From NCBI GenBank assembly GCA_026400275.1, contig JAPLPK010000193.1:1-55906 (forward strand): 55,906 nt of DNA, in the 5' to 3' direction. Made by a program: the position numbers and the translations under genes. This stretch comes from Burkholderiales bacterium (GTDB lineage Bacteria; Pseudomonadota; Gammaproteobacteria; Burkholderiales; Burkholderiaceae_C). This document shows, one piece after another, positions 1-55,906 of the stretch; position 1 is the stretch's first letter; each line of letters begins with the position of its first letter. The notes under the pieces were generated by a model. The model saw only the letters and a program-made list of their open reading frames with translations. It made no database searches and was not told the DNA's origin.

Positions 1-2
1 CG

Positions 3-1049
3 ACCTCCAATCTCACGCCGGGCGAAGTGGCGGGCCTCTTCGGCGTGCTCCGCCAGCTGAAGGCGGACGGCAAGGGCGTGGTACTGATCACCCACAAGCT
101 GCACGAGATCCTCGACGTCACCGATGCCGTCGTGGTGCTGCGCGACGGCACCACCGTGGGCAGCGGCCGCATTGCCGATGCCACCGAGCAAGACCTGGTG
201 AAGCTGATGGCGGGCCGCGCCATCGACCAGATCTACCCCGCCATCACCTCGGTGCCGGGCGAGGTGGTGCTGACGGTGCAAGACCTGTCCCACCCCACCG
301 AATTTGACAAGCTGAACTTCACGCTGCGCAAGGGCGAAATCCTGGGCTTTTACGGCCTGGTCGGCTCTGGCCGCAGCGAATCCATGATGGCGCTGATGGG
401 GCTGAACCCCGCAGCCCACGGCACATTCACCGTCGGCGGCAAGCCCTTTTCACCCAAAGACCCGGCAGACGCCATCAACGCCGGCATCGCCTACGTGCCG
501 GAAGAGCGCCAGCGCCAGGGTGGCATTCTGAGCTTTTCGGTGCAACACAACATCAGCCTGGCGGGCTTGAGCCGCTTTGCACGCGGGCCCTGGCTATCGC
601 AAGTGCGCGAATCGGCACTGTGCCAACGCATGATCGAGCGCCTGCGCATCAAGACGCATTCGCCCGACACCCTGCTGTCCGGCCTGTCGGGCGGCAACCA
701 GCAAAAAGTGGTGATCGCCAAGTGGCTGGGCCTGGAGCCGCGCATCGTAATCCTGGACGAGCCCACCAAGGGCATCGACGTGGGCGCCAAGCAGGCGGTG
801 TACCAGTTGATTGCAGAAATGGTGGAACAAGGCCTGGCGGTGATTCTGGTGTCCAGCGAACTGCCTGAAGTGATGAACCTGGCCCACCGCACCATCGTCA
901 TGCGGCGTGGCGTGCAGGTGGCCGAATTTGCCCGTGCCGACGCTCATGCGGAAGCCATTGTGGCGGCGGCATCCGGCGCCACTGCAGCCAACAGCCCGCC
1001 GCCTGCGGCGCGGCCCACCCAGGTATTGCGAGAGGCATTTGCAGCATGA
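3..1049 (+). CDS. rhaT: Sugar (L-rhamnose) ABC transporter ATPase, 5' partial
   Basis: This is the C-terminal part of a double-cassette sugar ABC ATPase of the RbsA/XylG/RhaT type. It is open at the left edge: the reading frame is already coding at base 3, with a DEPTSNL-like segment (TSNLTPGEV) right after the lost first Walker B. The H-loop of cassette 1 (VLITHKLHEI) follows. Cassette 2 has the signature LSGGNQQKV and the Walker B ILDEPTKGIDVG. Its second Walker A is the degenerate form usual in this family (GLVGSGRSE). The gene overlaps the permease by 4 bases (ATGA). L-rhamnose is inferred from the mutarotase and kinase downstream, which match the rhizobial rhaTPQUK order. Confidence 0.9.
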   Translation, partial: TSNLTPGEVAGLFGVLRQLKADGKGVVLITHKLHEILDVTDAVVVLRDGTTVGSGRIADATEQDLVKLMAGRAIDQIYPAITSVPGEVVLTVQDLSHPTEFDKLNFTLRKGEILGFYGLVGSGRSESMMALMGLNPAAHGTFTVGGKPFSPKDPADAINAGIAYVPEERQRQGGILSFSVQHNISLAGLSRFARGPWLSQVRESALCQRMIERLRIKTHSPDTLLSGLSGGNQQKVVIAKWLGLEPRIVILDEPTKGIDVGAKQAVYQLIAEMVEQGLAVILVSSELPEVMNLAHRTIVMRRGVQVAEFARADAHAEAIVAAASGATAANSPPPAARPTQVLREAFAA

Positions 1050-2029
1050 AAAAATTTAACGTGATTCGCAGGGAATGGCTGCTCCTGGCCATCATCGTGG
1101 TGATTGCCCTGGCCGTGGGTGCACGGGCTCCCGTGTTCCTGAGCTGGCGCAACGGCCTGGATATCGCCAACGACTCGGCCATCCTGAGCATCCTGGTCAT
1201 GGGACAGATGCTGGTGTTGCTGACCCGTGGCATCGACCTGTCGGTGGCCTCCAACCTGGCGCTGACTGGTATGGTCTGCGCGCTGCTGGGCCGGGCCTGG
1301 CCCGAGGCACCCATCGTGCTGCTGATATTGGTGTCCCTGGTAGTAGGTGCGCTGCTGGGCAGCGTCAACGGCTGGCTGATTACCCGCTTTGCGCTGCCGC
1401 CCATTGTGGTGACGCTGGGCACGCTGTCGGCCTACCGGGGCGCAATCTTTGTGGCCAGCAAGGGCGCCTGGATTTCCGACCAGGACATCCACCCCGCCAT
1501 CAAGGGCCTGCCGCGCGAGGTCTGGCTGGGCCTGCCCGCCCTGGTGTGGTTTGCGCTGGCCGTGCTGGCCGCCAGTGCCGTGTTTTTAAAACTGCGCCGC
1601 GAAGGCCGTGAAATCTACGCCCTGGGCGGCAACCCGCATGCGGCGGCCTATGTGGGCATCTCGGCCAACAAGCGGCTGATGATGGTCTACACCCTGTCCG
1701 GCATGCTGGCCGGGCTGTCAGGGCTGCTGTGGGTGGGACGCTATTCCATCGCCTACACCGAGCTGGCCGCAGGCTATGAGCTGACCGTGGTGGCGGCCTG
1801 CGTGATCGGCGGCGTGAGCATTGGCGGCGGCGTGGGCAGCGTGTTGGGTGCCGCTTTAGGCGTGCTGTTCATCGGTGTGGTCAACGGCGCCTTGCCGGTG
1901 ATACAGGTGTCGCCCTTCTGGCAGCAGGCGATTGCCGGCGCGGTGATCTTGGTCTCGGTGGCGGTGAATGCCCGCGCCGAGCGGCGCGCAGGGCGCCAAA
2001 TTCTGGAACGTAAAGGGAGTCTGGCATGA
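1046..2029 (+). CDS. rhaP: L-rhamnose ABC transporter permease 1
   Basis: An inner-membrane permease of the BPD_transp_2 (RbsC-like) family, 327 residues, with about eight to ten hydrophobic segments. Family landmarks are the LTRGIDLSVAS segment near residue 65 and the GREIYALGGNP segment around residue 190, which is typical of RbsC/RhaP proteins. The start ATG overlaps the stop of the ATPase gene, and the stop overlaps the next permease (ATGA), so the genes are probably translationally coupled. It should form the membrane channel together with the second permease. Substrate is assigned from operon context only. Confidence 0.9.
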   Translation: MKKFNVIRREWLLLAIIVVIALAVGARAPVFLSWRNGLDIANDSAILSILVMGQMLVLLTRGIDLSVASNLALTGMVCALLGRAWPEAPIVLLILVSLVVGALLGSVNGWLITRFALPPIVVTLGTLSAYRGAIFVASKGAWISDQDIHPAIKGLPREVWLGLPALVWFALAVLAASAVFLKLRREGREIYALGGNPHAAAYVGISANKRLMMVYTLSGMLAGLSGLLWVGRYSIAYTELAAGYELTVVAACVIGGVSIGGGVGSVLGAALGVLFIGVVNGALPVIQVSPFWQQAIAGAVILVSVAVNARAERRAGRQILERKGSLA

Positions 2030-2994
2030 AGGCCTGGAACACATGGGAACGGGTGCTGCTGGCCCTGCTGGTACTGCTGTTGGTGGTGTTTGGCATAACG
2101 CAACCGGGCTTTATGTCGCCCGACGCGCTGGCCGACAGCACCTTCAATTTCAGCGAAAAAGGCATTCTGGCGCTGGCCTTGGCCTTGCTCATCATCACCG
2201 GCGAAATTGACCTGTCCATCGCCGCCACGCTGGCGCTTTGTTCGCTGGCCATGGGCTTTTCCATGCGGGCGGGGGCCGGTCCGCTGGGCATCACGCTGGC
2301 GGCATTTGCCACCGGCGCGATTGCCGGCGGGCTGAACGGCTGGCTGGTGACGCGCTACAAGCTGCCCTCCATCGTGGTGACGATTGGCACCTTGTCCCTG
2401 TACCGGGGCCTGGCCCTGGTGGCACTGGGCGACAAAGCCATCTCTGGCTACCCCGAGGCCTTCTCCACCCTGGGCAACGCCTATGTGGGCGAGCTGATTG
2501 GCGTGCGCTGGCTGGTGTTGCCGATTGAGTTCGCCATCCTGCTGCTGTGCGCCGTGGCGGTGGGCGTGGTGCTGCACCGCACCGTGCTGGGCCGCCGGCT
2601 GTATGCGGTTGGCGCGAACCCAGTAGCGGCCCGCTTCTCGGGTATTGCGGCCGACCGATACCGCATGGGTCTGTTTGTATTTGCCGGCCTGATGGCGGCG
2701 CTGGCAGCCATCATGTTGACCGGCCGCATCGGCAGCACCCGCCCCAACATCGCCATGGGCTGGGAGCTGGACGCCATCACCATGGTGATCCTGGGCGGCG
2801 TGGCCATCGAAGGCGGGCGCGGCAGCATCGTGGGCACCATGCTGGCCGTGCTGCTGCTGGGCCTGTTCACCTTTGCCATGGGCATGGCGAACGTGACCGG
2901 CATTGTGATGAGCATGGTGATTGGCGCGCTGCTGATCGTCTCCATGGTCTTGCCGCGCATGTTCAAGCGGCCTGGCCGGAGGCTGTTGGCATGA
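2026..2994 (+). CDS. rhaQ: L-rhamnose ABC transporter permease 2
   Basis: A second BPD_transp_2 permease, 322 residues, paralogous to the one upstream. It has [11 protein letters not shown] near residue 63 (equivalent to TRGIDLSVAS), [11 protein letters not shown] around residue 190 and [13 protein letters not shown] near residue 260. Both start and stop overlap their neighbours by 4 bases. Two different permeases next to one fused ATPase is the arrangement of rhamnose and autoinducer-2 importers, whereas ribose importers usually have a single permease gene. The periplasmic binding protein (rhaS) would lie upstream, outside the window. Confidence 0.9.
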
Positions 2995-3323
2995 GCGTTG
3001 AAATTAGCGCGGAGAAATACGCCTTCCGCATGTTCCTGCACCCGGGCTGCGTGGCGGAATACAAAAAGCGCCACGACGAGATCTGGCCCGAGCTGGTGGA
3101 CCTGCTGAAAACAGCGGGCGTGAGCGACTACAGCATCTACCTCGATGAGGAACACCATGTGCTGTTCGCCGTGCTGCGCCGCACCGCCGGCCACACCATG
3201 GACGCCCTGCCCCAGCACCCGGTCATGCAGCGCTGGTGGGCCTATATGGCCGACCTGATGCGCGCCAACCCCGACGGTTCGCCGGTGGCCGAGCCGTTGC
3301 CCTGCATGTTCCACCTGGACTGA
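2991..3323 (+). CDS. rhaM: L-rhamnose mutarotase
   Basis: A 110-residue member of the RhaM/RhaU family, which interconverts the alpha and beta anomers of L-rhamnose. The sequence shows the family pattern: [16 protein letters not shown] near the N-terminus with the conserved histidine, then IWPEL, SDYSIYL, and the closing [11 protein letters not shown]-like end with conserved F and H. The start ATG at 2991 overlaps the stop of the permease gene by 4 bases. This gene gives the whole operon its sugar assignment. The rhizobial name for the same position is rhaU. Confidence 0.93.
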
Positions 3324-4747
3324 TGCGCATGCAGGACACGACTCTGGACCTAACCCTGGTCATAGACATCGGCAAAAGCCACGCCAAACTGCTGCTGGTC
3401 AACGACAGCGGCGAAGTACTGGAGCAACACGGCCGTAAGAACGCCCCAGTCACGGTGCCGCTGGGCTACAGCGCGCTGGACATTGGCGGCCTGACCGACT
3501 GGATCTGCTCCACCTTGGCCGCGTCTGCGCTGACGCGGCGCTGCGCCCGCGTGATTCCCTGCACCCACGGCGCGGCGTTTGTAGCCCTGGACGACAGCGG
3601 CCTGGCCTGGCCCGCAATGGACTATGAGTTTGACGGCTGTGCAGGCCAGACCAGCGCGCTGCATCCGGACTACCAAAGCCAGCGCGATGCCTTCGAGTCC
3701 ACGCTGTCGCCCGATCTGCCCATGGGCCTGAACGCGGCCCGCCAGCTCTACTGGCTGCAACACACCCACCCAAACGCCTGGGCCCGCACCCACTGCCTGC
3801 TGCCCTATCCGCAGTACTGGGCCTGGTGGCTCAGCGGCGTGGCCGCCAGCGAGGTATCGTCGCTGGGCTGCCACACCCAGCTGTGGCTGCCAGACAGGCA
3901 AGAGTTCTCCGCCCTCGCCACTTCGCAAGGCTGGGCCGCTCTGTTTGCGCCACTCGCGCCGGCCTGGCAAGTGCTGGGTACAGTGCGGCCCGCTTTGACC
4001 GAGACACTGGGCTTGCCAGCCGCCTGCGAAGTGCATGCAGGTGTGCATGACAGCAATGCCTGCCTGGCGCGCTACCTCTCAAACGCACAGGACCTCACGG
4101 TGGTCTCATCTGGCACCTGGACGGTTTTGATGGCGCCCGATGCCTCCACCGCTACTTTGCGCGCAGAACGCGACATGCTGTGCAACGTCAACGTACTGGG
4201 CCAGGCCACACCCACAGCCCGCTTCATGGGCGGGCGCGAGTTCGCCGCCATACTGGACGGCGCCCCCCCAGATCTGGGCACACTGGGCGACATCGCCAGT
4301 CTGCTGCATAGCCAAACCTGTGCGCTGCCCAGCTTCGCCCCCCAGGGCGGCCCTTTCATGCAACGCGTGGGGCAGATCGTACGGGCCGGCGAAACAATTC
4401 CTTTGTCCATGCTGCCCCCGGGTGAACGCTCGGCACTGGCGGCGCTGTATTGCGCGCAACTCACCGCATGGCTGGTGCTGCAGTTGCGCCCCACTGCAAC
4501 CCACGCCAGCGTGGTGGTCGAGGGGCCGTTGGCCCATAACCCGCTGTACCTTGGGCTGCTACAAGGCCTGCTGCCAGACCACCACTGCCAAGCCAGCACC
4601 GACGCCATGGAAGGCACGGCGCGCGGCGCCTGGATGCTCAGCCGTTGGACAAGCAGCCCTGCCGCCACGAGCCTACAAGCTGCGCCCCGCTACGTACTTC
4701 CCGGTTTAGCCGCCTACCAGGCGCTCTGGATGCAAGCATTGCAGTAA
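3323..4747 (+). CDS. rhaK: FGGY-family carbohydrate kinase (rhamnose kinase-like)
   Basis: A 474-residue sugar kinase of the FGGY/hexokinase fold. The N-terminus has the phosphate-1 motif LVIDIGKSHAKLLLV, and the second domain has VVSSGTWTVL and a GGREF segment followed by the C-terminal nucleotide domain. The start ATG at 3323 overlaps the mutarotase stop as TGATG, which decides it over an upstream in-frame GTG. By position it corresponds to RhaK of the Rhizobium leguminosarum rhamnose operon, which is needed for rhamnose use. The exact phosphorylated intermediate cannot be read from sequence, and no isomerase or aldolase gene lies in the window. It is the last gene of the operon. Confidence 0.85.
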   Translation: MRMQDTTLDLTLVIDIGKSHAKLLLVNDSGEVLEQHGRKNAPVTVPLGYSALDIGGLTDWICSTLAASALTRRCARVIPCTHGAAFVALDDSGLAWPAMDYEFDGCAGQTSALHPDYQSQRDAFESTLSPDLPMGLNAARQLYWLQHTHPNAWARTHCLLPYPQYWAWWLSGVAASEVSSLGCHTQLWLPDRQEFSALATSQGWAALFAPLAPAWQVLGTVRPALTETLGLPAACEVHAGVHDSNACLARYLSNAQDLTVVSSGTWTVLMAPDASTATLRAERDMLCNVNVLGQATPTARFMGGREFAAILDGAPPDLGTLGDIASLLHSQTCALPSFAPQGGPFMQRVGQIVRAGETIPLSMLPPGERSALAALYCAQLTAWLVLQLRPTATHASVVVEGPLAHNPLYLGLLQGLLPDHHCQASTDAMEGTARGAWMLSRWTSSPAATSLQAAPRYVLPGLAAYQALWMQALQ

Positions 4748-4755
4748 ATGCTCTA

Positions 4756-4812
4756 CTTTTAATAGCTACTTGCGCAGGCATTACCTGCGCCGCAGCCCTA
4801 TTTTTCATATAT
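4756..4812 (+). repeat. Comamonadaceae-type palindromic repeat, copy A
   Basis: An intergenic copy of the repeat family described in the findings. The order is a TTTTAATAGCT arm, GCGCAGG, spacer, CCTGCGC, then a CAGCCC and T-rich tail. It starts a few bases after the kinase stop codon, so it can act as the terminator of the rha operon. Confidence 0.75.
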
Positions 4813-4813
4813 T

Positions 4814-4840
4814 CAGATGCAGAAAAGGTATATGCATCTG
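4814..4840. promoter_or_regulatory. 8-bp inverted repeat upstream of FMN riboswitch
   Basis: Perfect inverted arms CAGATGCA and TGCATCTG (4814-4821 and 4833-4840) separated by 11 bases. It lies between the rha operon repeat and the FMN riboswitch, in the region where the ribH promoter must be. It could be an operator, or a hairpin at the start of the leader. There is no T-tract to make it a terminator. Confidence 0.4.
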
Positions 4841-4880
4841 GACTTACACTCTGGGGGTGCGCACTTGTTGGTGCGCAACA

Positions 4881-5032
4881 GCGTTCTCAGGGCGGGGTGA
4901 AATTCCTCACCGGCGGTAATGGCAGCGATGCACAAGCCCGCGAGCGCCTGCAGATGGCCCGCCATCCGCAGGGTCAGCAGACTCCGGTGCGATTCCGGGG
5001 CCGACGGTCATAGTCCGGATGCAAGAGAACGC
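4881..5032 (+). promoter_or_regulatory. FMN riboswitch (RFN element)
   Basis: A classic RFN element. The closing helix P1 is perfect (GCGTTCTC at 4881 pairs with GAGAACGC ending at 5032). Inside are the conserved stretches GGGCGGGGTGAAATTCC, CACCGGCGGTAAT, the GATTCCGGGGCCGACGGT region and AGTCCGGATG. It binds FMN and controls the lumazine synthase gene that follows 90 bases downstream. The expression platform (5033-5121) has no clear terminator with a T-tract, and no strong Shine-Dalgarno is visible before the ribH ATG, so the mode of control is not evident. Confidence 0.95.
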
Positions 5033-5121
5033 GTTCCTGCAGCCCTTTGCCGTGCGCGGCGTTTGGCTGGGTGGGTGCGCGTGCGTCCTGGGTTTGGAAA
5101 CTTTTAATGTGTTGACGCCCT

Positions 5122-5601
5122 ATGACCACGACCGCAAAATTCTCCGGCAACATCCGCGTTGCCTTTGTCCAAGCCACCTGGCACGCCGACATCGTGAACC
5201 AGGCGCGAGACGGCTTTCTGGCCGAAATGACCCGCCAGGGCGTTGCCCGTGAATCCATTTCTGTGATTGAACTGCCCGGTGCTTTCGAGATTCCGCTGCA
5301 CGCCAAGAAGCTGGCGCAGTCGGGCAAATTCGATGCCATCGTGGCAGCTGGGCTGGTGGTGGACGGCGGCATTTACCGCCATGACTTCGTGGCCACGGCG
5401 GTGATCCAGGGCCTGATGTCGGTGCAGCTGGAAACCGGTGTGCCGGTGTTCTCTGCCGTGTTGACGCCCCACCATTTCCATGCGGGCGCTGAACACCAGC
5501 AGTTTTTCAGCGACCACTTCGTGCACAAGGGTGCAGAAGCTGCACAGGCCTGCCTGCGCACCGTGACCAGCCTGCGCCAGCTGAACGCGCTGACGCAGTA
5601 A
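5122..5601 (+). CDS. ribH: 6,7-dimethyl-8-ribityllumazine synthase, type II-like
   Basis: Lumazine synthase, 159 residues, makes the direct precursor of riboflavin from a ribityl-aminouracil and a butanone phosphate. N-terminal VAFVQATWHADI and the ELPGAFEIPL motif bind the pyrimidine substrate, followed by AAGLVVDGGIYRHDFVA. The C-terminal part (PHHFHAGAEHQQFF, then KGAEAAQAC) resembles the RibH2 or type II enzymes of Brucella and rhizobia rather than the E. coli type. RibH2 genes of those bacteria are also reported to sit behind an FMN riboswitch, as here. No other riboflavin gene is adjacent, so this is probably a second, flavin-regulated copy. Confidence 0.93.
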   Translation: MTTTAKFSGNIRVAFVQATWHADIVNQARDGFLAEMTRQGVARESISVIELPGAFEIPLHAKKLAQSGKFDAIVAAGLVVDGGIYRHDFVATAVIQGLMSVQLETGVPVFSAVLTPHHFHAGAEHQQFFSDHFVHKGAEAAQACLRTVTSLRQLNALTQ

Positions 5602-5613
5602 GGACTTGTTGCC

Positions 5614-6159
5614 TTAGTGCAGCATCAGTGTGCGTTCGCCCTTGCACTTGCCGGCACGTGCCGGTGGGCTGCACAGGCCGCACACGTACTGGCGGGGGTT
5701 TTCGTACAGCTCGGTGACGAACTTACCGCCGCAACCGCTGCACTGCGTCATGTTCAGCATGTTCGCGTCCACAAACTTCACCAGGCGCCAGGCACGGGTG
5801 AAAGACAGCAGCGGGTCGATTTCAGCAGCCAGAATCTGCTCGCTGTACAGGCGATAGGCCTTGGTCAGCGTGTCGATAGAGTCCAGGTCCACGCTCTTGG
5901 ACAGGTATTCGTAGATGTTGAGAAACAGCGACGAATGGATGTTTTCTTGCCACGACAAAAACCAGTCGGTGGAGAACGGCAGCTGGCCTTTGCTAGGCGA
6001 CTTGCCCGACACTTCCTTGTACAGGCGCAGCAGGCGCTCGTAGGACAGGTCGGTCTCCGACTCCAGCACTTGCATGCGTGCACCCATACGGATCAGCATC
6101 GCGGCACGTTCAATTTGCTGGGAATCCTGCAGCACGCTCTTGACGGGTTTGGTTGCCAT
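5614..6159 (-). CDS. flhC: Flagellar transcriptional activator FlhC
   Basis: FlhC, 181 residues, forms a heterohexamer with FlhD that switches on class II flagellar promoters. The C-terminal zinc site is complete: C140 and C143 (CSGC) with C160 and C163 (CGLC). The gene follows flhD with a 10-base gap. Its 3' end meets ribH tail to tail with 12 bases between, leaving no room for a separate terminator. No flagellar structural gene lies in the window. Confidence 0.96.
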   Translation of the reverse strand: MATKPVKSVLQDSQQIERAAMLIRMGARMQVLESETDLSYERLLRLYKEVSGKSPSKGQLPFSTDWFLSWQENIHSSLFLNIYEYLSKSVDLDSIDTLTKAYRLYSEQILAAEIDPLLSFTRAWRLVKFVDANMLNMTQCSGCGGKFVTELYENPRQYVCGLCSPPARAGKCKGERTLMLH

Positions 6160-6169
6160 GGTGCGCTCC

Positions 6170-6496
6170 TTACAGGACTTCGGCCACGCGGCCAGCCATC
6201 AGGATGTTGGCATGCAAGATGTTGGTGGCCGAGTTGCCCACCTTCTTGATGTCGTGGTTGGTCAACAAGCTCCACACCAGGCTGTCTTCCACGCGGAAGT
6301 GGCACAGCAGCATATTGCCCGACGCCAGTTTCAAAATTTGTGCTGCCGACAATGCGCCGAGGATGTCGGCTGCTTCTTCATTGATGCCCAAGCGGAACAA
6401 GGCCTCGGCCTTGTCCTGCCGAATCAGGCTTTGCGCCAGCATGAGGTACGTCAGATTGGCCTCGCGGATTTCGGCAATGATCTGTTCGCTGTTCAT
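6170..6496 (-). CDS. flhD: Flagellar transcriptional activator FlhD
   Basis: FlhD, 108 residues, the dimeric partner of FlhC. The segment EIREANLTYLMLAQSLIRQDK and the downstream GINEEAADIL are family landmarks. It has a good ribosome site (AAAGGACA) seven or so bases before the ATG. It is the first gene of the flhDC operon, with a roughly 150-base leader or promoter region (6497-6650) in which I could not pick out a convincing promoter. Confidence 0.96.
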   Translation of the reverse strand: MNSEQIIAEIREANLTYLMLAQSLIRQDKAEALFRLGINEEAADILGALSAAQILKLASGNMLLCHFRVEDSLVWSLLTNHDIKKVGNSATNILHANILMAGRVAEVL

Positions 6497-6653
6497 GGTG
6501 ATGTCCTTTGGGGCTAACCCCGTTCAAGCCCAGTTCAGGCCGCATGTTGCTTGTCGCAAATTGCTTCTTCCCGATCCGTTGAAATGGATTGTGAATACCC
6601 CCCAATCAAAAATTAAGTCGGCGTAGAGCCATCCCGCATGTCAGGCTTTTGGG

Positions 6654-6684
6654 CACGCGTGTAAGGTTTTTTCTTACGCGCGTG
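6654..6684 (-). terminator. Hairpin at the 3' end of gpsA
   Basis: Arms CACGCGTGTAAG and CTTACGCGCGTG form a 12-bp stem (one G-T pair) around a 7-base loop, starting about 10 bases after the gpsA stop. It is placed as a terminator but has no T-tract on the minus strand, so it may work only as an RNA-stabilising hairpin. Confidence 0.45.
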
Positions 6685-6693
6685 TCAGCCCGC

Positions 6694-7740
6694 TCAGGGC
6701 AGCTCGGCAACCGGGTCGCGGCCCATCAGGGCGGACACCGCGTCAGCCGGTCGCATGCGGCCGTCCAGCAAGGCCACCACGCCCTCGGTGATGGGCATGT
6801 CCACACCCAGCGCCTGTGCGCGCTGCAGCACCGTGCGGGCGCTGTACACGCCCTCGGCCACATGGCCCAAAGAAGCCACGGCCTGCTCCAGACTGTGGCC
6901 CTGGGCCAACAACAAACCGACTTGGCGGTTACGGCTCAGGTCGCCTGTAGCAGTGAGCACCAGATCGCCCAGGCCGGACAAGCCCATAAAGGTCTCGGCC
7001 TTGGCGCCCAGGGCCAGGCCCAAGCGCGTCATCTCGGCCAGGCCCCGCGTGACCAGAGCAGCCCGCGCATTCAGGCCCAGGTGCAGGCCGTCGCACAGGC
7101 CGGTGGCAATCGCCAGCACGTTCTTCACCGCGCCGCCCACCTCCACGCCGGCCACGTCGTCGCTGGCGTACACGCGCAGCGCCGGGCTGTGGAATGCCGC
7201 CACCAGTGCGTCCCGTACATAGGCCTGGTGACTGGCGGCCACCAGTGCCGTAGGCTGGCCCCGCGCCACCTCCTGGGCAAAGCTGGGGCCGCTCAAAACG
7301 CCATAGCCGGCATCCTGCCAGTGCGGATTATTTGCTATTAATTCAGTAGCTACCTGCGCACGTATTTCGTGCGCTAGAAGCCCAAAAGCCTTGGAACCCG
7401 GCGGCTCAAAGCCCTTGCACAACCAGGCGACCGGCGCCTCGCAGGCAGCCACCACGCCCAGCATGGAACGCAAGCCCGACATGGGCGTGCCGACAATCAC
7501 CAGATCCTGCCCAACGAGCGGGCTAGCCAGGTCTTCAACGGTAGAGGAGCAGAGTTGCAGCGCATCCGGAAAGCGAATGCCCGGCAGATACCGGGCATTG
7601 CAGCGATCGGCTTGCATGGCCGTCGCCTGTTGCGGATCGCGCGCCCACAGCGTGACGACGTGGTGCGCAGACGGGTTTTGGGCAGCGCTGATGGCCAGCG
7701 CCGTACCCCACGCACCCGCGCCCAGCACGATAATTTTCAT
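6694..7740 (-). CDS. gpsA: Glycerol-3-phosphate dehydrogenase [NAD(P)+]
   Basis: GpsA, 348 residues, reduces dihydroxyacetone phosphate to sn-glycerol 3-phosphate for phospholipid synthesis. It shows the nucleotide-binding [10 protein letters not shown] near the N-terminus, the [12 protein letters not shown] motif, [13 protein letters not shown] with the active lysine, and [11 protein letters not shown]. Between KGFE and SGPSF there are about 13 more residues than in E. coli GpsA. This extra stretch (roughly [17 protein letters not shown]) is encoded by a copy of the palindromic repeat inserted in frame at 7331-7390. It follows secB in the conserved grxC-secB-gpsA order. Confidence 0.96.
7331..7390 (+). 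repeat. Palindromic repeat, copy B, inside gpsA
   Basis: Plus-strand order is TTTGCTATTAATTCAGTAGCTAC, then GCGCACG, spacer, CGTGCGC, then TAGAAGCCCAAAA. It matches the intergenic copy at 37262 in its TTGCTATT..AATTC left end. The copy lies wholly inside gpsA (read on the minus strand) without breaking the frame. Confidence 0.8.
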
Positions 7741-7761
7741 GGCGGGCTGGGAACGCTGGTT

Positions 7762-8229
7762 TTACTGCAGCGTGGCAGTAGGTGCCTCGGCCGACGCGGC
7801 GGCTGCGTTGGCTTGCTGCTGTTCGTACATAGCCTGGAAGTTGATTTCCGCCAGATGCACTTGCGGGAAGCCCGCGCGTTGCACCAAGTCAGCCACGTTG
7901 CCACGCAGGTACGGGTAGACGATTTGCGGGCAGGCAATACCGATGATCGGGCCCATCTGCTCTTGCGACATATTGCGGATTTCGAAAATACCGGCTTGCT
8001 TGGCTTCGACCAGGAACACGGTCTTCTCGCCAATCTTGGTTTGCACGGTGGCGGTCACAGCCACTTCAAAAATGCCGTCGGCTACAGGGTTGGCTTCCAC
8101 ACCGAGTTGGATTTCCACCGAAGGCTGGGCCGGGTCCAGCAGGATGCCGGGGGAATTGGGCTGCTCCAGCGAAGCCTCTTTCAGGTAAACGCGCTGGATT
8201 TGGAATACGGGATCTTGTTGCTCGGACAT
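7762..8229 (-). CDS. secB: Protein-export chaperone SecB
   Basis: SecB, 155 residues, a cytoplasmic tetramer that keeps precursor proteins unfolded and passes them to SecA. Landmarks are [19 protein letters not shown] at the N-terminus, the central [12 protein letters not shown], and [33 protein letters not shown] toward the end. The C-terminal tail is alanine-rich. It lies 21 bases upstream of gpsA and probably shares its transcript. A hairpin with a T-tract separates it from grxC. Confidence 0.97.
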
Positions 8230-8249
8230 GGAATTCTTTCAATTCGAAT

Positions 8250-8285
8250 CAAAAACAAAGCCCGCCAAAACAGCTCGGCGGGCTA
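8250..8285 (-). terminator. Rho-independent terminator between grxC and secB
   Basis: Read on the minus strand, the stem AGCCCGCC / GGCGGGCT is followed by TTTGTTTTT. It ends grxC transcription just 20 bases before the secB ATG, so secB needs read-through or a promoter overlapping the hairpin. Confidence 0.8.
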
Positions 8286-8321
8286 AAAAGCAGACGGATT
8301 ATTGCCGATCAGGATGACGTT

Positions 8322-8582
8322 TCACGCCGCGTTCAGCAAGGGCAGCAAACCGCCTCGGCCATCCAACGCCACCAGGTCATCGCAACCACCCACATGGGTA
8401 TCGCCGATGAAGATTTGCGGTACGGTGCGGCGACCGGTTATTTCCATCATGGTCGCACGCGCTTCCGGCAGTTGGTCTATGCGGATCTCATCAATCGACT
8501 CCACGCCCTTGCTCTTGAGGATTTGCTTGGCCCGTATGCAATACGGGCAAACAGCGGTGGTGTACATCTTCACAACTTGCAT
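8322..8582 (-). CDS. grxC: Glutaredoxin 3
   Basis: Glutaredoxin of 86 residues with the dithiol active site CPYC at residues 12-15, the TVPQIFIG cis-proline segment near residue 64 and the GGCDDL glutathione-binding motif. It reduces protein and mixed disulfides with glutathione. Genes around it follow the widespread proteobacterial order rhodanese-grxC-secB-gpsA. Confidence 0.96.
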   Translation of the reverse strand: MQVVKMYTTAVCPYCIRAKQILKSKGVESIDEIRIDQLPEARATMMEITGRRTVPQIFIGDTHVGGCDDLVALDGRGGLLPLLNAA

Positions 8583-8629
8583 GGGCAGCTACTTTCGGCA
8601 AAAAACAGATAACTTTATCTAAGGCCTTA

Positions 8630-9040
8630 TCAGGACTTTTCAACTGGCAGATTGGCTTCTTTCCAGGCCTTCAAGCCGCCGCTAAGCACCTCGGCCTGCT
8701 CATAACCCAGTTTTTTGGCCACAGCCAGGGCGCGGTTGGCGCGCGCGCCCGTGGCGCACACCAGAATCAAAGGCAGGCCTTTGTTCTTCACCGTGCTGGT
8801 GAGCTTGTCTTCCAGCTGGGCCAGGGGAACGTTCTTGGCACCGCCCAGATGGCCGGCAGCGAACTCTTCGGCTTCGCTCACGTCCACCACCACGGCTTTT
8901 TCGCGGTTGATGCGCTGCACAGCACCGTTGGCCGTCAGGGTTCCAGCTTTGGCGCCATTGGCCAGGACCGGCCACAGCAAGCCCACACCCGAGGCCACCG
9001 CCACCGCTATCAACATCCAGTTATCCAGTAAAAACTTCAC
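8630..9040 (-). CDS. Membrane-anchored rhodanese-like protein (YibN type)
   Basis: A 136-residue protein with one N-terminal membrane segment (about residues 7-27) and a single rhodanese domain. The active-site loop carries Cys95 in VCATGARA, the usual persulfide-forming position. Length, membrane anchor and position upstream of grxC-secB match E. coli YibN. Likely role is sulfur transfer at the membrane. The substrate is unknown. Confidence 0.9.
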   Translation of the reverse strand: MKFLLDNWMLIAVAVASGVGLLWPVLANGAKAGTLTANGAVQRINREKAVVVDVSEAEEFAAGHLGGAKNVPLAQLEDKLTSTVKNKGLPLILVCATGARANRALAVAKKLGYEQAEVLSGGLKAWKEANLPVEKS

Positions 9041-9150
9041 TTTGCACCTTTATTTGGGGTTAACCGGGACTTGCCCGAACCGGCGATTTTAGAATGGCGG
9101 GGTAGCGATCGCTTGGGACGCTATTTAAATACAACCTGCCTACACGCCAC

Positions 9151-9897
9151 ATGTACAAACTCGTTCTGATCCGCCACGGCGAATCCACCTGGAATCTTGA
9201 AAACCGCTTCACGGGCTGGACCGATGTGCCCTTGACCGAAACCGGCATCGAACAAGCCAAGCAATCCGGCCGATTGCTGAAAGCCGAGAACTACGAATTC
9301 GACGTGGCCTACACCAGCGTGCTCAAACGCGCCACCCACACGCTGTGGCATTGCCTGGACCAGATGGACCGCACCTGGCTGCCCGTGGTGCACAGCTGGC
9401 GCTTGAACGAACGCCACTACGGCGCCCTGCAAGGCCTGAACAAAGCCGAAACCGCCAAACAGTACGGCGATGACCAGGTGCTGGTCTGGCGCCGCAGCTA
9501 CGACACGCCGCCACCGGCGCTGGAAGCCACCGACCCCCGCAGCGAACGCGGTGACATCCGCTATGCCAAGCAATCCGCTGAACAAATCCCGCTGACCGAG
9601 TGCCTGAAAGACACCGTTGCCCGCGTGCTGCCCTTCTGGAATGACTCCATGGCACCCGCCATCAAGGCCGGCAAGCGCGTGGTACTGGCCGCGCACGGCA
9701 ACTCCATCCGCGCACTGATCAAGTACCTGGACAACATCTCCGACGACGATATCGTGGGCCTGAACATCCCGAACGGCATTCCTCTGGTGTACGAGCTGGA
9801 CGCTGACCTGAAACCCATTCGCCACTACTACCTGGGCGATGCCGAGGCCGCAGCCAAGGCAGCTGCTGCCGTGGCGGCCCAAGGCCAAAAGAAATAG
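9151..9897 (+). CDS. gpmA: Phosphoglycerate mutase, 2,3-bisphosphoglycerate-dependent
   Basis: GpmA, 248 residues, interconverts 3- and 2-phosphoglycerate in glycolysis and gluconeogenesis. The phospho-histidine motif [10 protein letters not shown] opens the protein, with [13 protein letters not shown] following. [21 protein letters not shown] and the second histidine in [10 protein letters not shown] complete the active site. The C-terminal tail is alanine-rich ([16 protein letters not shown]). It is transcribed divergently from the rhodanese gene, with 110 bases of shared upstream DNA. Confidence 0.97.
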
Positions 9898-9922
9898 GCT
9901 TCAAAAAGGTTTACATGGAACG

Positions 9923-9940
9923 TATCCGTGCAAACGGATA
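9923..9940. promoter_or_regulatory. Short inverted repeat upstream of the S41 protease
   Basis: Arms TATCCGT and ACGGATA around GCAA, in the 73-base gap between gpmA and the protease gene. It has no T-tract, so it is more likely an operator or leader hairpin than a terminator. Confidence 0.3.
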
Positions 9941-9970
9941 TCAACGTGTATATTGACAGCGACTTGAAAG

Positions 9971-11413
9971 ATGCTTATGGGCCAGAAACTCAAAATTACC
10001 GGCTGGGTTGCCGCCGGTGCTATCGCCGGGGCCTTAACCACGGTCTCGCTGCAAACAGTAGCGCGGGGCGCGATGGCGCCGCTGCCGCTGGAAGAGCTAC
10101 AACAACTGGCAGCGGTCTTCGGCATGGTCAAAACAGACTATGTGGAACCGGTGGACGAGAAAAAGCTGATCAGCGATGCCATCTCCGGCATGGTGGCCAG
10201 CCTGGACCCCCATTCGCAGTACTTTGACAAAAAGTCTTTCAAGGAATTCCGTGAAGGCACGACCGGCCGTTTTGTCGGCGTGGGCATCGAAATCACCCAG
10301 GAAGACGGCTTGGTCAAGGTGGTTTCGCCCATCGAAGGCTCGCCGGCCTTCCGCGCTGGCCTGAAGCCCAACGACCTGATCACCAAGATCGACGACACCG
10401 CCGTGAAGGGGCTTGCCCTGAATGACGCAGTGAAGCGCATGCGGGGTGAACCCAATACCAAGGTCAGCCTGACGATCTTCCGCAAGGATGAAAACCGTAG
10501 CTTCCCTGTCACCATCACCCGCGAAGAAATCCGAACCCAATCGGTACGCGCCAAGGTCGTCGAGCCCGGCTACGCATGGGTCCGCCTGAGCCAGTTCCAA
10601 GACCGCACGGTAGAGGACTTCGCCCGCAAGATCGAAGACATCTACAAACAGGAACCCAAGCTGAAGGGCCTGGTGCTTGATTTGCGCAACGACCCCGGTG
10701 GCCTGCTGGATGCCGCAGTCGCGGTGTCGGCCGCCTTCCTACCTGAAAACGTGACCGTGGTGTCCACCAATGGCCAGTTGGCAGACAGCAAGTTCACCTA
10801 CAAGGCCTCGCCCGAGTTTTACCAACGCCGAGGTGCCGCCCCCCTCGCCCATCTGCCGGTCGCCCTGAAGACGGTGCCACTGGTGGTGCTGGTGAATGAA
10901 GGCTCGGCCTCGGCCAGCGAAATCGTGGCCGGCGCACTGCAGGACTACAAGCGCGGCACCCTGATGGGCAGCCAGACCTTCGGCAAGGGCTCGGTGCAGA
11001 CCGTGCGCCCCCTGGGGCCAGACACCGGCCTGAAGCTAACCACCGCCCGCTACTACACGCCTAGCGGCAAGTCCATCCAGGCCCGGGGTATCGTGCCAGA
11101 CGTGATGGTGGATGACACCGAAGAAGGCAGCCCCTATGCCGCCCTGCGCATGCGCGAAGCCGATCTGGACAAGCACCTGAACAGCGGCCAGGGCGAAGAA
11201 AAGAAGGACGAAGCCCGTGAAAAGGCCCGTGAGGAAGCCCGCAAACGACTGGAAGCAGAGGCACTCAAGCCGATTCCTGAACGTAAGCCGGCGCCTGAGT
11301 TCGGCAGCGACAAGGACTTCCAGCTGATGCAAGCCATCAACCAGCTCAAGGGTCGGCCGGTGCTAGTCAGCAAAACCCAAACCGAACGCGCTGAAGAAAA
11401 GAAAGAGAATTAA
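9971..11413 (+). CDS. S41 family C-terminal processing peptidase
   Basis: A secreted or periplasmic CtpA/Prc-type serine protease of 480 residues. An N-terminal signal anchor (about residues 8-35) is followed by a helical part, a PDZ domain (about 95-175, with GIEITQEDGLVKVVSPIEGSPA) and the S41 domain. The catalytic serine is in EGSASASEIVAGAL and the lysine in FGKGSVQTV. The last 80 residues are charged and rich in E, K and R (EEKKDEAREKAREEARK). ATG 9971 and ATG 9977 are both possible starts. The second sits at better distance from GAAAG. A strong terminator follows. Confidence 0.92.
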   Translation: MLMGQKLKITGWVAAGAIAGALTTVSLQTVARGAMAPLPLEELQQLAAVFGMVKTDYVEPVDEKKLISDAISGMVASLDPHSQYFDKKSFKEFREGTTGRFVGVGIEITQEDGLVKVVSPIEGSPAFRAGLKPNDLITKIDDTAVKGLALNDAVKRMRGEPNTKVSLTIFRKDENRSFPVTITREEIRTQSVRAKVVEPGYAWVRLSQFQDRTVEDFARKIEDIYKQEPKLKGLVLDLRNDPGGLLDAAVAVSAAFLPENVTVVSTNGQLADSKFTYKASPEFYQRRGAAPLAHLPVALKTVPLVVLVNEGSASASEIVAGALQDYKRGTLMGSQTFGKGSVQTVRPLGPDTGLKLTTARYYTPSGKSIQARGIVPDVMVDDTEEGSPYAALRMREADLDKHLNSGQGEEKKDEAREKAREEARKRLEAEALKPIPERKPAPEFGSDKDFQLMQAINQLKGRPVLVSKTQTERAEEKKEN

Positions 11414-11432
11414 GCCTCTCTGCCCCCACACA

Positions 11433-11457
11433 ATGCCCCGATTTACGGGGCATTTTT
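11433..11457 (+). terminator. Terminator after the S41 peptidase
   Basis: Stem ATGCCCC / GGGGCAT with a 7-base loop followed by TTTTTCTTT, 20 bases after the protease stop codon. Confidence 0.9.
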
Positions 11458-11479
11458 CTTTGTCCACGACAATTGCCGC

Positions 11480-12238
11480 ATGAACGACGAGCAACTTCTA
11501 CGCTATTCGCGCCACATTCTGTTGGACGACATCGGGATCGAAGGCCAGGAGCGCCTGCTGGCGTCCCGGGCGCTGGTAATTGGCGCGGGCGGACTGGGCT
11601 CACCCGTCGCCCTCTACCTGGCAACCGCAGGCGTGGGCCAGATCAGCCTGGTGGACCACGACACGGTAGACCTGACCAATCTGCAGCGGCAGATCGCCCA
11701 TACGCTGGAGCGTGTCGGCAGCGCCAAGGTGGATTCGGCCCGCCAGTCCATGCAGGCCATCAACCCTGAAATTCAAATCACCGCCATCCAGGCCCGCGCC
11801 GATGCCGAGTTGCTGGACCGCCTAGTGACGGATGCAGATGTCGTGGTGGACTGCTGCGACAACTTTGCCACCCGGCACGCCATCAACGCCGCCTGCGTAC
11901 AGCACAGCAAGCCGCTGGTGTCAGGCGCGGCCATCCGTATGGACGGGCAGATCAGCGTATTCGATGCGCGCTCGCCGCTATCGCCTTGCTATGCTTGCGT
12001 TTTCCCACCCAGCGACGACTTCGAGGAAACCCGGTGCGCAGTCATGGGTGTGCTGGCGCCACTGGTCGGCATCATCGGTGCCATGCAGGCCGCCGAGGCC
12101 ATCAAATTGCTCAGTGGCGCGGGCAGCTCCCTGGCGGGCCGACTGCAAATGCTGGACGCCCGCAGCATGGCCTGGAATGAAATTCGCATTCCCCGTGATC
12201 CAGGCTGCAGCGTCTGCGGCCAGCGGCACGCACCCTGA
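11480..12238 (+). CDS. moeB: HesA/MoeB/ThiF family adenylyltransferase
   Basis: An E1-like enzyme of 252 residues that adenylates the C-terminal glycine of a ubiquitin-fold sulfur carrier (MoaD or ThiS). The N-terminus RYSRHILLDDIGIEGQERL, the nucleotide-binding GAGGLGSPVALYLA, DxxNLQRQ and the catalytic region are all present. Zinc cysteines are in CYAC and CSVC. Sequence alone does not separate MoeB from ThiF. MoeB is preferred for the full-length C-terminal zinc pair. It probably has its own promoter because a terminator lies just upstream. Confidence 0.88.
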   Translation: MNDEQLLRYSRHILLDDIGIEGQERLLASRALVIGAGGLGSPVALYLATAGVGQISLVDHDTVDLTNLQRQIAHTLERVGSAKVDSARQSMQAINPEIQITAIQARADAELLDRLVTDADVVVDCCDNFATRHAINAACVQHSKPLVSGAAIRMDGQISVFDARSPLSPCYACVFPPSDDFEETRCAVMGVLAPLVGIIGAMQAAEAIKLLSGAGSSLAGRLQMLDARSMAWNEIRIPRDPGCSVCGQRHAP

Positions 12239-12248
12239 CCGTCTTACT

Positions 12249-12300
12249 CCTATTTTTATAGCTAGAAACCCAAGCAATATATGCGGATAGTGCCAAAAAT
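12249..12300 (+). repeat. Decayed palindromic repeat, copy C
   Basis: TATTTTTATAGCTAG, a degenerate middle with GCGGATAGTGCC, then AAAAATATT. The ends follow the family pattern but the GCGC core is lost, so this is a tentative, decayed copy in the gap between moeB and the SulP gene. Confidence 0.4.
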
Positions 12301-12327
12301 ATTCCACATCCTCGCCCCGCATTGCAA

Positions 12328-14016
12328 ATGAATACGGCGACGCGACTACAGCGCTGGTTTCCCTTTCTGGCCTGGCCCCGACCCGATCGCAGCACCCTCG
12401 TGGGTGAACTTTGGGCAGGCTTGACCGTAGGCATGATGCTCATCCCCCAGGGCGTAGCCTATGCCGCGCTGGCGGGTATGCCGTTGGTCACTGGCATATA
12501 CGCATCCATGCTGCCAGCTTTGGTGGCCGTGCTGTGGAGTTCATCGACCCGCTTGTCAGTAGGCCCTACTGCGCTGAGTGCGCTGCTGGTCGGCAGCGCG
12601 CTGCTGGGCATGGCCGAGCCGGGCAGCGCCCAATGGGTGAAGTTGGCTGTCTGGCTGGCTCTGCTGTGCGGCTTGCTGCAGGTGCTGCTAGGCCTGGGAC
12701 GCTTTGGCTGGCTGCTAAACCTGGTCAGCGCACCGGTCTTGACGGGCTTCACCCAGGCGGCAGCCGTGCTGATTCTGCTGTCCCAGTTGCCTGCGCTATT
12801 GGGCCTGCATGGCGCCCTGGCTAGCTTGTTGCAGCAGCCCGCCATGGACCCACAGGCCGCAGCCTTTGGCCTGGGCGCCTGGGCCGTTCTAGCCATGGGC
12901 AAGCGCTGGCTACCAAAATTTCCCACCTTGATGCTGTTAGTCGTTGCCAGCGCAGCACTAAGTGCCCAGCTGGGTTTTGCAGACCATGGGGGCGCAGTAG
13001 TCGGCCACTTGCCCGCCGGCCTGCCCTCCTTGCGATGGCCCGCCATGCTTAGCTGGGCCGATCTGGGCGGCCTGGCCCTCCCCACTTTGGTGCTGACCTT
13101 GATCAGCTTTCTGGAAACCGCCTCCAGCGCCAAGGTGGACAGCCAACGCAGCGGCAAGCGCTGGAACGAGAACCAGGATCTGATCGGCCAGGGCATGGCC
13201 AAAATCGCCTCGGGCCTGTGCGGCGCGTTCCCCACCAGTTCCTCGTTTTCCCGCTCGGCCATCAACCTCTATGCCGGCGCCAAAACCGGCTGGGCCACCA
13301 TTTTTTCGGTCGTGTTGGTACTGCTCGTGCTCCTGTGGCTGACGCCCTTGCTCTACCACGTACCCCAAGCCGTGTTGGCGGCCGTAGTGGTGGCCGCCGT
13401 GTCCAGCCTGCTGCAGCCGGCCGAACTGCGCCGCATCTGGCGTGCAGCACCGGTGGAAGCCCTGACCTGTGCCACTACTTTTGTGCTGACCCTGGCAACC
13501 GCGCCCCGACTGTACTGGGGCGTACTAGCTGGGCTGCTGATAGGCTTATCCCATTTTCTGTACCACCGGCTACACCCCCGCATCATCGAGATTGGACTGC
13601 ACCCGGATGGCAGCCTGCGGGACCGCCACCTGTGGCAGCTGCCGATGCTGGCACCCGACACCTACGCGCTGCGCATGGACGCCGAGCTCGACTTCGCGTC
13701 CGCCAGTGCACTGGAACGCACACTGATGGAGCACCTGGCGCTACACCCCAAGACACGCCAAGTCTGCCTGTTTGCACAACCCATCAACCGCATCGACGCC
13801 ACCGGTGTGGAAACCTTTGGCAAGCTGCGCCAGGCATTGGCTCAGAGCGGCATCACATTGCACGTGAGTGGAATGAAACTACCGGTGGAGCAAGTGTTGC
13901 GTCGTGCCGGAGAACTCCCTCCTGTAACATCCCGCTCAGAAATGTTGCAACTACACCGAACAGATCAAGATGCACTCATTGCTTTACAAAAGGAGCAGGA
14001 AGACTTCGTGATTTGA
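12328..14016 (+). CDS. SulP family anion (sulfate) transporter
   Basis: An inner-membrane transporter of 562 residues. The N-terminal membrane domain (about residues 20-410) has ten or more hydrophobic segments and the signature GMMLIPQGVAYAALAGMP. QDLIGQGMAKIASGLCGAFPTSSSFSRSA is the conserved SulP stretch. A cytoplasmic STAS domain closes the protein (about 435-545, with INRIDATGVETFGKL). The ATG at 12328 is chosen over a TTG two codons earlier. Substrate could be sulfate, bicarbonate or dicarboxylate; nothing near it decides this. Confidence 0.9.
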   Translation: MNTATRLQRWFPFLAWPRPDRSTLVGELWAGLTVGMMLIPQGVAYAALAGMPLVTGIYASMLPALVAVLWSSSTRLSVGPTALSALLVGSALLGMAEPGSAQWVKLAVWLALLCGLLQVLLGLGRFGWLLNLVSAPVLTGFTQAAAVLILLSQLPALLGLHGALASLLQQPAMDPQAAAFGLGAWAVLAMGKRWLPKFPTLMLLVVASAALSAQLGFADHGGAVVGHLPAGLPSLRWPAMLSWADLGGLALPTLVLTLISFLETASSAKVDSQRSGKRWNENQDLIGQGMAKIASGLCGAFPTSSSFSRSAINLYAGAKTGWATIFSVVLVLLVLLWLTPLLYHVPQAVLAAVVVAAVSSLLQPAELRRIWRAAPVEALTCATTFVLTLATAPRLYWGVLAGLLIGLSHFLYHRLHPRIIEIGLHPDGSLRDRHLWQLPMLAPDTYALRMDAELDFASASALERTLMEHLALHPKTRQVCLFAQPINRIDATGVETFGKLRQALAQSGITLHVSGMKLPVEQVLRRAGELPPVTSRSEMLQLHRTDQDALIALQKEQEDFVI

Positions 14017-14109
14017 GGCCGGCTGGCACCGCAATCGAAAGCTGGTTTCGCGGACGCGGTTTTTCATAGCCTTACTGTTAAACTTTCTGCACTACTGATT
14101 GGTACTTTT

Positions 14110-14877
14110 GTGTCTGCATCGGCAACCTCACTTTCCATCGATTTGCACGGTTTGCATCTTGAGTCGGCCTGCGCGCTGCTCCAGATAGAGCCGCCTGCGC
14201 CCGATGTGGCCGACCCCGCTGCTTACCTGCAAAATATTCTGGACAGTTTGTGCGATCTGTCCCTGCGCGACCCGCTCACGGGCCTGTCCAATCGCCGCCA
14301 TTTCAATGCCGTACTGGCCTCCGAAGTAGACCGTGTGGCGCGTTCAGGCGAAGAAGCGCTGCTGTTAATGATCGACATTGATCATTTCAAAAGTGTGAAC
14401 GATACCTATGGCCACTCCGCTGGCGACGAAGTCCTGCGGGTCGTTGCAAAAACCCTGCAGACCTGCGTGCGCCCCATGGACACGCTGGCACGCTTCGGCG
14501 GTGAAGAGTTCGTGGTGATATTGCCGTCCTGCCAGCCGAGCTTTGGCCATGTGGTGGCGGAGCGCATCCGCAGGGCTGTGGAAAATACCATGATCGCTAT
14601 TGCCCCCGGACTCGATCTGAAGGTTACGATCAGTATCGGTGGCGCATTCGCTTTGCAATGGATACGGTCAACCAGCGAGCTCTGGACGGAACGTGCGGAC
14701 CAGCAACTTTATTTAGCCAAAACTACCGGGCGTAACCGCCTATGCCTGGAGCCCCCACCGGAAAGCAATGTCAGCGCGGAAGAAAAAAATCTGTTGTTTG
14801 GTCACCTGTCTGCCATCGAGCCGGCATGGGTTGAAATGTCGTCTAGTGCCACCTCTGATGGCGCTACACAAAGGTAA
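14110..14877 (+). CDS. Diguanylate cyclase (GGDEF domain)
   Basis: A soluble 255-residue protein that should make cyclic di-GMP from two GTP. The GGDEF domain spans about residues 50-215: DPLTGLSNRRHF opens it, the metal-binding DIDHFKSVND follows, and the active site is GGEEF. An RxxD product-inhibition site (RPMD) sits five residues before GGEEF. The first 50 residues and last 35 match no domain I know. It starts with GTG, with a weak Shine-Dalgarno, and its stop is 3 bases from the next gene's start, so the two are co-transcribed. Confidence 0.9.
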   Translation: MSASATSLSIDLHGLHLESACALLQIEPPAPDVADPAAYLQNILDSLCDLSLRDPLTGLSNRRHFNAVLASEVDRVARSGEEALLLMIDIDHFKSVNDTYGHSAGDEVLRVVAKTLQTCVRPMDTLARFGGEEFVVILPSCQPSFGHVVAERIRRAVENTMIAIAPGLDLKVTISIGGAFALQWIRSTSELWTERADQQLYLAKTTGRNRLCLEPPPESNVSAEEKNLLFGHLSAIEPAWVEMSSSATSDGATQR

Positions 14878-14880
14878 GCC

Positions 14881-15711
14881 GTGAGTAACAACAATTCAAC
14901 AACCTCGACCACTCCGGCAGGCGCCGGCGCCAAGGTATTGGCCATCACCAGTGGAAAAGGCGGTGTAGGGAAGACCTTTGTCTCGGCCAATCTGGCGGCG
15001 GCACTTGCCAAGCGGGGCCACCGCGTGCTGGTGCTGGATGCAGACCTGGGCTTGGCGAATCTGGATGTGGTGCTGAACCTGCACCCCAAGATCACGCTGC
15101 ATGACGTATTTACGGGTAAGGCAACGCTGGACGAGGCCATCATCAAGGCACCCGGCGGCTTTTCGGTACTGCTGGCTGGCTCTGGCATGGTCGAATATTC
15201 ACGGCTGACGCCAGAAGTCCGCGACGAATTCCTGCAAGTGGTGCGTAGCCTGGTGCCTCGCTATGACGTGCTGTTGCTGGATACCGGCGCAGGCATCTCG
15301 GATGTGGTGCTGTTCTCGGTCTCGCTGGCGTCCGAAGTCCTGGTGGTGGCCACCCCCGAACCCACCTCGCTCACCGACGCATATGCGGCCATCAAGGTGC
15401 TGGCCACCCAGCAAAAGCGCCAGCACGTGCGCTTGATCATCAACCAGACAGCGCGCCCTGGCGATGGCCGGGCGATCACCACCCAGCTGCAACAGGTGCT
15501 AGACCGCTTTGTGACCACTGGCACCGGGCGCTCCGTGCGTCTGATCCATGTGGGTGACATTCCCGCCGACTTGGCGGTGCGTGAAGCCGTGATGCGACGC
15601 CAGCTGTTGCTCGTCAACACACCAGGCTGCCCCGCTGCACTGGCGATGTCCGAGTTGGCCCGCAAACTCGACGAAACCGTAATCACCCCCACTGAATTCA
15701 GCAAGGCTTGA
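14881..15711 (+). CDS. MinD/ParA family ATPase (FlhG-like)
   Basis: A 276-residue P-loop ATPase with the deviant Walker A motif SGKGGVGKTFVSANLAAAL, the LDADLGLANLDVVLN switch region and the LLLDTGAGISD Walker B. This is the MinD/FlhG (YlxH) branch rather than plasmid ParA, judging by DLGLANLD and the absence of a partner parB. FlhG-type proteins set flagellar number or chemoreceptor position at the membrane. The pairing with a diguanylate cyclase suggests a role in motility or polarity. The start codon is GTG, 3 bases after the cyclase stop. Confidence 0.85.
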   Translation: MSNNNSTTSTTPAGAGAKVLAITSGKGGVGKTFVSANLAAALAKRGHRVLVLDADLGLANLDVVLNLHPKITLHDVFTGKATLDEAIIKAPGGFSVLLAGSGMVEYSRLTPEVRDEFLQVVRSLVPRYDVLLLDTGAGISDVVLFSVSLASEVLVVATPEPTSLTDAYAAIKVLATQQKRQHVRLIINQTARPGDGRAITTQLQQVLDRFVTTGTGRSVRLIHVGDIPADLAVREAVMRRQLLLVNTPGCPAALAMSELARKLDETVITPTEFSKA

Positions 15712-15723
15712 GCGCAAAGCGCC

Positions 15724-16596
15724 TCAGGCCGTGATGATCCAGCCCTCCAGTGGGTCCATATCGACGGGTAAGCCGTAGCGGGGAATGCCTAATGCATGCT
15801 GCCCTGCGGCCCATCCGGCCTGCAGCATGCACAGCACCGCATCCAGGGCGTCACCGCTGGCATCCGCCACCAGGCTTTCGCGCTGTTCGGCACTGATAGC
15901 CAGGCGCAGCCCCAGGCCTACCGCGCCATGGGCGCCCTGCCCCAATTCCAGCGCCTGCACCAAGTCTTTGCGGGCCTGCATGCGCTCACGCGTTTGTTTG
16001 GCCTTGTCATCGCTTTTGTAACTACGCCGCCCGACACCACGGGCACCCGGCTGCCATCCGTCAAGCACACGCCGCGCCAGCAAACCGGGGTAGGCCTCCA
16101 AGGCCACGCGCCGGGAGTCACCGCGATGCAAACCGGGGAAGTCGACTCCGGCGTCCAGCAACAAGGGAACACCCGCGTGCAACATATAGGCCACCGGTGG
16201 GTTTACCCACTTCATTGACGGGCTGGAGCCGGCCGCGAAATCGCAGCCGCGGTGGGCGAATTTGCCGCCCGCAGGCCGGGCGTCGCAGAAAGCCGCAAAC
16301 TGCGCCCGGACCTGGGCCCGGTCCAGGCTGGAAAAATGGCGTATACAGTCCACCCAGCAGAGCGGCCAACCCAGGCTTTCAACCAGTTCGCGGGGCAAGC
16401 CGAAGGGCAAATCGAATGCCCCCACCCAGTCTTGAGGCTGGGCAACTACGGCTGCAAAATCGGACAGGGAAGATATGCGCTCCAGCCGAGTCAACGCCAC
16501 GCATCCATCCGCGTGGGCGCCCCAGGCCAACACAATGTTTTTGCGCTTCGTCGGGCTACTGGAAAAATCACAGCCCAGAAGTGCAGGCAAGCCCAT
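15724..16596 (-). CDS. DUF429 domain-containing protein
   Basis: A 290-residue protein of the DUF429 family, which has an RNase H-like fold and is often called a predicted nuclease. The N-terminal GCDFSSSPTKRKN carries the first acidic residue, VGAFDLPFGLPREL the second, and EAYPGLLARRV and the C-terminal DASGDALDAVLCMLQA the others. Function is not known. It is convergent with the ATPase gene (12 bases between) and stands alone on its strand. Confidence 0.8.
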   Translation of the reverse strand: MGLPALLGCDFSSSPTKRKNIVLAWGAHADGCVALTRLERISSLSDFAAVVAQPQDWVGAFDLPFGLPRELVESLGWPLCWVDCIRHFSSLDRAQVRAQFAAFCDARPAGGKFAHRGCDFAAGSSPSMKWVNPPVAYMLHAGVPLLLDAGVDFPGLHRGDSRRVALEAYPGLLARRVLDGWQPGARGVGRRSYKSDDKAKQTRERMQARKDLVQALELGQGAHGAVGLGLRLAISAEQRESLVADASGDALDAVLCMLQAGWAAGQHALGIPRYGLPVDMDPLEGWIITA

Positions 16597-16627
16597 GCCC
16601 TAAGCTGCTGCAAATACTAGAGAACGC

Positions 16628-17050
16628 TTAGACGCGGCCCACAATGGATGCGGTGGCCATCAGCTCTTCCAGCAGGGCCAGCGAGACTTTGCCCGACACG
16701 GAATAGGGGTCCAGCTCTGGCTTCTCTGCATATTTCAAGAGAATGGACTGGTTCAGACGCTGGATGTTCACCTGGCCCATGGTCCAGCCACCAAAACGTC
16801 GCTCGGAGATTTCTTCGAAATGCAGCAGCGCCACGTCTTTATGGCGTGCATCGCGCTGGATATGGCCATACAGCTCATTGACCGGCATACGACCGCCTTC
16901 AATGGCCTGCAAAAAGATACCACCGCCATAGCAAAGAATGCCGGTGATGCCGCAGGTCGGGTTGTATTGGCGCGACTGGGCCAGGATGGCCTCAATCGCA
17001 GCAGGGCTGGTATCCAGGGCGCGGCTGGCGTAGAGCAGACGTACAAGCAT
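16628..17050 (-). CDS. BLUF-domain blue-light sensor
   Basis: A short BLUF protein of 140 residues that should bind FAD and respond to blue light. The key positions are present: Tyr7 (LLYASR), Asn30, Gln48 (FLQAIEG), Trp89 and Met91 (GGWTMG). The BLUF core ends near residue 95. The last 45 residues are the helical cap usual in stand-alone BLUF proteins such as PixD, with no output domain. The ATG at 17050 is only 4 bases after the folE stop, so it is translated from the folE transcript. A longer start upstream would overlap folE and lacks support. Confidence 0.93.
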   Translation of the reverse strand: MLVRLLYASRALDTSPAAIEAILAQSRQYNPTCGITGILCYGGGIFLQAIEGGRMPVNELYGHIQRDARHKDVALLHFEEISERRFGGWTMGQVNIQRLNQSILLKYAEKPELDPYSVSGKVSLALLEELMATASIVGRV

Positions 17051-17054
17051 GGCG

Positions 17055-17795
17055 TTAGCCCTTTCTGGGGAGGAGAGACAGGAATTCACGGCGCAGGCTG
17101 GAGTCCTTCAGGAATGCACCGCGCATGACCGAGTTGATCATCTTACTGTCCACATCTTTCACACCGCGCCAACCCATGCAGAAATGGCTGGCCTCCATCA
17201 CGATGGCCAAGCCGTCCGGCTGGGTCTTCTCCTGGATCAGGTCGGCCAGTTGCACCACGGCTTCTTCCTGGATCTGGGGGCGGCCCATGATCCACTCGGC
17301 CCGGCGCGCATATTTCGACAAGCCGATCACGTTTGTGTGCTCGTTGGGCAGCACGCCGATCCATATGTGGCCCATTACAGGGCACAAATGGTGGGAGCAA
17401 GCGCTGCGCACCATGATCGGGCCGACGATCATCAGCTCGTTCAAATGCTCGGCGTTGGGGAATTCGGTGATGGTGGGAGCCGCCACATAGCGCCCCTTGA
17501 ACACCTCTTTCAGGTACATCTTGGCCACTCGGCGGGCGGTGTTCTCGGTGTTGTGATCGTTTTCGGTATCGATCACCATGCTGTTCAGCACACCCTGCAT
17601 TTGCACGGTGACCTCATCCAGCAAGGCCTCCAATTCACCAGGCTGGATGAACTCGGCAATATTGTCATTGGCGTTGAAACGCTTGCGCGCGGCCTGCAGC
17701 CGTTCGCGAATTTTGACGGATACAGGTGTGCCTTCCCCGTCTCGGGCATCAGCCAGCGCAATGGGATTCATAGCATCAGGTGTTTTCATTAACAT
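17055..17795 (-). CDS. folE: GTP cyclohydrolase I
   Basis: FolE, 246 residues, converts GTP to dihydroneopterin triphosphate, the first step to folates and pterins. The zinc and substrate residues are visible: SACSHHLCPVMGHIWIG, NVIGLSKYARR, and EASHFCMGWRGV. The N-terminal 60 residues are an extra extension relative to the shortest bacterial enzymes. ATG 17795 and ATG 17789 are alternative starts. It is the first gene of a two-gene operon with the BLUF sensor. Confidence 0.96.
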   Translation of the reverse strand: MLMKTPDAMNPIALADARDGEGTPVSVKIRERLQAARKRFNANDNIAEFIQPGELEALLDEVTVQMQGVLNSMVIDTENDHNTENTARRVAKMYLKEVFKGRYVAAPTITEFPNAEHLNELMIVGPIMVRSACSHHLCPVMGHIWIGVLPNEHTNVIGLSKYARRAEWIMGRPQIQEEAVVQLADLIQEKTQPDGLAIVMEASHFCMGWRGVKDVDSKMINSVMRGAFLKDSSLRREFLSLLPRKG

Positions 17796-17935
17796 CCAAG
17801 AATGGTAGCAGGGCAGGCAATAGTGCCGCTCGAACGCGCTGCAAAGCCCTTTTCAACGCTACCAAATCGGGGCCTGCTGCGGGCACAGCATAATCAGCCC
17901 CTTTTTCGAAACGCTGGTTCCCACAAAAAGAAACT

Positions 17936-18307
17936 ATGGACAACATCGACCTGCTCAACACACGTGAAAACTGGTACGCGGCCTTCTTCGCGGGAGACAC
18001 CGACTTCATGGCCAGTGTGGAGGCCGACTCCTTCTGCGTAGTGCATGCGTCCGGCGTGCAATCCAAATGGGAACAGTTGCACGGCATCTCCCGCGCAGTG
18101 CAGGCGGACCGCTGGTTTCCCAACAATGCCTACAAGCAGGACGCCAGCCTGTCGCTGCAAAACCATGGCGAATTCGTCGTGGTATCTGGCCAAAGCCATA
18201 CGCTGATCGACGAGGAGCGCCTGGGTAGCGTGTACTTCAGCGAACTCTGGCGCAAGCAGGCGCAGGACTGGCAGGTCATGCACCTGCACTACACGCCGGT
18301 GGAATAG
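17936..18307 (+). CDS. NTF2-like (DUF4440-type) small protein
   Basis: A 123-residue protein of the SnoaL/NTF2-like fold. It starts with an N-terminal helix (LLNTRENWYAAFFAGD), then a strand-rich half with GEFVVVSGQSHTLID and a closing WQVMHLHYTPVE, the usual end of DUF4440 proteins. Some such proteins are isomerases or polyketide cyclases, but no catalytic residue can be assigned here. It is a single gene between folE and puuD. Confidence 0.7.
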   Translation: MDNIDLLNTRENWYAAFFAGDTDFMASVEADSFCVVHASGVQSKWEQLHGISRAVQADRWFPNNAYKQDASLSLQNHGEFVVVSGQSHTLIDEERLGSVYFSELWRKQAQDWQVMHLHYTPVE

Positions 18308-18339
18308 GCCAGCAGTCGGCCCGCTTTAACGTTACCGCG

Positions 18340-19566
18340 TTACTGGGTGGAGGCGCCGGCTTCGAACCACTGTTTGATCATCGCGCGCTCGGCATCGGTG
18401 ATGCCGGTGGCGTTGTTCATCGGCATGATTTTCGTCACCACTGCCTGCTGGTACACCGCCTGGGCGTGCTGCTGCAGGGCGGCCGGAGAGTCCAAGCGCA
18501 CATTCTTCATTTGCACCTGGGGACCGTGGCACATATAGCAGCGCTGGGCCAGCACGGGCTGTATTTTTTCATAAGAAAATACGGCCGAAGCGCTTGTATT
18601 ACCTGCGGGAGTAGCTACGGAACTTGTAGCATCCACGGGCGCAGGCCGCATCCACACAATGGCCCCCACGATCACCGCCAGGCCAACCAGGGCATACGCC
18701 AAAGGATGGCGGTTGCGACCCAGCAAATAGCCGTGGCGCATCACGAAGAACTGGCGTATGGCCGCACCGGCGAACATCATCAGCACGAGCACCAGCCAGT
18801 TCTGCGGGTGGCTGTAGGTAAAGCTGTAGTGGTTGCTCAGCATGGCAAACAACACCGGCAGCGTGAAATAGGTGTTGTGCACGCTGCGCTGCTTGCCGCG
18901 CTGCCCATGGATCGGGTCCACTGGCTGGCCGGCCTTGATGGCGGCCACCACGGTGCGCTGGCCCGGGATGATCCAGAAGAACACATTGGCGCTCATGCTG
19001 GTGGCAATCATCGCGCCCACCAGCAGAAAGGCTGCACGCCCAGCAAACCAGTGGCAAGCCAGCCAGGCCGCCACGCAGACCAGCACCGCCACCAGTGCGC
19101 CGACGATGGCGTCGCCATGCTTGCGCTTGCCAAACAGCTGGCAGATGCTGTCGTAGCACATCCAGAACACCACCAGGAACGACAGCGCCACACCAATCGC
19201 CGCGCCGGGCGACCAGTTCATCAGCGACTTGTCGATCAGATAGGTACTGGCATTCCACAGATAGGAAACGGTGAACAGCGAGAAGCCGGTCAGCCAGGTG
19301 GAATAGCTCTCCCAGTAGAACCAGTGCAGATGCTTGGGCAGCTGCGGCGGCGCCCCGGCGAACTTCACCGGGTGGTAGAAGCCGCCGCCGTGCACGGCCC
19401 ACAGCTCGCCGCTCACACCTTGTTTTTTGAGGTCGTCGTCGACCGGCGGCGTCAGGCTGCTGTCGAGAAAGACAAAGTAAAAGGAAGAGCCAATCCAGGC
19501 GATGGCGGTGATGACGTGGACCCAGCGCAGCAGCAGGTTGGCCCAGTCGAGGTAATAACTTTCCAT
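18340..19566 (-). CDS. puuD: Membrane urate hydroxylase PuuD with cytochrome c domain
   Basis: PuuD, 408 residues, oxidises urate to 5-hydroxyisourate at the membrane and passes electrons to a C-terminal cytochrome c. The DUF989 membrane domain (about residues 1-310) has eight or nine hydrophobic segments, with WVHVITAIAWIGSSFYF and the GGGFYHPVKF motif. The c-type haem site is CYMCHGP near residue 345. The linker between the two (roughly SSVATPAGNTSASAVFSYEK) is encoded by an in-frame copy of the palindromic repeat. The ATG at 19566 has GGTGAG upstream and is preferred over a GTG four codons earlier. Confidence 0.93.
   Translation of the reverse strand: MESYYLDWANLLLRWVHVITAIAWIGSSFYFVFLDSSLTPPVDDDLKKQGVSGELWAVHGGGFYHPVKFAGAPPQLPKHLHWFYWESYSTWLTGFSLFTVSYLWNASTYLIDKSLMNWSPGAAIGVALSFLVVFWMCYDSICQLFGKRKHGDAIVGALVAVLVCVAAWLACHWFAGRAAFLLVGAMIATSMSANVFFWIIPGQRTVVAAIKAGQPVDPIHGQRGKQRSVHNTYFTLPVLFAMLSNHYSFTYSHPQNWLVLVLMMFAGAAIRQFFVMRHGYLLGRNRHPLAYALVGLAVIVGAIVWMRPAPVDATSSVATPAGNTSASAVFSYEKIQPVLAQRCYMCHGPQVQMKNVRLDSPAALQQHAQAVYQQAVVTKIMPMNNATGITDAERAMIKQWFEAGASTQ
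18560..18622 (-). repeat. Palindromic repeat, copy D, in the puuD linker
   Basis: Read on the minus strand the order is GTAGCTACTCCCGCAGGTAATAC, then AGCGCTTCGGCCGTATTTTC and an A/T tail. This is the family pattern TAGCT..GCGC..GGCC-T-rich. It lies in frame between the membrane and haem domains of puuD. Confidence 0.75.
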
Positions 19567-19718
19567 GTGCACTCTCACCCTTGATGGCGCCCGTACAGGG
19601 CACCCGTAGTTTCTCTGCCTACCACTGCGGGCACTGTAGGCAAAACGAGGTCGCGAACAAAAGCTGTGAGAGAAAGCCTTGCACCGCTGCGACCTTAACC
19701 TTTGATTCTATGGATTAA

Positions 19719-20525
19719 TCAAGAGTTAAGGCTTTGCAACAACTGTGCCGCAACCGCGACCGCGATCACCTCGGGCTCTTTGCCCGTAATGCCCGGCACG
19801 CCGATCGGGCAGGTCACCCGGGCCAGTTCGGCCTCGTCAAAGCCTCGGGCGAGCAACCGCTGACGAAAGCTGGCCCATTTGGTCTTACTGCCGATCAGGC
19901 CGATAAAAGGCAGGTCGCCCTGGCTGCGCTGGCGTTGCAGGCAGGCCGCCACGATGTCCAGATCTTCGGCGTGGCTGAAGCTCATGATCAGCACCTGGCT
20001 GCCGGGCCGCAGATCGGCCACTGCCTTTTGTACCGGGTCGGAGTGCTCGCAGTGCACACGGGCCGGCAGATCGGCGGGGAAGATACCGTCGCGGCTATCT
20101 ATCCAGTTCAGCTGGAATGGCAGGCGCGACACCACCTGCACCAACGCATGGCCCACATGGCCACCACCAAACAAGGCCACCGGCCTGAGCTGTTGGGCGC
20201 ACTGCTGGCGCAGGCGCGGTGCATCCGCCGCCGCGATGGACTCAAAACGCAGGTAGACCACGCCGCCACAACACTGGCCCAGGCTGGGCCCCAGGGGGTA
20301 GCGCAAAGTCTTTACGGAGACCTCGCCGACCCGCAAGCGCGCCCGGGCTTCAGCGATGGCCTGGAACTCCAGATGGCCGCCGCCTATCGTACCCACCAGA
20401 CGGTCGGCAAACACCGCCATCCAGGTCCCGGACTCACGCGGCACCGAGCCTTGGGTAGACTCTACGCAGATAAGCACCGCAGCCTTGGACTGCAAGTGGT
20501 GGAGTAAAACGTCAATATGTGTCAC
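19719..20525 (-). CDS. xdhC: Xanthine dehydrogenase accessory protein XdhC
   Basis: XdhC, 268 residues, loads the sulfurated molybdenum cofactor into xanthine dehydrogenase. The N-terminal XdhC/CoxI domain has the conserved ESTQGSVPRESGTWMAVF, GTIGGGHLEFQAI and GQCCGGVVYL. A C-terminal Rossmann domain follows (PVALFGGGHVGHAL, then SFSHAEDLDI and FIGLIGSKTKWA). The GTG at 20525 fits family length. A GTG at 20570 would add 15 unmatched residues and run close to the divergent gene. The xdhA and xdhB genes are not in the window. Confidence 0.9.
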   Translation of the reverse strand: MTHIDVLLHHLQSKAAVLICVESTQGSVPRESGTWMAVFADRLVGTIGGGHLEFQAIAEARARLRVGEVSVKTLRYPLGPSLGQCCGGVVYLRFESIAAADAPRLRQQCAQQLRPVALFGGGHVGHALVQVVSRLPFQLNWIDSRDGIFPADLPARVHCEHSDPVQKAVADLRPGSQVLIMSFSHAEDLDIVAACLQRQRSQGDLPFIGLIGSKTKWASFRQRLLARGFDEAELARVTCPIGVPGITGKEPEVIAVAVAAQLLQSLNS

Positions 20526-20590
20526 AGCAAGCAATCTGGCCAAGAAAGCAGTATGCACGGCTGCGCGCACTGCCCCAAGCCTTCAAAATA

Positions 20591-21115
20591 ATGAAAAAGC
20601 AACTCAAATACCTGCGTTTGAAACTAGCCGGCCTGTCCGCAGCCGCTGCGGCCTTGGTGGCGGGTTGTAACTCCACGCCAGCACCCCAGCCAGCCGGCAC
20701 ACCAAGCCCGCCTTCGCCACCCAACACCGCTGCGCCCAGCAGCCCTCGCCCGGCCCAGCCTGCACCGCCCAAAATTTCCGCCGCCACCAATCCGCGCGAC
20801 TACCGGCGCGATGCCGCCCGCCACCTGTACGACCGCAATGCAGCACGCATATTCCAAGGCAAGTTGCAAGCCAACCTGTACGCAATAGGCGTGCTGGAGG
20901 TGCACCTGGACCGCAACGGCATGGTCACCGGCCTGCACTGGATGCGCGCGCCACGCCACGCACCCGAGGTGGTTACCGAAATCGAACGCACCGTGCGTGC
21001 CGCAGCGCCCTACCCTCCACCGTCCCGTATGGGCAAGGTCACCTACACCGATACCTGGCTGTGGGACAAGAGCGGCCAGTTCCAGCTGGACACGCTGACC
21101 GAAGGCCAACTGTAG
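20591..21115 (+). CDS. Proline-rich lipoprotein with TonB-like C-terminus
   Basis: A 174-residue secreted lipoprotein. The signal peptide ends in a lipobox (LVAGC, about residue 26), followed by a proline/serine/alanine-rich linker of about 40 residues. The C-terminal domain (about 75-165) resembles the TonB C-terminal fold: YDRNAARIFQGKLQANLYAIGVLEVHLDRNGMV, then PEVVTEIERTVRAAAPYPPP. The lack of an N-terminal membrane helix argues against a true energy-transducing TonB. The ATG at 20591 fits the signal peptide. Role in the purine cluster is unknown. Confidence 0.7.
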   Translation: MKKQLKYLRLKLAGLSAAAAALVAGCNSTPAPQPAGTPSPPSPPNTAAPSSPRPAQPAPPKISAATNPRDYRRDAARHLYDRNAARIFQGKLQANLYAIGVLEVHLDRNGMVTGLHWMRAPRHAPEVVTEIERTVRAAAPYPPPSRMGKVTYTDTWLWDKSGQFQLDTLTEGQL

Positions 21116-21117
21116 AC

Positions 21118-21181
21118 ATGCTACAAAAAACATAGCTTCCAGCGCAGGTAAATACTGCGCCAGCGGCCCATTTCTCTTAAA
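21118..21181 (+). repeat. Palindromic repeat, copy E
   Basis: CATAGCTTCCAGCGCAGGTAAATACTGCGCCAGCGGCCCATTTCTCTTAAAA, read left to right in order, follows the full family consensus. It lies 3 bases after the lipoprotein stop and just past the convergent uraH stop, so it can end both transcripts. Confidence 0.8.
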
Positions 21182-21187
21182 AACCTA

Positions 21188-21538
21188 TCAACTCCCCCGG
21201 TAGGTCGAATAGCTCCAGGGGCTGACCAGCAGAGGCACGTGGTAGTGCTGCGCGGTATCGGCCACGCCGAAATCCAGGCTCACCTTGTTCAAAAACTGCG
21301 GTTGCGGCAACACCACGCCGCGCGCCGCAAAGTAGGCTGCCACGTCGAACACCAGCCTATAGGTGCCGACCTGCAGCGTGTGGTTGTCAAACAGCGGCGC
21401 GTTCGTGCGGCCGTCATGGTTCATCACATGGCGCTGCAGCAAAGTGCTGCTGTCACCCTGGGTGGCATACAAATCCACCGCCATACCAGCGGCCGGGCAG
21501 CCATGCATGGTGTCCAAAACGTGCGTGCTCAATCCCAT
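21188..21538 (-). CDS. uraH: 5-hydroxyisourate hydrolase
   Basis: UraH, 116 residues, a transthyretin-like enzyme that opens the ring of 5-hydroxyisourate made by PuuD, giving OHCU. It begins with GLSTHVLDTMHGCPAAGM (catalytic His) and ends in the family hallmark tetrapeptide YRGS. The ATG at 21538 has GGAG six bases upstream, which decides against a GTG four codons earlier. The gene is divergent from the GntR regulator. Confidence 0.96.
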   Translation of the reverse strand: MGLSTHVLDTMHGCPAAGMAVDLYATQGDSSTLLQRHVMNHDGRTNAPLFDNHTLQVGTYRLVFDVAAYFAARGVVLPQPQFLNKVSLDFGVADTAQHYHVPLLVSPWSYSTYRGS

Positions 21539-21579
21539 AGATATCTCCACAAAAACGGTTTCAAAACGTAAAACAGATG

Positions 21580-21587
21580 TGTATACA
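21580..21587. promoter_or_regulatory. Probable GntR operator in the uraH-gntR intergenic region
   Basis: The perfect palindrome TGTATACA lies in the 76-base divergent gap between uraH and the GntR-family gene. GntR/FadR-type regulators bind short palindromes with a TnGTnnnACnA form, which this fits (TGTGTATACAGT in context). It is well placed to control both directions. Confidence 0.55.
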
Positions 21588-21614
21588 GTTCGGTATTTCC
21601 GCTATTATGGATGC

Positions 21615-22286
21615 ATGGAAGCAAGTACCACCAACACCCATACGATCGTCGAAGCGCTAACCAAGGCCATTGTGGAACACCGGCTGCACCCCGGCACCAA
21701 GCTGGCCGAGCAAAAGCTGGCCGACCATTTCGGGGTCTCGCGCACCCTGGTAAGGCAAGCCCTGTTCCAGCTGTCGCAAAACGGCCTGATCCGCCTGGAG
21801 CCCGCCCGTGGCGCCTTCGTAGCCGCGCCTTCGGTGGCCGAGGCGCGCCAGGTCTTCGCCGTGCGCCGCATGCTGGAGGCGGAAATCACCCGCGCCTTGG
21901 CCCGCAGCATGACGCCGGCCAAGCTCAAGGTGTTGACCGACCATTCCGCGCTGGAGAAGTCCGCCCTCCAAACCCAGGACAACAGCAACCGCGCCGAGCT
22001 GCTGGGCGACTTTCACATCCGCATGGCCGAGCTGCTGGGCAACGACGTGCTGGTGCAGATGATGGTGGAGCTGCTGTCGCGCTGCTCGCTGATCACCCTG
22101 ATGTACCAACCAGACAGTGCCGCCGAACACTCCAGCGAAGAACACGGCGCATTGATACAGGCACTCGCCGACCAGGACGAAAACCTGGCCGTACGCCTGA
22201 TGGACGAACACCTGCAACACGTGGAGGCCAGCCTGTCCTTCGACCGCAAAATTCCCAGTAACGACATCGCAATGGCACTGGCCTGA
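21615..22286 (+). CDS. GntR family regulator of purine catabolism (FCD type)
   Basis: A 223-residue DNA-binding regulator. The N-terminal winged helix (about residues 8-75) shows PGTKLAEQKLADHFGVSRTLVRQAL and LIRLEPARGAFVA. The C-terminal FCD ligand-binding domain (about 85-210) has FHIRMAELLGNDVL and EEHGALIQALADQDENLAVRLMDEHL, with metal-binding histidines. ATG 21615 starts right after a divergent promoter region. Location between uraH and puuE suggests it regulates the urate pathway, with an intermediate as effector. Confidence 0.9.
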   Translation: MEASTTNTHTIVEALTKAIVEHRLHPGTKLAEQKLADHFGVSRTLVRQALFQLSQNGLIRLEPARGAFVAAPSVAEARQVFAVRRMLEAEITRALARSMTPAKLKVLTDHSALEKSALQTQDNSNRAELLGDFHIRMAELLGNDVLVQMMVELLSRCSLITLMYQPDSAAEHSSEEHGALIQALADQDENLAVRLMDEHLQHVEASLSFDRKIPSNDIAMALA

Positions 22287-22305
22287 CTTGTGCTTGAGGA
22301 GCCCT

Positions 22306-23250
22306 ATGACCGAGACATCCACCCACCACAGCAACTACCCCCGCGACCTCGTCGGCTATGGCCGCAAGGTGCCCCACGCGCAGTGGCCCAACCAGGCCAA
22401 GATCGCTGTGCAATTTGTGTTGAACTACGAAGAAGGCGGCGAAAACAATGTGTTGCATGGCGACGCCGCGTCGGAAACATTTTTGTCCGAGCTGATCACC
22501 GCCCAGCCTTTCCCTGACCGCCACATGACCATCGAGTCCATGTACGAGTACGGCTCGCGGGTGGGCAGCTGGCGCATCCTGCGCGAATTTGAAAAGCGCG
22601 GCCTGCCGCTGACCATCTTCGGTGTCTCTATGGCCCTTGAGCGCCACCCCGAGCTGACCCAGGCCTTTATCGACCTGGGCCATGAAATCGCCTGCCACGG
22701 CTGGCGCTGGATCCACTACCAGAACCTGCCCGAAGCCACCGAGCGCGAGCACATGGCCGTGGGCACGGAAATCATCCGCAAGCTGACCGGTGGCCAATGG
22801 CCCCAGGGCTGGTACACCGGCCGCGACAGCCCCAACACCCGCCGCCTGCTGGCCGACCAGGGCGGCTTCAGCTACGACAGCGACTACTACGGCGACGACC
22901 TGCCGTTCTGGATGCCCACCACCAAGAGCGACGGCACGGTAGAACCCCGCCTCGTCGTCCCCTACTCGTTGGACACCAACGACATGCGCTGCGTGCAGGT
23001 GCAAGGCTTCAACACCGGCGACCACTTCTTGCAATACCTGAAAGACAGCTTCGACGTGCTGTACGCCGAGGGCGATGAAGCCCCGAAGATGATGAGCATC
23101 GGCATGCACTGCCGCGTGCTCGGGCGCCCAGGCCGCTTCGGCGCACTGCAGAAGTTTCTGGACTACGTGCAAAGCCACGAGCGCGTGTGGATCTGCCGGC
23201 GCATCGACATCGCCCGCCATTGGCACGAAACGCACCCGTTCCAAGGCTGA
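22306..23250 (+). CDS. puuE: Allantoinase PuuE (polysaccharide-deacetylase fold)
   Basis: PuuE, 314 residues, is the metal-light allantoinase that hydrolyses allantoin to allantoate. It shows YPRDLVGYGRKVPHAQWP, VNYEEGGE-like VLNYEEGGENNVLHGD, YEYGSRVGSWRILREFEKR, and SIGMHCRVLGRPGR near the end, all family landmarks. GAGGAG sits six bases before the ATG at 22306. A GTG six codons upstream is in frame but would skip this site. It is followed after 7 bases by the uraD-allC fusion. Confidence 0.95.
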   Translation: MTETSTHHSNYPRDLVGYGRKVPHAQWPNQAKIAVQFVLNYEEGGENNVLHGDAASETFLSELITAQPFPDRHMTIESMYEYGSRVGSWRILREFEKRGLPLTIFGVSMALERHPELTQAFIDLGHEIACHGWRWIHYQNLPEATEREHMAVGTEIIRKLTGGQWPQGWYTGRDSPNTRRLLADQGGFSYDSDYYGDDLPFWMPTTKSDGTVEPRLVVPYSLDTNDMRCVQVQGFNTGDHFLQYLKDSFDVLYAEGDEAPKMMSIGMHCRVLGRPGRFGALQKFLDYVQSHERVWICRRIDIARHWHETHPFQG

Positions 23251-23257
23251 GCCGCGC

Positions 23258-25033
23258 ATGCCACTGACGATAGATTTCCTCAACACGGCTCCCCTGGAAA
23301 CCGTGTTGCAGCAGTTGCCGGGCCTGTACGAACACTCGCCCTGGATCGCCGAGCAGGCGCTGCAGCAGCGCCCGTTCCGCTCGCTGGCGCAATTCAAATA
23401 CGCCATGGTGCAGGTGCTGGCCGCCGCCGGCAACCAGGCCCAGCTGGACCTGATACGCGCCCACCCGGACCTGGCCGGCAAGGCCATGGAGGCCAATAGC
23501 CTGACGGCCGAGTCCACCCACGAGCAAAACCAGGCCGGCCTCACCCGCTGCACGCCCGAAGAACTTGCCCTGCTGCAGCAGCTCAACGCCGACTACCGCG
23601 CCCACAACGGCTTCCCCTTCATCCTGGCCGTGCGCGGCCCGCGCGGCATCGGCCTGCGCAAGCAGGAAATCATCGACACCTTCCAGCGCCGCCTGCGCAA
23701 CTCGGCCGACTTTGAATTAGCCGAGGCACTGCGCAACATCCACCGCATCGTCGAAATCCGGCTGGACGACGCCTTTGGCAGCGCGCCCGTACTGGGCAAT
23801 CTGGTGTGGGACTGGCAGGAAGCGCTCAGCGTCCACACCGACCCCGGTTACGCCGAAAAAGGCCAGCTCACCGTCACCTACCTGACCGATGCGCACCGTG
23901 CCTGCGCCCAACAGATCGTGCTCACCATGCGCGACTGCGGCTTTGACGAGGTGTCCATCGATGCCGTGGGCAATGTAGTGGGCCGCTACCACGCTACAAC
24001 GCCACATGCCAAGACGCTGCTGACCGGCAGCCACTTTGATACCGTGCGCAACGGCGGCAAATACGACGGTCGCCTGGGCATTTACGTGCCCCTGGCGTGC
24101 GTGCGCGAACTGGCACGCCAAGGTAAGCGCCTGCCCTTTCACCTGGAGGTGGTCGGCTTCGCCGAGGAAGAAGGCCAGCGCTACAAAGCCACCTTTCTGG
24201 GTTCGGGCGCTTTAATTGGTGACTTCAACCCCAGCTGGCTGGACCAGACCGACGCAGACGGCATCAGCATGCGCTCCGCCATGCAGCATGCGGGCTTGCG
24301 GATAGAGGACATCCCGGCCTTGCAACGCCAGGCCGACGACTACCTGGGCTTTGTCGAACTCCATATCGAACAGGGTCCGGTGCTCAACGAGCTGGATATT
24401 CCGCTGGGCATCGTCACATCGATCAACGGCAGCGTGCGCTATACCGGCGAGGTCCAGGGCGTGGCCTGCCATGCCGGCACCACCCCCATGAACCGTCGCC
24501 GCGATGCCGCCACCGCCGTAGCCGAGCTGGCGCTGTTCGTGGAGCAACGTGCCGCGCGCGATGGCGACTCGGTCGGCACCGTGGGCATGCTGCAGGTACC
24601 CAACGGCTCCATCAACGTGGTGCCAGGCCTGTGCCAGTTCGGCCTGGACCTGCGCGCGCCGAACAATGTGCAGCGCGACGCCCTGACCGACGACGTGGTG
24701 GCCGCACTGCAAAGCATCTGCGAACGCCGAGGCCTGCGCTACACGCTGGTCGAGGCCATGCGCGCCGCTGCCGCCCCCAGCGCGCCCGCCTGGCAGCAGC
24801 GCTGGGAACGTGCGGTGGACAGCCTGGGCGTGCCCCTGTACCGCATGCCCAGCGGCGCTGGCCACGATGCCATGAAGCTCCATGAAATCATGCCCCAGGC
24901 CATGCTGTTCGTGCGCGGCCAAAACTCCGGCATCAGCCACAACCCGCTGGAAAGCAGCACCAATAACGATATGCAGCTGGCAGTAGATGCCTTCTCCCAG
25001 CTATTGACCCAACTCGCCACCGAATTCCCATGA
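23258..25033 (+). CDS. uraD-allC: Fused OHCU decarboxylase / allantoate amidohydrolase
   Basis: A 591-residue two-domain enzyme that links two non-consecutive steps of urate breakdown. Residues 1-170 are UraD, decarboxylating OHCU to (S)-allantoin: the catalytic histidine is in RAHPDLAGK and NGFPFILAVRG follows. Residues 180-590 are an AllC/hydantoinase-carbamoylase M20 hydrolase acting on allantoate: GSHFDTVRNGGKYDG, EEEGQRYKATFLGS, HIEQGPVLNELD and CHAGTTPMNRR carry the metal ligands. The linker is short. Start is 7 bases after puuE, and the stop overlaps the next gene by 4 bases. Confidence 0.94.
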   Translation: MPLTIDFLNTAPLETVLQQLPGLYEHSPWIAEQALQQRPFRSLAQFKYAMVQVLAAAGNQAQLDLIRAHPDLAGKAMEANSLTAESTHEQNQAGLTRCTPEELALLQQLNADYRAHNGFPFILAVRGPRGIGLRKQEIIDTFQRRLRNSADFELAEALRNIHRIVEIRLDDAFGSAPVLGNLVWDWQEALSVHTDPGYAEKGQLTVTYLTDAHRACAQQIVLTMRDCGFDEVSIDAVGNVVGRYHATTPHAKTLLTGSHFDTVRNGGKYDGRLGIYVPLACVRELARQGKRLPFHLEVVGFAEEEGQRYKATFLGSGALIGDFNPSWLDQTDADGISMRSAMQHAGLRIEDIPALQRQADDYLGFVELHIEQGPVLNELDIPLGIVTSINGSVRYTGEVQGVACHAGTTPMNRRRDAATAVAELALFVEQRAARDGDSVGTVGMLQVPNGSINVVPGLCQFGLDLRAPNNVQRDALTDDVVAALQSICERRGLRYTLVEAMRAAAAPSAPAWQQRWERAVDSLGVPLYRMPSGAGHDAMKLHEIMPQAMLFVRGQNSGISHNPLESSTNNDMQLAVDAFSQLLTQLATEFP

Positions 25034-26274
25034 CCGCCATAACCGTTAGCACTGCTGATTACGCCCGCCTGGACGCATGGATTGACAGCCATTTCGACGC
25101 CGAAGTCCAATTCCTGCAAGCGCTGATCCAGGTTCCCACCGACACGCCGCCGGGCAATAACGCCCCCCACGCCGAGCGCACCGCCGAGCTGCTGCAAGGC
25201 TTTGGCTTCATCGCAGAAAAGCACGCCGTGCCTGCAGCCGAAGTACAAGCCGCCGGCATGCAGTCCATCACCAACCTGGTGGTGCGCCGCGCCTATGGCC
25301 TGGGCAAAACCATTGCGCTGAACGCCCACGGCGACGTGGTACCTCCTGGCGAGGGCTGGACGCACGACCCCTACGGCGCAGAAATCAAAGACGGCAAAAT
25401 CTACGGCCGCGCCACCGCCGTCAGCAAAGGCGACTTCGCCAGCTTCACCTTCGCGGTGCGGGCACTGGAGTCCCTGGGCCTGCCGCTGCAAGGCGCGGTG
25501 GAGCTGCACTTCACCTACGACGAAGAATTTGGCGGCGAACTCGGCCCCGGCTGGCTTTTGAAGAACAAGATCACCCAGCCCGACCTGATGATCGCCGCCG
25601 GTTTCTCCTACCAAGTAGTTACCGCGCACAATGGCTGCCTGCAAATGGAAGTCACCGTGCACGGCAAGATGGCCCATGCGGCCATTCCCACCAGCGGCGT
25701 GGATGCGCTGCAGGGCGCGGTCCACATCCTGAAAGCCCTGTACGCGCAAAACACGCTGTACCAAAACATCACCTCCCAGGTGGAAGGCATCACCCACCCC
25801 TACCTGAATGTGGGCACCATCGTTGGCGGCACCAATACCAATGTGGTGCCCGGCAAGGTCACATTCAAGCTCGACCGCCGCATGATCCCCGAGGAGAACC
25901 CGGTCGAGGTCGAAGCCAACATCCGCAAAATCATTGCCGACGCGGCGGCCAGCCAACCCGGCATCACGGTGGACATCAAGCGCCTGCTGCTGGCCCGCTC
26001 CATGCGCCCCCTGCCCGGCAACGCGCCGTTGGTCGATGCCATCCAGAAGCACGGCCTGGCCGTGTTTGGCGAAACCATTCCGGCCATGGGCACACCGCTG
26101 TACACCGATGTGCGGCTGTATGCCGAAGCCGGTATTCCTGGCGTCATCTACGGTGCTGGCCCGCGCACCGTGCTGGAGTCGCACGCCAAGCGTGCCGACG
26201 AACGGCTGGACCTGGAAGACCTGCGCCGCGCCACCAAGGTGATTGCGCGCACGCTGTGCGACTTGCTGGCGTAG
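25030..26274 (+). CDS. M20 family metallopeptidase (ArgE/DapE type)
   Basis: A 414-residue zinc hydrolase of the M20 family. Metal ligands are in LNAHGDVVPPGEGWTHDP, RATAVSKGDFAS, and YDEEFGGELGP, and the dimerisation domain follows with MAHAAIPTSGVDALQ. A late ligand is in SHAKRADE. Its ATG overlaps the uraD-allC stop, so it is in the urate operon and may handle a late product such as ureidoglycolate or an N-carbamoyl compound. The substrate is not known. A decayed second copy of its last 30 codons lies at about 27795-27915. Confidence 0.85.
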   Translation: MTAITVSTADYARLDAWIDSHFDAEVQFLQALIQVPTDTPPGNNAPHAERTAELLQGFGFIAEKHAVPAAEVQAAGMQSITNLVVRRAYGLGKTIALNAHGDVVPPGEGWTHDPYGAEIKDGKIYGRATAVSKGDFASFTFAVRALESLGLPLQGAVELHFTYDEEFGGELGPGWLLKNKITQPDLMIAAGFSYQVVTAHNGCLQMEVTVHGKMAHAAIPTSGVDALQGAVHILKALYAQNTLYQNITSQVEGITHPYLNVGTIVGGTNTNVVPGKVTFKLDRRMIPEENPVEVEANIRKIIADAAASQPGITVDIKRLLLARSMRPLPGNAPLVDAIQKHGLAVFGETIPAMGTPLYTDVRLYAEAGIPGVIYGAGPRTVLESHAKRADERLDLEDLRRATKVIARTLCDLLA

Positions 26275-26299
26275 TCGCTCACTGCATTCAAAATACAAA

Positions 26300-26337
26300 A
26301 AAGCCCTGAACCGCGCAATGCGGTTCAGGGCTTTTTG
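26300..26337. terminator. Bidirectional terminator between the M20 gene and the FadL gene
   Basis: A perfect 14-bp stem, AAGCCCTGAACCGC / GCGGTTCAGGGCTT, with a loop of 5 bases, an A-tract before it and a T-tract after it. It lies between two convergent genes and can end transcription from both. Confidence 0.92.
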
Positions 26338-26377
26338 CCGTCAAAGCGCGGACGCATCCGCGCAATGGCTCAAACGA

Positions 26378-27664
26378 TCAGAAGCTCTGCGAATACTGCA
26401 GGCCCATGACCCAACCACTGTCCTTGTAAGTGCCATTCAAGGCGCCACGGCCGGCAGCCGCCTGGTTGTTCTGGATCTGCGCGTCCTTCAAGTACAGATA
26501 GGCCAAACCGAAGTCCAACGTGGAGGCTTGGGAGAGCTTCCACTGCGCGCCGGTCGAGAGCCAGATACGGTTGTTGTCCGGCAACGAAGCCAGGCGCGTG
26601 CTGGCACCCTTGACTGGGGTCTGGTCATAGGCCACGCCGTACTTGAACTTCCAGGCATCGCTGTACTTATAGTTGGCACCCACAGCCACGCGCCAGGTGT
26701 CGCGGAACTCGGTATCCAGGGTCTGCGCCACGGTACCTGCGGCAGGGCCCGAAGTGCGCACGATGTCGATCTTCGGAATGCTGCTCCATCCGGTCCAGGA
26801 CAGGTCACCCAGCAACTCCCAGCTCGGGTTTAGCTGGTGCGCCACGCTGGCGATGAAGGTGTCGGGCAAGGTCACGCTGGCCTTGACGTTGGCGCCAATC
26901 GCCGCGTTCACTGCGGCCGACGGGCTGCCACCCGTCAGTGTGCCCGTGAGGTCGTACTTGATCTTGGAGCGATACGACACACCAACCTTGGTTGCAGGCG
27001 CGAGCTTAACAAGCGCACCCACGTTCCAGCCCCAGGCATTGTCGTCAATGCTCAGTGCCAGCGGCGTGTTGCCAGGCAAGCCTGGCGGCACGGTTGGCAC
27101 CACCGCGAGTCGGCGCGAGTAGTCCGCCGTCAGGCGCTGCCAGTTCAGGCCAAAGCCCAAAGAGACAACATCATTGGCCTTCCAGGCGATCGACGGGTTG
27201 ATGTTGTAGGTCTTGACATCGAATTGGTTCGATTGCGCGCTGCCGGTCCAGGGCGACTCATAGTCGGTCTTGGAGCCAAACGGCGCGCCGACGCCGATAC
27301 CGGCGTACAGCCCGTCCTGCAGCTTCCACGACAGGTAGCCGTTGGGTGCCACGCCCCAGTGGCCTGCGTCGCCGCCCGAGCCTGCAGTGGCCAGCGTGCC
27401 GACCGAGGACCCTTGGTTCTGGAACTTGAAGCTGGGCTTGATAGCGGTCGCGCCTATCGAGTATTCGCGGTCTTTGAGCTCGGTCATACCGGCCGGATTG
27501 AAGTAGACCGTACTAGAGTTATCGGCCACCGCCGCAGAGCCGGCATAGGCATTGCCAATGCCGCTGGCGTTTTGCTCCAGCAGTTGGAAGCCCGACGCGC
27601 CGGCGCTACCTGCAAAAAGCGCGGCGATGAGCGCCGATAGATGTTTGAGGTTGTGGGTTTTCAT
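26378..27664 (-). CDS. FadL/OmpP1 family outer-membrane transport protein
   Basis: A 428-residue outer-membrane beta-barrel of the FadL/TodX family that takes up hydrophobic compounds such as fatty acids or aromatics. A signal peptide (cleaved after GSAGA-S, about residue 24) leads to GFQLLEQNASGIGNAYAG and the hatch motif YFNPAGMTEL. The barrel ends with a terminal phenylalanine (QYSQSF). ATG 27664 matches the signal peptide. A longer upstream reading frame is spurious. It has no evident link to the urate genes next to it. Confidence 0.92.
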   Translation of the reverse strand: MKTHNLKHLSALIAALFAGSAGASGFQLLEQNASGIGNAYAGSAAVADNSSTVYFNPAGMTELKDREYSIGATAIKPSFKFQNQGSSVGTLATAGSGGDAGHWGVAPNGYLSWKLQDGLYAGIGVGAPFGSKTDYESPWTGSAQSNQFDVKTYNINPSIAWKANDVVSLGFGLNWQRLTADYSRRLAVVPTVPPGLPGNTPLALSIDDNAWGWNVGALVKLAPATKVGVSYRSKIKYDLTGTLTGGSPSAAVNAAIGANVKASVTLPDTFIASVAHQLNPSWELLGDLSWTGWSSIPKIDIVRTSGPAAGTVAQTLDTEFRDTWRVAVGANYKYSDAWKFKYGVAYDQTPVKGASTRLASLPDNNRIWLSTGAQWKLSQASTLDFGLAYLYLKDAQIQNNQAAAGRGALNGTYKDSGWVMGLQYSQSF

Positions 27665-27794
27665 CGTGTCTCCAAATTTGTTAATAATTGTGTCTGGTTT
27701 ATGTCCCAGGCATGACACTGTACCAACGGAGATAAGCCACACAAAGCGTATCCGGGCTGTCAATGTCACCTGCGGAACAGCAGCAGAGCACGCG

Positions 27795-27915
27795 AAGCCG
27801 GGCTGCACGCTGATCTGCAGGCTGAAGTCGCACGCCAAGCGCGCCGACAAACGGCGGGACCTGGAAGACCTGCGCAGCGCCACCAGTCGATTGCGCGCAA
27901 GCTGGCGGACTGCGC
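27795..27915 (+). pseudogene. Decayed second copy of the M20 gene 3' end
   Basis: The bases from 27821 repeat 26172-26264 with about ten differences and one base lost in roughly 90. The copy translates as KSHAKRADKRRDLEDLRSAT against ESHAKRADERLDLEDLRRAT in the intact gene. Further left the match fades, with GAAGCCGG still shared. It has no start, is out of frame after the deletion and is in the same direction as the M20 gene, with the FadL gene lying between the two copies. It looks like the leftover of a duplicated or related gene. Confidence 0.8.
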
Positions 27916-28042
27916 GCACCAACCGCATAACCCCATACACGCTTCGCATAACTTTTCGCAGCGTAAGTAGGCTCCACAATGTTTATGGCCTGTAGCTTGC
28001 GTTAGGCTTGCCTTTCATAAAAATTCTTCGAGGACACAATCA

Positions 28043-30355
<2,313 letters not shown>

Positions 30356-30393
30356 GTGCCAACGCCCCTCGGGCAACCGAGGGCCTCAAAGGA

Positions 30394-30417
30394 CGCACCT
30401 ACACGGTGCGTTTTTTT
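30394..30417 (+). terminator. Terminator after maeB
   Basis: Stem CGCACC / GGTGCG with loop TACAC followed by seven Ts. A second small stem (CCTCGG..CCGAGG) precedes it. Confidence 0.88.
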
Positions 30418-30474
30418 ATGGGCTTGGGCACCTTTTTTGCTCTAATGCAGGAAACCTCTGTTTCTGGAGCCCCC

Positions 30475-31518
30475 ATGACCCAACGCGTCTTTTTGCAGTC
30501 TGCCCTGGCCTGCGCCGTCTTGCTGGCCACCGTGCCGGTATTTGCCCAGACCACGCCCATCAAATTCCAGCTGGACTGGCGTTTTGAAGGCCCTGCCGCC
30601 CTGTTCCTCACCCCCGCAGCCAAGGGCTATTTCAAGGACGCCAAGCTGGACGTAACCATTGATGCTGGCAACGGATCGGGAGGCGCCGTCACCCGCGTAG
30701 CATCGGGCGCCTACGACATGGGCTTTGCGGACATGGCCGCGCTGATGGAATTCCACGCCAACAACCCCGACGCAGCCAACAAGCCCGTCGCCGTGATGAT
30801 GGTCTACGCAGACACACCGGCATCCGTGATGGTGCTGAAGAAGTCCGGCATCAAGACCCCTGCCGACCTCAGCGGCAAAAAGCTGGGTGCCCCGGTGTTC
30901 GACGCAGGCCGCCGCGCCTTCCCCATCTTCGCCAAGGCCAACAACATCACCGGCGTGCAATGGACCAGCATGGACCCACCGTTGCGCGAAACAATGCTGG
31001 TACGCGGCGACGTGGACGCCATCACCGGCTTCACCTTCACCTCGCTGCTGAACCTGGAAGCGCGCGGCACCCAGGCCGCCGACGTGCTGGTCCTGCCCTA
31101 CCCGCAGTTCGGCGTGAAGCTGTACGGCAACGCCATCATCGCCTCGCCCAAGCTGGTCAAAGAGAACCCGGCCGCCGTCAAAGCCTTTTTGCAGGCTTTT
31201 GCCAGGGGCATGAAGGACGTGATCGCCAAGCCTGCCGCCGCGATTGAGGACGTGAAAGCCCGCGACGGCATCATCAACAGCGCGCTGGAATTGCGCCGCC
31301 TGAACATGGCCATCGACACTGCGATCAACACCCCCAACGCCCACGCCGAAGGCTTTGGCAAAACCACGCCGCCACGCCTGTCGCTGATGGCCTCGCAGGT
31401 GTCCGACGCCTTTGCCACCAAGACCCGCGTCAACCCGGACGCGGTGTGGAACGCCTGCGCAGATAAAACCTGCGCTAGCGGCCTATTTCTTATAAATTTG
31501 TGCAAACACCTTTTGTAG
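30475..31518 (+). CDS. NitT/TauT-type ABC transporter substrate-binding protein
   Basis: A periplasmic binding protein of 347 residues, NMT1/THI5-like, with a signal peptide ending VPVFAQ-T (about residue 22). FQLDWRFEGPAALFLTPAAKGYF, GNGSGGAVTRVASGAYDMGFAD and KLGAPVFDAGRRAFPIF are the family landmarks. The last 20 or so residues (from NACADKTCASGL on) are encoded by a palindromic repeat copy that has replaced the native C-terminus. The stop lies 19 bases inside the ATPase gene. Substrate is unknown; sulfonate, nitrate, or a pyrimidine precursor are all possible for this family. Confidence 0.88.
   Translation: MTQRVFLQSALACAVLLATVPVFAQTTPIKFQLDWRFEGPAALFLTPAAKGYFKDAKLDVTIDAGNGSGGAVTRVASGAYDMGFADMAALMEFHANNPDAANKPVAVMMVYADTPASVMVLKKSGIKTPADLSGKKLGAPVFDAGRRAFPIFAKANNITGVQWTSMDPPLRETMLVRGDVDAITGFTFTSLLNLEARGTQAADVLVLPYPQFGVKLYGNAIIASPKLVKENPAAVKAFLQAFARGMKDVIAKPAAAIEDVKARDGIINSALELRRLNMAIDTAINTPNAHAEGFGKTTPPRLSLMASQVSDAFATKTRVNPDAVWNACADKTCASGLFLINLCKHLL
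31452..31499 (+). repeat. Palindromic repeat, copy F, 5'-truncated, in the binding protein gene
   Basis: GCCTGCGCAGATAAAACCTGCGCTAGCGGCCTATTTCTTATAAATTT, in order, fits the right three quarters of the consensus; the TAGCT left arm is missing. It encodes the tail of the substrate-binding protein and runs directly into the GTG start of the ATPase gene. Confidence 0.8.
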
Positions 31519-32303
31519 ACTTCTCGGCCGTCTGGCTGGCCTATAACGACACACTGCTGGCGCAGAACCAGTTTGCTGTCGAGGCCATTGACCTGCAGGT
31601 CAGCCAGGGCGAATTCATCGCCATCGTTGGCCCGTCTGGCTGCGGCAAGTCCACCTTCATGAAGCTGGCCACCGGGCTGAAGATGCCGTCCAAGGGCCGC
31701 ATCCGCATCGACGGCCAGCCGGTCACCGGCCCGCTGAAGATTTCCGGCATGGCCTTCCAGGCGCCGTCGCTGCTGCCCTGGCGCACAACGGTGGACAACG
31801 TGCTGCTGCCGCTGGAGATCGTCGAGCCCTACCGCTCGAACTTCAAGACCAAGCGCAAAGAGTATGTGGAGCGCGCCCGTGCGCTGCTGCAGAAGGTCGG
31901 CCTGGCCGGCTATGAAGACAAGTTCCCCTGGCAGCTGTCGGGCGGCATGCAGCAGCGCGCCAGCATCTGCCGCGCCTTAATCCACCAGCCCAAGATGCTG
32001 CTGCTGGACGAGCCCTTTGGCGCGCTAGACGCCTTTACCCGCGAAGAGCTGTGGTGCATCTTGCGCGACCTGTGGACCGAGCAGCGCTTCAACGTGATCC
32101 TGGTCACCCACGACCTGCGCGAAAGCGTGTTCCTGGTCGACACGGTCTACGTGATGGGCAAAAGCCCGGGCCGCTTCATCGTCAAAAAGCAGATTGAGTT
32201 GCCCCGCCCGCGCGAACTGGAGTTGACCTACACCCCCGCATTCAGCGACATCGTGCACGAGTTGCGCGGCCACATCGGCAGCATACGAAAGACCTCGCCA
32301 TGA
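31500..32303 (+). CDS. NitT/TauT-type ABC transporter ATPase
   Basis: An ABC ATPase of 267 residues. Walker A is GPSGCGKST near residue 43, signature LSGGMQQRA near 142, Walker B LLLLDEPFGALDAFT and H-loop LVTHDLRESVFL. The TauB/SsuB-type SGGMQQR and DEPFGALD fit a NitT/TauT importer. It starts with GTG directly after the repeat copy F, so its ribosome site is made of repeat sequence. It overlaps the permease gene by 4 bases. Confidence 0.88.
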   Translation: MQTPFVDFSAVWLAYNDTLLAQNQFAVEAIDLQVSQGEFIAIVGPSGCGKSTFMKLATGLKMPSKGRIRIDGQPVTGPLKISGMAFQAPSLLPWRTTVDNVLLPLEIVEPYRSNFKTKRKEYVERARALLQKVGLAGYEDKFPWQLSGGMQQRASICRALIHQPKMLLLDEPFGALDAFTREELWCILRDLWTEQRFNVILVTHDLRESVFLVDTVYVMGKSPGRFIVKKQIELPRPRELELTYTPAFSDIVHELRGHIGSIRKTSP

Positions 32304-33067
32304 ACGCCAAGACCCTGGAACGCTGGTCGCCCTGGGTGCTGCTGGTCGCCATCGTGCTGCTGTGGCAGGCCATCTGCAGCGCCTTCGACCTGTCGGAATT
32401 CATCTTCCCCAGCCCCTGGCGCATCGCCACCCAGCTGGTCGAATTCAAGGGCCCGATTGCCGCCCACGCCTGGCGCACCTACTGGGTGACGATGGCGGGC
32501 TTTGGCCTGGCGATCGTAGTGGGGGTGCTCTTGGGTTTTGTGGTCGGCAGCTCGCGCCTGGCCTACGCCGCCATCTGCCCGCTGATGACGGCCTTCAACG
32601 CCCTGCCCAAGGCGGCCTTCGTGCCTATTCTGGTGGTGTGGTTTGGCATTGGCACCGGGCCGGCCATCCTGACGGCGTTCCTGATCAGCTTCTTCCCCAT
32701 CATGGTGAACATCGCCACCGGCCTGGCGACGCTGGAGCCCGAGCTGGAAGACGTGCTGCGCGTACTGGGCGCCAAGCGCTGGGACGTGCTGGTCAAGGTA
32801 GGCCTGCCGCGCTCCATGCCCTACTTCTTCGGCTCGCTGAAGGTGGCGATCACGCTGGCATTTGTGGGCACCACGGTGTCGGAGATGACCGCCGCCAATG
32901 AGGGCATTGGCTACCTGCTGATCTCGGCCGGCTCCAGCATGCAAATGGGCCTGGCGTTCGCCGGCCTGATGGTGGTGGGCGCCATGGCCATGGCGATGTA
33001 CGAGCTGTTCAGCTTTGTCGAAAAACACACCACCGGCTGGGCGCACCGAGGCTCACAAAACGAATGA
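32300..33067 (+). CDS. NitT/TauT-type ABC transporter permease
   Basis: An inner-membrane permease of 255 residues with six hydrophobic segments and the BPD_transp_1 EAA-like loop (VLRVLGAKRWDVLVKVGLPRSMPYFFGSLK near residue 150-180). It pairs with the ATPase, whose stop overlaps the permease ATG. It is the last gene of the three-gene operon, and no terminator hairpin stands out after it. Confidence 0.9.
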   Translation: MNAKTLERWSPWVLLVAIVLLWQAICSAFDLSEFIFPSPWRIATQLVEFKGPIAAHAWRTYWVTMAGFGLAIVVGVLLGFVVGSSRLAYAAICPLMTAFNALPKAAFVPILVVWFGIGTGPAILTAFLISFFPIMVNIATGLATLEPELEDVLRVLGAKRWDVLVKVGLPRSMPYFFGSLKVAITLAFVGTTVSEMTAANEGIGYLLISAGSSMQMGLAFAGLMVVGAMAMAMYELFSFVEKHTTGWAHRGSQNE

Positions 33068-33216
33068 GAACGGTTTGCACGGCAGTAGCAGAGTTAAACC
33101 GCCGGGCATTGATTTTCGTCAGTAGCCTCATGGCCTGATGTGCGTATGCTGCGACTGCCGTTGCTATTGACGGCAGCCGTCCGCACTTTTTAAGCGGGCG
33201 CTCATAAGGAAACCCC

Positions 33217-33519
33217 ATGAAGACCCAACGACGCGTATTTTTGATGGCAGTCGCCGCCGGCGGAGCCGCACTGAGCACTTTGGCACGCGCCCAAGCCAAG
33301 GTCGATGACAAAGACCCCCAGGCTGCCGCACTCGGTTATGTGACCGACGGCACCAAGGCTGACGTGAAGAAATACCCCAAGTACGCCGCCGGCCAAAACT
33401 GCGGCAGCTGCGCCCTGTACCAAGGCAAGGCCGGCGACGCCACCGGTGCCTGCCCGCTGTTCGCTGGCAAAGTGGTCGCAGCCAAGGGCTGGTGCAGCGC
33501 CTGGGCCAAGAAGGGTTAA
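33217..33519 (+). CDS. High-potential iron-sulfur protein (HiPIP)
   Basis: A periplasmic electron carrier of 100 residues with a single [4Fe-4S] cluster. A twin-arginine signal (RR at 5-6, then VFLMAVAAGGAALS) precedes the mature part. The four cluster ligands are C62, C65, C79 and C93 in the HiPIP spacing (NCGSCALY, GACPLF, GWCSAW). AAGGAAA sits before the ATG. HiPIPs serve photosynthetic or respiratory chains in many betaproteobacteria. The gene stands directly upstream of the photolyase group. Confidence 0.95.
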   Translation: MKTQRRVFLMAVAAGGAALSTLARAQAKVDDKDPQAAALGYVTDGTKADVKKYPKYAAGQNCGSCALYQGKAGDATGACPLFAGKVVAAKGWCSAWAKKG

Positions 33520-33528
33520 TTCCGCTCC

Positions 33529-33684
33529 ATGCCACCTACCTCGTTCAAAGGCAACAAACAGTCCTTGCCGAGCAAACTCTGCGCAGCCTGTGGCCGCACC
33601 ATGACCTGGCGTAAACGCTGGGCCAAGACCTGGGACGAGGTGAAGTACTGTTCAGACGCCTGCCGCAAGGCAAAAAATGCTTAG
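33529..33684 (+). CDS. DUF2256 zinc-finger-like mini-protein
   Basis: A 51-residue protein of the DUF2256 family. It has a CAAC pair (C18, C21), GRTMTWRKRWAKTWDEVKYCS and a second CxxxC pair (C41, C45), which suggests a zinc site. DUF2256 genes are often found beside photolyase-related genes, as here: its last 8 bases overlap the start of the Fe-S photolyase gene. The function is unknown; nucleic-acid binding is an inference from the basic, tryptophan-rich centre. Confidence 0.88.
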   Translation: MPPTSFKGNKQSLPSKLCAACGRTMTWRKRWAKTWDEVKYCSDACRKAKNA

Positions 33685-35248
33685 GCACCTGGTGCTTGTG
33701 CTGGGCGACCAGCTGAACCTGGACTCTTCGGCTTTCGATGGCTTCGACCCCGCGCAGGACGCGGTGTGGATGGCCGAGGTGGCCGAAGAGTCCACCCACA
33801 TCTGGTCCAGCAAGCAGCGCATCGCGCTCTTCCTGGCCGCCATGCGCCACTTTGCGCAGGCCCTGCAAACCGCAGGTCGGCCACTGCACTACACCCACCT
33901 GGACGACCCAGACAACCACGGCAGCCTGGCAGCCGAACTACAGCTTGCTATAGAAAAACTAGCGCCTAGCGCAATCATTCTGTGCGCCCCAGGCGATTTT
34001 CGTGTTTTTAAATCTGTCCAGGCCGTAGTCCGGCAAGCCAGCATCCCCCTGGACGTGCGCGACGACCGGCACTTCTACGCCACCGTGCGCGAGTTCGCCG
34101 CCCACGCCAAAGACCGCAAGACCATTCGCCTCGAATACTTCTACCGCGCCCTGCGCAAACAGCACGGCGTGCTGATGGAAGGCGACCAGCCCGCAGGCGG
34201 CCAGTGGAACTTCGACGCCGAGAACCGCGAAGCCTTTGGCAAGGCTGGCCCCGGCGCCGTGCCACCCCGCAGCACCTTCGCGCCCGATGCAAGCACCCAG
34301 GAAGTCATTGCCCTGGTCAACAACCGCTTTGCCAGCCACCCCGGCACGCTGGACAGCTTTGCCTGGCCCGTCACGCGCGCGCAGGCACTGCAGTCGCTGG
34401 ACGCGTTCATCCAACAGCGCCTGCCGCTGTTCGGCCGCTACCAGGACGCGCTGTGGCCGGGCGAGGCCTGGCTCTACCACTCGCACATCTCCGCCGCGCT
34501 GAACCTCAAGCTGCTGGACCCGCGCGAGGTGGTGGCCGCCGCCGTAGCGGCTTATGAAACCGGCCACGCACCGCTGGCCTGTGTTGAAGGCTTTGTGCGC
34601 CAGATCCTGGGCTGGCGCGAATACGTGCGCGGCATCTACTGGACGCAAATGCCCGGCTACGCCGAGCGCAATGCGCTGCAGGCACACGAACCCCTGCCCG
34701 CCTGGTACTGGACCGGCCAGACCGACATGGCCTGCCTGCGCGACGCCATCACCCAAACCCTGGCCCACGGCTACGCCCACCACATCCAGCGCCTGATGGT
34801 CACCGGCCTGTTCGCCCTGCTGCTGGGCGTGGAGCCACAGCAGGTGCACGCTTGGTATTTGTCGGTCTACGTCGATGCGGTGGAATGGGTAGAGCTGCCG
34901 AACACCCTGGGCATGGCGATGTATGCCGACGGTGGGCTGATGGCCAGCAAGCCCTACATCGCCACCGGCAAATACATCGAGCGCATGGGCAGCAAGCAGC
35001 ACTGCGCCAGCTGCCGGTACGACCCTGCCCAGCGCGAAGGTGAGCGGGCCTGCCCCTACACCACGCTGTACTGGGACTTTCTGGCGCGCCACGAAAAGCT
35101 GCTGGCCGCCAACCCGCGCATGGCCTTGCAGGTCAAAAACCTGGCCCGGCTGAGCGACGCGCAAAAGCAGGCCGTCGCCGAGCGCGCCGCCGCTATACGC
35201 GATGGCACTGTGGGGGTAAATAGCGCAGCGGCCCGCCATGGCATTTAG
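33677..35248 (+). CDS. Iron-sulfur photolyase/cryptochrome (PF04244, PhrB type)
   Basis: A 523-residue FeS-BCP family flavoprotein, related to the Agrobacterium (6-4) photolyase PhrB. LVLGDQLNL opens the N-terminal antenna domain, and the FAD domain has WREYVRGIYW and YADGGLMASKPYIATGKYIERM. The four [4Fe-4S] cysteines C353, C443, C446 and C459 match PhrB C350, C438, C441 and C454 in spacing. A stretch near residues 91-112 (LAIEKLAPSAIILCAPGDFRVF) is encoded by a repeat-like sequence. Repair of (6-4) DNA lesions by light is the likely role. Confidence 0.92.
   Translation: MLRHLVLVLGDQLNLDSSAFDGFDPAQDAVWMAEVAEESTHIWSSKQRIALFLAAMRHFAQALQTAGRPLHYTHLDDPDNHGSLAAELQLAIEKLAPSAIILCAPGDFRVFKSVQAVVRQASIPLDVRDDRHFYATVREFAAHAKDRKTIRLEYFYRALRKQHGVLMEGDQPAGGQWNFDAENREAFGKAGPGAVPPRSTFAPDASTQEVIALVNNRFASHPGTLDSFAWPVTRAQALQSLDAFIQQRLPLFGRYQDALWPGEAWLYHSHISAALNLKLLDPREVVAAAVAAYETGHAPLACVEGFVRQILGWREYVRGIYWTQMPGYAERNALQAHEPLPAWYWTGQTDMACLRDAITQTLAHGYAHHIQRLMVTGLFALLLGVEPQQVHAWYLSVYVDAVEWVELPNTLGMAMYADGGLMASKPYIATGKYIERMGSKQHCASCRYDPAQREGERACPYTTLYWDFLARHEKLLAANPRMALQVKNLARLSDAQKQAVAERAAAIRDGTVGVNSAAARHGI
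33947..34013 (+). repeat. Palindromic repeat, copy G, inside the Fe-S photolyase gene
   Basis: TGCTATAGAAAAACTAGCGCCTAGCGCAATCATTCTGTGCGCCCCAGGC then GATTTTCGTGTTTTTAAAT follows the consensus with a few changes. The encoded residues still align with the usual GD/E-R segment of the family, so the copy either fell in a tolerant place or the similarity is partly chance. Confidence 0.5.
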
Positions 35249-35251
35249 GGG

Positions 35252-36562
35252 GTGTTAGCGTCACGGTCCTTCGACGTATTGGCTGACATGACGCTCCACT
35301 CCCCCACCTTGGCAAGGGCACAGGCCCATATGCAGACCGTGCGCCCTGCCGACTATGCGCGCAGCCGCAATGCCATAGACGGTGCCGTGACCGGCTTGTC
35401 GCCGTACATCACCCACGGCCTCCTCACCCTGCCCGAGGTGCTGGCCAGCGTGGCCGCGCAGCACAGGCTGGACATGCAGCACAAATTCGTTTTCCAGCTG
35501 GGCTGGCGCGAGTACTTTCAGCATGCGTGGGGGCACCGGGGCGCAGGCATCTTGCAGTCGCTGCATGCTGGCCCGCTGCCCGACAGCAGCTACGCCAGCG
35601 AAGTACCCGCAGACATCCGCCAGGCGCGCACAGGCATACCCGCCATCGACACCGCAGTGCGCACGCTGTATGCCACAGGCTACCTGCACAACCATGCGCG
35701 CTTGTGGCTGGCCAGCTACGTGGTGCACATCCGCAAAGTGCATTGGCGCGCCGGCGCGGACTGGATGGTTGCCCACCTGCTAGACGGCAACCTGGCCAGC
35801 AACCACCTGAGCTGGCAGTGGGTGGCGGGCACTGGCAGCAGCAAGCCCTATCTATTCAACGCCGAGAACGTGGCCAAATTTGCCCCACCCGACTGGCATA
35901 GCCCGGGCAGCCTGATCGACACGTCTTACGAAGCGCTGGACACCATCGCCCGCAACCCCCTAGCCCTGGTGGAACCTTCAAATGTCCAGGGTACGGACGA
36001 GCCAGCGCTGTCGCACACCCCACCAGACGCCACTGCACCCGATGCAGCACTGGTCGCTGGCCGCGACGTCTGGCTGGTCCACCCGTGGGCGCTGCGCCTG
36101 CCGCCGGATCTGCCGGCTGGCACGCTGTGCATCGGCATCTACCTTGCAGAATTTCATAGCACCTGGCCCTGGAGCCACCTGCGCTGGAGCTTTGTCAGCA
36201 CCCGCATGGCCGAGCTGACCGACCTGCGCTGGCACGCCGACACCGCCGCGCTGCAACAGGCCCTGCGCGGCGCGCGTTCGGTGCGCACCGTGGCCGACCC
36301 GCATATTGATTTGGGCGCCATCGCCCAGGTGCAGCCAGCACCCACCCTGTTCGCCGAAGTGGCCCACCCATGCACCTCGTTCTCCCAGTGGTGGACGCGC
36401 AGCACCCGCAGCACCCCGCATTTGCACGACCTGCCCGGCTTGGCCGGCCTGTCGGCAGGCCCCTTGTTTGACCCTCCCCCAGAAAGAGACGCCCATGACG
36501 ACACCCACAACCTCCCCCCAGATAGCCCTGGTGACCGGCGCCCGCGGTGGCATCGGTCGTGA
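35252..36562 (+). CDS. Short photolyase-like FAD protein with extra C-terminal domain
   Basis: A 436-residue protein that has only the FAD-binding half of a photolyase at its N-terminus (about residues 20-225: SRNAIDGAVTGLSPYITHGLL, WREYFQHAW, NHARLWLASYVVHIRKVHWRAGADW, LASNHLSWQWVAGTGSSKPYLFN). The usual N-terminal antenna domain is absent. After a linker (about 235-265), residues 268-350 form a new region, VWLVHPWALRLPPDLPAGTLCIGIYLAEF, with a beta-alpha-beta look and a conserved-looking WSHLRWSFV. This may be a displaced antenna domain. It starts with GTG 3 bases after the Fe-S photolyase stop; ATG 35288 is an alternative. Its 3' end overlaps the SDR gene by 68 bases. Confidence 0.8.
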   Translation: MLASRSFDVLADMTLHSPTLARAQAHMQTVRPADYARSRNAIDGAVTGLSPYITHGLLTLPEVLASVAAQHRLDMQHKFVFQLGWREYFQHAWGHRGAGILQSLHAGPLPDSSYASEVPADIRQARTGIPAIDTAVRTLYATGYLHNHARLWLASYVVHIRKVHWRAGADWMVAHLLDGNLASNHLSWQWVAGTGSSKPYLFNAENVAKFAPPDWHSPGSLIDTSYEALDTIARNPLALVEPSNVQGTDEPALSHTPPDATAPDAALVAGRDVWLVHPWALRLPPDLPAGTLCIGIYLAEFHSTWPWSHLRWSFVSTRMAELTDLRWHADTAALQQALRGARSVRTVADPHIDLGAIAQVQPAPTLFAEVAHPCTSFSQWWTRSTRSTPHLHDLPGLAGLSAGPLFDPPPERDAHDDTHNLPPDSPGDRRPRWHRS

Positions 36563-37250
36563 AGTCGTAGCACAGCTGCGCAAGGCCGGCCACCGCGTAG
36601 CAGCCGTAGGCCGCGACGCCGCCACGCTGGCCGAGGTAGCCGCCGATGCGCACATCGCCGCCGACACCACCACGCCCGAAGGCGCGGCAGAAGCCATCGC
36701 CGCCTGCGTAGCCCAGTTGGGCGGCCCGCCCACGCTGCTGGCCCACTGCGTGGGTAGCACGCTGATTGCGCCCCTGCACCGCAGCACGGCAGCCCAGTAC
36801 CGCGAGGTGATGCGCATCAACCTGGACAGCGCCTTCTTCATGCTGCAAGCCTGGGTGGAAGCTCTGCGCGTGGCCAAGCTACCGGGTGCCGCCGTGCTCG
36901 CGTCCAGCGTGGTGTCGCGCATAGGCGTGGCCAACCACGAGGCGATTGCCGCAGCCAAAGGCGGCATCGAAGCCCTGGCCCGCAGCGCTGCCGCCACCTA
37001 CGCCCCGCTAGGCCTGCGCATCAACGTCGTCGCCCCCGGCATGACCGACACCCCCATGACCGCCAGCATGCTGCGCATGGACGCCATGCGCGAAGGCGCG
37101 GGCAAGCAATACCCGCTAGGCGGCGTGCAGACCGCCGTGCAGGTGGCAGACGCCATGGCCTGGCTGCTGAGCGACGGCGCGGCGCGCATTACGGGGCAAG
37201 TGATTGCGGTGGACGGCGGGTTTACCACCGTGCGGCCCCTGGTACGGTAG
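36495..37250 (+). CDS. SDR family oxidoreductase without the usual catalytic tyrosine
   Basis: A classical short-chain dehydrogenase fold of 251 residues. The nucleotide motif TGARGGIG is at 14-21, NLDSAFFMLQ is the NNAG-like region, and the C-terminal AARITGQVIAVDGGF is standard. The active-site YxxxK reads IAAAK, with isoleucine in place of tyrosine (NHEAIAAAKGG), while the lysine and the serine (ASSVVSRIG) remain. It may be catalytically altered or act in another role. ATG 36495 lies inside the 3' end of the photolyase-like gene, so the two are co-transcribed. Confidence 0.85.
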   Translation: MTTPTTSPQIALVTGARGGIGREVVAQLRKAGHRVAAVGRDAATLAEVAADAHIAADTTTPEGAAEAIAACVAQLGGPPTLLAHCVGSTLIAPLHRSTAAQYREVMRINLDSAFFMLQAWVEALRVAKLPGAAVLASSVVSRIGVANHEAIAAAKGGIEALARSAAATYAPLGLRINVVAPGMTDTPMTASMLRMDAMREGAGKQYPLGGVQTAVQVADAMAWLLSDGAARITGQVIAVDGGFTTVRPLVR

Positions 37251-37261
37251 GTGTGGACGCT

Positions 37262-37330
37262 AGTAGAAATTGCTATTGAATTCGTAGCTACTACCGCATA
37301 TAGCACATGCGCCAGAGCTATTTTTCACCA
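37262..37330 (+). repeat. Palindromic repeat, copy H
   Basis: TTGCTATTGAATTCGTAGCTACTACCGCATATAGCACATGCGCCAGAGCTATTTTTCACC, in order. It is the best example of the long left end (TTGCTATTGAATTCGTAGCTAC), which it shares with copy B in gpsA. It starts 12 bases after the SDR stop. Confidence 0.75.
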
Positions 37331-37653
37331 ACATAGTTGCCAACAGTTGCACACCTACTGGCACGGTCAAGCTGCGCCTACCGGTTTATGCCCACCACGG
37401 TGACGCCATGCGGGCACGCATGCCTATCCATCGCTTGCACCTGCCGCAAACAAAAAATCCCTGCAACTTTGTGGTTGCAGGGATTTCAGGAATGGGCCTA
37501 AGTGGAGATATGAACTGCGGTAAAACCCAATTCACCGGGCCTTCTACTTTCAATAAGTTACCAACCATTCCCCGCCAGCGAAGACCACTTCACCAGATAC
37601 CTGGATGCGAGCAAGGTTCGGCGCACGCATTCGATGGCATAACTGCCCAAGGT
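37331..37653. other. Intergenic region between SDR and PEP-CTERM genes
   Basis: About 320 bases without a gene. It holds the terminator at 37455-37486. The rest (37490-37653) shows no gene, no tRNA and no repeat that I recognise. Confidence 0.6.
37448..37487 (-). terminator. Terminator for the PEP-CTERM gene
   Basis: A 13-bp stem (AAATCCCTGCAAC / GTTGCAGGGATTT) with a 6-base loop. On the minus strand it is followed by a run of Ts (TTTTTTGTTTG), so it acts in that direction, 167 bases beyond the PEP-CTERM stop. Confidence 0.85.
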
Positions 37654-38211
37654 TCAGCTACGGCGACGACGCACAGCTGCCAAGCCAACCAAAGCCAGCC
37701 CAACCAAGGCAATAGAGTTGGGTTCCGGGACGGTCGAAGTTGCAACAACCGGGGTGCCGTCGCTGAAGACCAAATTGCTGCGGTCTAAATCAGAAGCAAC
37801 AATCCTCACCGAATACAAATCGCCACTCGCAGCGCTAACGCGAAATCCAATAGAAAACACCCCGTCCAATAATTCCGGTATGGATTCTAAGGAGCCCAAA
37901 ACTAGCAGTTGTCGATTGAAACGCTGGGATAAGAACGAACGTTGCAGCCCTACTCCATCCAAATCACCAAAGATATCGATATCTACAGATAAATGATCCC
38001 ACGAAGCCCCGGAAACATTCAAGCGGATAAGCTGATAGGCCCCATTGGGCAATTTCGGTAAGCTAAAGTTGTAAATCAAATCGTCACTTGCACTTGTTCC
38101 CACAGGCACTGGAACCGCATGCGCCGAAGTGCCTACCAGGGCCCCCACCATGCCGGCGGCAAGGCACAAATGCTTAAGAGACAAAGCGGTGAAGATCTTT
38201 TTGATGCGCAT
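37654..38211 (-). CDS. PEP-CTERM sorting-domain protein
   Basis: An exported protein of 185 residues. It has an N-terminal signal peptide ending SAHAVP (about residue 33), a beta-rich middle (residues 40-155) without a known domain, and a C-terminal PEP-CTERM signal: VPEPNS, then a hydrophobic helix (IALVGLALVGLAAV) and a basic RRRRS tail. The signal is removed by an exosortase, which is not in the window. Its GC content is visibly lower than that of its neighbours, which hints at horizontal origin. Confidence 0.88.
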   Translation of the reverse strand: MRIKKIFTALSLKHLCLAAGMVGALVGTSAHAVPVPVGTSASDDLIYNFSLPKLPNGAYQLIRLNVSGASWDHLSVDIDIFGDLDGVGLQRSFLSQRFNRQLLVLGSLESIPELLDGVFSIGFRVSAASGDLYSVRIVASDLDRSNLVFSDGTPVVATSTVPEPNSIALVGLALVGLAAVRRRRS

Positions 38212-38422
38212 GGCCGAATAACTTTTCTTGACTATTGAATGGGAGGGGTGTTTCCCGCCGTTATCAGCACCATGTGTGCCACGTCAAAATAGTTTTTTTA
38301 AATCATCAACTTGAGCGGAAAATTTGCACGGCAACCAAGGCAGTTGTCAAGAAATCCGACAGGGCTAACAGATGTTGGCACTGAGCAATCAATAGGTCAG
38401 CGCTGATAGGCAGCAATAGTGG

Positions 38423-39973
38423 TCAAAACAAGTCGAGCTGGGCTGACGGCGCTGGCGTACGTGGCGGTCGGTTGCGCTTGCTGCCGGTAGTGGTGGGCAA
38501 GCCAGCTTTGCGCGACCCATGCTTGTCCTGGATGGCGTTCGCCTCAGCCTTGGCTTTCGGGGTGCCGCGCAGACCATAAAGCCGCTCTTTGGCCTGCTTC
38601 ACTGCCGCAGCGTCGTCCACGATGGGCGCGGGGTAATGCTGGCCTATCACGCAGCCTGCCGCACGCTGCTGCGCCGCGCCCATCAGCCACGGCGTAGGCA
38701 GCAGAGACAAGGGCACGTTGGCCAATTCGGGCACCCAGCGGCGGATGAACACGCCGACCGGGTCGTGGTCTTGCGCCTGCTTGGTGGGTGAGTAGATGCG
38801 CAAGGTATTGATGCCGGTGGTGCCGCTTTGCATCTGCATCTGGCACCAATGGATGCCGGGCTCGAAGTCCAGAAACTGCCGCGCCAGAAACAAGCCGGTC
38901 TCGCGCCAGTGCAGCCACAAATGGTATGACGCAAAAGACACCAGCATGGCCCGCATGCGGAAGTTCAGCCAGCCGGTGGCTTTGAGGCTGCGCATACAGG
39001 CGTCCACCATCGGGTAGCCGGTCTGGCCGGCGCACCAGGCGTCAAACCGCCCGGCGTCAAAATCGTCTTCACGCAGGCCGTCGTACACGCGGGCAAAGTT
39101 CTGCTGTTCGATCTGGGGCGCGTCCTCCAGCTTTTGCATGAAATGGCAATGCCAGTGCAGGCGCCCGGCAAAGCTGCGCAGCGCGCCCAGCCAATGGCGA
39201 TCTTCCCCATCACCCGCCTCGCGGACGGCGCGTATCCGCACTTGCGTGGCCTGGTAAACCTGGCGCACGGACAGTGTGCCAAACGCCAGGTGCGGGCTCA
39301 GGCGGCTGCAGCCGTCTTCTGCTGTCAAAGGGCTGGACAAAGACTTCGCATAGGCCCCACCCCGCATGTGCAGAAAGCTCTGTAGAACGCCGTGCGCCGC
39401 TGCCTCGCCGGCGGCCTGCACGCGGCGGCCGTGGGGTTGCAGGCCCAGCTGCTCCAGCGTAGGCAGATCGGCCAAAGCCACCCTGGCGCCTTGCCAGCCC
39501 AGCGGCATATCAACCTGGCGCTGGCCCATGCGCTGCTGCCAACGCTCGGCCCAGCCGTTGCGCGAGCGCAGACGGCGCACCACGCCGGTCTGCGCAAACT
39601 CTTGCCAGGCGATACCGTGGGCGCGGCACCAGTCGGCCACCGCCACGTCCCGCGCATAGCTCCAGCCCGGGCCGGTTTCCTCATGGCTCAGCAGATGCGC
39701 CACGCCATGGCTGCGCCGCAGCTGTGCCAACGCCTCAATCACCGGCCCCACGTGCACCAGCAGTGGCAAGCCGCGCACAGCCAATGCCTGGCGCAACTCC
39801 GCCAGGCATTGCAACGCAAACTCCACATGCTGGCTATCGCACTCGGGGCTGTGCAGCCATTCCGGCTCCAGCACGAACAGGCCCAGCACCGGCCCGGGCA
39901 AAGCCGCAGCGGCAGCCAATGGCGCGTGGTCGGCCACCCGCAAATCTTTCTTGAACCATACGACAGTGCACAT
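38423..39973 (-). CDS. Class I-like deoxyribodipyrimidine photolyase/cryptochrome
   Basis: A 516-residue photolyase/cryptochrome-family protein. The N-terminal antenna domain opens with VVWFKKDLRVADHAPL and VLGLFVLEPEW. The FAD domain has AYAKSLSSPLTAEDGCSRLSPHLAFGTLS, GYPMVDACMRSLKATGWLNFRMRAMLVSF and INTLRIYSPTKQAQDHDPVGVFIRRWVPEL. The last 40 residues are basic and low-complexity. ATG 39973 fits the family; a longer upstream frame gives no match. CPD repair is likely but a signalling role cannot be excluded. It is a third member of the family in 7 kb. Confidence 0.9.
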   Translation of the reverse strand: MCTVVWFKKDLRVADHAPLAAAAALPGPVLGLFVLEPEWLHSPECDSQHVEFALQCLAELRQALAVRGLPLLVHVGPVIEALAQLRRSHGVAHLLSHEETGPGWSYARDVAVADWCRAHGIAWQEFAQTGVVRRLRSRNGWAERWQQRMGQRQVDMPLGWQGARVALADLPTLEQLGLQPHGRRVQAAGEAAAHGVLQSFLHMRGGAYAKSLSSPLTAEDGCSRLSPHLAFGTLSVRQVYQATQVRIRAVREAGDGEDRHWLGALRSFAGRLHWHCHFMQKLEDAPQIEQQNFARVYDGLREDDFDAGRFDAWCAGQTGYPMVDACMRSLKATGWLNFRMRAMLVSFASYHLWLHWRETGLFLARQFLDFEPGIHWCQMQMQSGTTGINTLRIYSPTKQAQDHDPVGVFIRRWVPELANVPLSLLPTPWLMGAAQQRAAGCVIGQHYPAPIVDDAAAVKQAKERLYGLRGTPKAKAEANAIQDKHGSRKAGLPTTTGSKRNRPPRTPAPSAQLDLF

Positions 39974-40110
39974 GGCGACACTGTCGCCGATTTCAGTTTC
40001 CGCCGGTGTGCAGCCCGCAAATGCCCCCCACAATGTGTTGCCGGCGGGCTGAGGATTGCCGATACCTTCCGTTAACATGCCGCATTCCATAGCAGAGCAG
40101 TTTGGCCACC

Positions 40111-41919
40111 ATGACACCTCGTATGCGCACCGCCTCTCCCGTGCTCCCTGCCACCCGCCCGGTCTATGCGGCCTGCCTTGCTGCGCTGGTGTTGCTGCAA
40201 GCTGCTTGCTCGTCCACGCCGCTGCCGCCCTGGCCCTCGTCCGCCGACACAGCTGCGCCGACACGCACTGCGCCGACACCGGCACCCACACCTAGCAAGC
40301 CAGCGGCAGAGCTCCCAGCGGCCGTGGCCAGCCCGGTTAACACCCCGCAGATCACCACGCCTGCCGATGCCGGTGCCGACGCCACAGAGAGCCCGGCAGT
40401 GGCTGCGCGCTTCCCTGCCCCGTCGCTGGCCTACAGCACACCCGGCCTGCAAAGCGGACGCAACAGCTTTACCACCAACCCGGAAATCATCGATTGGCTC
40501 AACGAGCTGGCAGACCACCCCAGCCAGGGGGTCAAGGCCACAGTACTGTCCATGGGCCAGTCGCAGCAAGGCTCGCCCCTGGTGGCCCTGCTGCTGACCC
40601 GGGCCTCCAGCCCCGATGCACCCACGGTGCTGGCCACCGGGCGACCCACCGTACTGCTGGTGGGGCAGCAGCATGGCAATGAACCCGCCGGCAGCGAAGC
40701 GCTGCTGGTGGTGGCCCGTGAGCTCAGCCAGGGCCTGCTGGAGCCCTTGCTGGACAAGATCAACGTCATCCTGGTGCCACGCGCCAACCCGGATGGAGCC
40801 GCCGCCAACCAGCGTGCCACCGCCAACGGCATCGACATGAACCGCGACCACCTGCTGCTGAACACCCCCGAAGCCCGCGCCCTGGCCCAGCTGGAGCGCA
40901 GCTACCAGCCCATGGTGGTAGTGGACGCACACGAGTACACGGTGGCGGGCCGCTACCTGCAAAAGTTCGGCGGCATCCAGAAGTACGACGCGCTGCTGCA
41001 GTACGCCATGACGGCCAATCTGCCCGAATTTCTGACCCGCGCCTCCGAGGAGTGGTTTCGCCGCCCCCTGCTGACCGCCCTCAAGAACCAGAAGCTCAGC
41101 AGCGAGTGGTACTACACCACCAGCAACACGGCGGACGACCTGCTGGTCTCCATGGGCGGCACGCAGCCCGATACCGGGCGCAACGTCAACGGCCTGAAAA
41201 ACACGGTCAGCATGCTTGTCGAGACCCGGGGCGTGGGCATTGGCAGCCAGCACATTCAGCGCCGCGTGCACACCCAGGTCACGGCCATGGTCAGCATGCT
41301 GCAAAGTACGGCCAGCCGCGCCGATGAACTGAACCAGCTGCGGCCCTATATGGAGCGTGACGTAGCCAGCCAGGCCTGCCGTGGCAGAGCCGTGGTGGAA
41401 GCCGGCCCCACCAGCGCCCAGTACACACTGACCCTACTGGACCCGAACACCGGCGCCGACCGCAAGGTCACGGTGGACTGGAATTCCGCCCTGGAGCTGC
41501 AAAACACCAAAACCCGCAGCCGCCCCTGCGGCTACTGGCTGTCGGCCAGCTCCACACTGGCCGTGGACCGCCTGCAGATGCTGGGCGTGCAAGTGATGCG
41601 GGTGATGGAGCCTGGCGCCCTGATGGGCGAGTCCTACCTGGAAAGCAGCCGCAGCGAAGGCAGCCGGCAAGACGTGCGCGGCACCATCCAGGACGGCACA
41701 CCCATCGTCCAGACCAAGGTCACGCTGATACCGGGGGTGGTGGATGCGCCGCAAAACAGCTTTTATGTGCCGCTGAGCCAGCCCCTGGGCAACCTGGTGT
41801 TGGCGGCCCTGGAGCCGGACACGCAGAACAGCTATTTCGCCAACCACCTGTTGGATGGCTTGCGTGACCTGTCACGCGTCACGGCCGAGCCGACGGTACG
41901 GATGGAGAAGCTGCCCTGA
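40111..41919 (+). CDS. M14-family carboxypeptidase-like lipoprotein
   Basis: A 602-residue secreted protein with a lipoprotein signal (lipobox LLQAAC, about residue 33) and a proline/threonine/alanine linker (residues 40-105). The M14 zinc carboxypeptidase domain follows: GQQHGNEPAG (HxxE), PRANPDGA, GIDMNRDH and the third ligand in DAHEY. The C-terminal 200 residues are beta-rich without a clear match. ATG 40111 fits the lipobox. Substrate is likely peptidoglycan-type or a peptide, but is not known. Confidence 0.85.
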   Translation: MTPRMRTASPVLPATRPVYAACLAALVLLQAACSSTPLPPWPSSADTAAPTRTAPTPAPTPSKPAAELPAAVASPVNTPQITTPADAGADATESPAVAARFPAPSLAYSTPGLQSGRNSFTTNPEIIDWLNELADHPSQGVKATVLSMGQSQQGSPLVALLLTRASSPDAPTVLATGRPTVLLVGQQHGNEPAGSEALLVVARELSQGLLEPLLDKINVILVPRANPDGAAANQRATANGIDMNRDHLLLNTPEARALAQLERSYQPMVVVDAHEYTVAGRYLQKFGGIQKYDALLQYAMTANLPEFLTRASEEWFRRPLLTALKNQKLSSEWYYTTSNTADDLLVSMGGTQPDTGRNVNGLKNTVSMLVETRGVGIGSQHIQRRVHTQVTAMVSMLQSTASRADELNQLRPYMERDVASQACRGRAVVEAGPTSAQYTLTLLDPNTGADRKVTVDWNSALELQNTKTRSRPCGYWLSASSTLAVDRLQMLGVQVMRVMEPGALMGESYLESSRSEGSRQDVRGTIQDGTPIVQTKVTLIPGVVDAPQNSFYVPLSQPLGNLVLAALEPDTQNSYFANHLLDGLRDLSRVTAEPTVRMEKLP

Positions 41920-41942
41920 CTTCAAAGGGCTGCGTTTGAGCC

Positions 41943-42581
41943 TCAGGGTGGCAGCGGTGCCGCCGGCGTCTTGGTGTTTTCAGCGTTGCGCTTGCGCGTC
42001 TGCTCAGCGTGTTCGGCGGCGTCCTGCTGCTTGCGCAGATAGCGCTCACGCTCTTCCCCGGCCGTCGCGGCCTTGCGCGCGCGGGTGGCCTGGGCTTCTT
42101 CAAAAGCCTTTTGCTTGCTGTCCAGCGTGGCTTTGCGGGCGGCTTTTTCTTGCGCGGCCTGGGCGGCGGTATGCGGTTGGCGTGGCGTCGAAGGGGTGGG
42201 TGTACGCACCTTGCCCACGCTCTTCTCGCCCGGCGTGGCACTGGCCGGCGGGCTTTCTTCGGCGGCTTTTTGCTCCATGCGCTGCAGCTGCTCGGCACCC
42301 TTGCGCTTTCGCGCGGCATCGTTGAGCAGAATCTCCTGGCGGCGCAGGTCGGCCATCTGGTCACGCCGCTGGGCGCGGTTCGCATCCCGGCAGTCGTTGA
42401 CAGCAAACTTCTGGAAGCAATGGGCCTCTTCGTTGTCGAAACGCTGCTGCACCTGAGCCCGCTCAGACTGGATGCGGATGCGCTCGGCCTGCTCGGCGTC
42501 GGCCGTGGCTTCGGTCTGGGCCTGGGCCTGGGCCAAGGTAGCCCCCAGCAGACAGAGACAAAGAATCAGGGGCTTTTTCAT
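41943..42581 (-). CDS. Secreted charged coiled-coil protein, unknown function
   Basis: A 212-residue protein with a signal peptide ending LAQAQAQ (about residue 22) and long stretches rich in E, K, R, A and Q (ERIRIQSERAQVQQRFDNEEAHC, KAFEEAQATRARKAATAGEERERYL), which look like coiled coil. Two cysteines (about residues 55 and 64, in HCFQKFAVNDC) may form a disulfide. A threonine/proline linker sits in the middle. Its ATG overlaps the stop of zapE by 4 bases. I do not recognise the family. Confidence 0.7.
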   Translation of the reverse strand: MKKPLILCLCLLGATLAQAQAQTEATADAEQAERIRIQSERAQVQQRFDNEEAHCFQKFAVNDCRDANRAQRRDQMADLRRQEILLNDAARKRKGAEQLQRMEQKAAEESPPASATPGEKSVGKVRTPTPSTPRQPHTAAQAAQEKAARKATLDSKQKAFEEAQATRARKAATAGEERERYLRKQQDAAEHAEQTRKRNAENTKTPAAPLPP

Positions 42582-43675
42582 GTGATGTGCGTATCGACGA
42601 TACGGCGCTCCAGCGCCAGGAATTCGGTGGACTGCATCTCGGTCAGGCGGGACACGGTACGCGGGAACTCGTGGGCCAGCGGGCCGTCGGTGTACAAGGC
42701 CTCGGGTGCCACGGCGGCCGACATGATCAGCTTGCAGCGGCGGTCGTACAGCACGTCCACCAGCCAGGTAAAGCGCCGCGCCGGCGACGCCATGTTCACA
42801 GGCATATGCGGCACATCGCTGAGCAGTACGGTATGGAACTGGCTGGCGATTTCCAGGTAATCGTTTTGCGAACGTGGCCCGCCGCACAGCTCGCGGAAAT
42901 CGAACCACACCACACCACCCGCCTTGCGCCGGGCCCGTATCTCGCGGGCCTCGATGTGCAGTATGGGGTCTTCATCCTGCGTCTCGGCCAGGCGGTTGAA
43001 GGCGTTGGTCATCTCCTGGTCCGCTTCAGGGCCCAGCGGGGTATGGTAGAGCTTGACCTGCTCCAGGGTGCGGCGGCGGTAGTCGGTGCCGTTGTCCACG
43101 CTCAGCACTTCCAGCTTTTCATTCAGCAAGGCAATCGCAGGCAAGATGCGGTCGCGGTGCAAGCCGTTGGGGTACAGGTCGTCGGGCTTGAAGTTGGAGG
43201 TAGTGACAAAGCCCACGCCGTTGGCAAACAGCGCGGCCAGCAGCCGGTGCAGGATCATCGCGTCGGTAATGTCGGCTACGTGGAATTCATCGAAGCAGAC
43301 CAAACGGTAGCGCTTGGCCATGCGCTTGCCCAGCTCGTCCAGCGGGTTCACCGTGCCCTGCAGCTCCTGCAGCTCGCGGTGCACCTCGCGCATGAATTCA
43401 TGGAAGTGCAGGCGGGTTTTGCGCTTCAAGGGCACGGCGTTGTAGAAGCAATCCATCAGAAAGCTCTTGCCACGCCCCACCCCGCCGTACATGTAGACGC
43501 CGCGCGGAATCTCCGGGCGGTTGATGAGTTTTTTGAGCGCGTTGGAACGCTTCTCTTTGTACGCTGCCCACTCAGAAGCACAACGCTCCAGTGCTTCCAC
43601 GGCGCGCAACTGCGCCGGATCGGCGGTGTAGCCACGCTGGGCCAGTTCTGCCTCGTAGGCCTGTTTGACGCTCAA
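42578..43675 (-). CDS. zapE: Cell division ATPase ZapE (AFG1-like)
   Basis: ZapE, 365 residues, an AFG1/YhcM-type AAA-like ATPase that in E. coli binds FtsZ and acts late in division. Walker A is GGVGRGKS at 64-71, Walker B VCFDEFHVADITD, and sensor-like TTSNFKPDDLYPNGLHRD follows. Length is usual for the family. It lies downstream of lpdA, with the palindromic repeat copy I (43694-43755) between, so it may have its own promoter. Confidence 0.92.
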   Translation of the reverse strand: MSVKQAYEAELAQRGYTADPAQLRAVEALERCASEWAAYKEKRSNALKKLINRPEIPRGVYMYGGVGRGKSFLMDCFYNAVPLKRKTRLHFHEFMREVHRELQELQGTVNPLDELGKRMAKRYRLVCFDEFHVADITDAMILHRLLAALFANGVGFVTTSNFKPDDLYPNGLHRDRILPAIALLNEKLEVLSVDNGTDYRRRTLEQVKLYHTPLGPEADQEMTNAFNRLAETQDEDPILHIEAREIRARRKAGGVVWFDFRELCGGPRSQNDYLEIASQFHTVLLSDVPHMPVNMASPARRFTWLVDVLYDRRCKLIMSAAVAPEALYTDGPLAHEFPRTVSRLTEMQSTEFLALERRIVDTHIT

Positions 43676-43693
43676 AGAGAAAAACTCCGGTTG

Positions 43694-43755
43694 CTACAAA
43701 TTAAATAGCTGCCAGCGCAGATAGATTCTGCGCTGGCAGCCCTTTTCTTCTAAAA
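43694..43755 (+). repeat. Palindromic repeat, copy I
   Basis: AAATTAAATAGCTGCCAGCGCAGATAGATTCTGCGCTGGCAGCCCTTTTCTTC, in order. The stem is near perfect (GCTGCCAGCGCAG / CTGCGCTGGCAGC). It lies between lpdA and zapE and can work as the lpdA terminator. Confidence 0.85.
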
Positions 43756-43760
43756 CTGGA

Positions 43761-45179
43761 TTAGAAGTTCAGCGTACGCTTGTCCACGGCCAGAGCGGCT
43801 TCCTTGGTGGACTCGCTCAAGCTGGGGTGAGCGTGGCAGATGCGGGCAATGTCTTCCGCGCTGGCGCGGAATTCCATGGCCATCACGCACTCGGCGATCA
43901 GCTCGCTGGCCTGGGGGCCAACGATGTGCACGCCCAGGATTTCGTCTGTGGCAGCATCCGCCAGCATCTTCACCATACCGGTGGTGTCGCCCAGCGCACG
44001 TGCGCGGCCGTTTGCCAGGAACGGGAAGGTACCGGCCTTGTAGGCACGGCCTGCACCCTTGAGCTGCTGCTCGGTCTGGCCCACCCAAGCGATTTCCGGG
44101 TTGGTGTAGATCACCCAAGGCACGGTGTTGAAGTTCACATGGCCGTGCTGGCCGGCGATGCGCTCGGCAACCGCCACGCCTTCTTCCTCGGCCTTGTGCG
44201 CAAGCATGGGGCCGCGCACCACGTCACCCACCGCCCACACATTGGGCAGGTTGGTCTTGCAGTCGCCGTCCACGGTGATCGCGCCACGCTCGTCCAGCGC
44301 CAGACCCACCACTTCGGCACCCAGGCCAATGGTGTTGGGCACGCGGCCGATGGAGACGATCAGCTTGTCCACATCCAGCAACTGGGCTTCGCCCTTGGCA
44401 TCGGTGTAGGCAATATTCACGCCCTTCTTACCCGTTTTGATCTCGCCGACCTTCACGCCCAGGTTGATCTTCAGGCCTTGCTTGTCGAAAGCCTTTTTGG
44501 CTTCCTTGGCGATCTGCTCGTCCACCGCGCCCAGGAAGGTCGGCAGACCTTCGAGGATGGTGACTTCGGCACCCAGGCGACGCCAGACTGAGCCCATCTC
44601 CAGGCCGATCACGCCGGAGCCGATCAGGCCCAGCTTCTTTGGCACAGCGCCGACGCGCAGCGCGCCGTCGTTGGACAGCACCAGCTCTTCGTCAAACGGC
44701 GTGCCGGGCAAGGCGCGGGCGTTGGAGCCGGTAGCGATGACGATGTGCTTGCCGACCAGGGACTCTTCGCCCACCGTGATTTCGTAGCCGCCGTCCTTGG
44801 CTGCGGCGAAAGTGCCACGACCGTGGAAGAAGGTGATCTTGTTCTTCTTGAACAGGTACTGGATGCCGTCGTTGTTCTGCTTCACGACGATGTCCTTGCG
44901 GGCAATCATCCTGCCCACATCCATCTCCAGACCGGACACGGAAATACCGTGGTCGGCGAAGTGGTGGCTGGCCTGGTCATAGTGCTCGCTGGATTGCAGC
45001 AGCGCCTTGGAGGGAATGCAGCCCACGTTGGTGCAGGTGCCGCCCAGAGCGGGGCCGCCCTTGGCGTTCTTCCACTCGTCGATACAGGCCACGTTGAAGC
45101 CCAGCTGGGCTGCACGGATGGCAGCAATGTAGCCACCGGGGCCGCCGCCGATGACGATCACGTCAAAATTCTTAGACAT
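43761..45179 (-). CDS. lpdA: Dihydrolipoyl dehydrogenase (E3)
   Basis: A 472-residue flavoprotein that reoxidises the dihydrolipoyl group of the 2-oxoglutarate dehydrogenase complex with NAD. It shows the FAD motif GGGPGGYIAAIRAAQLG, the redox pair C49/C54 in GGTCTNVGCIPSK, the NAD motif GSGVIGLEMGSVWRRLG, and the C-terminal HAHPSLSE active site. It is third in the sucA-sucB-lpdA operon, 144 bases after sucB, with a GC-rich hairpin repeat in the gap. Confidence 0.97.
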   Translation of the reverse strand: MSKNFDVIVIGGGPGGYIAAIRAAQLGFNVACIDEWKNAKGGPALGGTCTNVGCIPSKALLQSSEHYDQASHHFADHGISVSGLEMDVGRMIARKDIVVKQNNDGIQYLFKKNKITFFHGRGTFAAAKDGGYEITVGEESLVGKHIVIATGSNARALPGTPFDEELVLSNDGALRVGAVPKKLGLIGSGVIGLEMGSVWRRLGAEVTILEGLPTFLGAVDEQIAKEAKKAFDKQGLKINLGVKVGEIKTGKKGVNIAYTDAKGEAQLLDVDKLIVSIGRVPNTIGLGAEVVGLALDERGAITVDGDCKTNLPNVWAVGDVVRGPMLAHKAEEEGVAVAERIAGQHGHVNFNTVPWVIYTNPEIAWVGQTEQQLKGAGRAYKAGTFPFLANGRARALGDTTGMVKMLADAATDEILGVHIVGPQASELIAECVMAMEFRASAEDIARICHAHPSLSESTKEAALAVDKRTLNF

Positions 45180-45270
45180 AGTTAAATCCCAATTTAGTTG
45201 CAGTCATACCGCTTGGTGCTGACTGGCCTTCCAGGAACACCGCGGAACTGGCTTTGCCAGGCCGCTGGTG

Positions 45271-45312
45271 TTGCCCCCTGCAAGGGGGAGGCGGCAAAGC
45301 CGCCCGGGGGTG
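45271..45312. repeat. GC-rich double-hairpin intergenic element
   Basis: Two adjacent palindromes, CCCCCTGCAAGGGGG and GGCGGCAAAGCCGCC, in the sucB-lpdA gap. The stems are strong but no T-tract follows. I recall similar C/G-box repeats from other Comamonadaceae genomes; only one copy is seen here. Confidence 0.5.
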
Positions 45313-45323
45313 TGCCTAGTTCT

Positions 45324-46571
45324 TTAGATGTCGAACAGGAGACGGGCTGGGTCTTCCAGCGCTTCCTTCATGGCCACCAGGCCCAACACGGCTTCGCGGC
45401 CGTCGATGATGCGGTGGTCGTAGGACATGGCGAAGTAGTTCATCGGGCGCACCACCACTTGGCCGTTTTCCACCACAGCGCGGTCCTTGGTGGCATGGAT
45501 GCCCAGGATGGCGGATTGCGGTGGGTTGATGATGGGGGTGGACAGCATGGAGCCGAAGGTACCGCCATTGGAGATGGAGAAGGTGCCGCCGGTCATGTCT
45601 TCGATGCCCAGCTTGCCGTCACGGGCCTTTTGGCCGTATTCGGCGATTTTCTTCTCGATGTCGGCAAAGCTCATTTGGTCGGCGTTGCGCAAGATGGGCA
45701 CCACCAAACCACGTGGCGAACCGACAGCGATACCGATGTCAAAGTAGCCGTGGTAGACGATGTCGTTGCCGTCCACGCTGGCGTTCAGCACGGGGAACTT
45801 CTTCAGGGCGTGCACTGCCGCCTTGACGAAGAAGCTCATGAAGCCCAGCTTGCAGCCGTGTTCCTTTTCGAAACGCTCTTGCATGCGCTTGCGCATGTCC
45901 ATGACCGGGGCCATGTTGATTTCGTTGAAGGTGGTGAGGATGGCGTTGGTCGATTGCGATTGCAGCAGACGCTCGGCCACGCGGGCGCGCAGGCGGCTCA
46001 TGGGGACGCGTTGCTCGGGGCGATCGCCCAGGTCTGGCGCCATGGTGGAGACCTGTGGCAGGGACTTGGTGGGCACGCCGGTGGGGATCACCGCAGCAGC
46101 AGCCTTCGGGGCAGCCACGGCAGCCAGTACGTCACCCTTGGTGACGCGGCCGTCTTTGCCGGTGCCGGCCACGGAGCCTGCAGCCAGGGCGTTGTCGGCC
46201 ATCAGCTTGGCAGCGGCAGGCATGGGCACGCCGGCCATGGAGGTGCTGGTAGCGGCAGCTGCAGGCGCAGCAGCGGCCACAGCGGGTGCGGCAGCGGCTG
46301 CGGGGGCAGCAGCCACGGCGCCGGCCTTGCCTTCGGTGTCGATACGGGCAATCAATTGCTCAGCAGCCACGGTGCTGCCGTCGCCCATGACCAGCTCGAC
46401 GATCACGCCGGCGGAGGGTGCGGGCACTTCCAGCACGACTTTGTCGGTTTCCACTTCGATGAGGATTTCATCCACGGCAACAGCGTCGCCAACCTTCTTC
46501 TTCCACTGCAACAAGGTGGCTTCGGCCACGGACTCGGACAGTTGTGGAACCTTCACTTCAACGATAGACAT
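45324..46571 (-). CDS. sucB: Dihydrolipoyllysine succinyltransferase (E2)
   Basis: The core E2 of 2-oxoglutarate dehydrogenase, 415 residues. Lipoyl domain at residues 2-76 with the lipoylated Lys44 in [10 protein letters not shown]. An alanine-rich linker (about 82-115) leads to the peripheral-subunit-binding domain (about 120-155, [24 protein letters not shown]) and the catalytic domain, with the active site [13 protein letters not shown]. It follows sucA by about 95 bases. Confidence 0.97.
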
Positions 46572-46666
46572 TTCAAAAACTCCAGATTTTTATATGTGGG
46601 GCGTGCGGGCCGGAGCATTCCGCTCCAGCCGGCACAGCGTTGGCCCGGAGGCACAACGCAGGGTGC

Positions 46667-49540
46667 TTACTTGGTTAAGACAAAGCCTTTGAGCTTGCCA
46701 AACGCGCCGTCGACCAGAGCCTTTTGCTGCTCTTGGTGCAGGTGCGAATAGCCGGCTGCAGGAGATGCCGAGGCCGCGCGGCCCGAGTAACCCAGCTTCT
46801 GGCCATCGGCCATGTTCTCGTGCAGATAGTGCTGCACGAAGAACCAGGCGCCCTGGTTTTGCGGCTCGTCCTGGCACCACACGAGTTCCGTGACGTTGGG
46901 GTACTTTTTCAGTTCCGCAGCAAAAGCCTTGTGCGGGAACGGATAGAGCTGTTCCACACGCAAGATCACCACGTCGTCGGCGCTCTTTTCTTCGCGCTTC
47001 TTGGCCAGGTCGTAGTAGACCTTGCCCGAGCAGGCGATGACGCGCTTGATCTTGTCGGCCTTGACTTCCTTGTTCTCAGGGATGATGGTCTGGAAACTAC
47101 CCTTGGTGAACTCGCTCAGCGGAGACGCTGCATCCTTGGCGCGCAAGAGGGACTTGGGCGTCATGATGACCAGCGGCTTGCGCAGGTTGCGCACCATCTG
47201 GCGGCGCAACAGGTGGAAGATCTGGCTGGCGGTGGTGGGCTGCACGACTTGCATGTTCGTGTCGGCGCTCAGCTGCATGAAGCGCTCCAGGCGGGCCGAG
47301 CTGTGCTCGGGACCTTGGCCTTCGTAGCCGTGCGGCAACATCAAGGTGATGCCGTTGACACGGCCCCACTTCACTTCACCGGAGGCGATGAACTGGTCGA
47401 TCACCACCTGGGCGCCGTTGGCGAAGTCGCCGAACTGGGCTTCCCAGATCACCAGGGTGTTGGGGTCGTTCGAGGCATAGCCGTATTCGAACGCCAGCAC
47501 CGCTTCTTCGGACAGGATGGAGTCGATGACCACGAACGGAGCCTGGTTGTCGGCCACATTTTGCAACGGCGTGTAGGTGCCTTCGTCGAACTTTTCACGG
47601 TTCTGGTCATGGATCACCGCGTGGCGGTGGGTAAAGGTACCGCGACCGCAATCTTCACCGCTCAGGCGTACGGGGTAGCCGCTGGCCACCAGGGAGGCGA
47701 AGGCCATGTGCTCACCCATGCCCCAGTCCACCGGAATGTCACCACGGCCCATGGCAGCGCGGTCGTCATAGACCTTCTTCACCAGGGAGTGCGGCGTCAC
47801 GGATGCCGGAATGGTGGTCAGCTTTTCAGCCAGGCGCTTCCACTCGGACAGGGGAATAGCGGTGTCGCCAGCGTCGGTCCACTTGCGGTTCAGGTACGGG
47901 GACCAATCCACTGCGTACTTGCTCTTGAAGTTGGTCAGCACCGGGTCGAAGGTGTTCTTGCCTGCGTCGAGTGCGGCGCGCATGGCCTTGACCATGTCGT
48001 CACCCAGCGTTTCGCCAAAGCCTTGGGCCGTCAGCTTGTCGGCGTACAGCTTGCGCGTGCCGGGGTGCTTGGCGATCTTCTTGTACATCAGCGGCTGGGT
48101 CAGCGCCGGTGTGTCTTGCTCGTTGTGGCCCAGTTTGCGGAAGCAAATGATGTCCACCACCACGTCGCGTTGGAACTCCATGCGGTAGTCCAGCGCGATT
48201 TGCGTTGCCAGCACCACGGCTTCAGGATCATCACCATTGACGTGCAGCACAGGCGCTTCGATCATCTTGACGACGTCGGAGCAGTACAGCGTGGAACGGC
48301 TGTCGCGTGGGTCGCTGGTGGTGAAACCGATCTGGTTGTTGATCACGATATGCACCGTGCCGCCCGTGAAATAACCACGGGTTTCGGCCAGCGCCAGGGT
48401 TTCCATGACCACACCTTGGCCGGCAAAAGCCGCGTCGCCGTGCACCAGCACGGGCAGCACCTGCTTGCCTTCGGGATCGGCACGACGGTCCATACGGGCG
48501 CGCACCGAGCCTTCGACCACCGGGTTCACGATTTCCAGGTGGGAGGGGTTGAAGGCCAGCGTCAAATGCACCGGGCCGCCAGGGGTGGACACGTCGGAGC
48601 TGAAACCTTGGTGGTACTTCACGTCGCCGGAAGGCAGGTCTTCGGGGGCGGTGTGGTCGAACTCGGCGAACAGGTCTGCGGGCACCTTACCCAGCGAGTT
48701 CACCAGCACGTTCAGGCGGCCGCGGTGGGCCATGGCGATGACGATTTCTTGCACGCCCTTGGTGCCACCCATCTGGATCAGCTCGTCCATGGCGGCGATG
48801 AAGCTCTCACCACCTTCGAGCGAGAAACGCTTTTGGCCCACATACTTGGTGTGCAGGAAGCGCTCCAGGCCTTCGGCCGCAGTCAGGCGGTCGAGGATGT
48901 GCAGTTTTTTCTCTCTGGACAGGCTGGGCTTGCTACGGATGCCTTCCAGCTTTTGTTGCCACCAGCGTTTTTTGTTCTGGTCGGTGGTGTACATGTATTC
49001 GGCGCCGATGGTGCCGCAATACGTTTCACGCAGTGCATTCATCAAGTCGCGCAGAGACATGGTCTCTTTGCCGAAGAAGGTATTGCTGGTGTTGTAGACG
49101 GTTTCCTGGTCAGCGTCGGTGAAGCCGTAGAAGGAAGGGTCCAGTTCAGGAATCTTTTCGCGCTCGGTGCGCTTCAGCGGGTCCAGATCGGCCCAACGTA
49201 CGCCGACATTGCGGTACGCGGCGATCAGCTGCTGCACGGCGGTGCGCTTGCGGCCCATTTCGGAGTCGGCGCCCGTGGCCATGACCACCTTGGTGCCGCC
49301 TTGCTTGGCGCGTTCTGCGAAGGCATTGACGACCGGCAGGTGCGGCACGTCCTTGGCATCGCTGCCGTCGGCGGCGGGCACGTGTTGGAGCGCGTCGAAG
49401 TAATCGCGCCAGTTGTCGGGCACGCTACCGGGGTTTGCAAGGTAGTTTTCGTAGAGTTCTTCTACGTACGGGGCATTGCCGCCGAAGAGATAGGTGTTGC
49501 CTTGGTAGGCTTGGTACACCGAAGAGACTGGTTCACTCAT
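46667..49540 (-). CDS. sucA: 2-Oxoglutarate dehydrogenase E1
   Basis: E1 of the 2-oxoglutarate dehydrogenase complex, 957 residues, uses thiamine diphosphate to decarboxylate 2-oxoglutarate in the citric acid cycle. Landmarks are AHRGRLNVLVN, the thiamine site (GDAAFAGQGVV, followed by VHIVINNQIGFTTS), GHNEQDTPALTQP and LPHGYEGQGPEHSSARLERF. The N-terminus starts with SSVYQAYQGNTYLFGGNAPYVEELYENYL, as usual. It is the first gene of the operon; its upstream 270 bases (49541-49810) hold the promoter and repeat copy J. Confidence 0.98.
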   Translation of the reverse strand: MSEPVSSVYQAYQGNTYLFGGNAPYVEELYENYLANPGSVPDNWRDYFDALQHVPAADGSDAKDVPHLPVVNAFAERAKQGGTKVVMATGADSEMGRKRTAVQQLIAAYRNVGVRWADLDPLKRTEREKIPELDPSFYGFTDADQETVYNTSNTFFGKETMSLRDLMNALRETYCGTIGAEYMYTTDQNKKRWWQQKLEGIRSKPSLSREKKLHILDRLTAAEGLERFLHTKYVGQKRFSLEGGESFIAAMDELIQMGGTKGVQEIVIAMAHRGRLNVLVNSLGKVPADLFAEFDHTAPEDLPSGDVKYHQGFSSDVSTPGGPVHLTLAFNPSHLEIVNPVVEGSVRARMDRRADPEGKQVLPVLVHGDAAFAGQGVVMETLALAETRGYFTGGTVHIVINNQIGFTTSDPRDSRSTLYCSDVVKMIEAPVLHVNGDDPEAVVLATQIALDYRMEFQRDVVVDIICFRKLGHNEQDTPALTQPLMYKKIAKHPGTRKLYADKLTAQGFGETLGDDMVKAMRAALDAGKNTFDPVLTNFKSKYAVDWSPYLNRKWTDAGDTAIPLSEWKRLAEKLTTIPASVTPHSLVKKVYDDRAAMGRGDIPVDWGMGEHMAFASLVASGYPVRLSGEDCGRGTFTHRHAVIHDQNREKFDEGTYTPLQNVADNQAPFVVIDSILSEEAVLAFEYGYASNDPNTLVIWEAQFGDFANGAQVVIDQFIASGEVKWGRVNGITLMLPHGYEGQGPEHSSARLERFMQLSADTNMQVVQPTTASQIFHLLRRQMVRNLRKPLVIMTPKSLLRAKDAASPLSEFTKGSFQTIIPENKEVKADKIKRVIACSGKVYYDLAKKREEKSADDVVILRVEQLYPFPHKAFAAELKKYPNVTELVWCQDEPQNQGAWFFVQHYLHENMADGQKLGYSGRAASASPAAGYSHLHQEQQKALVDGAFGKLKGFVLTK

Positions 49541-49727
49541 ATTCCGCTGACCTCCGTTTCCCTGCAGGAAACATTAGCTGGTTAAAGCTGGGTTTAATTA
49601 ACCTTCCGCGACACGGCTGGACCGATTGGCGGATGCGACTGTGGCAGGAAGGGCCTAGTTCGGACGGGATTATCGCCGCAATGCGGGAGGTAACCACCGC
49701 GTTACATGCAAAGAACCGGTGAACGCT

Positions 49728-49790
49728 CTTTTTTTAATAGCTGCTTGTGCCGATGGCATAAGCGCAAGCGCCATTATTTATTTAAATCGA
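49728..49790 (+). repeat. Palindromic repeat, copy J
   Basis: TTTTTTTAATAGCTGCTTGTGCCGATGGCATAAGCGCAAGCGCC then ATTATTTATTTAAAT. It has the TAGCTGCT left arm and T/A-rich right end, with an imperfect core. It lies between the sucA promoter region and the isochorismatase gene's 3' end. Confidence 0.65.
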
Positions 49791-49810
49791 CGTGTGGTGC
49801 CGGTGAAACA

Positions 49811-50413
49811 TTACTTCACCAAAGCCTGGATGGCCTTGAAATCCGCGTGCTCGGCGGTGCGCAACCACTCGAACAGCACCATCTCGGTGGTGACCAGCTC
49901 GGCGCCAGCGCCGGCCAGGCGGTCAAAGGCGGCGTCGCGGTTGCGTTCGGTGCGCGAGCTGCAGGCGTCGGTGACCACCCAGACGTCGAACTCGTCTTCC
50001 AGCAGGTCCAGCGCGGTTTGCAGCAGGCAGATGTGCGCTTCCAGCCCGGCAATGACGATGGTGTTGCGCTCGGGCGCCGCGTTTTGCGGTTTTTGCAGAT
50101 GCTTGGGCAGGCTACGGGCATTGCCCTGCACCGGCTTGGCGGGTGGGCGCAGCCATTCGCCCAGGCCCTCTTCCATGCCGCTGAAATGCATTTTGCTCAG
50201 GGTGTCGCGGCACAGGGCGCGCATCTCGGCCGGGTTTTGGCCCAACTTGGACGGGTTTTGCTCGGTGCCCCAAACCGGCACGTCCAGCAGCTGGGCGGCC
50301 TGGGCCAGGCGCATGGAATTGGCCAGCACGGCGGTGTTTTCAAAAATGGCGGGGAGCAGGCGCTCCTGGTAGTCCACCAGGACGAGTTGGGATTCTGGGG
50401 CGTCGAGCAGCAT
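49811..50413 (-). CDS. Isochorismatase-family hydrolase (YcaC-like)
   Basis: A 200-residue cysteine hydrolase of the isochorismatase fold. The catalytic triad residues are likely Asp in VLVDYQE, Lys in the GMEEGLGEW/K region and Cys in EAHICLLQTALDL. NPSKLGQ-like GTEQNPSKLGQN and ACSSRTERNRDAAFDRL are typical of the YcaC branch, whose substrate is unknown. AAGGAA lies upstream of ATG 50413, which supports that start over a longer one. Confidence 0.85.
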   Translation of the reverse strand: MLLDAPESQLVLVDYQERLLPAIFENTAVLANSMRLAQAAQLLDVPVWGTEQNPSKLGQNPAEMRALCRDTLSKMHFSGMEEGLGEWLRPPAKPVQGNARSLPKHLQKPQNAAPERNTIVIAGLEAHICLLQTALDLLEDEFDVWVVTDACSSRTERNRDAAFDRLAGAGAELVTTEMVLFEWLRTAEHADFKAIQALVK

Positions 50414-50452
50414 GGGGTTCCTTGGCGAAATCGGGGGCAAATAAGCCCCAGA

Positions 50453-51019
50453 TTAAACCGCAGATGCCACGTCACCCACCGCTGGCTGCAACAGCCCGCC
50501 GGTCAAAGACTGCAACAAGGCCAGGCCCAGCGGCCAGTCGCCATGGCCAGACGCCACATTGATATGCCCCGCGTCCTGCAGGCGCACCATCTCGCTGCCC
50601 CAGGCGCGCGCATAGGCACCGGCCAGGCGCACCGGGCAGTACGGGTCGTTGCTGCTGGCCACCAGCACGCTGCGGTACGGCAGGCGGGCATAGGGCACGG
50701 GCGCGAAGTCGTTCAGGATGGCGCGGCGCTCGGGGTCGGCCGGGGCCACCAGCAGTGCGCCCTGGATGCGCTCCACCGCCTCGGGCGGCAAATGGGTGGT
50801 GGCGATGCAGCCCAGACTATGGGCCACCACCACCACGGGGCCAGGCCGGGCCAGTATCGCCCGGGTGATGGATGCCACCCAGGCCGCACGCGTAGGCGTG
50901 GCCCAGTCATCCTGGTCCACGCGCTCCACCCCGGCCACGCTCTCGGACCACAGGGTCTGCCAATGCCCAGGACCGGAATTGCGCCAGCCGGGCACGATGA
51001 GAATTCTGGTTTGCGTCAT
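50453..51019 (-). CDS. RBBP9/YdeN family serine hydrolase
   Basis: A small alpha/beta hydrolase of 188 residues. It opens with ILIVPGWRNSGPGHWQTLW, has the nucleophile elbow VAHSLGC (catalytic Ser), the acid in SSNDPYCP and the base in AGHINVASGHG. This is the RBBP9/YdeN (DUF1234-like) family, whose natural substrates are unknown. It precedes the isochorismatase-like gene by 39 bases on the same strand and may be co-transcribed. ATG 51019 fits the family N-terminus. Confidence 0.85.
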   Translation of the reverse strand: MTQTRILIVPGWRNSGPGHWQTLWSESVAGVERVDQDDWATPTRAAWVASITRAILARPGPVVVVAHSLGCIATTHLPPEAVERIQGALLVAPADPERRAILNDFAPVPYARLPYRSVLVASSNDPYCPVRLAGAYARAWGSEMVRLQDAGHINVASGHGDWPLGLALLQSLTGGLLQPAVGDVASAV

Positions 51020-51129
51020 GGCCCGGATTGTGGACAGGCCAGAGCCAAACTCCAACGACTGAATTGCTGTTTGTTTATACGCATGAGCTTAGAACCAAAT
51101 TGTCTGAAAAGACGCTACAAATTCACACA

Positions 51130-51184
51130 TAAAAAAAGCTGCAAGCGCATTAATTACCTGCGCTTGCAGCTCCTGTTTTCATAG
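51130..51184 (+). repeat. Palindromic repeat, copy K, strong hairpin after metQ
   Basis: AAAAAAAGCTGCAAGCGCATTAATTACCTGCGCTTGCAGCTCCTGTTTTC in order. The arms AGCTGCAAGCGCA and TGCGCTTGCAGCT make a perfect 13-bp stem with a 9-base loop. It lies 15 bases after the metQ stop and, read on the minus strand, is followed by a run of Ts, so it should end the met operon. Confidence 0.88.
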
Positions 51185-51198
51185 CGTACTAGACCGGG

Positions 51199-51996
51199 TT
51201 AGAAACCGCTCAACACCGCTCCCTTGAACTCGGTTTGCACGTACTGGCGGATCTCCTCCGAGTGGTAGGCCTTGACCAGCTTCGCCACCCAGGGCTTGTC
51301 CTTGTCCTGCTCGCGCACAGCCAGCAAGTTGACATACGGGCTCTTGGCGCTTTCCTGGGCGATCGCGTCCTTGGCCGGGTTCAGCCCGGCTTGCAGGGCG
51401 AAGTTGGTGTTGATGGCCGCCGCGTCCAGGTCGTCCAGCGAGCGCGGCAGCTGGGCAGCGTCCAGCTCCACAAAGCGGATCTTCTTGGGGTTGTCCACCA
51501 CGTCCAACGGCGTAGCCTTCAGGCCGGCCTCGGGTTTGAGCTTGACCAGGCCCTTGTCCTGCAGCACCAGCAGCACCCGGCCGCCATTGGTCGGGTCGTT
51601 CGGAATGCCGACCTTGGCGCCCTCCTTCAGCTCCGCCAGGCTTTTTACCTTCTTGGAATAGATGCCAATCGGGAAGTTGACGGTATTGCCCACCGCCACG
51701 ATCTTGTAGCCCCGGTCCTTGACCTGCTGGTCCAGAAAGGGCTTGTGCTGGTAGCTGTTCAGGTCCAGATCACCGGAAGCCAGGGCGGCATTGGGCTGGA
51801 TGTAGTCGCTGAATTCGACGATCTGGATCTTCAGCCCATCCTTTTCGGCGATCTTTTTCACCTGCTCAAAAATTTGCGCATGCGGCCCGGCAGTGACGCC
51901 GACCTTCAGCGGTTTGTCCTGCGCCAGCGCGCCGCCGGCCAGCAACAAGCTAGTGGCCAATACGACGGCGGACTGGATGAATGTTCTTTTGTACAT
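51199..51996 (-). CDS. metQ: D-methionine ABC transporter binding protein
   Basis: A MetQ/NlpA-family periplasmic protein, 265 residues. Signal peptide ends GGALAQ-D (about residue 25) without a lipobox cysteine, so it is free rather than a lipoprotein. GPHAQIFEQVKKIAEKDGLKIQIVEFSDYIQPN and DLDLNSYQHKPFLDQQ are family landmarks. It is the last gene of metN-metI-metQ. Confidence 0.95.
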   Translation of the reverse strand: MYKRTFIQSAVVLATSLLLAGGALAQDKPLKVGVTAGPHAQIFEQVKKIAEKDGLKIQIVEFSDYIQPNAALASGDLDLNSYQHKPFLDQQVKDRGYKIVAVGNTVNFPIGIYSKKVKSLAELKEGAKVGIPNDPTNGGRVLLVLQDKGLVKLKPEAGLKATPLDVVDNPKKIRFVELDAAQLPRSLDDLDAAAINTNFALQAGLNPAKDAIAQESAKSPYVNLLAVREQDKDKPWVAKLVKAYHSEEIRQYVQTEFKGAVLSGF

Positions 51997-52016
51997 AGCT
52001 AACTCCCTAAAAATAT

Positions 52017-52682
52017 TTACTTGTGGCTTAACCGGCGGACCAGCCAGTCGCCCAGGCTTTGCAGCGCCTGCACGAAGACGATCAGCACCAGCACCACGGC
52101 CAGCATCACCTCGGGCAGAAAGCGCTGGTAGCCGTAGCGGATACCCAGGTCGCCCAGGCCACCGCCGCCAATAGCGCCGGCCATGGCCGAGTAGCCGGTC
52201 AGGCTCACCAGGGTGATGGTCACCGCTGCCACGATGCCAGGCAGCGCCTCGGGCAGCAGCACCTTGAAGACGATTTGCAAGGTGCTGGCACCCATGGCCT
52301 GGGCCGCCTCCACCAGACCGGCATCCACCTCGCGCAGCGCGGTTTCCACCAGCCGGGCAATGAAGGGCGCAGAGGCGATCGTCAGCGGTACCACTGCCGC
52401 CGCCGTACCAATGGACGAACCGGTCAGCAGCCGCGTGAACGGGATGATGGCCACCAGCAGGATAATGAAAGGCGTGGAGCGCACGGCATTCACCAGCGTG
52501 CCGACCACGCGGTTCAGCGCTGGCTTGTGCAGCACACCGCCCTGGTCGGTCAGCCGCAGAAAGACACCCAGCGGCACGCCGATCACTGCGCCGGCCAGGC
52601 CGGAGATGCCGACCATCACCAGCGTCTCCCAGAACGAGGACGCAAACAGCTCCAGCAATTGGGGCGTAAAGGTTTCAAACAT
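52017..52682 (-). CDS. metI: Methionine ABC transporter permease
   Basis: MetI, 221 residues, with five membrane segments and the cytoplasmic EAA loop ([27 protein letters not shown]). [26 protein letters not shown] is a strong family signature. Its start overlaps the metN stop by 8 bases, and metQ follows after 20. Confidence 0.96.
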
Positions 52683-53727
52683 GGGCTACCTCCTGCACCA
52701 GTACGCCGGCACCGCGCAAATGGGCCACAGCGGCGACCAGTTGCTCGCGCGCGCCGCGCACATGCACAGCCAGCGCGCCAAAAGGACGGCCCTGGATTTC
52801 GTCCACCTGGCCGTGCAGGATGTTCAGGTCCAGCCCGAAGCGGCGGATCACGTCCGACAACAGCGGCCGGTCAGAGTCGTCGCCCGCAAACGCTAGGCGC
52901 AGCAATTGGCCATGGTGCCCTTGCTGGGCAGGCGTATCGGTGGCCATCAGCTTGCGGATGCGCGCCAGCACGCTCTCCGGCAGGTCCTGCGGCAAGATCT
53001 CGTCGATCAGGCTGCGGGTGGTCGCGTGTTGTGGGCGGGTGAACACGTCCATCACCGCGCCCTGCTCCACGATGCGGCCGGCGTCTATCACCGCGACCCG
53101 GTCGGCCACCTGCTTGACGACCTGCATCTGGTGCGTGATCAGCACAATGGTCAAACCAAAGTCGCGGTTGATCTGGCGCAGCAGACCGAGGATGGAACGT
53201 GTGGTTTCCGGGTCGAGCGCCGAGGTGGCCTCGTCGGACAATAAAACCTTGGGGTTGCTGGCCAGCGCCCGGGCAATGCCCACGCGCTGCTTTTGCCCGC
53301 CGCTGATTTGCGCGGGGTAGCGGTCGCGCAGCGCCGACAGGCCGACCAGGTCCAGCAGGCCATCGACCCGGTCCTTGATCAGCGCCGGGCGGGTGCCTAC
53401 CAGCTCCAGCGGCAGCGCCACATTGTCAAAAATCGTCCGTGAAGACAGCAGGTTGAAGTGCTGGAACACCATGCCGATCTGGTGCCGGGCGGCACGCAGC
53501 GCGGTGGCATCCAGCGCCGTCAGGTCCTGCCCATCGACACGGACCTGGCCTTGCGAGGGCCGGTTCAGCAGGTTGACGGTGCGCACCAGCGAGCTTTTGC
53601 CCGCACCGCTGCGCCCTATCACCCCGAAAATTTCACCCGCCTGGATGTGCAGGTCGATGCCCCGCAATGCTTGCACCGGACCTTGTGGGCCAGGGTAAGT
53701 CTGGTGGATGTTGTGCAGCTCAATCAT
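52675..53727 (-). CDS. metN: Methionine ABC transporter ATPase
   Basis: MetN, 350 residues. Walker [10 protein letters not shown] near residue 38, signature [15 protein letters not shown], Walker [17 protein letters not shown] and H-loop LITHQMQVV. The last 90 residues form a NIL domain, which binds methionine and gives feedback inhibition. The order metN-metI-metQ with overlapping ends shows an operon; the TOBE gene lies 19 bases upstream of it. Confidence 0.97.
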
Positions 53728-53746
53728 GGGGTGGCGAAGGCGGTCC

Positions 53747-53962
53747 TCACAGCTTGGCGATCGACACTTCAGTGGACTTCACCAGAGCGACGACTTCGCT
53801 GCCCACCGCCAGTTGCAGGTCATTGACCGAGCGGGTGGTGATGACCGAGGTGACGATGCCCCAGGGGGTTTCGACGTCGATTTCAGAGACGACATCGCCA
53901 CGGATGATTTCCTTGATCTTGCCGCGGAATTGGTTACGTACGTTGATGGCTTGGATGGACAT
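53747..53962 (-). CDS. TOBE-domain (molbindin) protein
   Basis: A 71-residue single TOBE/Mop domain. [40 protein letters not shown] is the molybdate-binding motif region, and [14 protein letters not shown] closes it. Free molbindins bind molybdate or tungstate in the cytoplasm. The gene is 19 bases before metN, an unexpected neighbour for a methionine importer, with no molybdate transport gene in view. Confidence 0.9.
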
Positions 53963-53989
53963 GGATTTACTCCTGGTTAAAAAATCGTT

Positions 53990-54055
53990 GTGCTATGGAT
54001 TACGTAGCTACCAGCGCAAGTAATACCTGCGCCAGCGGCCTTTTTTATATAAATG
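53990..54055 (+). repeat. Palindromic repeat, copy L, at the metY 3' end
   Basis: TGCTATGGATTACGTAGCTACCAGCGCAAGTAATACCTGCGCCAGCGGCCTTTTTTATATAAAT, in order: nearly a full consensus copy. The last 13 codons and the stop of metY (minus strand) lie inside it. Confidence 0.88.
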
Positions 54056-55309
54056 CTCGATGCCGACCGACAGGCGCACCGTGTCTTCGCCCACGCCCGC
54101 CTTGGCCAGCTCGTCCGGGTTGAGCTGGCGGTGCGTGGTGGACGCCGGGTGCGTGGCCAGCGAGCGCACGTCGCCGATGTTGACCAGGCGGGTGAACAGC
54201 TGCAGCGCATCCAGGAAGCGCGCGCCGGCTTCGCGGCCGCCCACACCTTCACTCTTCACGCCAAAGGTGAGGATGCCGGAAGCAAAACCGCCCAGGTACT
54301 TTTTGGCCAGCGCGTGGTCGGGGTGGTCTTCCAGCCCGGCGTAGGTCACCCACTGCACCTTGGCCGACTTTTGCAGATGCCGCGCTACCGCCAGGGTGTT
54401 GCTGTGGATGCGGTCCATGCGCAGGGCCAGGGTTTCTATGCCTTGCAAAATCAGGAAGGCGTTGAACGGCGAGATGGCCGCGCCGGTATTGCGCAGCGGC
54501 ACGACGCGGGCACGGCCGATGTAGGCGGCAGCGCCCAGGGCCTCGGTATAGACCACGCCGTGGTAGCTGGGGTCGGGCTCGTTCAAGCGTTTGAAGCGCG
54601 CCTTGTGCTCCGCCCAGGGGAACTTGCCCGAATCGACGATGGCGCCGCCAATGCTGGTGCCGTGGCCGCCCAGGTACTTGGTCAGCGAATGCACCACGAT
54701 GTCGGCGCCGTGCTCGATGGGCCGGCTCAGGTAGGGGCTGGGCACGGTGTTGTCGACGATCAGCGGCACGCCGTGGCGGTGGGCGATCTCGGCAATCGCG
54801 GCGATGTCGGTCACATTGCCGGCGGGGTTGCCCAGAGATTCCACGAACACGGCCTTGGTCTTGTCGTCGAACAGGCCTTCGAAGCTTTTCGGGTCGCGGT
54901 GGTCGGCAAAGCGGGTGGTGATGCCGAACTGCGGCAGCGTGTGGGCAAACAGGTTGTAGGTGCCGCCGGACAGCGCCGTGCTGCTGATGATGTTGTCGCC
55001 CGCCTCGGCAATGGTCTGGATGGCGTAGGTCACCGCCGCCTGGCCAGATGCCAGGGCCAGCGCGGCAATGCCGCCTTCCAGGGCCGCCACGCGCTGCTCC
55101 AGGATGTCCTGCGTCGGATTCATGATCCGGGTGTAGATATTGCCCGGCACCTTCAGGTCGAACAGGTCGGCACCGTGCTGCGCGCTGTCAAACGCATAGG
55201 CCACGGTTTGGTAGATGGGCGGCGCCACGGCGCGCGTGGTCGGGTCCGGCGAATAGCCGGCGTGGACCGACTTGGTTTCAAACTTCCAGTTGCTGCTGTC
55301 TCTTGCCAT
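54008..55309 (-). CDS. metY: O-acetylhomoserine sulfhydrylase
   Basis: A PLP enzyme of the Cys/Met metabolism family, 433 residues, making homocysteine from O-acetylhomoserine and sulfide. [60 protein letters not shown] (PLP lysine in SLTKY) and [12 protein letters not shown] are typical. The native C-terminus after VGIEHL is lost; the final [13 protein letters not shown] is encoded by repeat copy L. The change is near the end and may be tolerated. It follows ssuB by 27 bases. Confidence 0.95.
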
Positions 55310-55336
55310 GGTGTCTCCCGAAGGTTGTGGTGAAAA

Positions 55337-55906
<570 letters not shown>

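Follow-up and report, generated by a model that had tools for sequence, protein, structure and literature searches.

We found that folE, the gene for GTP cyclohydrolase I, and a gene for a short BLUF blue-light sensor form a conserved pair across Burkholderiales, an association that is real and that apparently has not been reported. Functional coupling of the two genes is likely, and direct binding of the BLUF protein to FolE is plausible. The pair lies in what we call the window, the whole stretch of 55,906 nucleotides that was analyzed (contig JAPLPK010000193.1 of a Burkholderiales bacterium). The full-text literature that we searched, with subscription journals largely outside it, contained no report of folE-BLUF pairing; what is known already is light control of folE in Pseudomonas, at the level of transcription and via LitR and LOV.

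In the window, folE (17055 to 17795, minus strand) encodes a protein of 246 amino acids that matches the GTP_cyclohydroI profile in a Pfam search (PF01227; E = 1.3e-41, 142.5 bits against a cutoff of 27). Because it falls below the cutoff for the TIGR00063 equivalog (143.7 versus 181.6 bits), we assign it to a divergent Burkholderiales subfamily of FolE. Residues C133, H135, H136, and C206 align with the FolE zinc-site motif, are at least 97% conserved among 107 relatives, and are presumably zinc ligands, an assignment taken from E. coli FolE. The BLUF gene (16628 to 17050, minus strand) encodes a PixD-type short BLUF photoreceptor of 140 amino acids, which matches PF04940 over domain positions 1 to 92 of 92 (E = 1e-28, 99.7 bits against a cutoff of 25). 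The folE stop codon TAA occupies positions 17057 to 17055 and the BLUF start codon ATG positions 17050 to 17048, so that the junction (17038 to 17075, minus strand) reads TAA, the 4-nucleotide spacer CGCC, ATG; this agrees base for base with an earlier note on this DNA, which had placed the BLUF ATG 4 bases after the folE stop. The BLUF residues listed there (Y7, N30, Q48, W89, and M91) are likewise all present in the window protein. A purine-rich AGAAAGG within the 3' end of folE, just upstream of the BLUF start, could serve as a ribosome-binding site. The longer BLUF reading frame chosen by the ORF finder, with a GTG start at 17089, is probably not the real one, since the aligned start is ATG in every one of 232 sequenced pairs. 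This BLUF is the only one found in its genome, the window FolE as a query likewise found a single FolE match there, and the closest named relative of the BLUF protein is that of Rhodoferax sp. OV413 (98% identity).

We searched a sample of 251 genomes from the same family for BLUF and FolE, joining coordinates with sequence and making the final tally by hand. FolE was present in 241 genomes, and in 216 of these a BLUF gene lay directly downstream of folE on the same strand; given these counts, the adjacency is far beyond chance. Of the remaining 25, four, with folE at a contig edge or only partly matched, are better treated as undecided. Counted by genus, the pair occurs in about 122 of the 137 FolE-bearing genera. 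The gap between the genes has a median of 4.5 nucleotides and is 20 nucleotides or less in 191 of the 232 sequenced pairs, none of which is a natural fusion of FolE and BLUF. All 80 loci from named genomes, which were picked by BLUF similarity, carry the pair, and they include Rhodoferax, Polaromonas, Variovorax, Acidovorax, Curvibacter, Simplicispira, Pseudorhodoferax, and others. BLUF was absent from 8 of the 10 genomes that lack FolE versus 20 of the 241 that have it (Fisher p = 3e-7, with no correction for phylogeny or for how complete the assemblies are). In one genus, two genomes have a canonical-type FolE and no BLUF. Since roughly one in ten FolE-bearing genomes of the family manages without BLUF, we conclude that FolE does not need it.

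The pair extends beyond the family. It occurs in eight other families in a sample of 140 genomes spread across the order (our families f5, f6, f14, f22, f23, f28, f39, and f47) and in one genome of f32 from our phylum sample, making nine other families of Burkholderiales, with Cupriavidus metallidurans among the carriers. The adjacency is thus not unique to one genome, a case that the earlier note would have counted against its idea, but spans the 216 family genomes and nine more families. Outside the Comamonadaceae-like set, the named carriers are C. metallidurans CH34, C. campinensis, and Cupriavidus sp. EM10. In the pairs of other families, FolE belongs to the same divergent subfamily (about 70 to 75% identical to the window FolE), which a very long branch parts from canonical FolE in the FolE tree. 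A BLUF gene never came directly after canonical FolE (28 to 41% identity) in the loci or coordinate pairs checked. On the C. metallidurans chromid there is a single FolE match, 66% identical to the window FolE, with a linked-type BLUF 23 nucleotides after it. As the only FolE match on the chromid, it is probably FolE_IA (Rmet_3990), a chromid-encoded zinc enzyme that has been purified, is active alone, and has had its gene deleted (PMC10882993). That paper mentions neither BLUF nor any word beginning with "light."

Outside the order, our genome samples contained the FolE subfamily in one family, f200, and both f200 genomes carry the pair (loci L179 and L180). The single f200 sequence in the FolE and BLUF trees is placed within Burkholderiales in each, which suggests that the two genes moved there together by joint horizontal transfer. 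These two loci are also the only ones in which folE adjoins BLUF among 28 BLUF loci of the class. The linked BLUFs occupy one side of a single branch that separates them from unlinked BLUFs of related taxa, with modest support (SH-aLRT 79). Five genomes have a BLUF-less folE and a BLUF gene at another place; none of these BLUFs is of the linked type, their best scores being at most 84 bits, compared with at least 143 bits in 95% of linked-to-linked comparisons, and no linked-type BLUF away from folE was found in these five genomes.

Around the pair, both flanks vary and no third gene is constant, leaving only folE and BLUF themselves constant across loci. Neighbor names come from reading the sequences, unless a Pfam match is given, and ORFs were filtered by codon position against shadow ORFs. 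In the window, a DUF429 protein gene (15724 to 16596, minus strand; PF04250, E = 3.7e-5) follows BLUF after 31 nucleotides. A gene of this family lies downstream of BLUF in 65 loci, an EamA-like transporter gene in 40, and other genes elsewhere, and the DUF429 gene is a possible third operon member that is common but not constant beside the pair. Upstream, a ClsB-like phospholipase D gene is often present, and beyond it come EEP-family, Nudix, and aspS-like genes, whereas the window instead has a DUF4440 gene on the opposite strand together with urate-oxidation genes. The latter, urate oxidase (Urate_ox_N) and XdhC-like genes at 18340 to 20570, place purine catabolism beside a GTP-consuming enzyme; they are not usual neighbors of the pair in other genomes.

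The earlier note had also seen a rich photobiology context here. An FMN riboswitch (4879 to 5034; RF00050, 105.9 bits) does lie directly upstream of ribH (5122 to 5601), which encodes a stand-alone lumazine synthase, and lumazine is the antenna of some photolyases. There are also three photolyase-family genes (33677 to 35248, 35252 to 36562, and 38423 to 40291), although to call all three photolyases goes too far, as the middle one matches the FAD-binding domain only. However, the riboswitch is about 11.6 kb from the pair and the photolyase-family genes are 16 to 23 kb from it, outside the conserved unit. The cluster at 33677 to 40291 comprises a DPRP photolyase-related gene, the gene for the FAD-binding-domain-only protein, an SDR gene, and a photolyase gene on the opposite strand. 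The window gave no match to a LitR-like MerR. None of the three photolyase-family proteins had a tblastn match in the flanks of the 232 conserved pairs (mostly 1.5 kb, up to 6 kb for 80 pairs), a search that unrelated photolyases would escape. We therefore set aside a photolyase link to the pair, and the cluster looks incidental; the idea that pterin antennae for photolyases are the motive for the pairing gains no support from gene context. Elsewhere in the window, a sucA RNA motif (RF01070, 78.9 bits; 49545 to 49638) lies just upstream of sucA (46667 to 49540, minus strand).

BLUF has been lost repeatedly; the FolE tree, which is weakly resolved, implies about 15 changes. We took FolE positions that are invariant in the presence of BLUF and compared how often they are violated in BLUF-less lineages and in held-out BLUF-bearing lineages of the family. 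These sites were violated 8.9 or 8.7 times as often without BLUF (for two slightly different genome sets), compared with ratios of 1.7 for GpmA and 2.1 for SucA in the same genomes, a comparison that involves two control genes and few independent losses. With three deep lineages left out, the ratio was 6.9 for FolE versus 1.25 for the control SucA. In one genus with a recent BLUF loss, the FolE distance to a BLUF-bearing relative was 0.21, and the SucA distance was 0.03 to 0.06. Overall FolE-to-control distance ratios did not differ significantly, and the effect therefore sits at formerly frozen FolE sites. Eight of the 19 BLUF-less lineages showed zero violations at sites invariant in every BLUF-bearing FolE. 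Read from these alignments, the relaxation of FolE upon BLUF loss points to coupling at the protein level. The earlier proposal that a light sensor might tune or bind FolE is strengthened by this relaxation, as it is by the order-wide pairing amid changing flanks.

Around FolE residues 117 to 125 and 219 to 237, changed sites are overrepresented (p = 0.003 to 0.07 depending on the threshold, for a region picked post hoc). These segments correspond in the alignment to the human allosteric pocket next to GFRP, the animal GTP cyclohydrolase I feedback regulator, at D127/E128, M230, R241, and E243, residues whose roles are described in PMC7750480. We treat this apparent enrichment near the GFRP-side pocket as a lead only.

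BLUF-less copies of the FolE subfamily occur in several settings. Genome G174 has two FolE copies of the subfamily 18 kb apart (contig C142, 4124 to 4813 and 22626 to 23318), and the 22626 copy is followed by BLUF. The related genome G062 has a BLUF-less copy only, with a gpmA distance similar to that of the 4124 copy in G174. The BLUF-less FolE of G062, at least, may thus be a second gene copy and not a relaxed original. On a Caballeronia plasmid (L436, 1471 to 3998), a BLUF-less FolE of the subfamily has a MerR regulator on one side and an SDR gene on the other; a second, on a Roseibium plasmid (L435, 2435 to 4048), lies beside an ECF-type sigma factor. Both loci are possibly light-inducible clusters of another kind. 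Such clusters do not give a general account of BLUF-less FolE, as a sigma factor is near only one of the surveyed BLUF-less loci (L282).

In the linked BLUF proteins, Y7, S9, N30, Q48, W89, and M91 do not vary (107 of 107 distinct sequences), so photochemistry is probably kept. The solved proteins closest in sequence to the window BLUF are TePixD and Slr1694. The predicted structure (pLDDT 88, pTM 0.83) is a single PixD-like domain with C-terminal helices at residues 101 to 107 and 120 to 132. Searched against the PDB, its first 23 matches were all PixD chains, over the full length, with TM scores of 0.83 to 0.89; BlrB and BlsA gave 0.76 to 0.80. Cyanobacterial PixD (Slr1694 / Tll0078) is thus its nearest solved counterpart in both sequence and fold, with a length of about 140 amino acids and the same photochemical residues. 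PixD acts on the partner PixE in phototaxis (PMC5899715), whereas the neighbor of the window BLUF is a metabolic enzyme.

PixD forms rings, crystallizing as two stacked pentamers (PMC5899715), and we liken the window BLUF to it from sequence and predicted fold. The FolE decamer has D5 symmetry, and GCH1, the mammalian FolE, is bound by pentamers of GFRP that sit along its five-fold axis (PMC7750480). The match in five-fold symmetry between PixD and FolE is suggestive, no more. The likeness to GFRP is one of proposed mode, in which a small regulator sits on the five-fold axis of the decamer; GFRP senses phenylalanine and BH4, not light, and we claim no homology with BLUF.

We propose that folE and the BLUF gene form a light-responsive unit in which BLUF, co-produced with FolE, would act directly on the FolE protein, and blue light would thereby alter how fast the first committed step of folate and pterin synthesis runs. 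BLUF would most likely bind the FolE decamer with matching five-fold symmetry, perhaps docked along the axis as GFRP is. The light effect that we favor would be activation, or release of inhibition, by blue light, which would replace light-damaged folates. Physical binding, ring stoichiometry, the direction of the light effect, and its benefit are parts of the scheme that we infer. Our belief in such a unit, with BLUF acting on FolE most likely by five-fold docking, is evenly balanced; the more specific picture of a stand-alone BLUF ring that caps the FolE decamer and gates the committed folate step by blue light is tentative and somewhat doubtful.

Two attempts to detect a complex were uninformative. 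A tethered FolE-BLUF model, built from a relative that has both genes in frame with the stop codon read as Trp (a modeling device only), reached a pTM of 0.51 with no relative placement and no interface. In a mean-field direct coupling analysis, 205 pairs amounted to only 57 effective sequences, which left it underpowered, and inter-protein pairs were below expectation among the top scores. Weighing against the proposal are also the lack of fusions among the 232 pairs, the tenth or so of FolE-bearing genomes that manage without BLUF, and the activity of C. metallidurans FolE_IA alone. The outcome of the two attempts would also fit an alternative in which the genes are simply co-transcribed: folE would be a mere host gene for expression of BLUF, which would signal to another partner such as a transcription factor, a motility protein, or an enzyme of c-di-GMP metabolism. 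Partners of this sort are known for short BLUFs, PixE for PixD and BluR for BluF (PMC5899715), and FolE works without BLUF (PMC10882993). Yet co-transcription alone predicts neither the relaxation of FolE sites upon BLUF loss nor the strict pairing with one FolE subfamily, and no gene for another partner stays beside the pair. We consider this explanation unlikely, though it deserves serious attention.

A second possibility is a link through flavin and pterin chemistry, wherein BLUF would sense flavin or redox state, or would protect FolE or its photolabile product, and light would be secondary. Pterins, folates, and flavins are all light-sensitive and metabolically close, and GTP is the starting point of both the FolE reaction and riboflavin synthesis. 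However, the invariance of Y7, Q48, and W89/M91 in all 107 sequences is what selection on the light reaction predicts, and we judge a role of this kind to be rather improbable.

BLUF might also feed back on transcription or translation of the pair, the two proteins never touching. There is a precedent for light control of folE expression in Pseudomonas, where LitR (PmlR2) and SB-LOV are encoded beside folM-folE-folX and folE rises 1.6- to 3.3-fold in light (PMC9758184). That locus resembles ours in that a blue-light sensor gene region adjoins folE; it differs in that the sensor is a LOV protein, not a BLUF, that it acts via a transcription factor, and that the gene order and the FolE neighbors are other ones. 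The plasmid-borne MerR and ECF-sigma genes beside BLUF-less FolE would also fit control of expression. Nevertheless, the linked BLUF lacks a DNA-binding domain, the pair has no regulator gene as a constant neighbor, and loss of BLUF affects constraint on the FolE protein, all of which leaves this account quite improbable. Gene order can persist in a family and the linked BLUF looks to be of single origin, but a pair that arose once and was inherited without functional coupling is scarcely credible when a spacing of a few nucleotides is kept over ten families while both flanks change, when a family outside the order has the pair too and both of its genes branch within Burkholderiales, and when the photochemical residues are perfectly kept.

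BLUF sensors are common, and few have known partners; for the linked BLUF, hundreds of species offer a candidate, FolE, the entry enzyme of a pathway targeted by antifolates. Deletions of the probable BLUF-linked folE already exist in C. metallidurans CH34, which makes the question of light testable in existing strains. If BLUF does act on FolE as we propose, it would be, through much of the order, a light-operated bacterial counterpart of GFRP, a BLUF acting in trans directly on an enzyme of primary metabolism, and the pair would offer a compact way, in two genes, of controlling metabolism with light. Nonphotosynthetic bacteria of soil and water would then adjust their folate to light, and this would account for the retention of BLUF in so many Burkholderiales.
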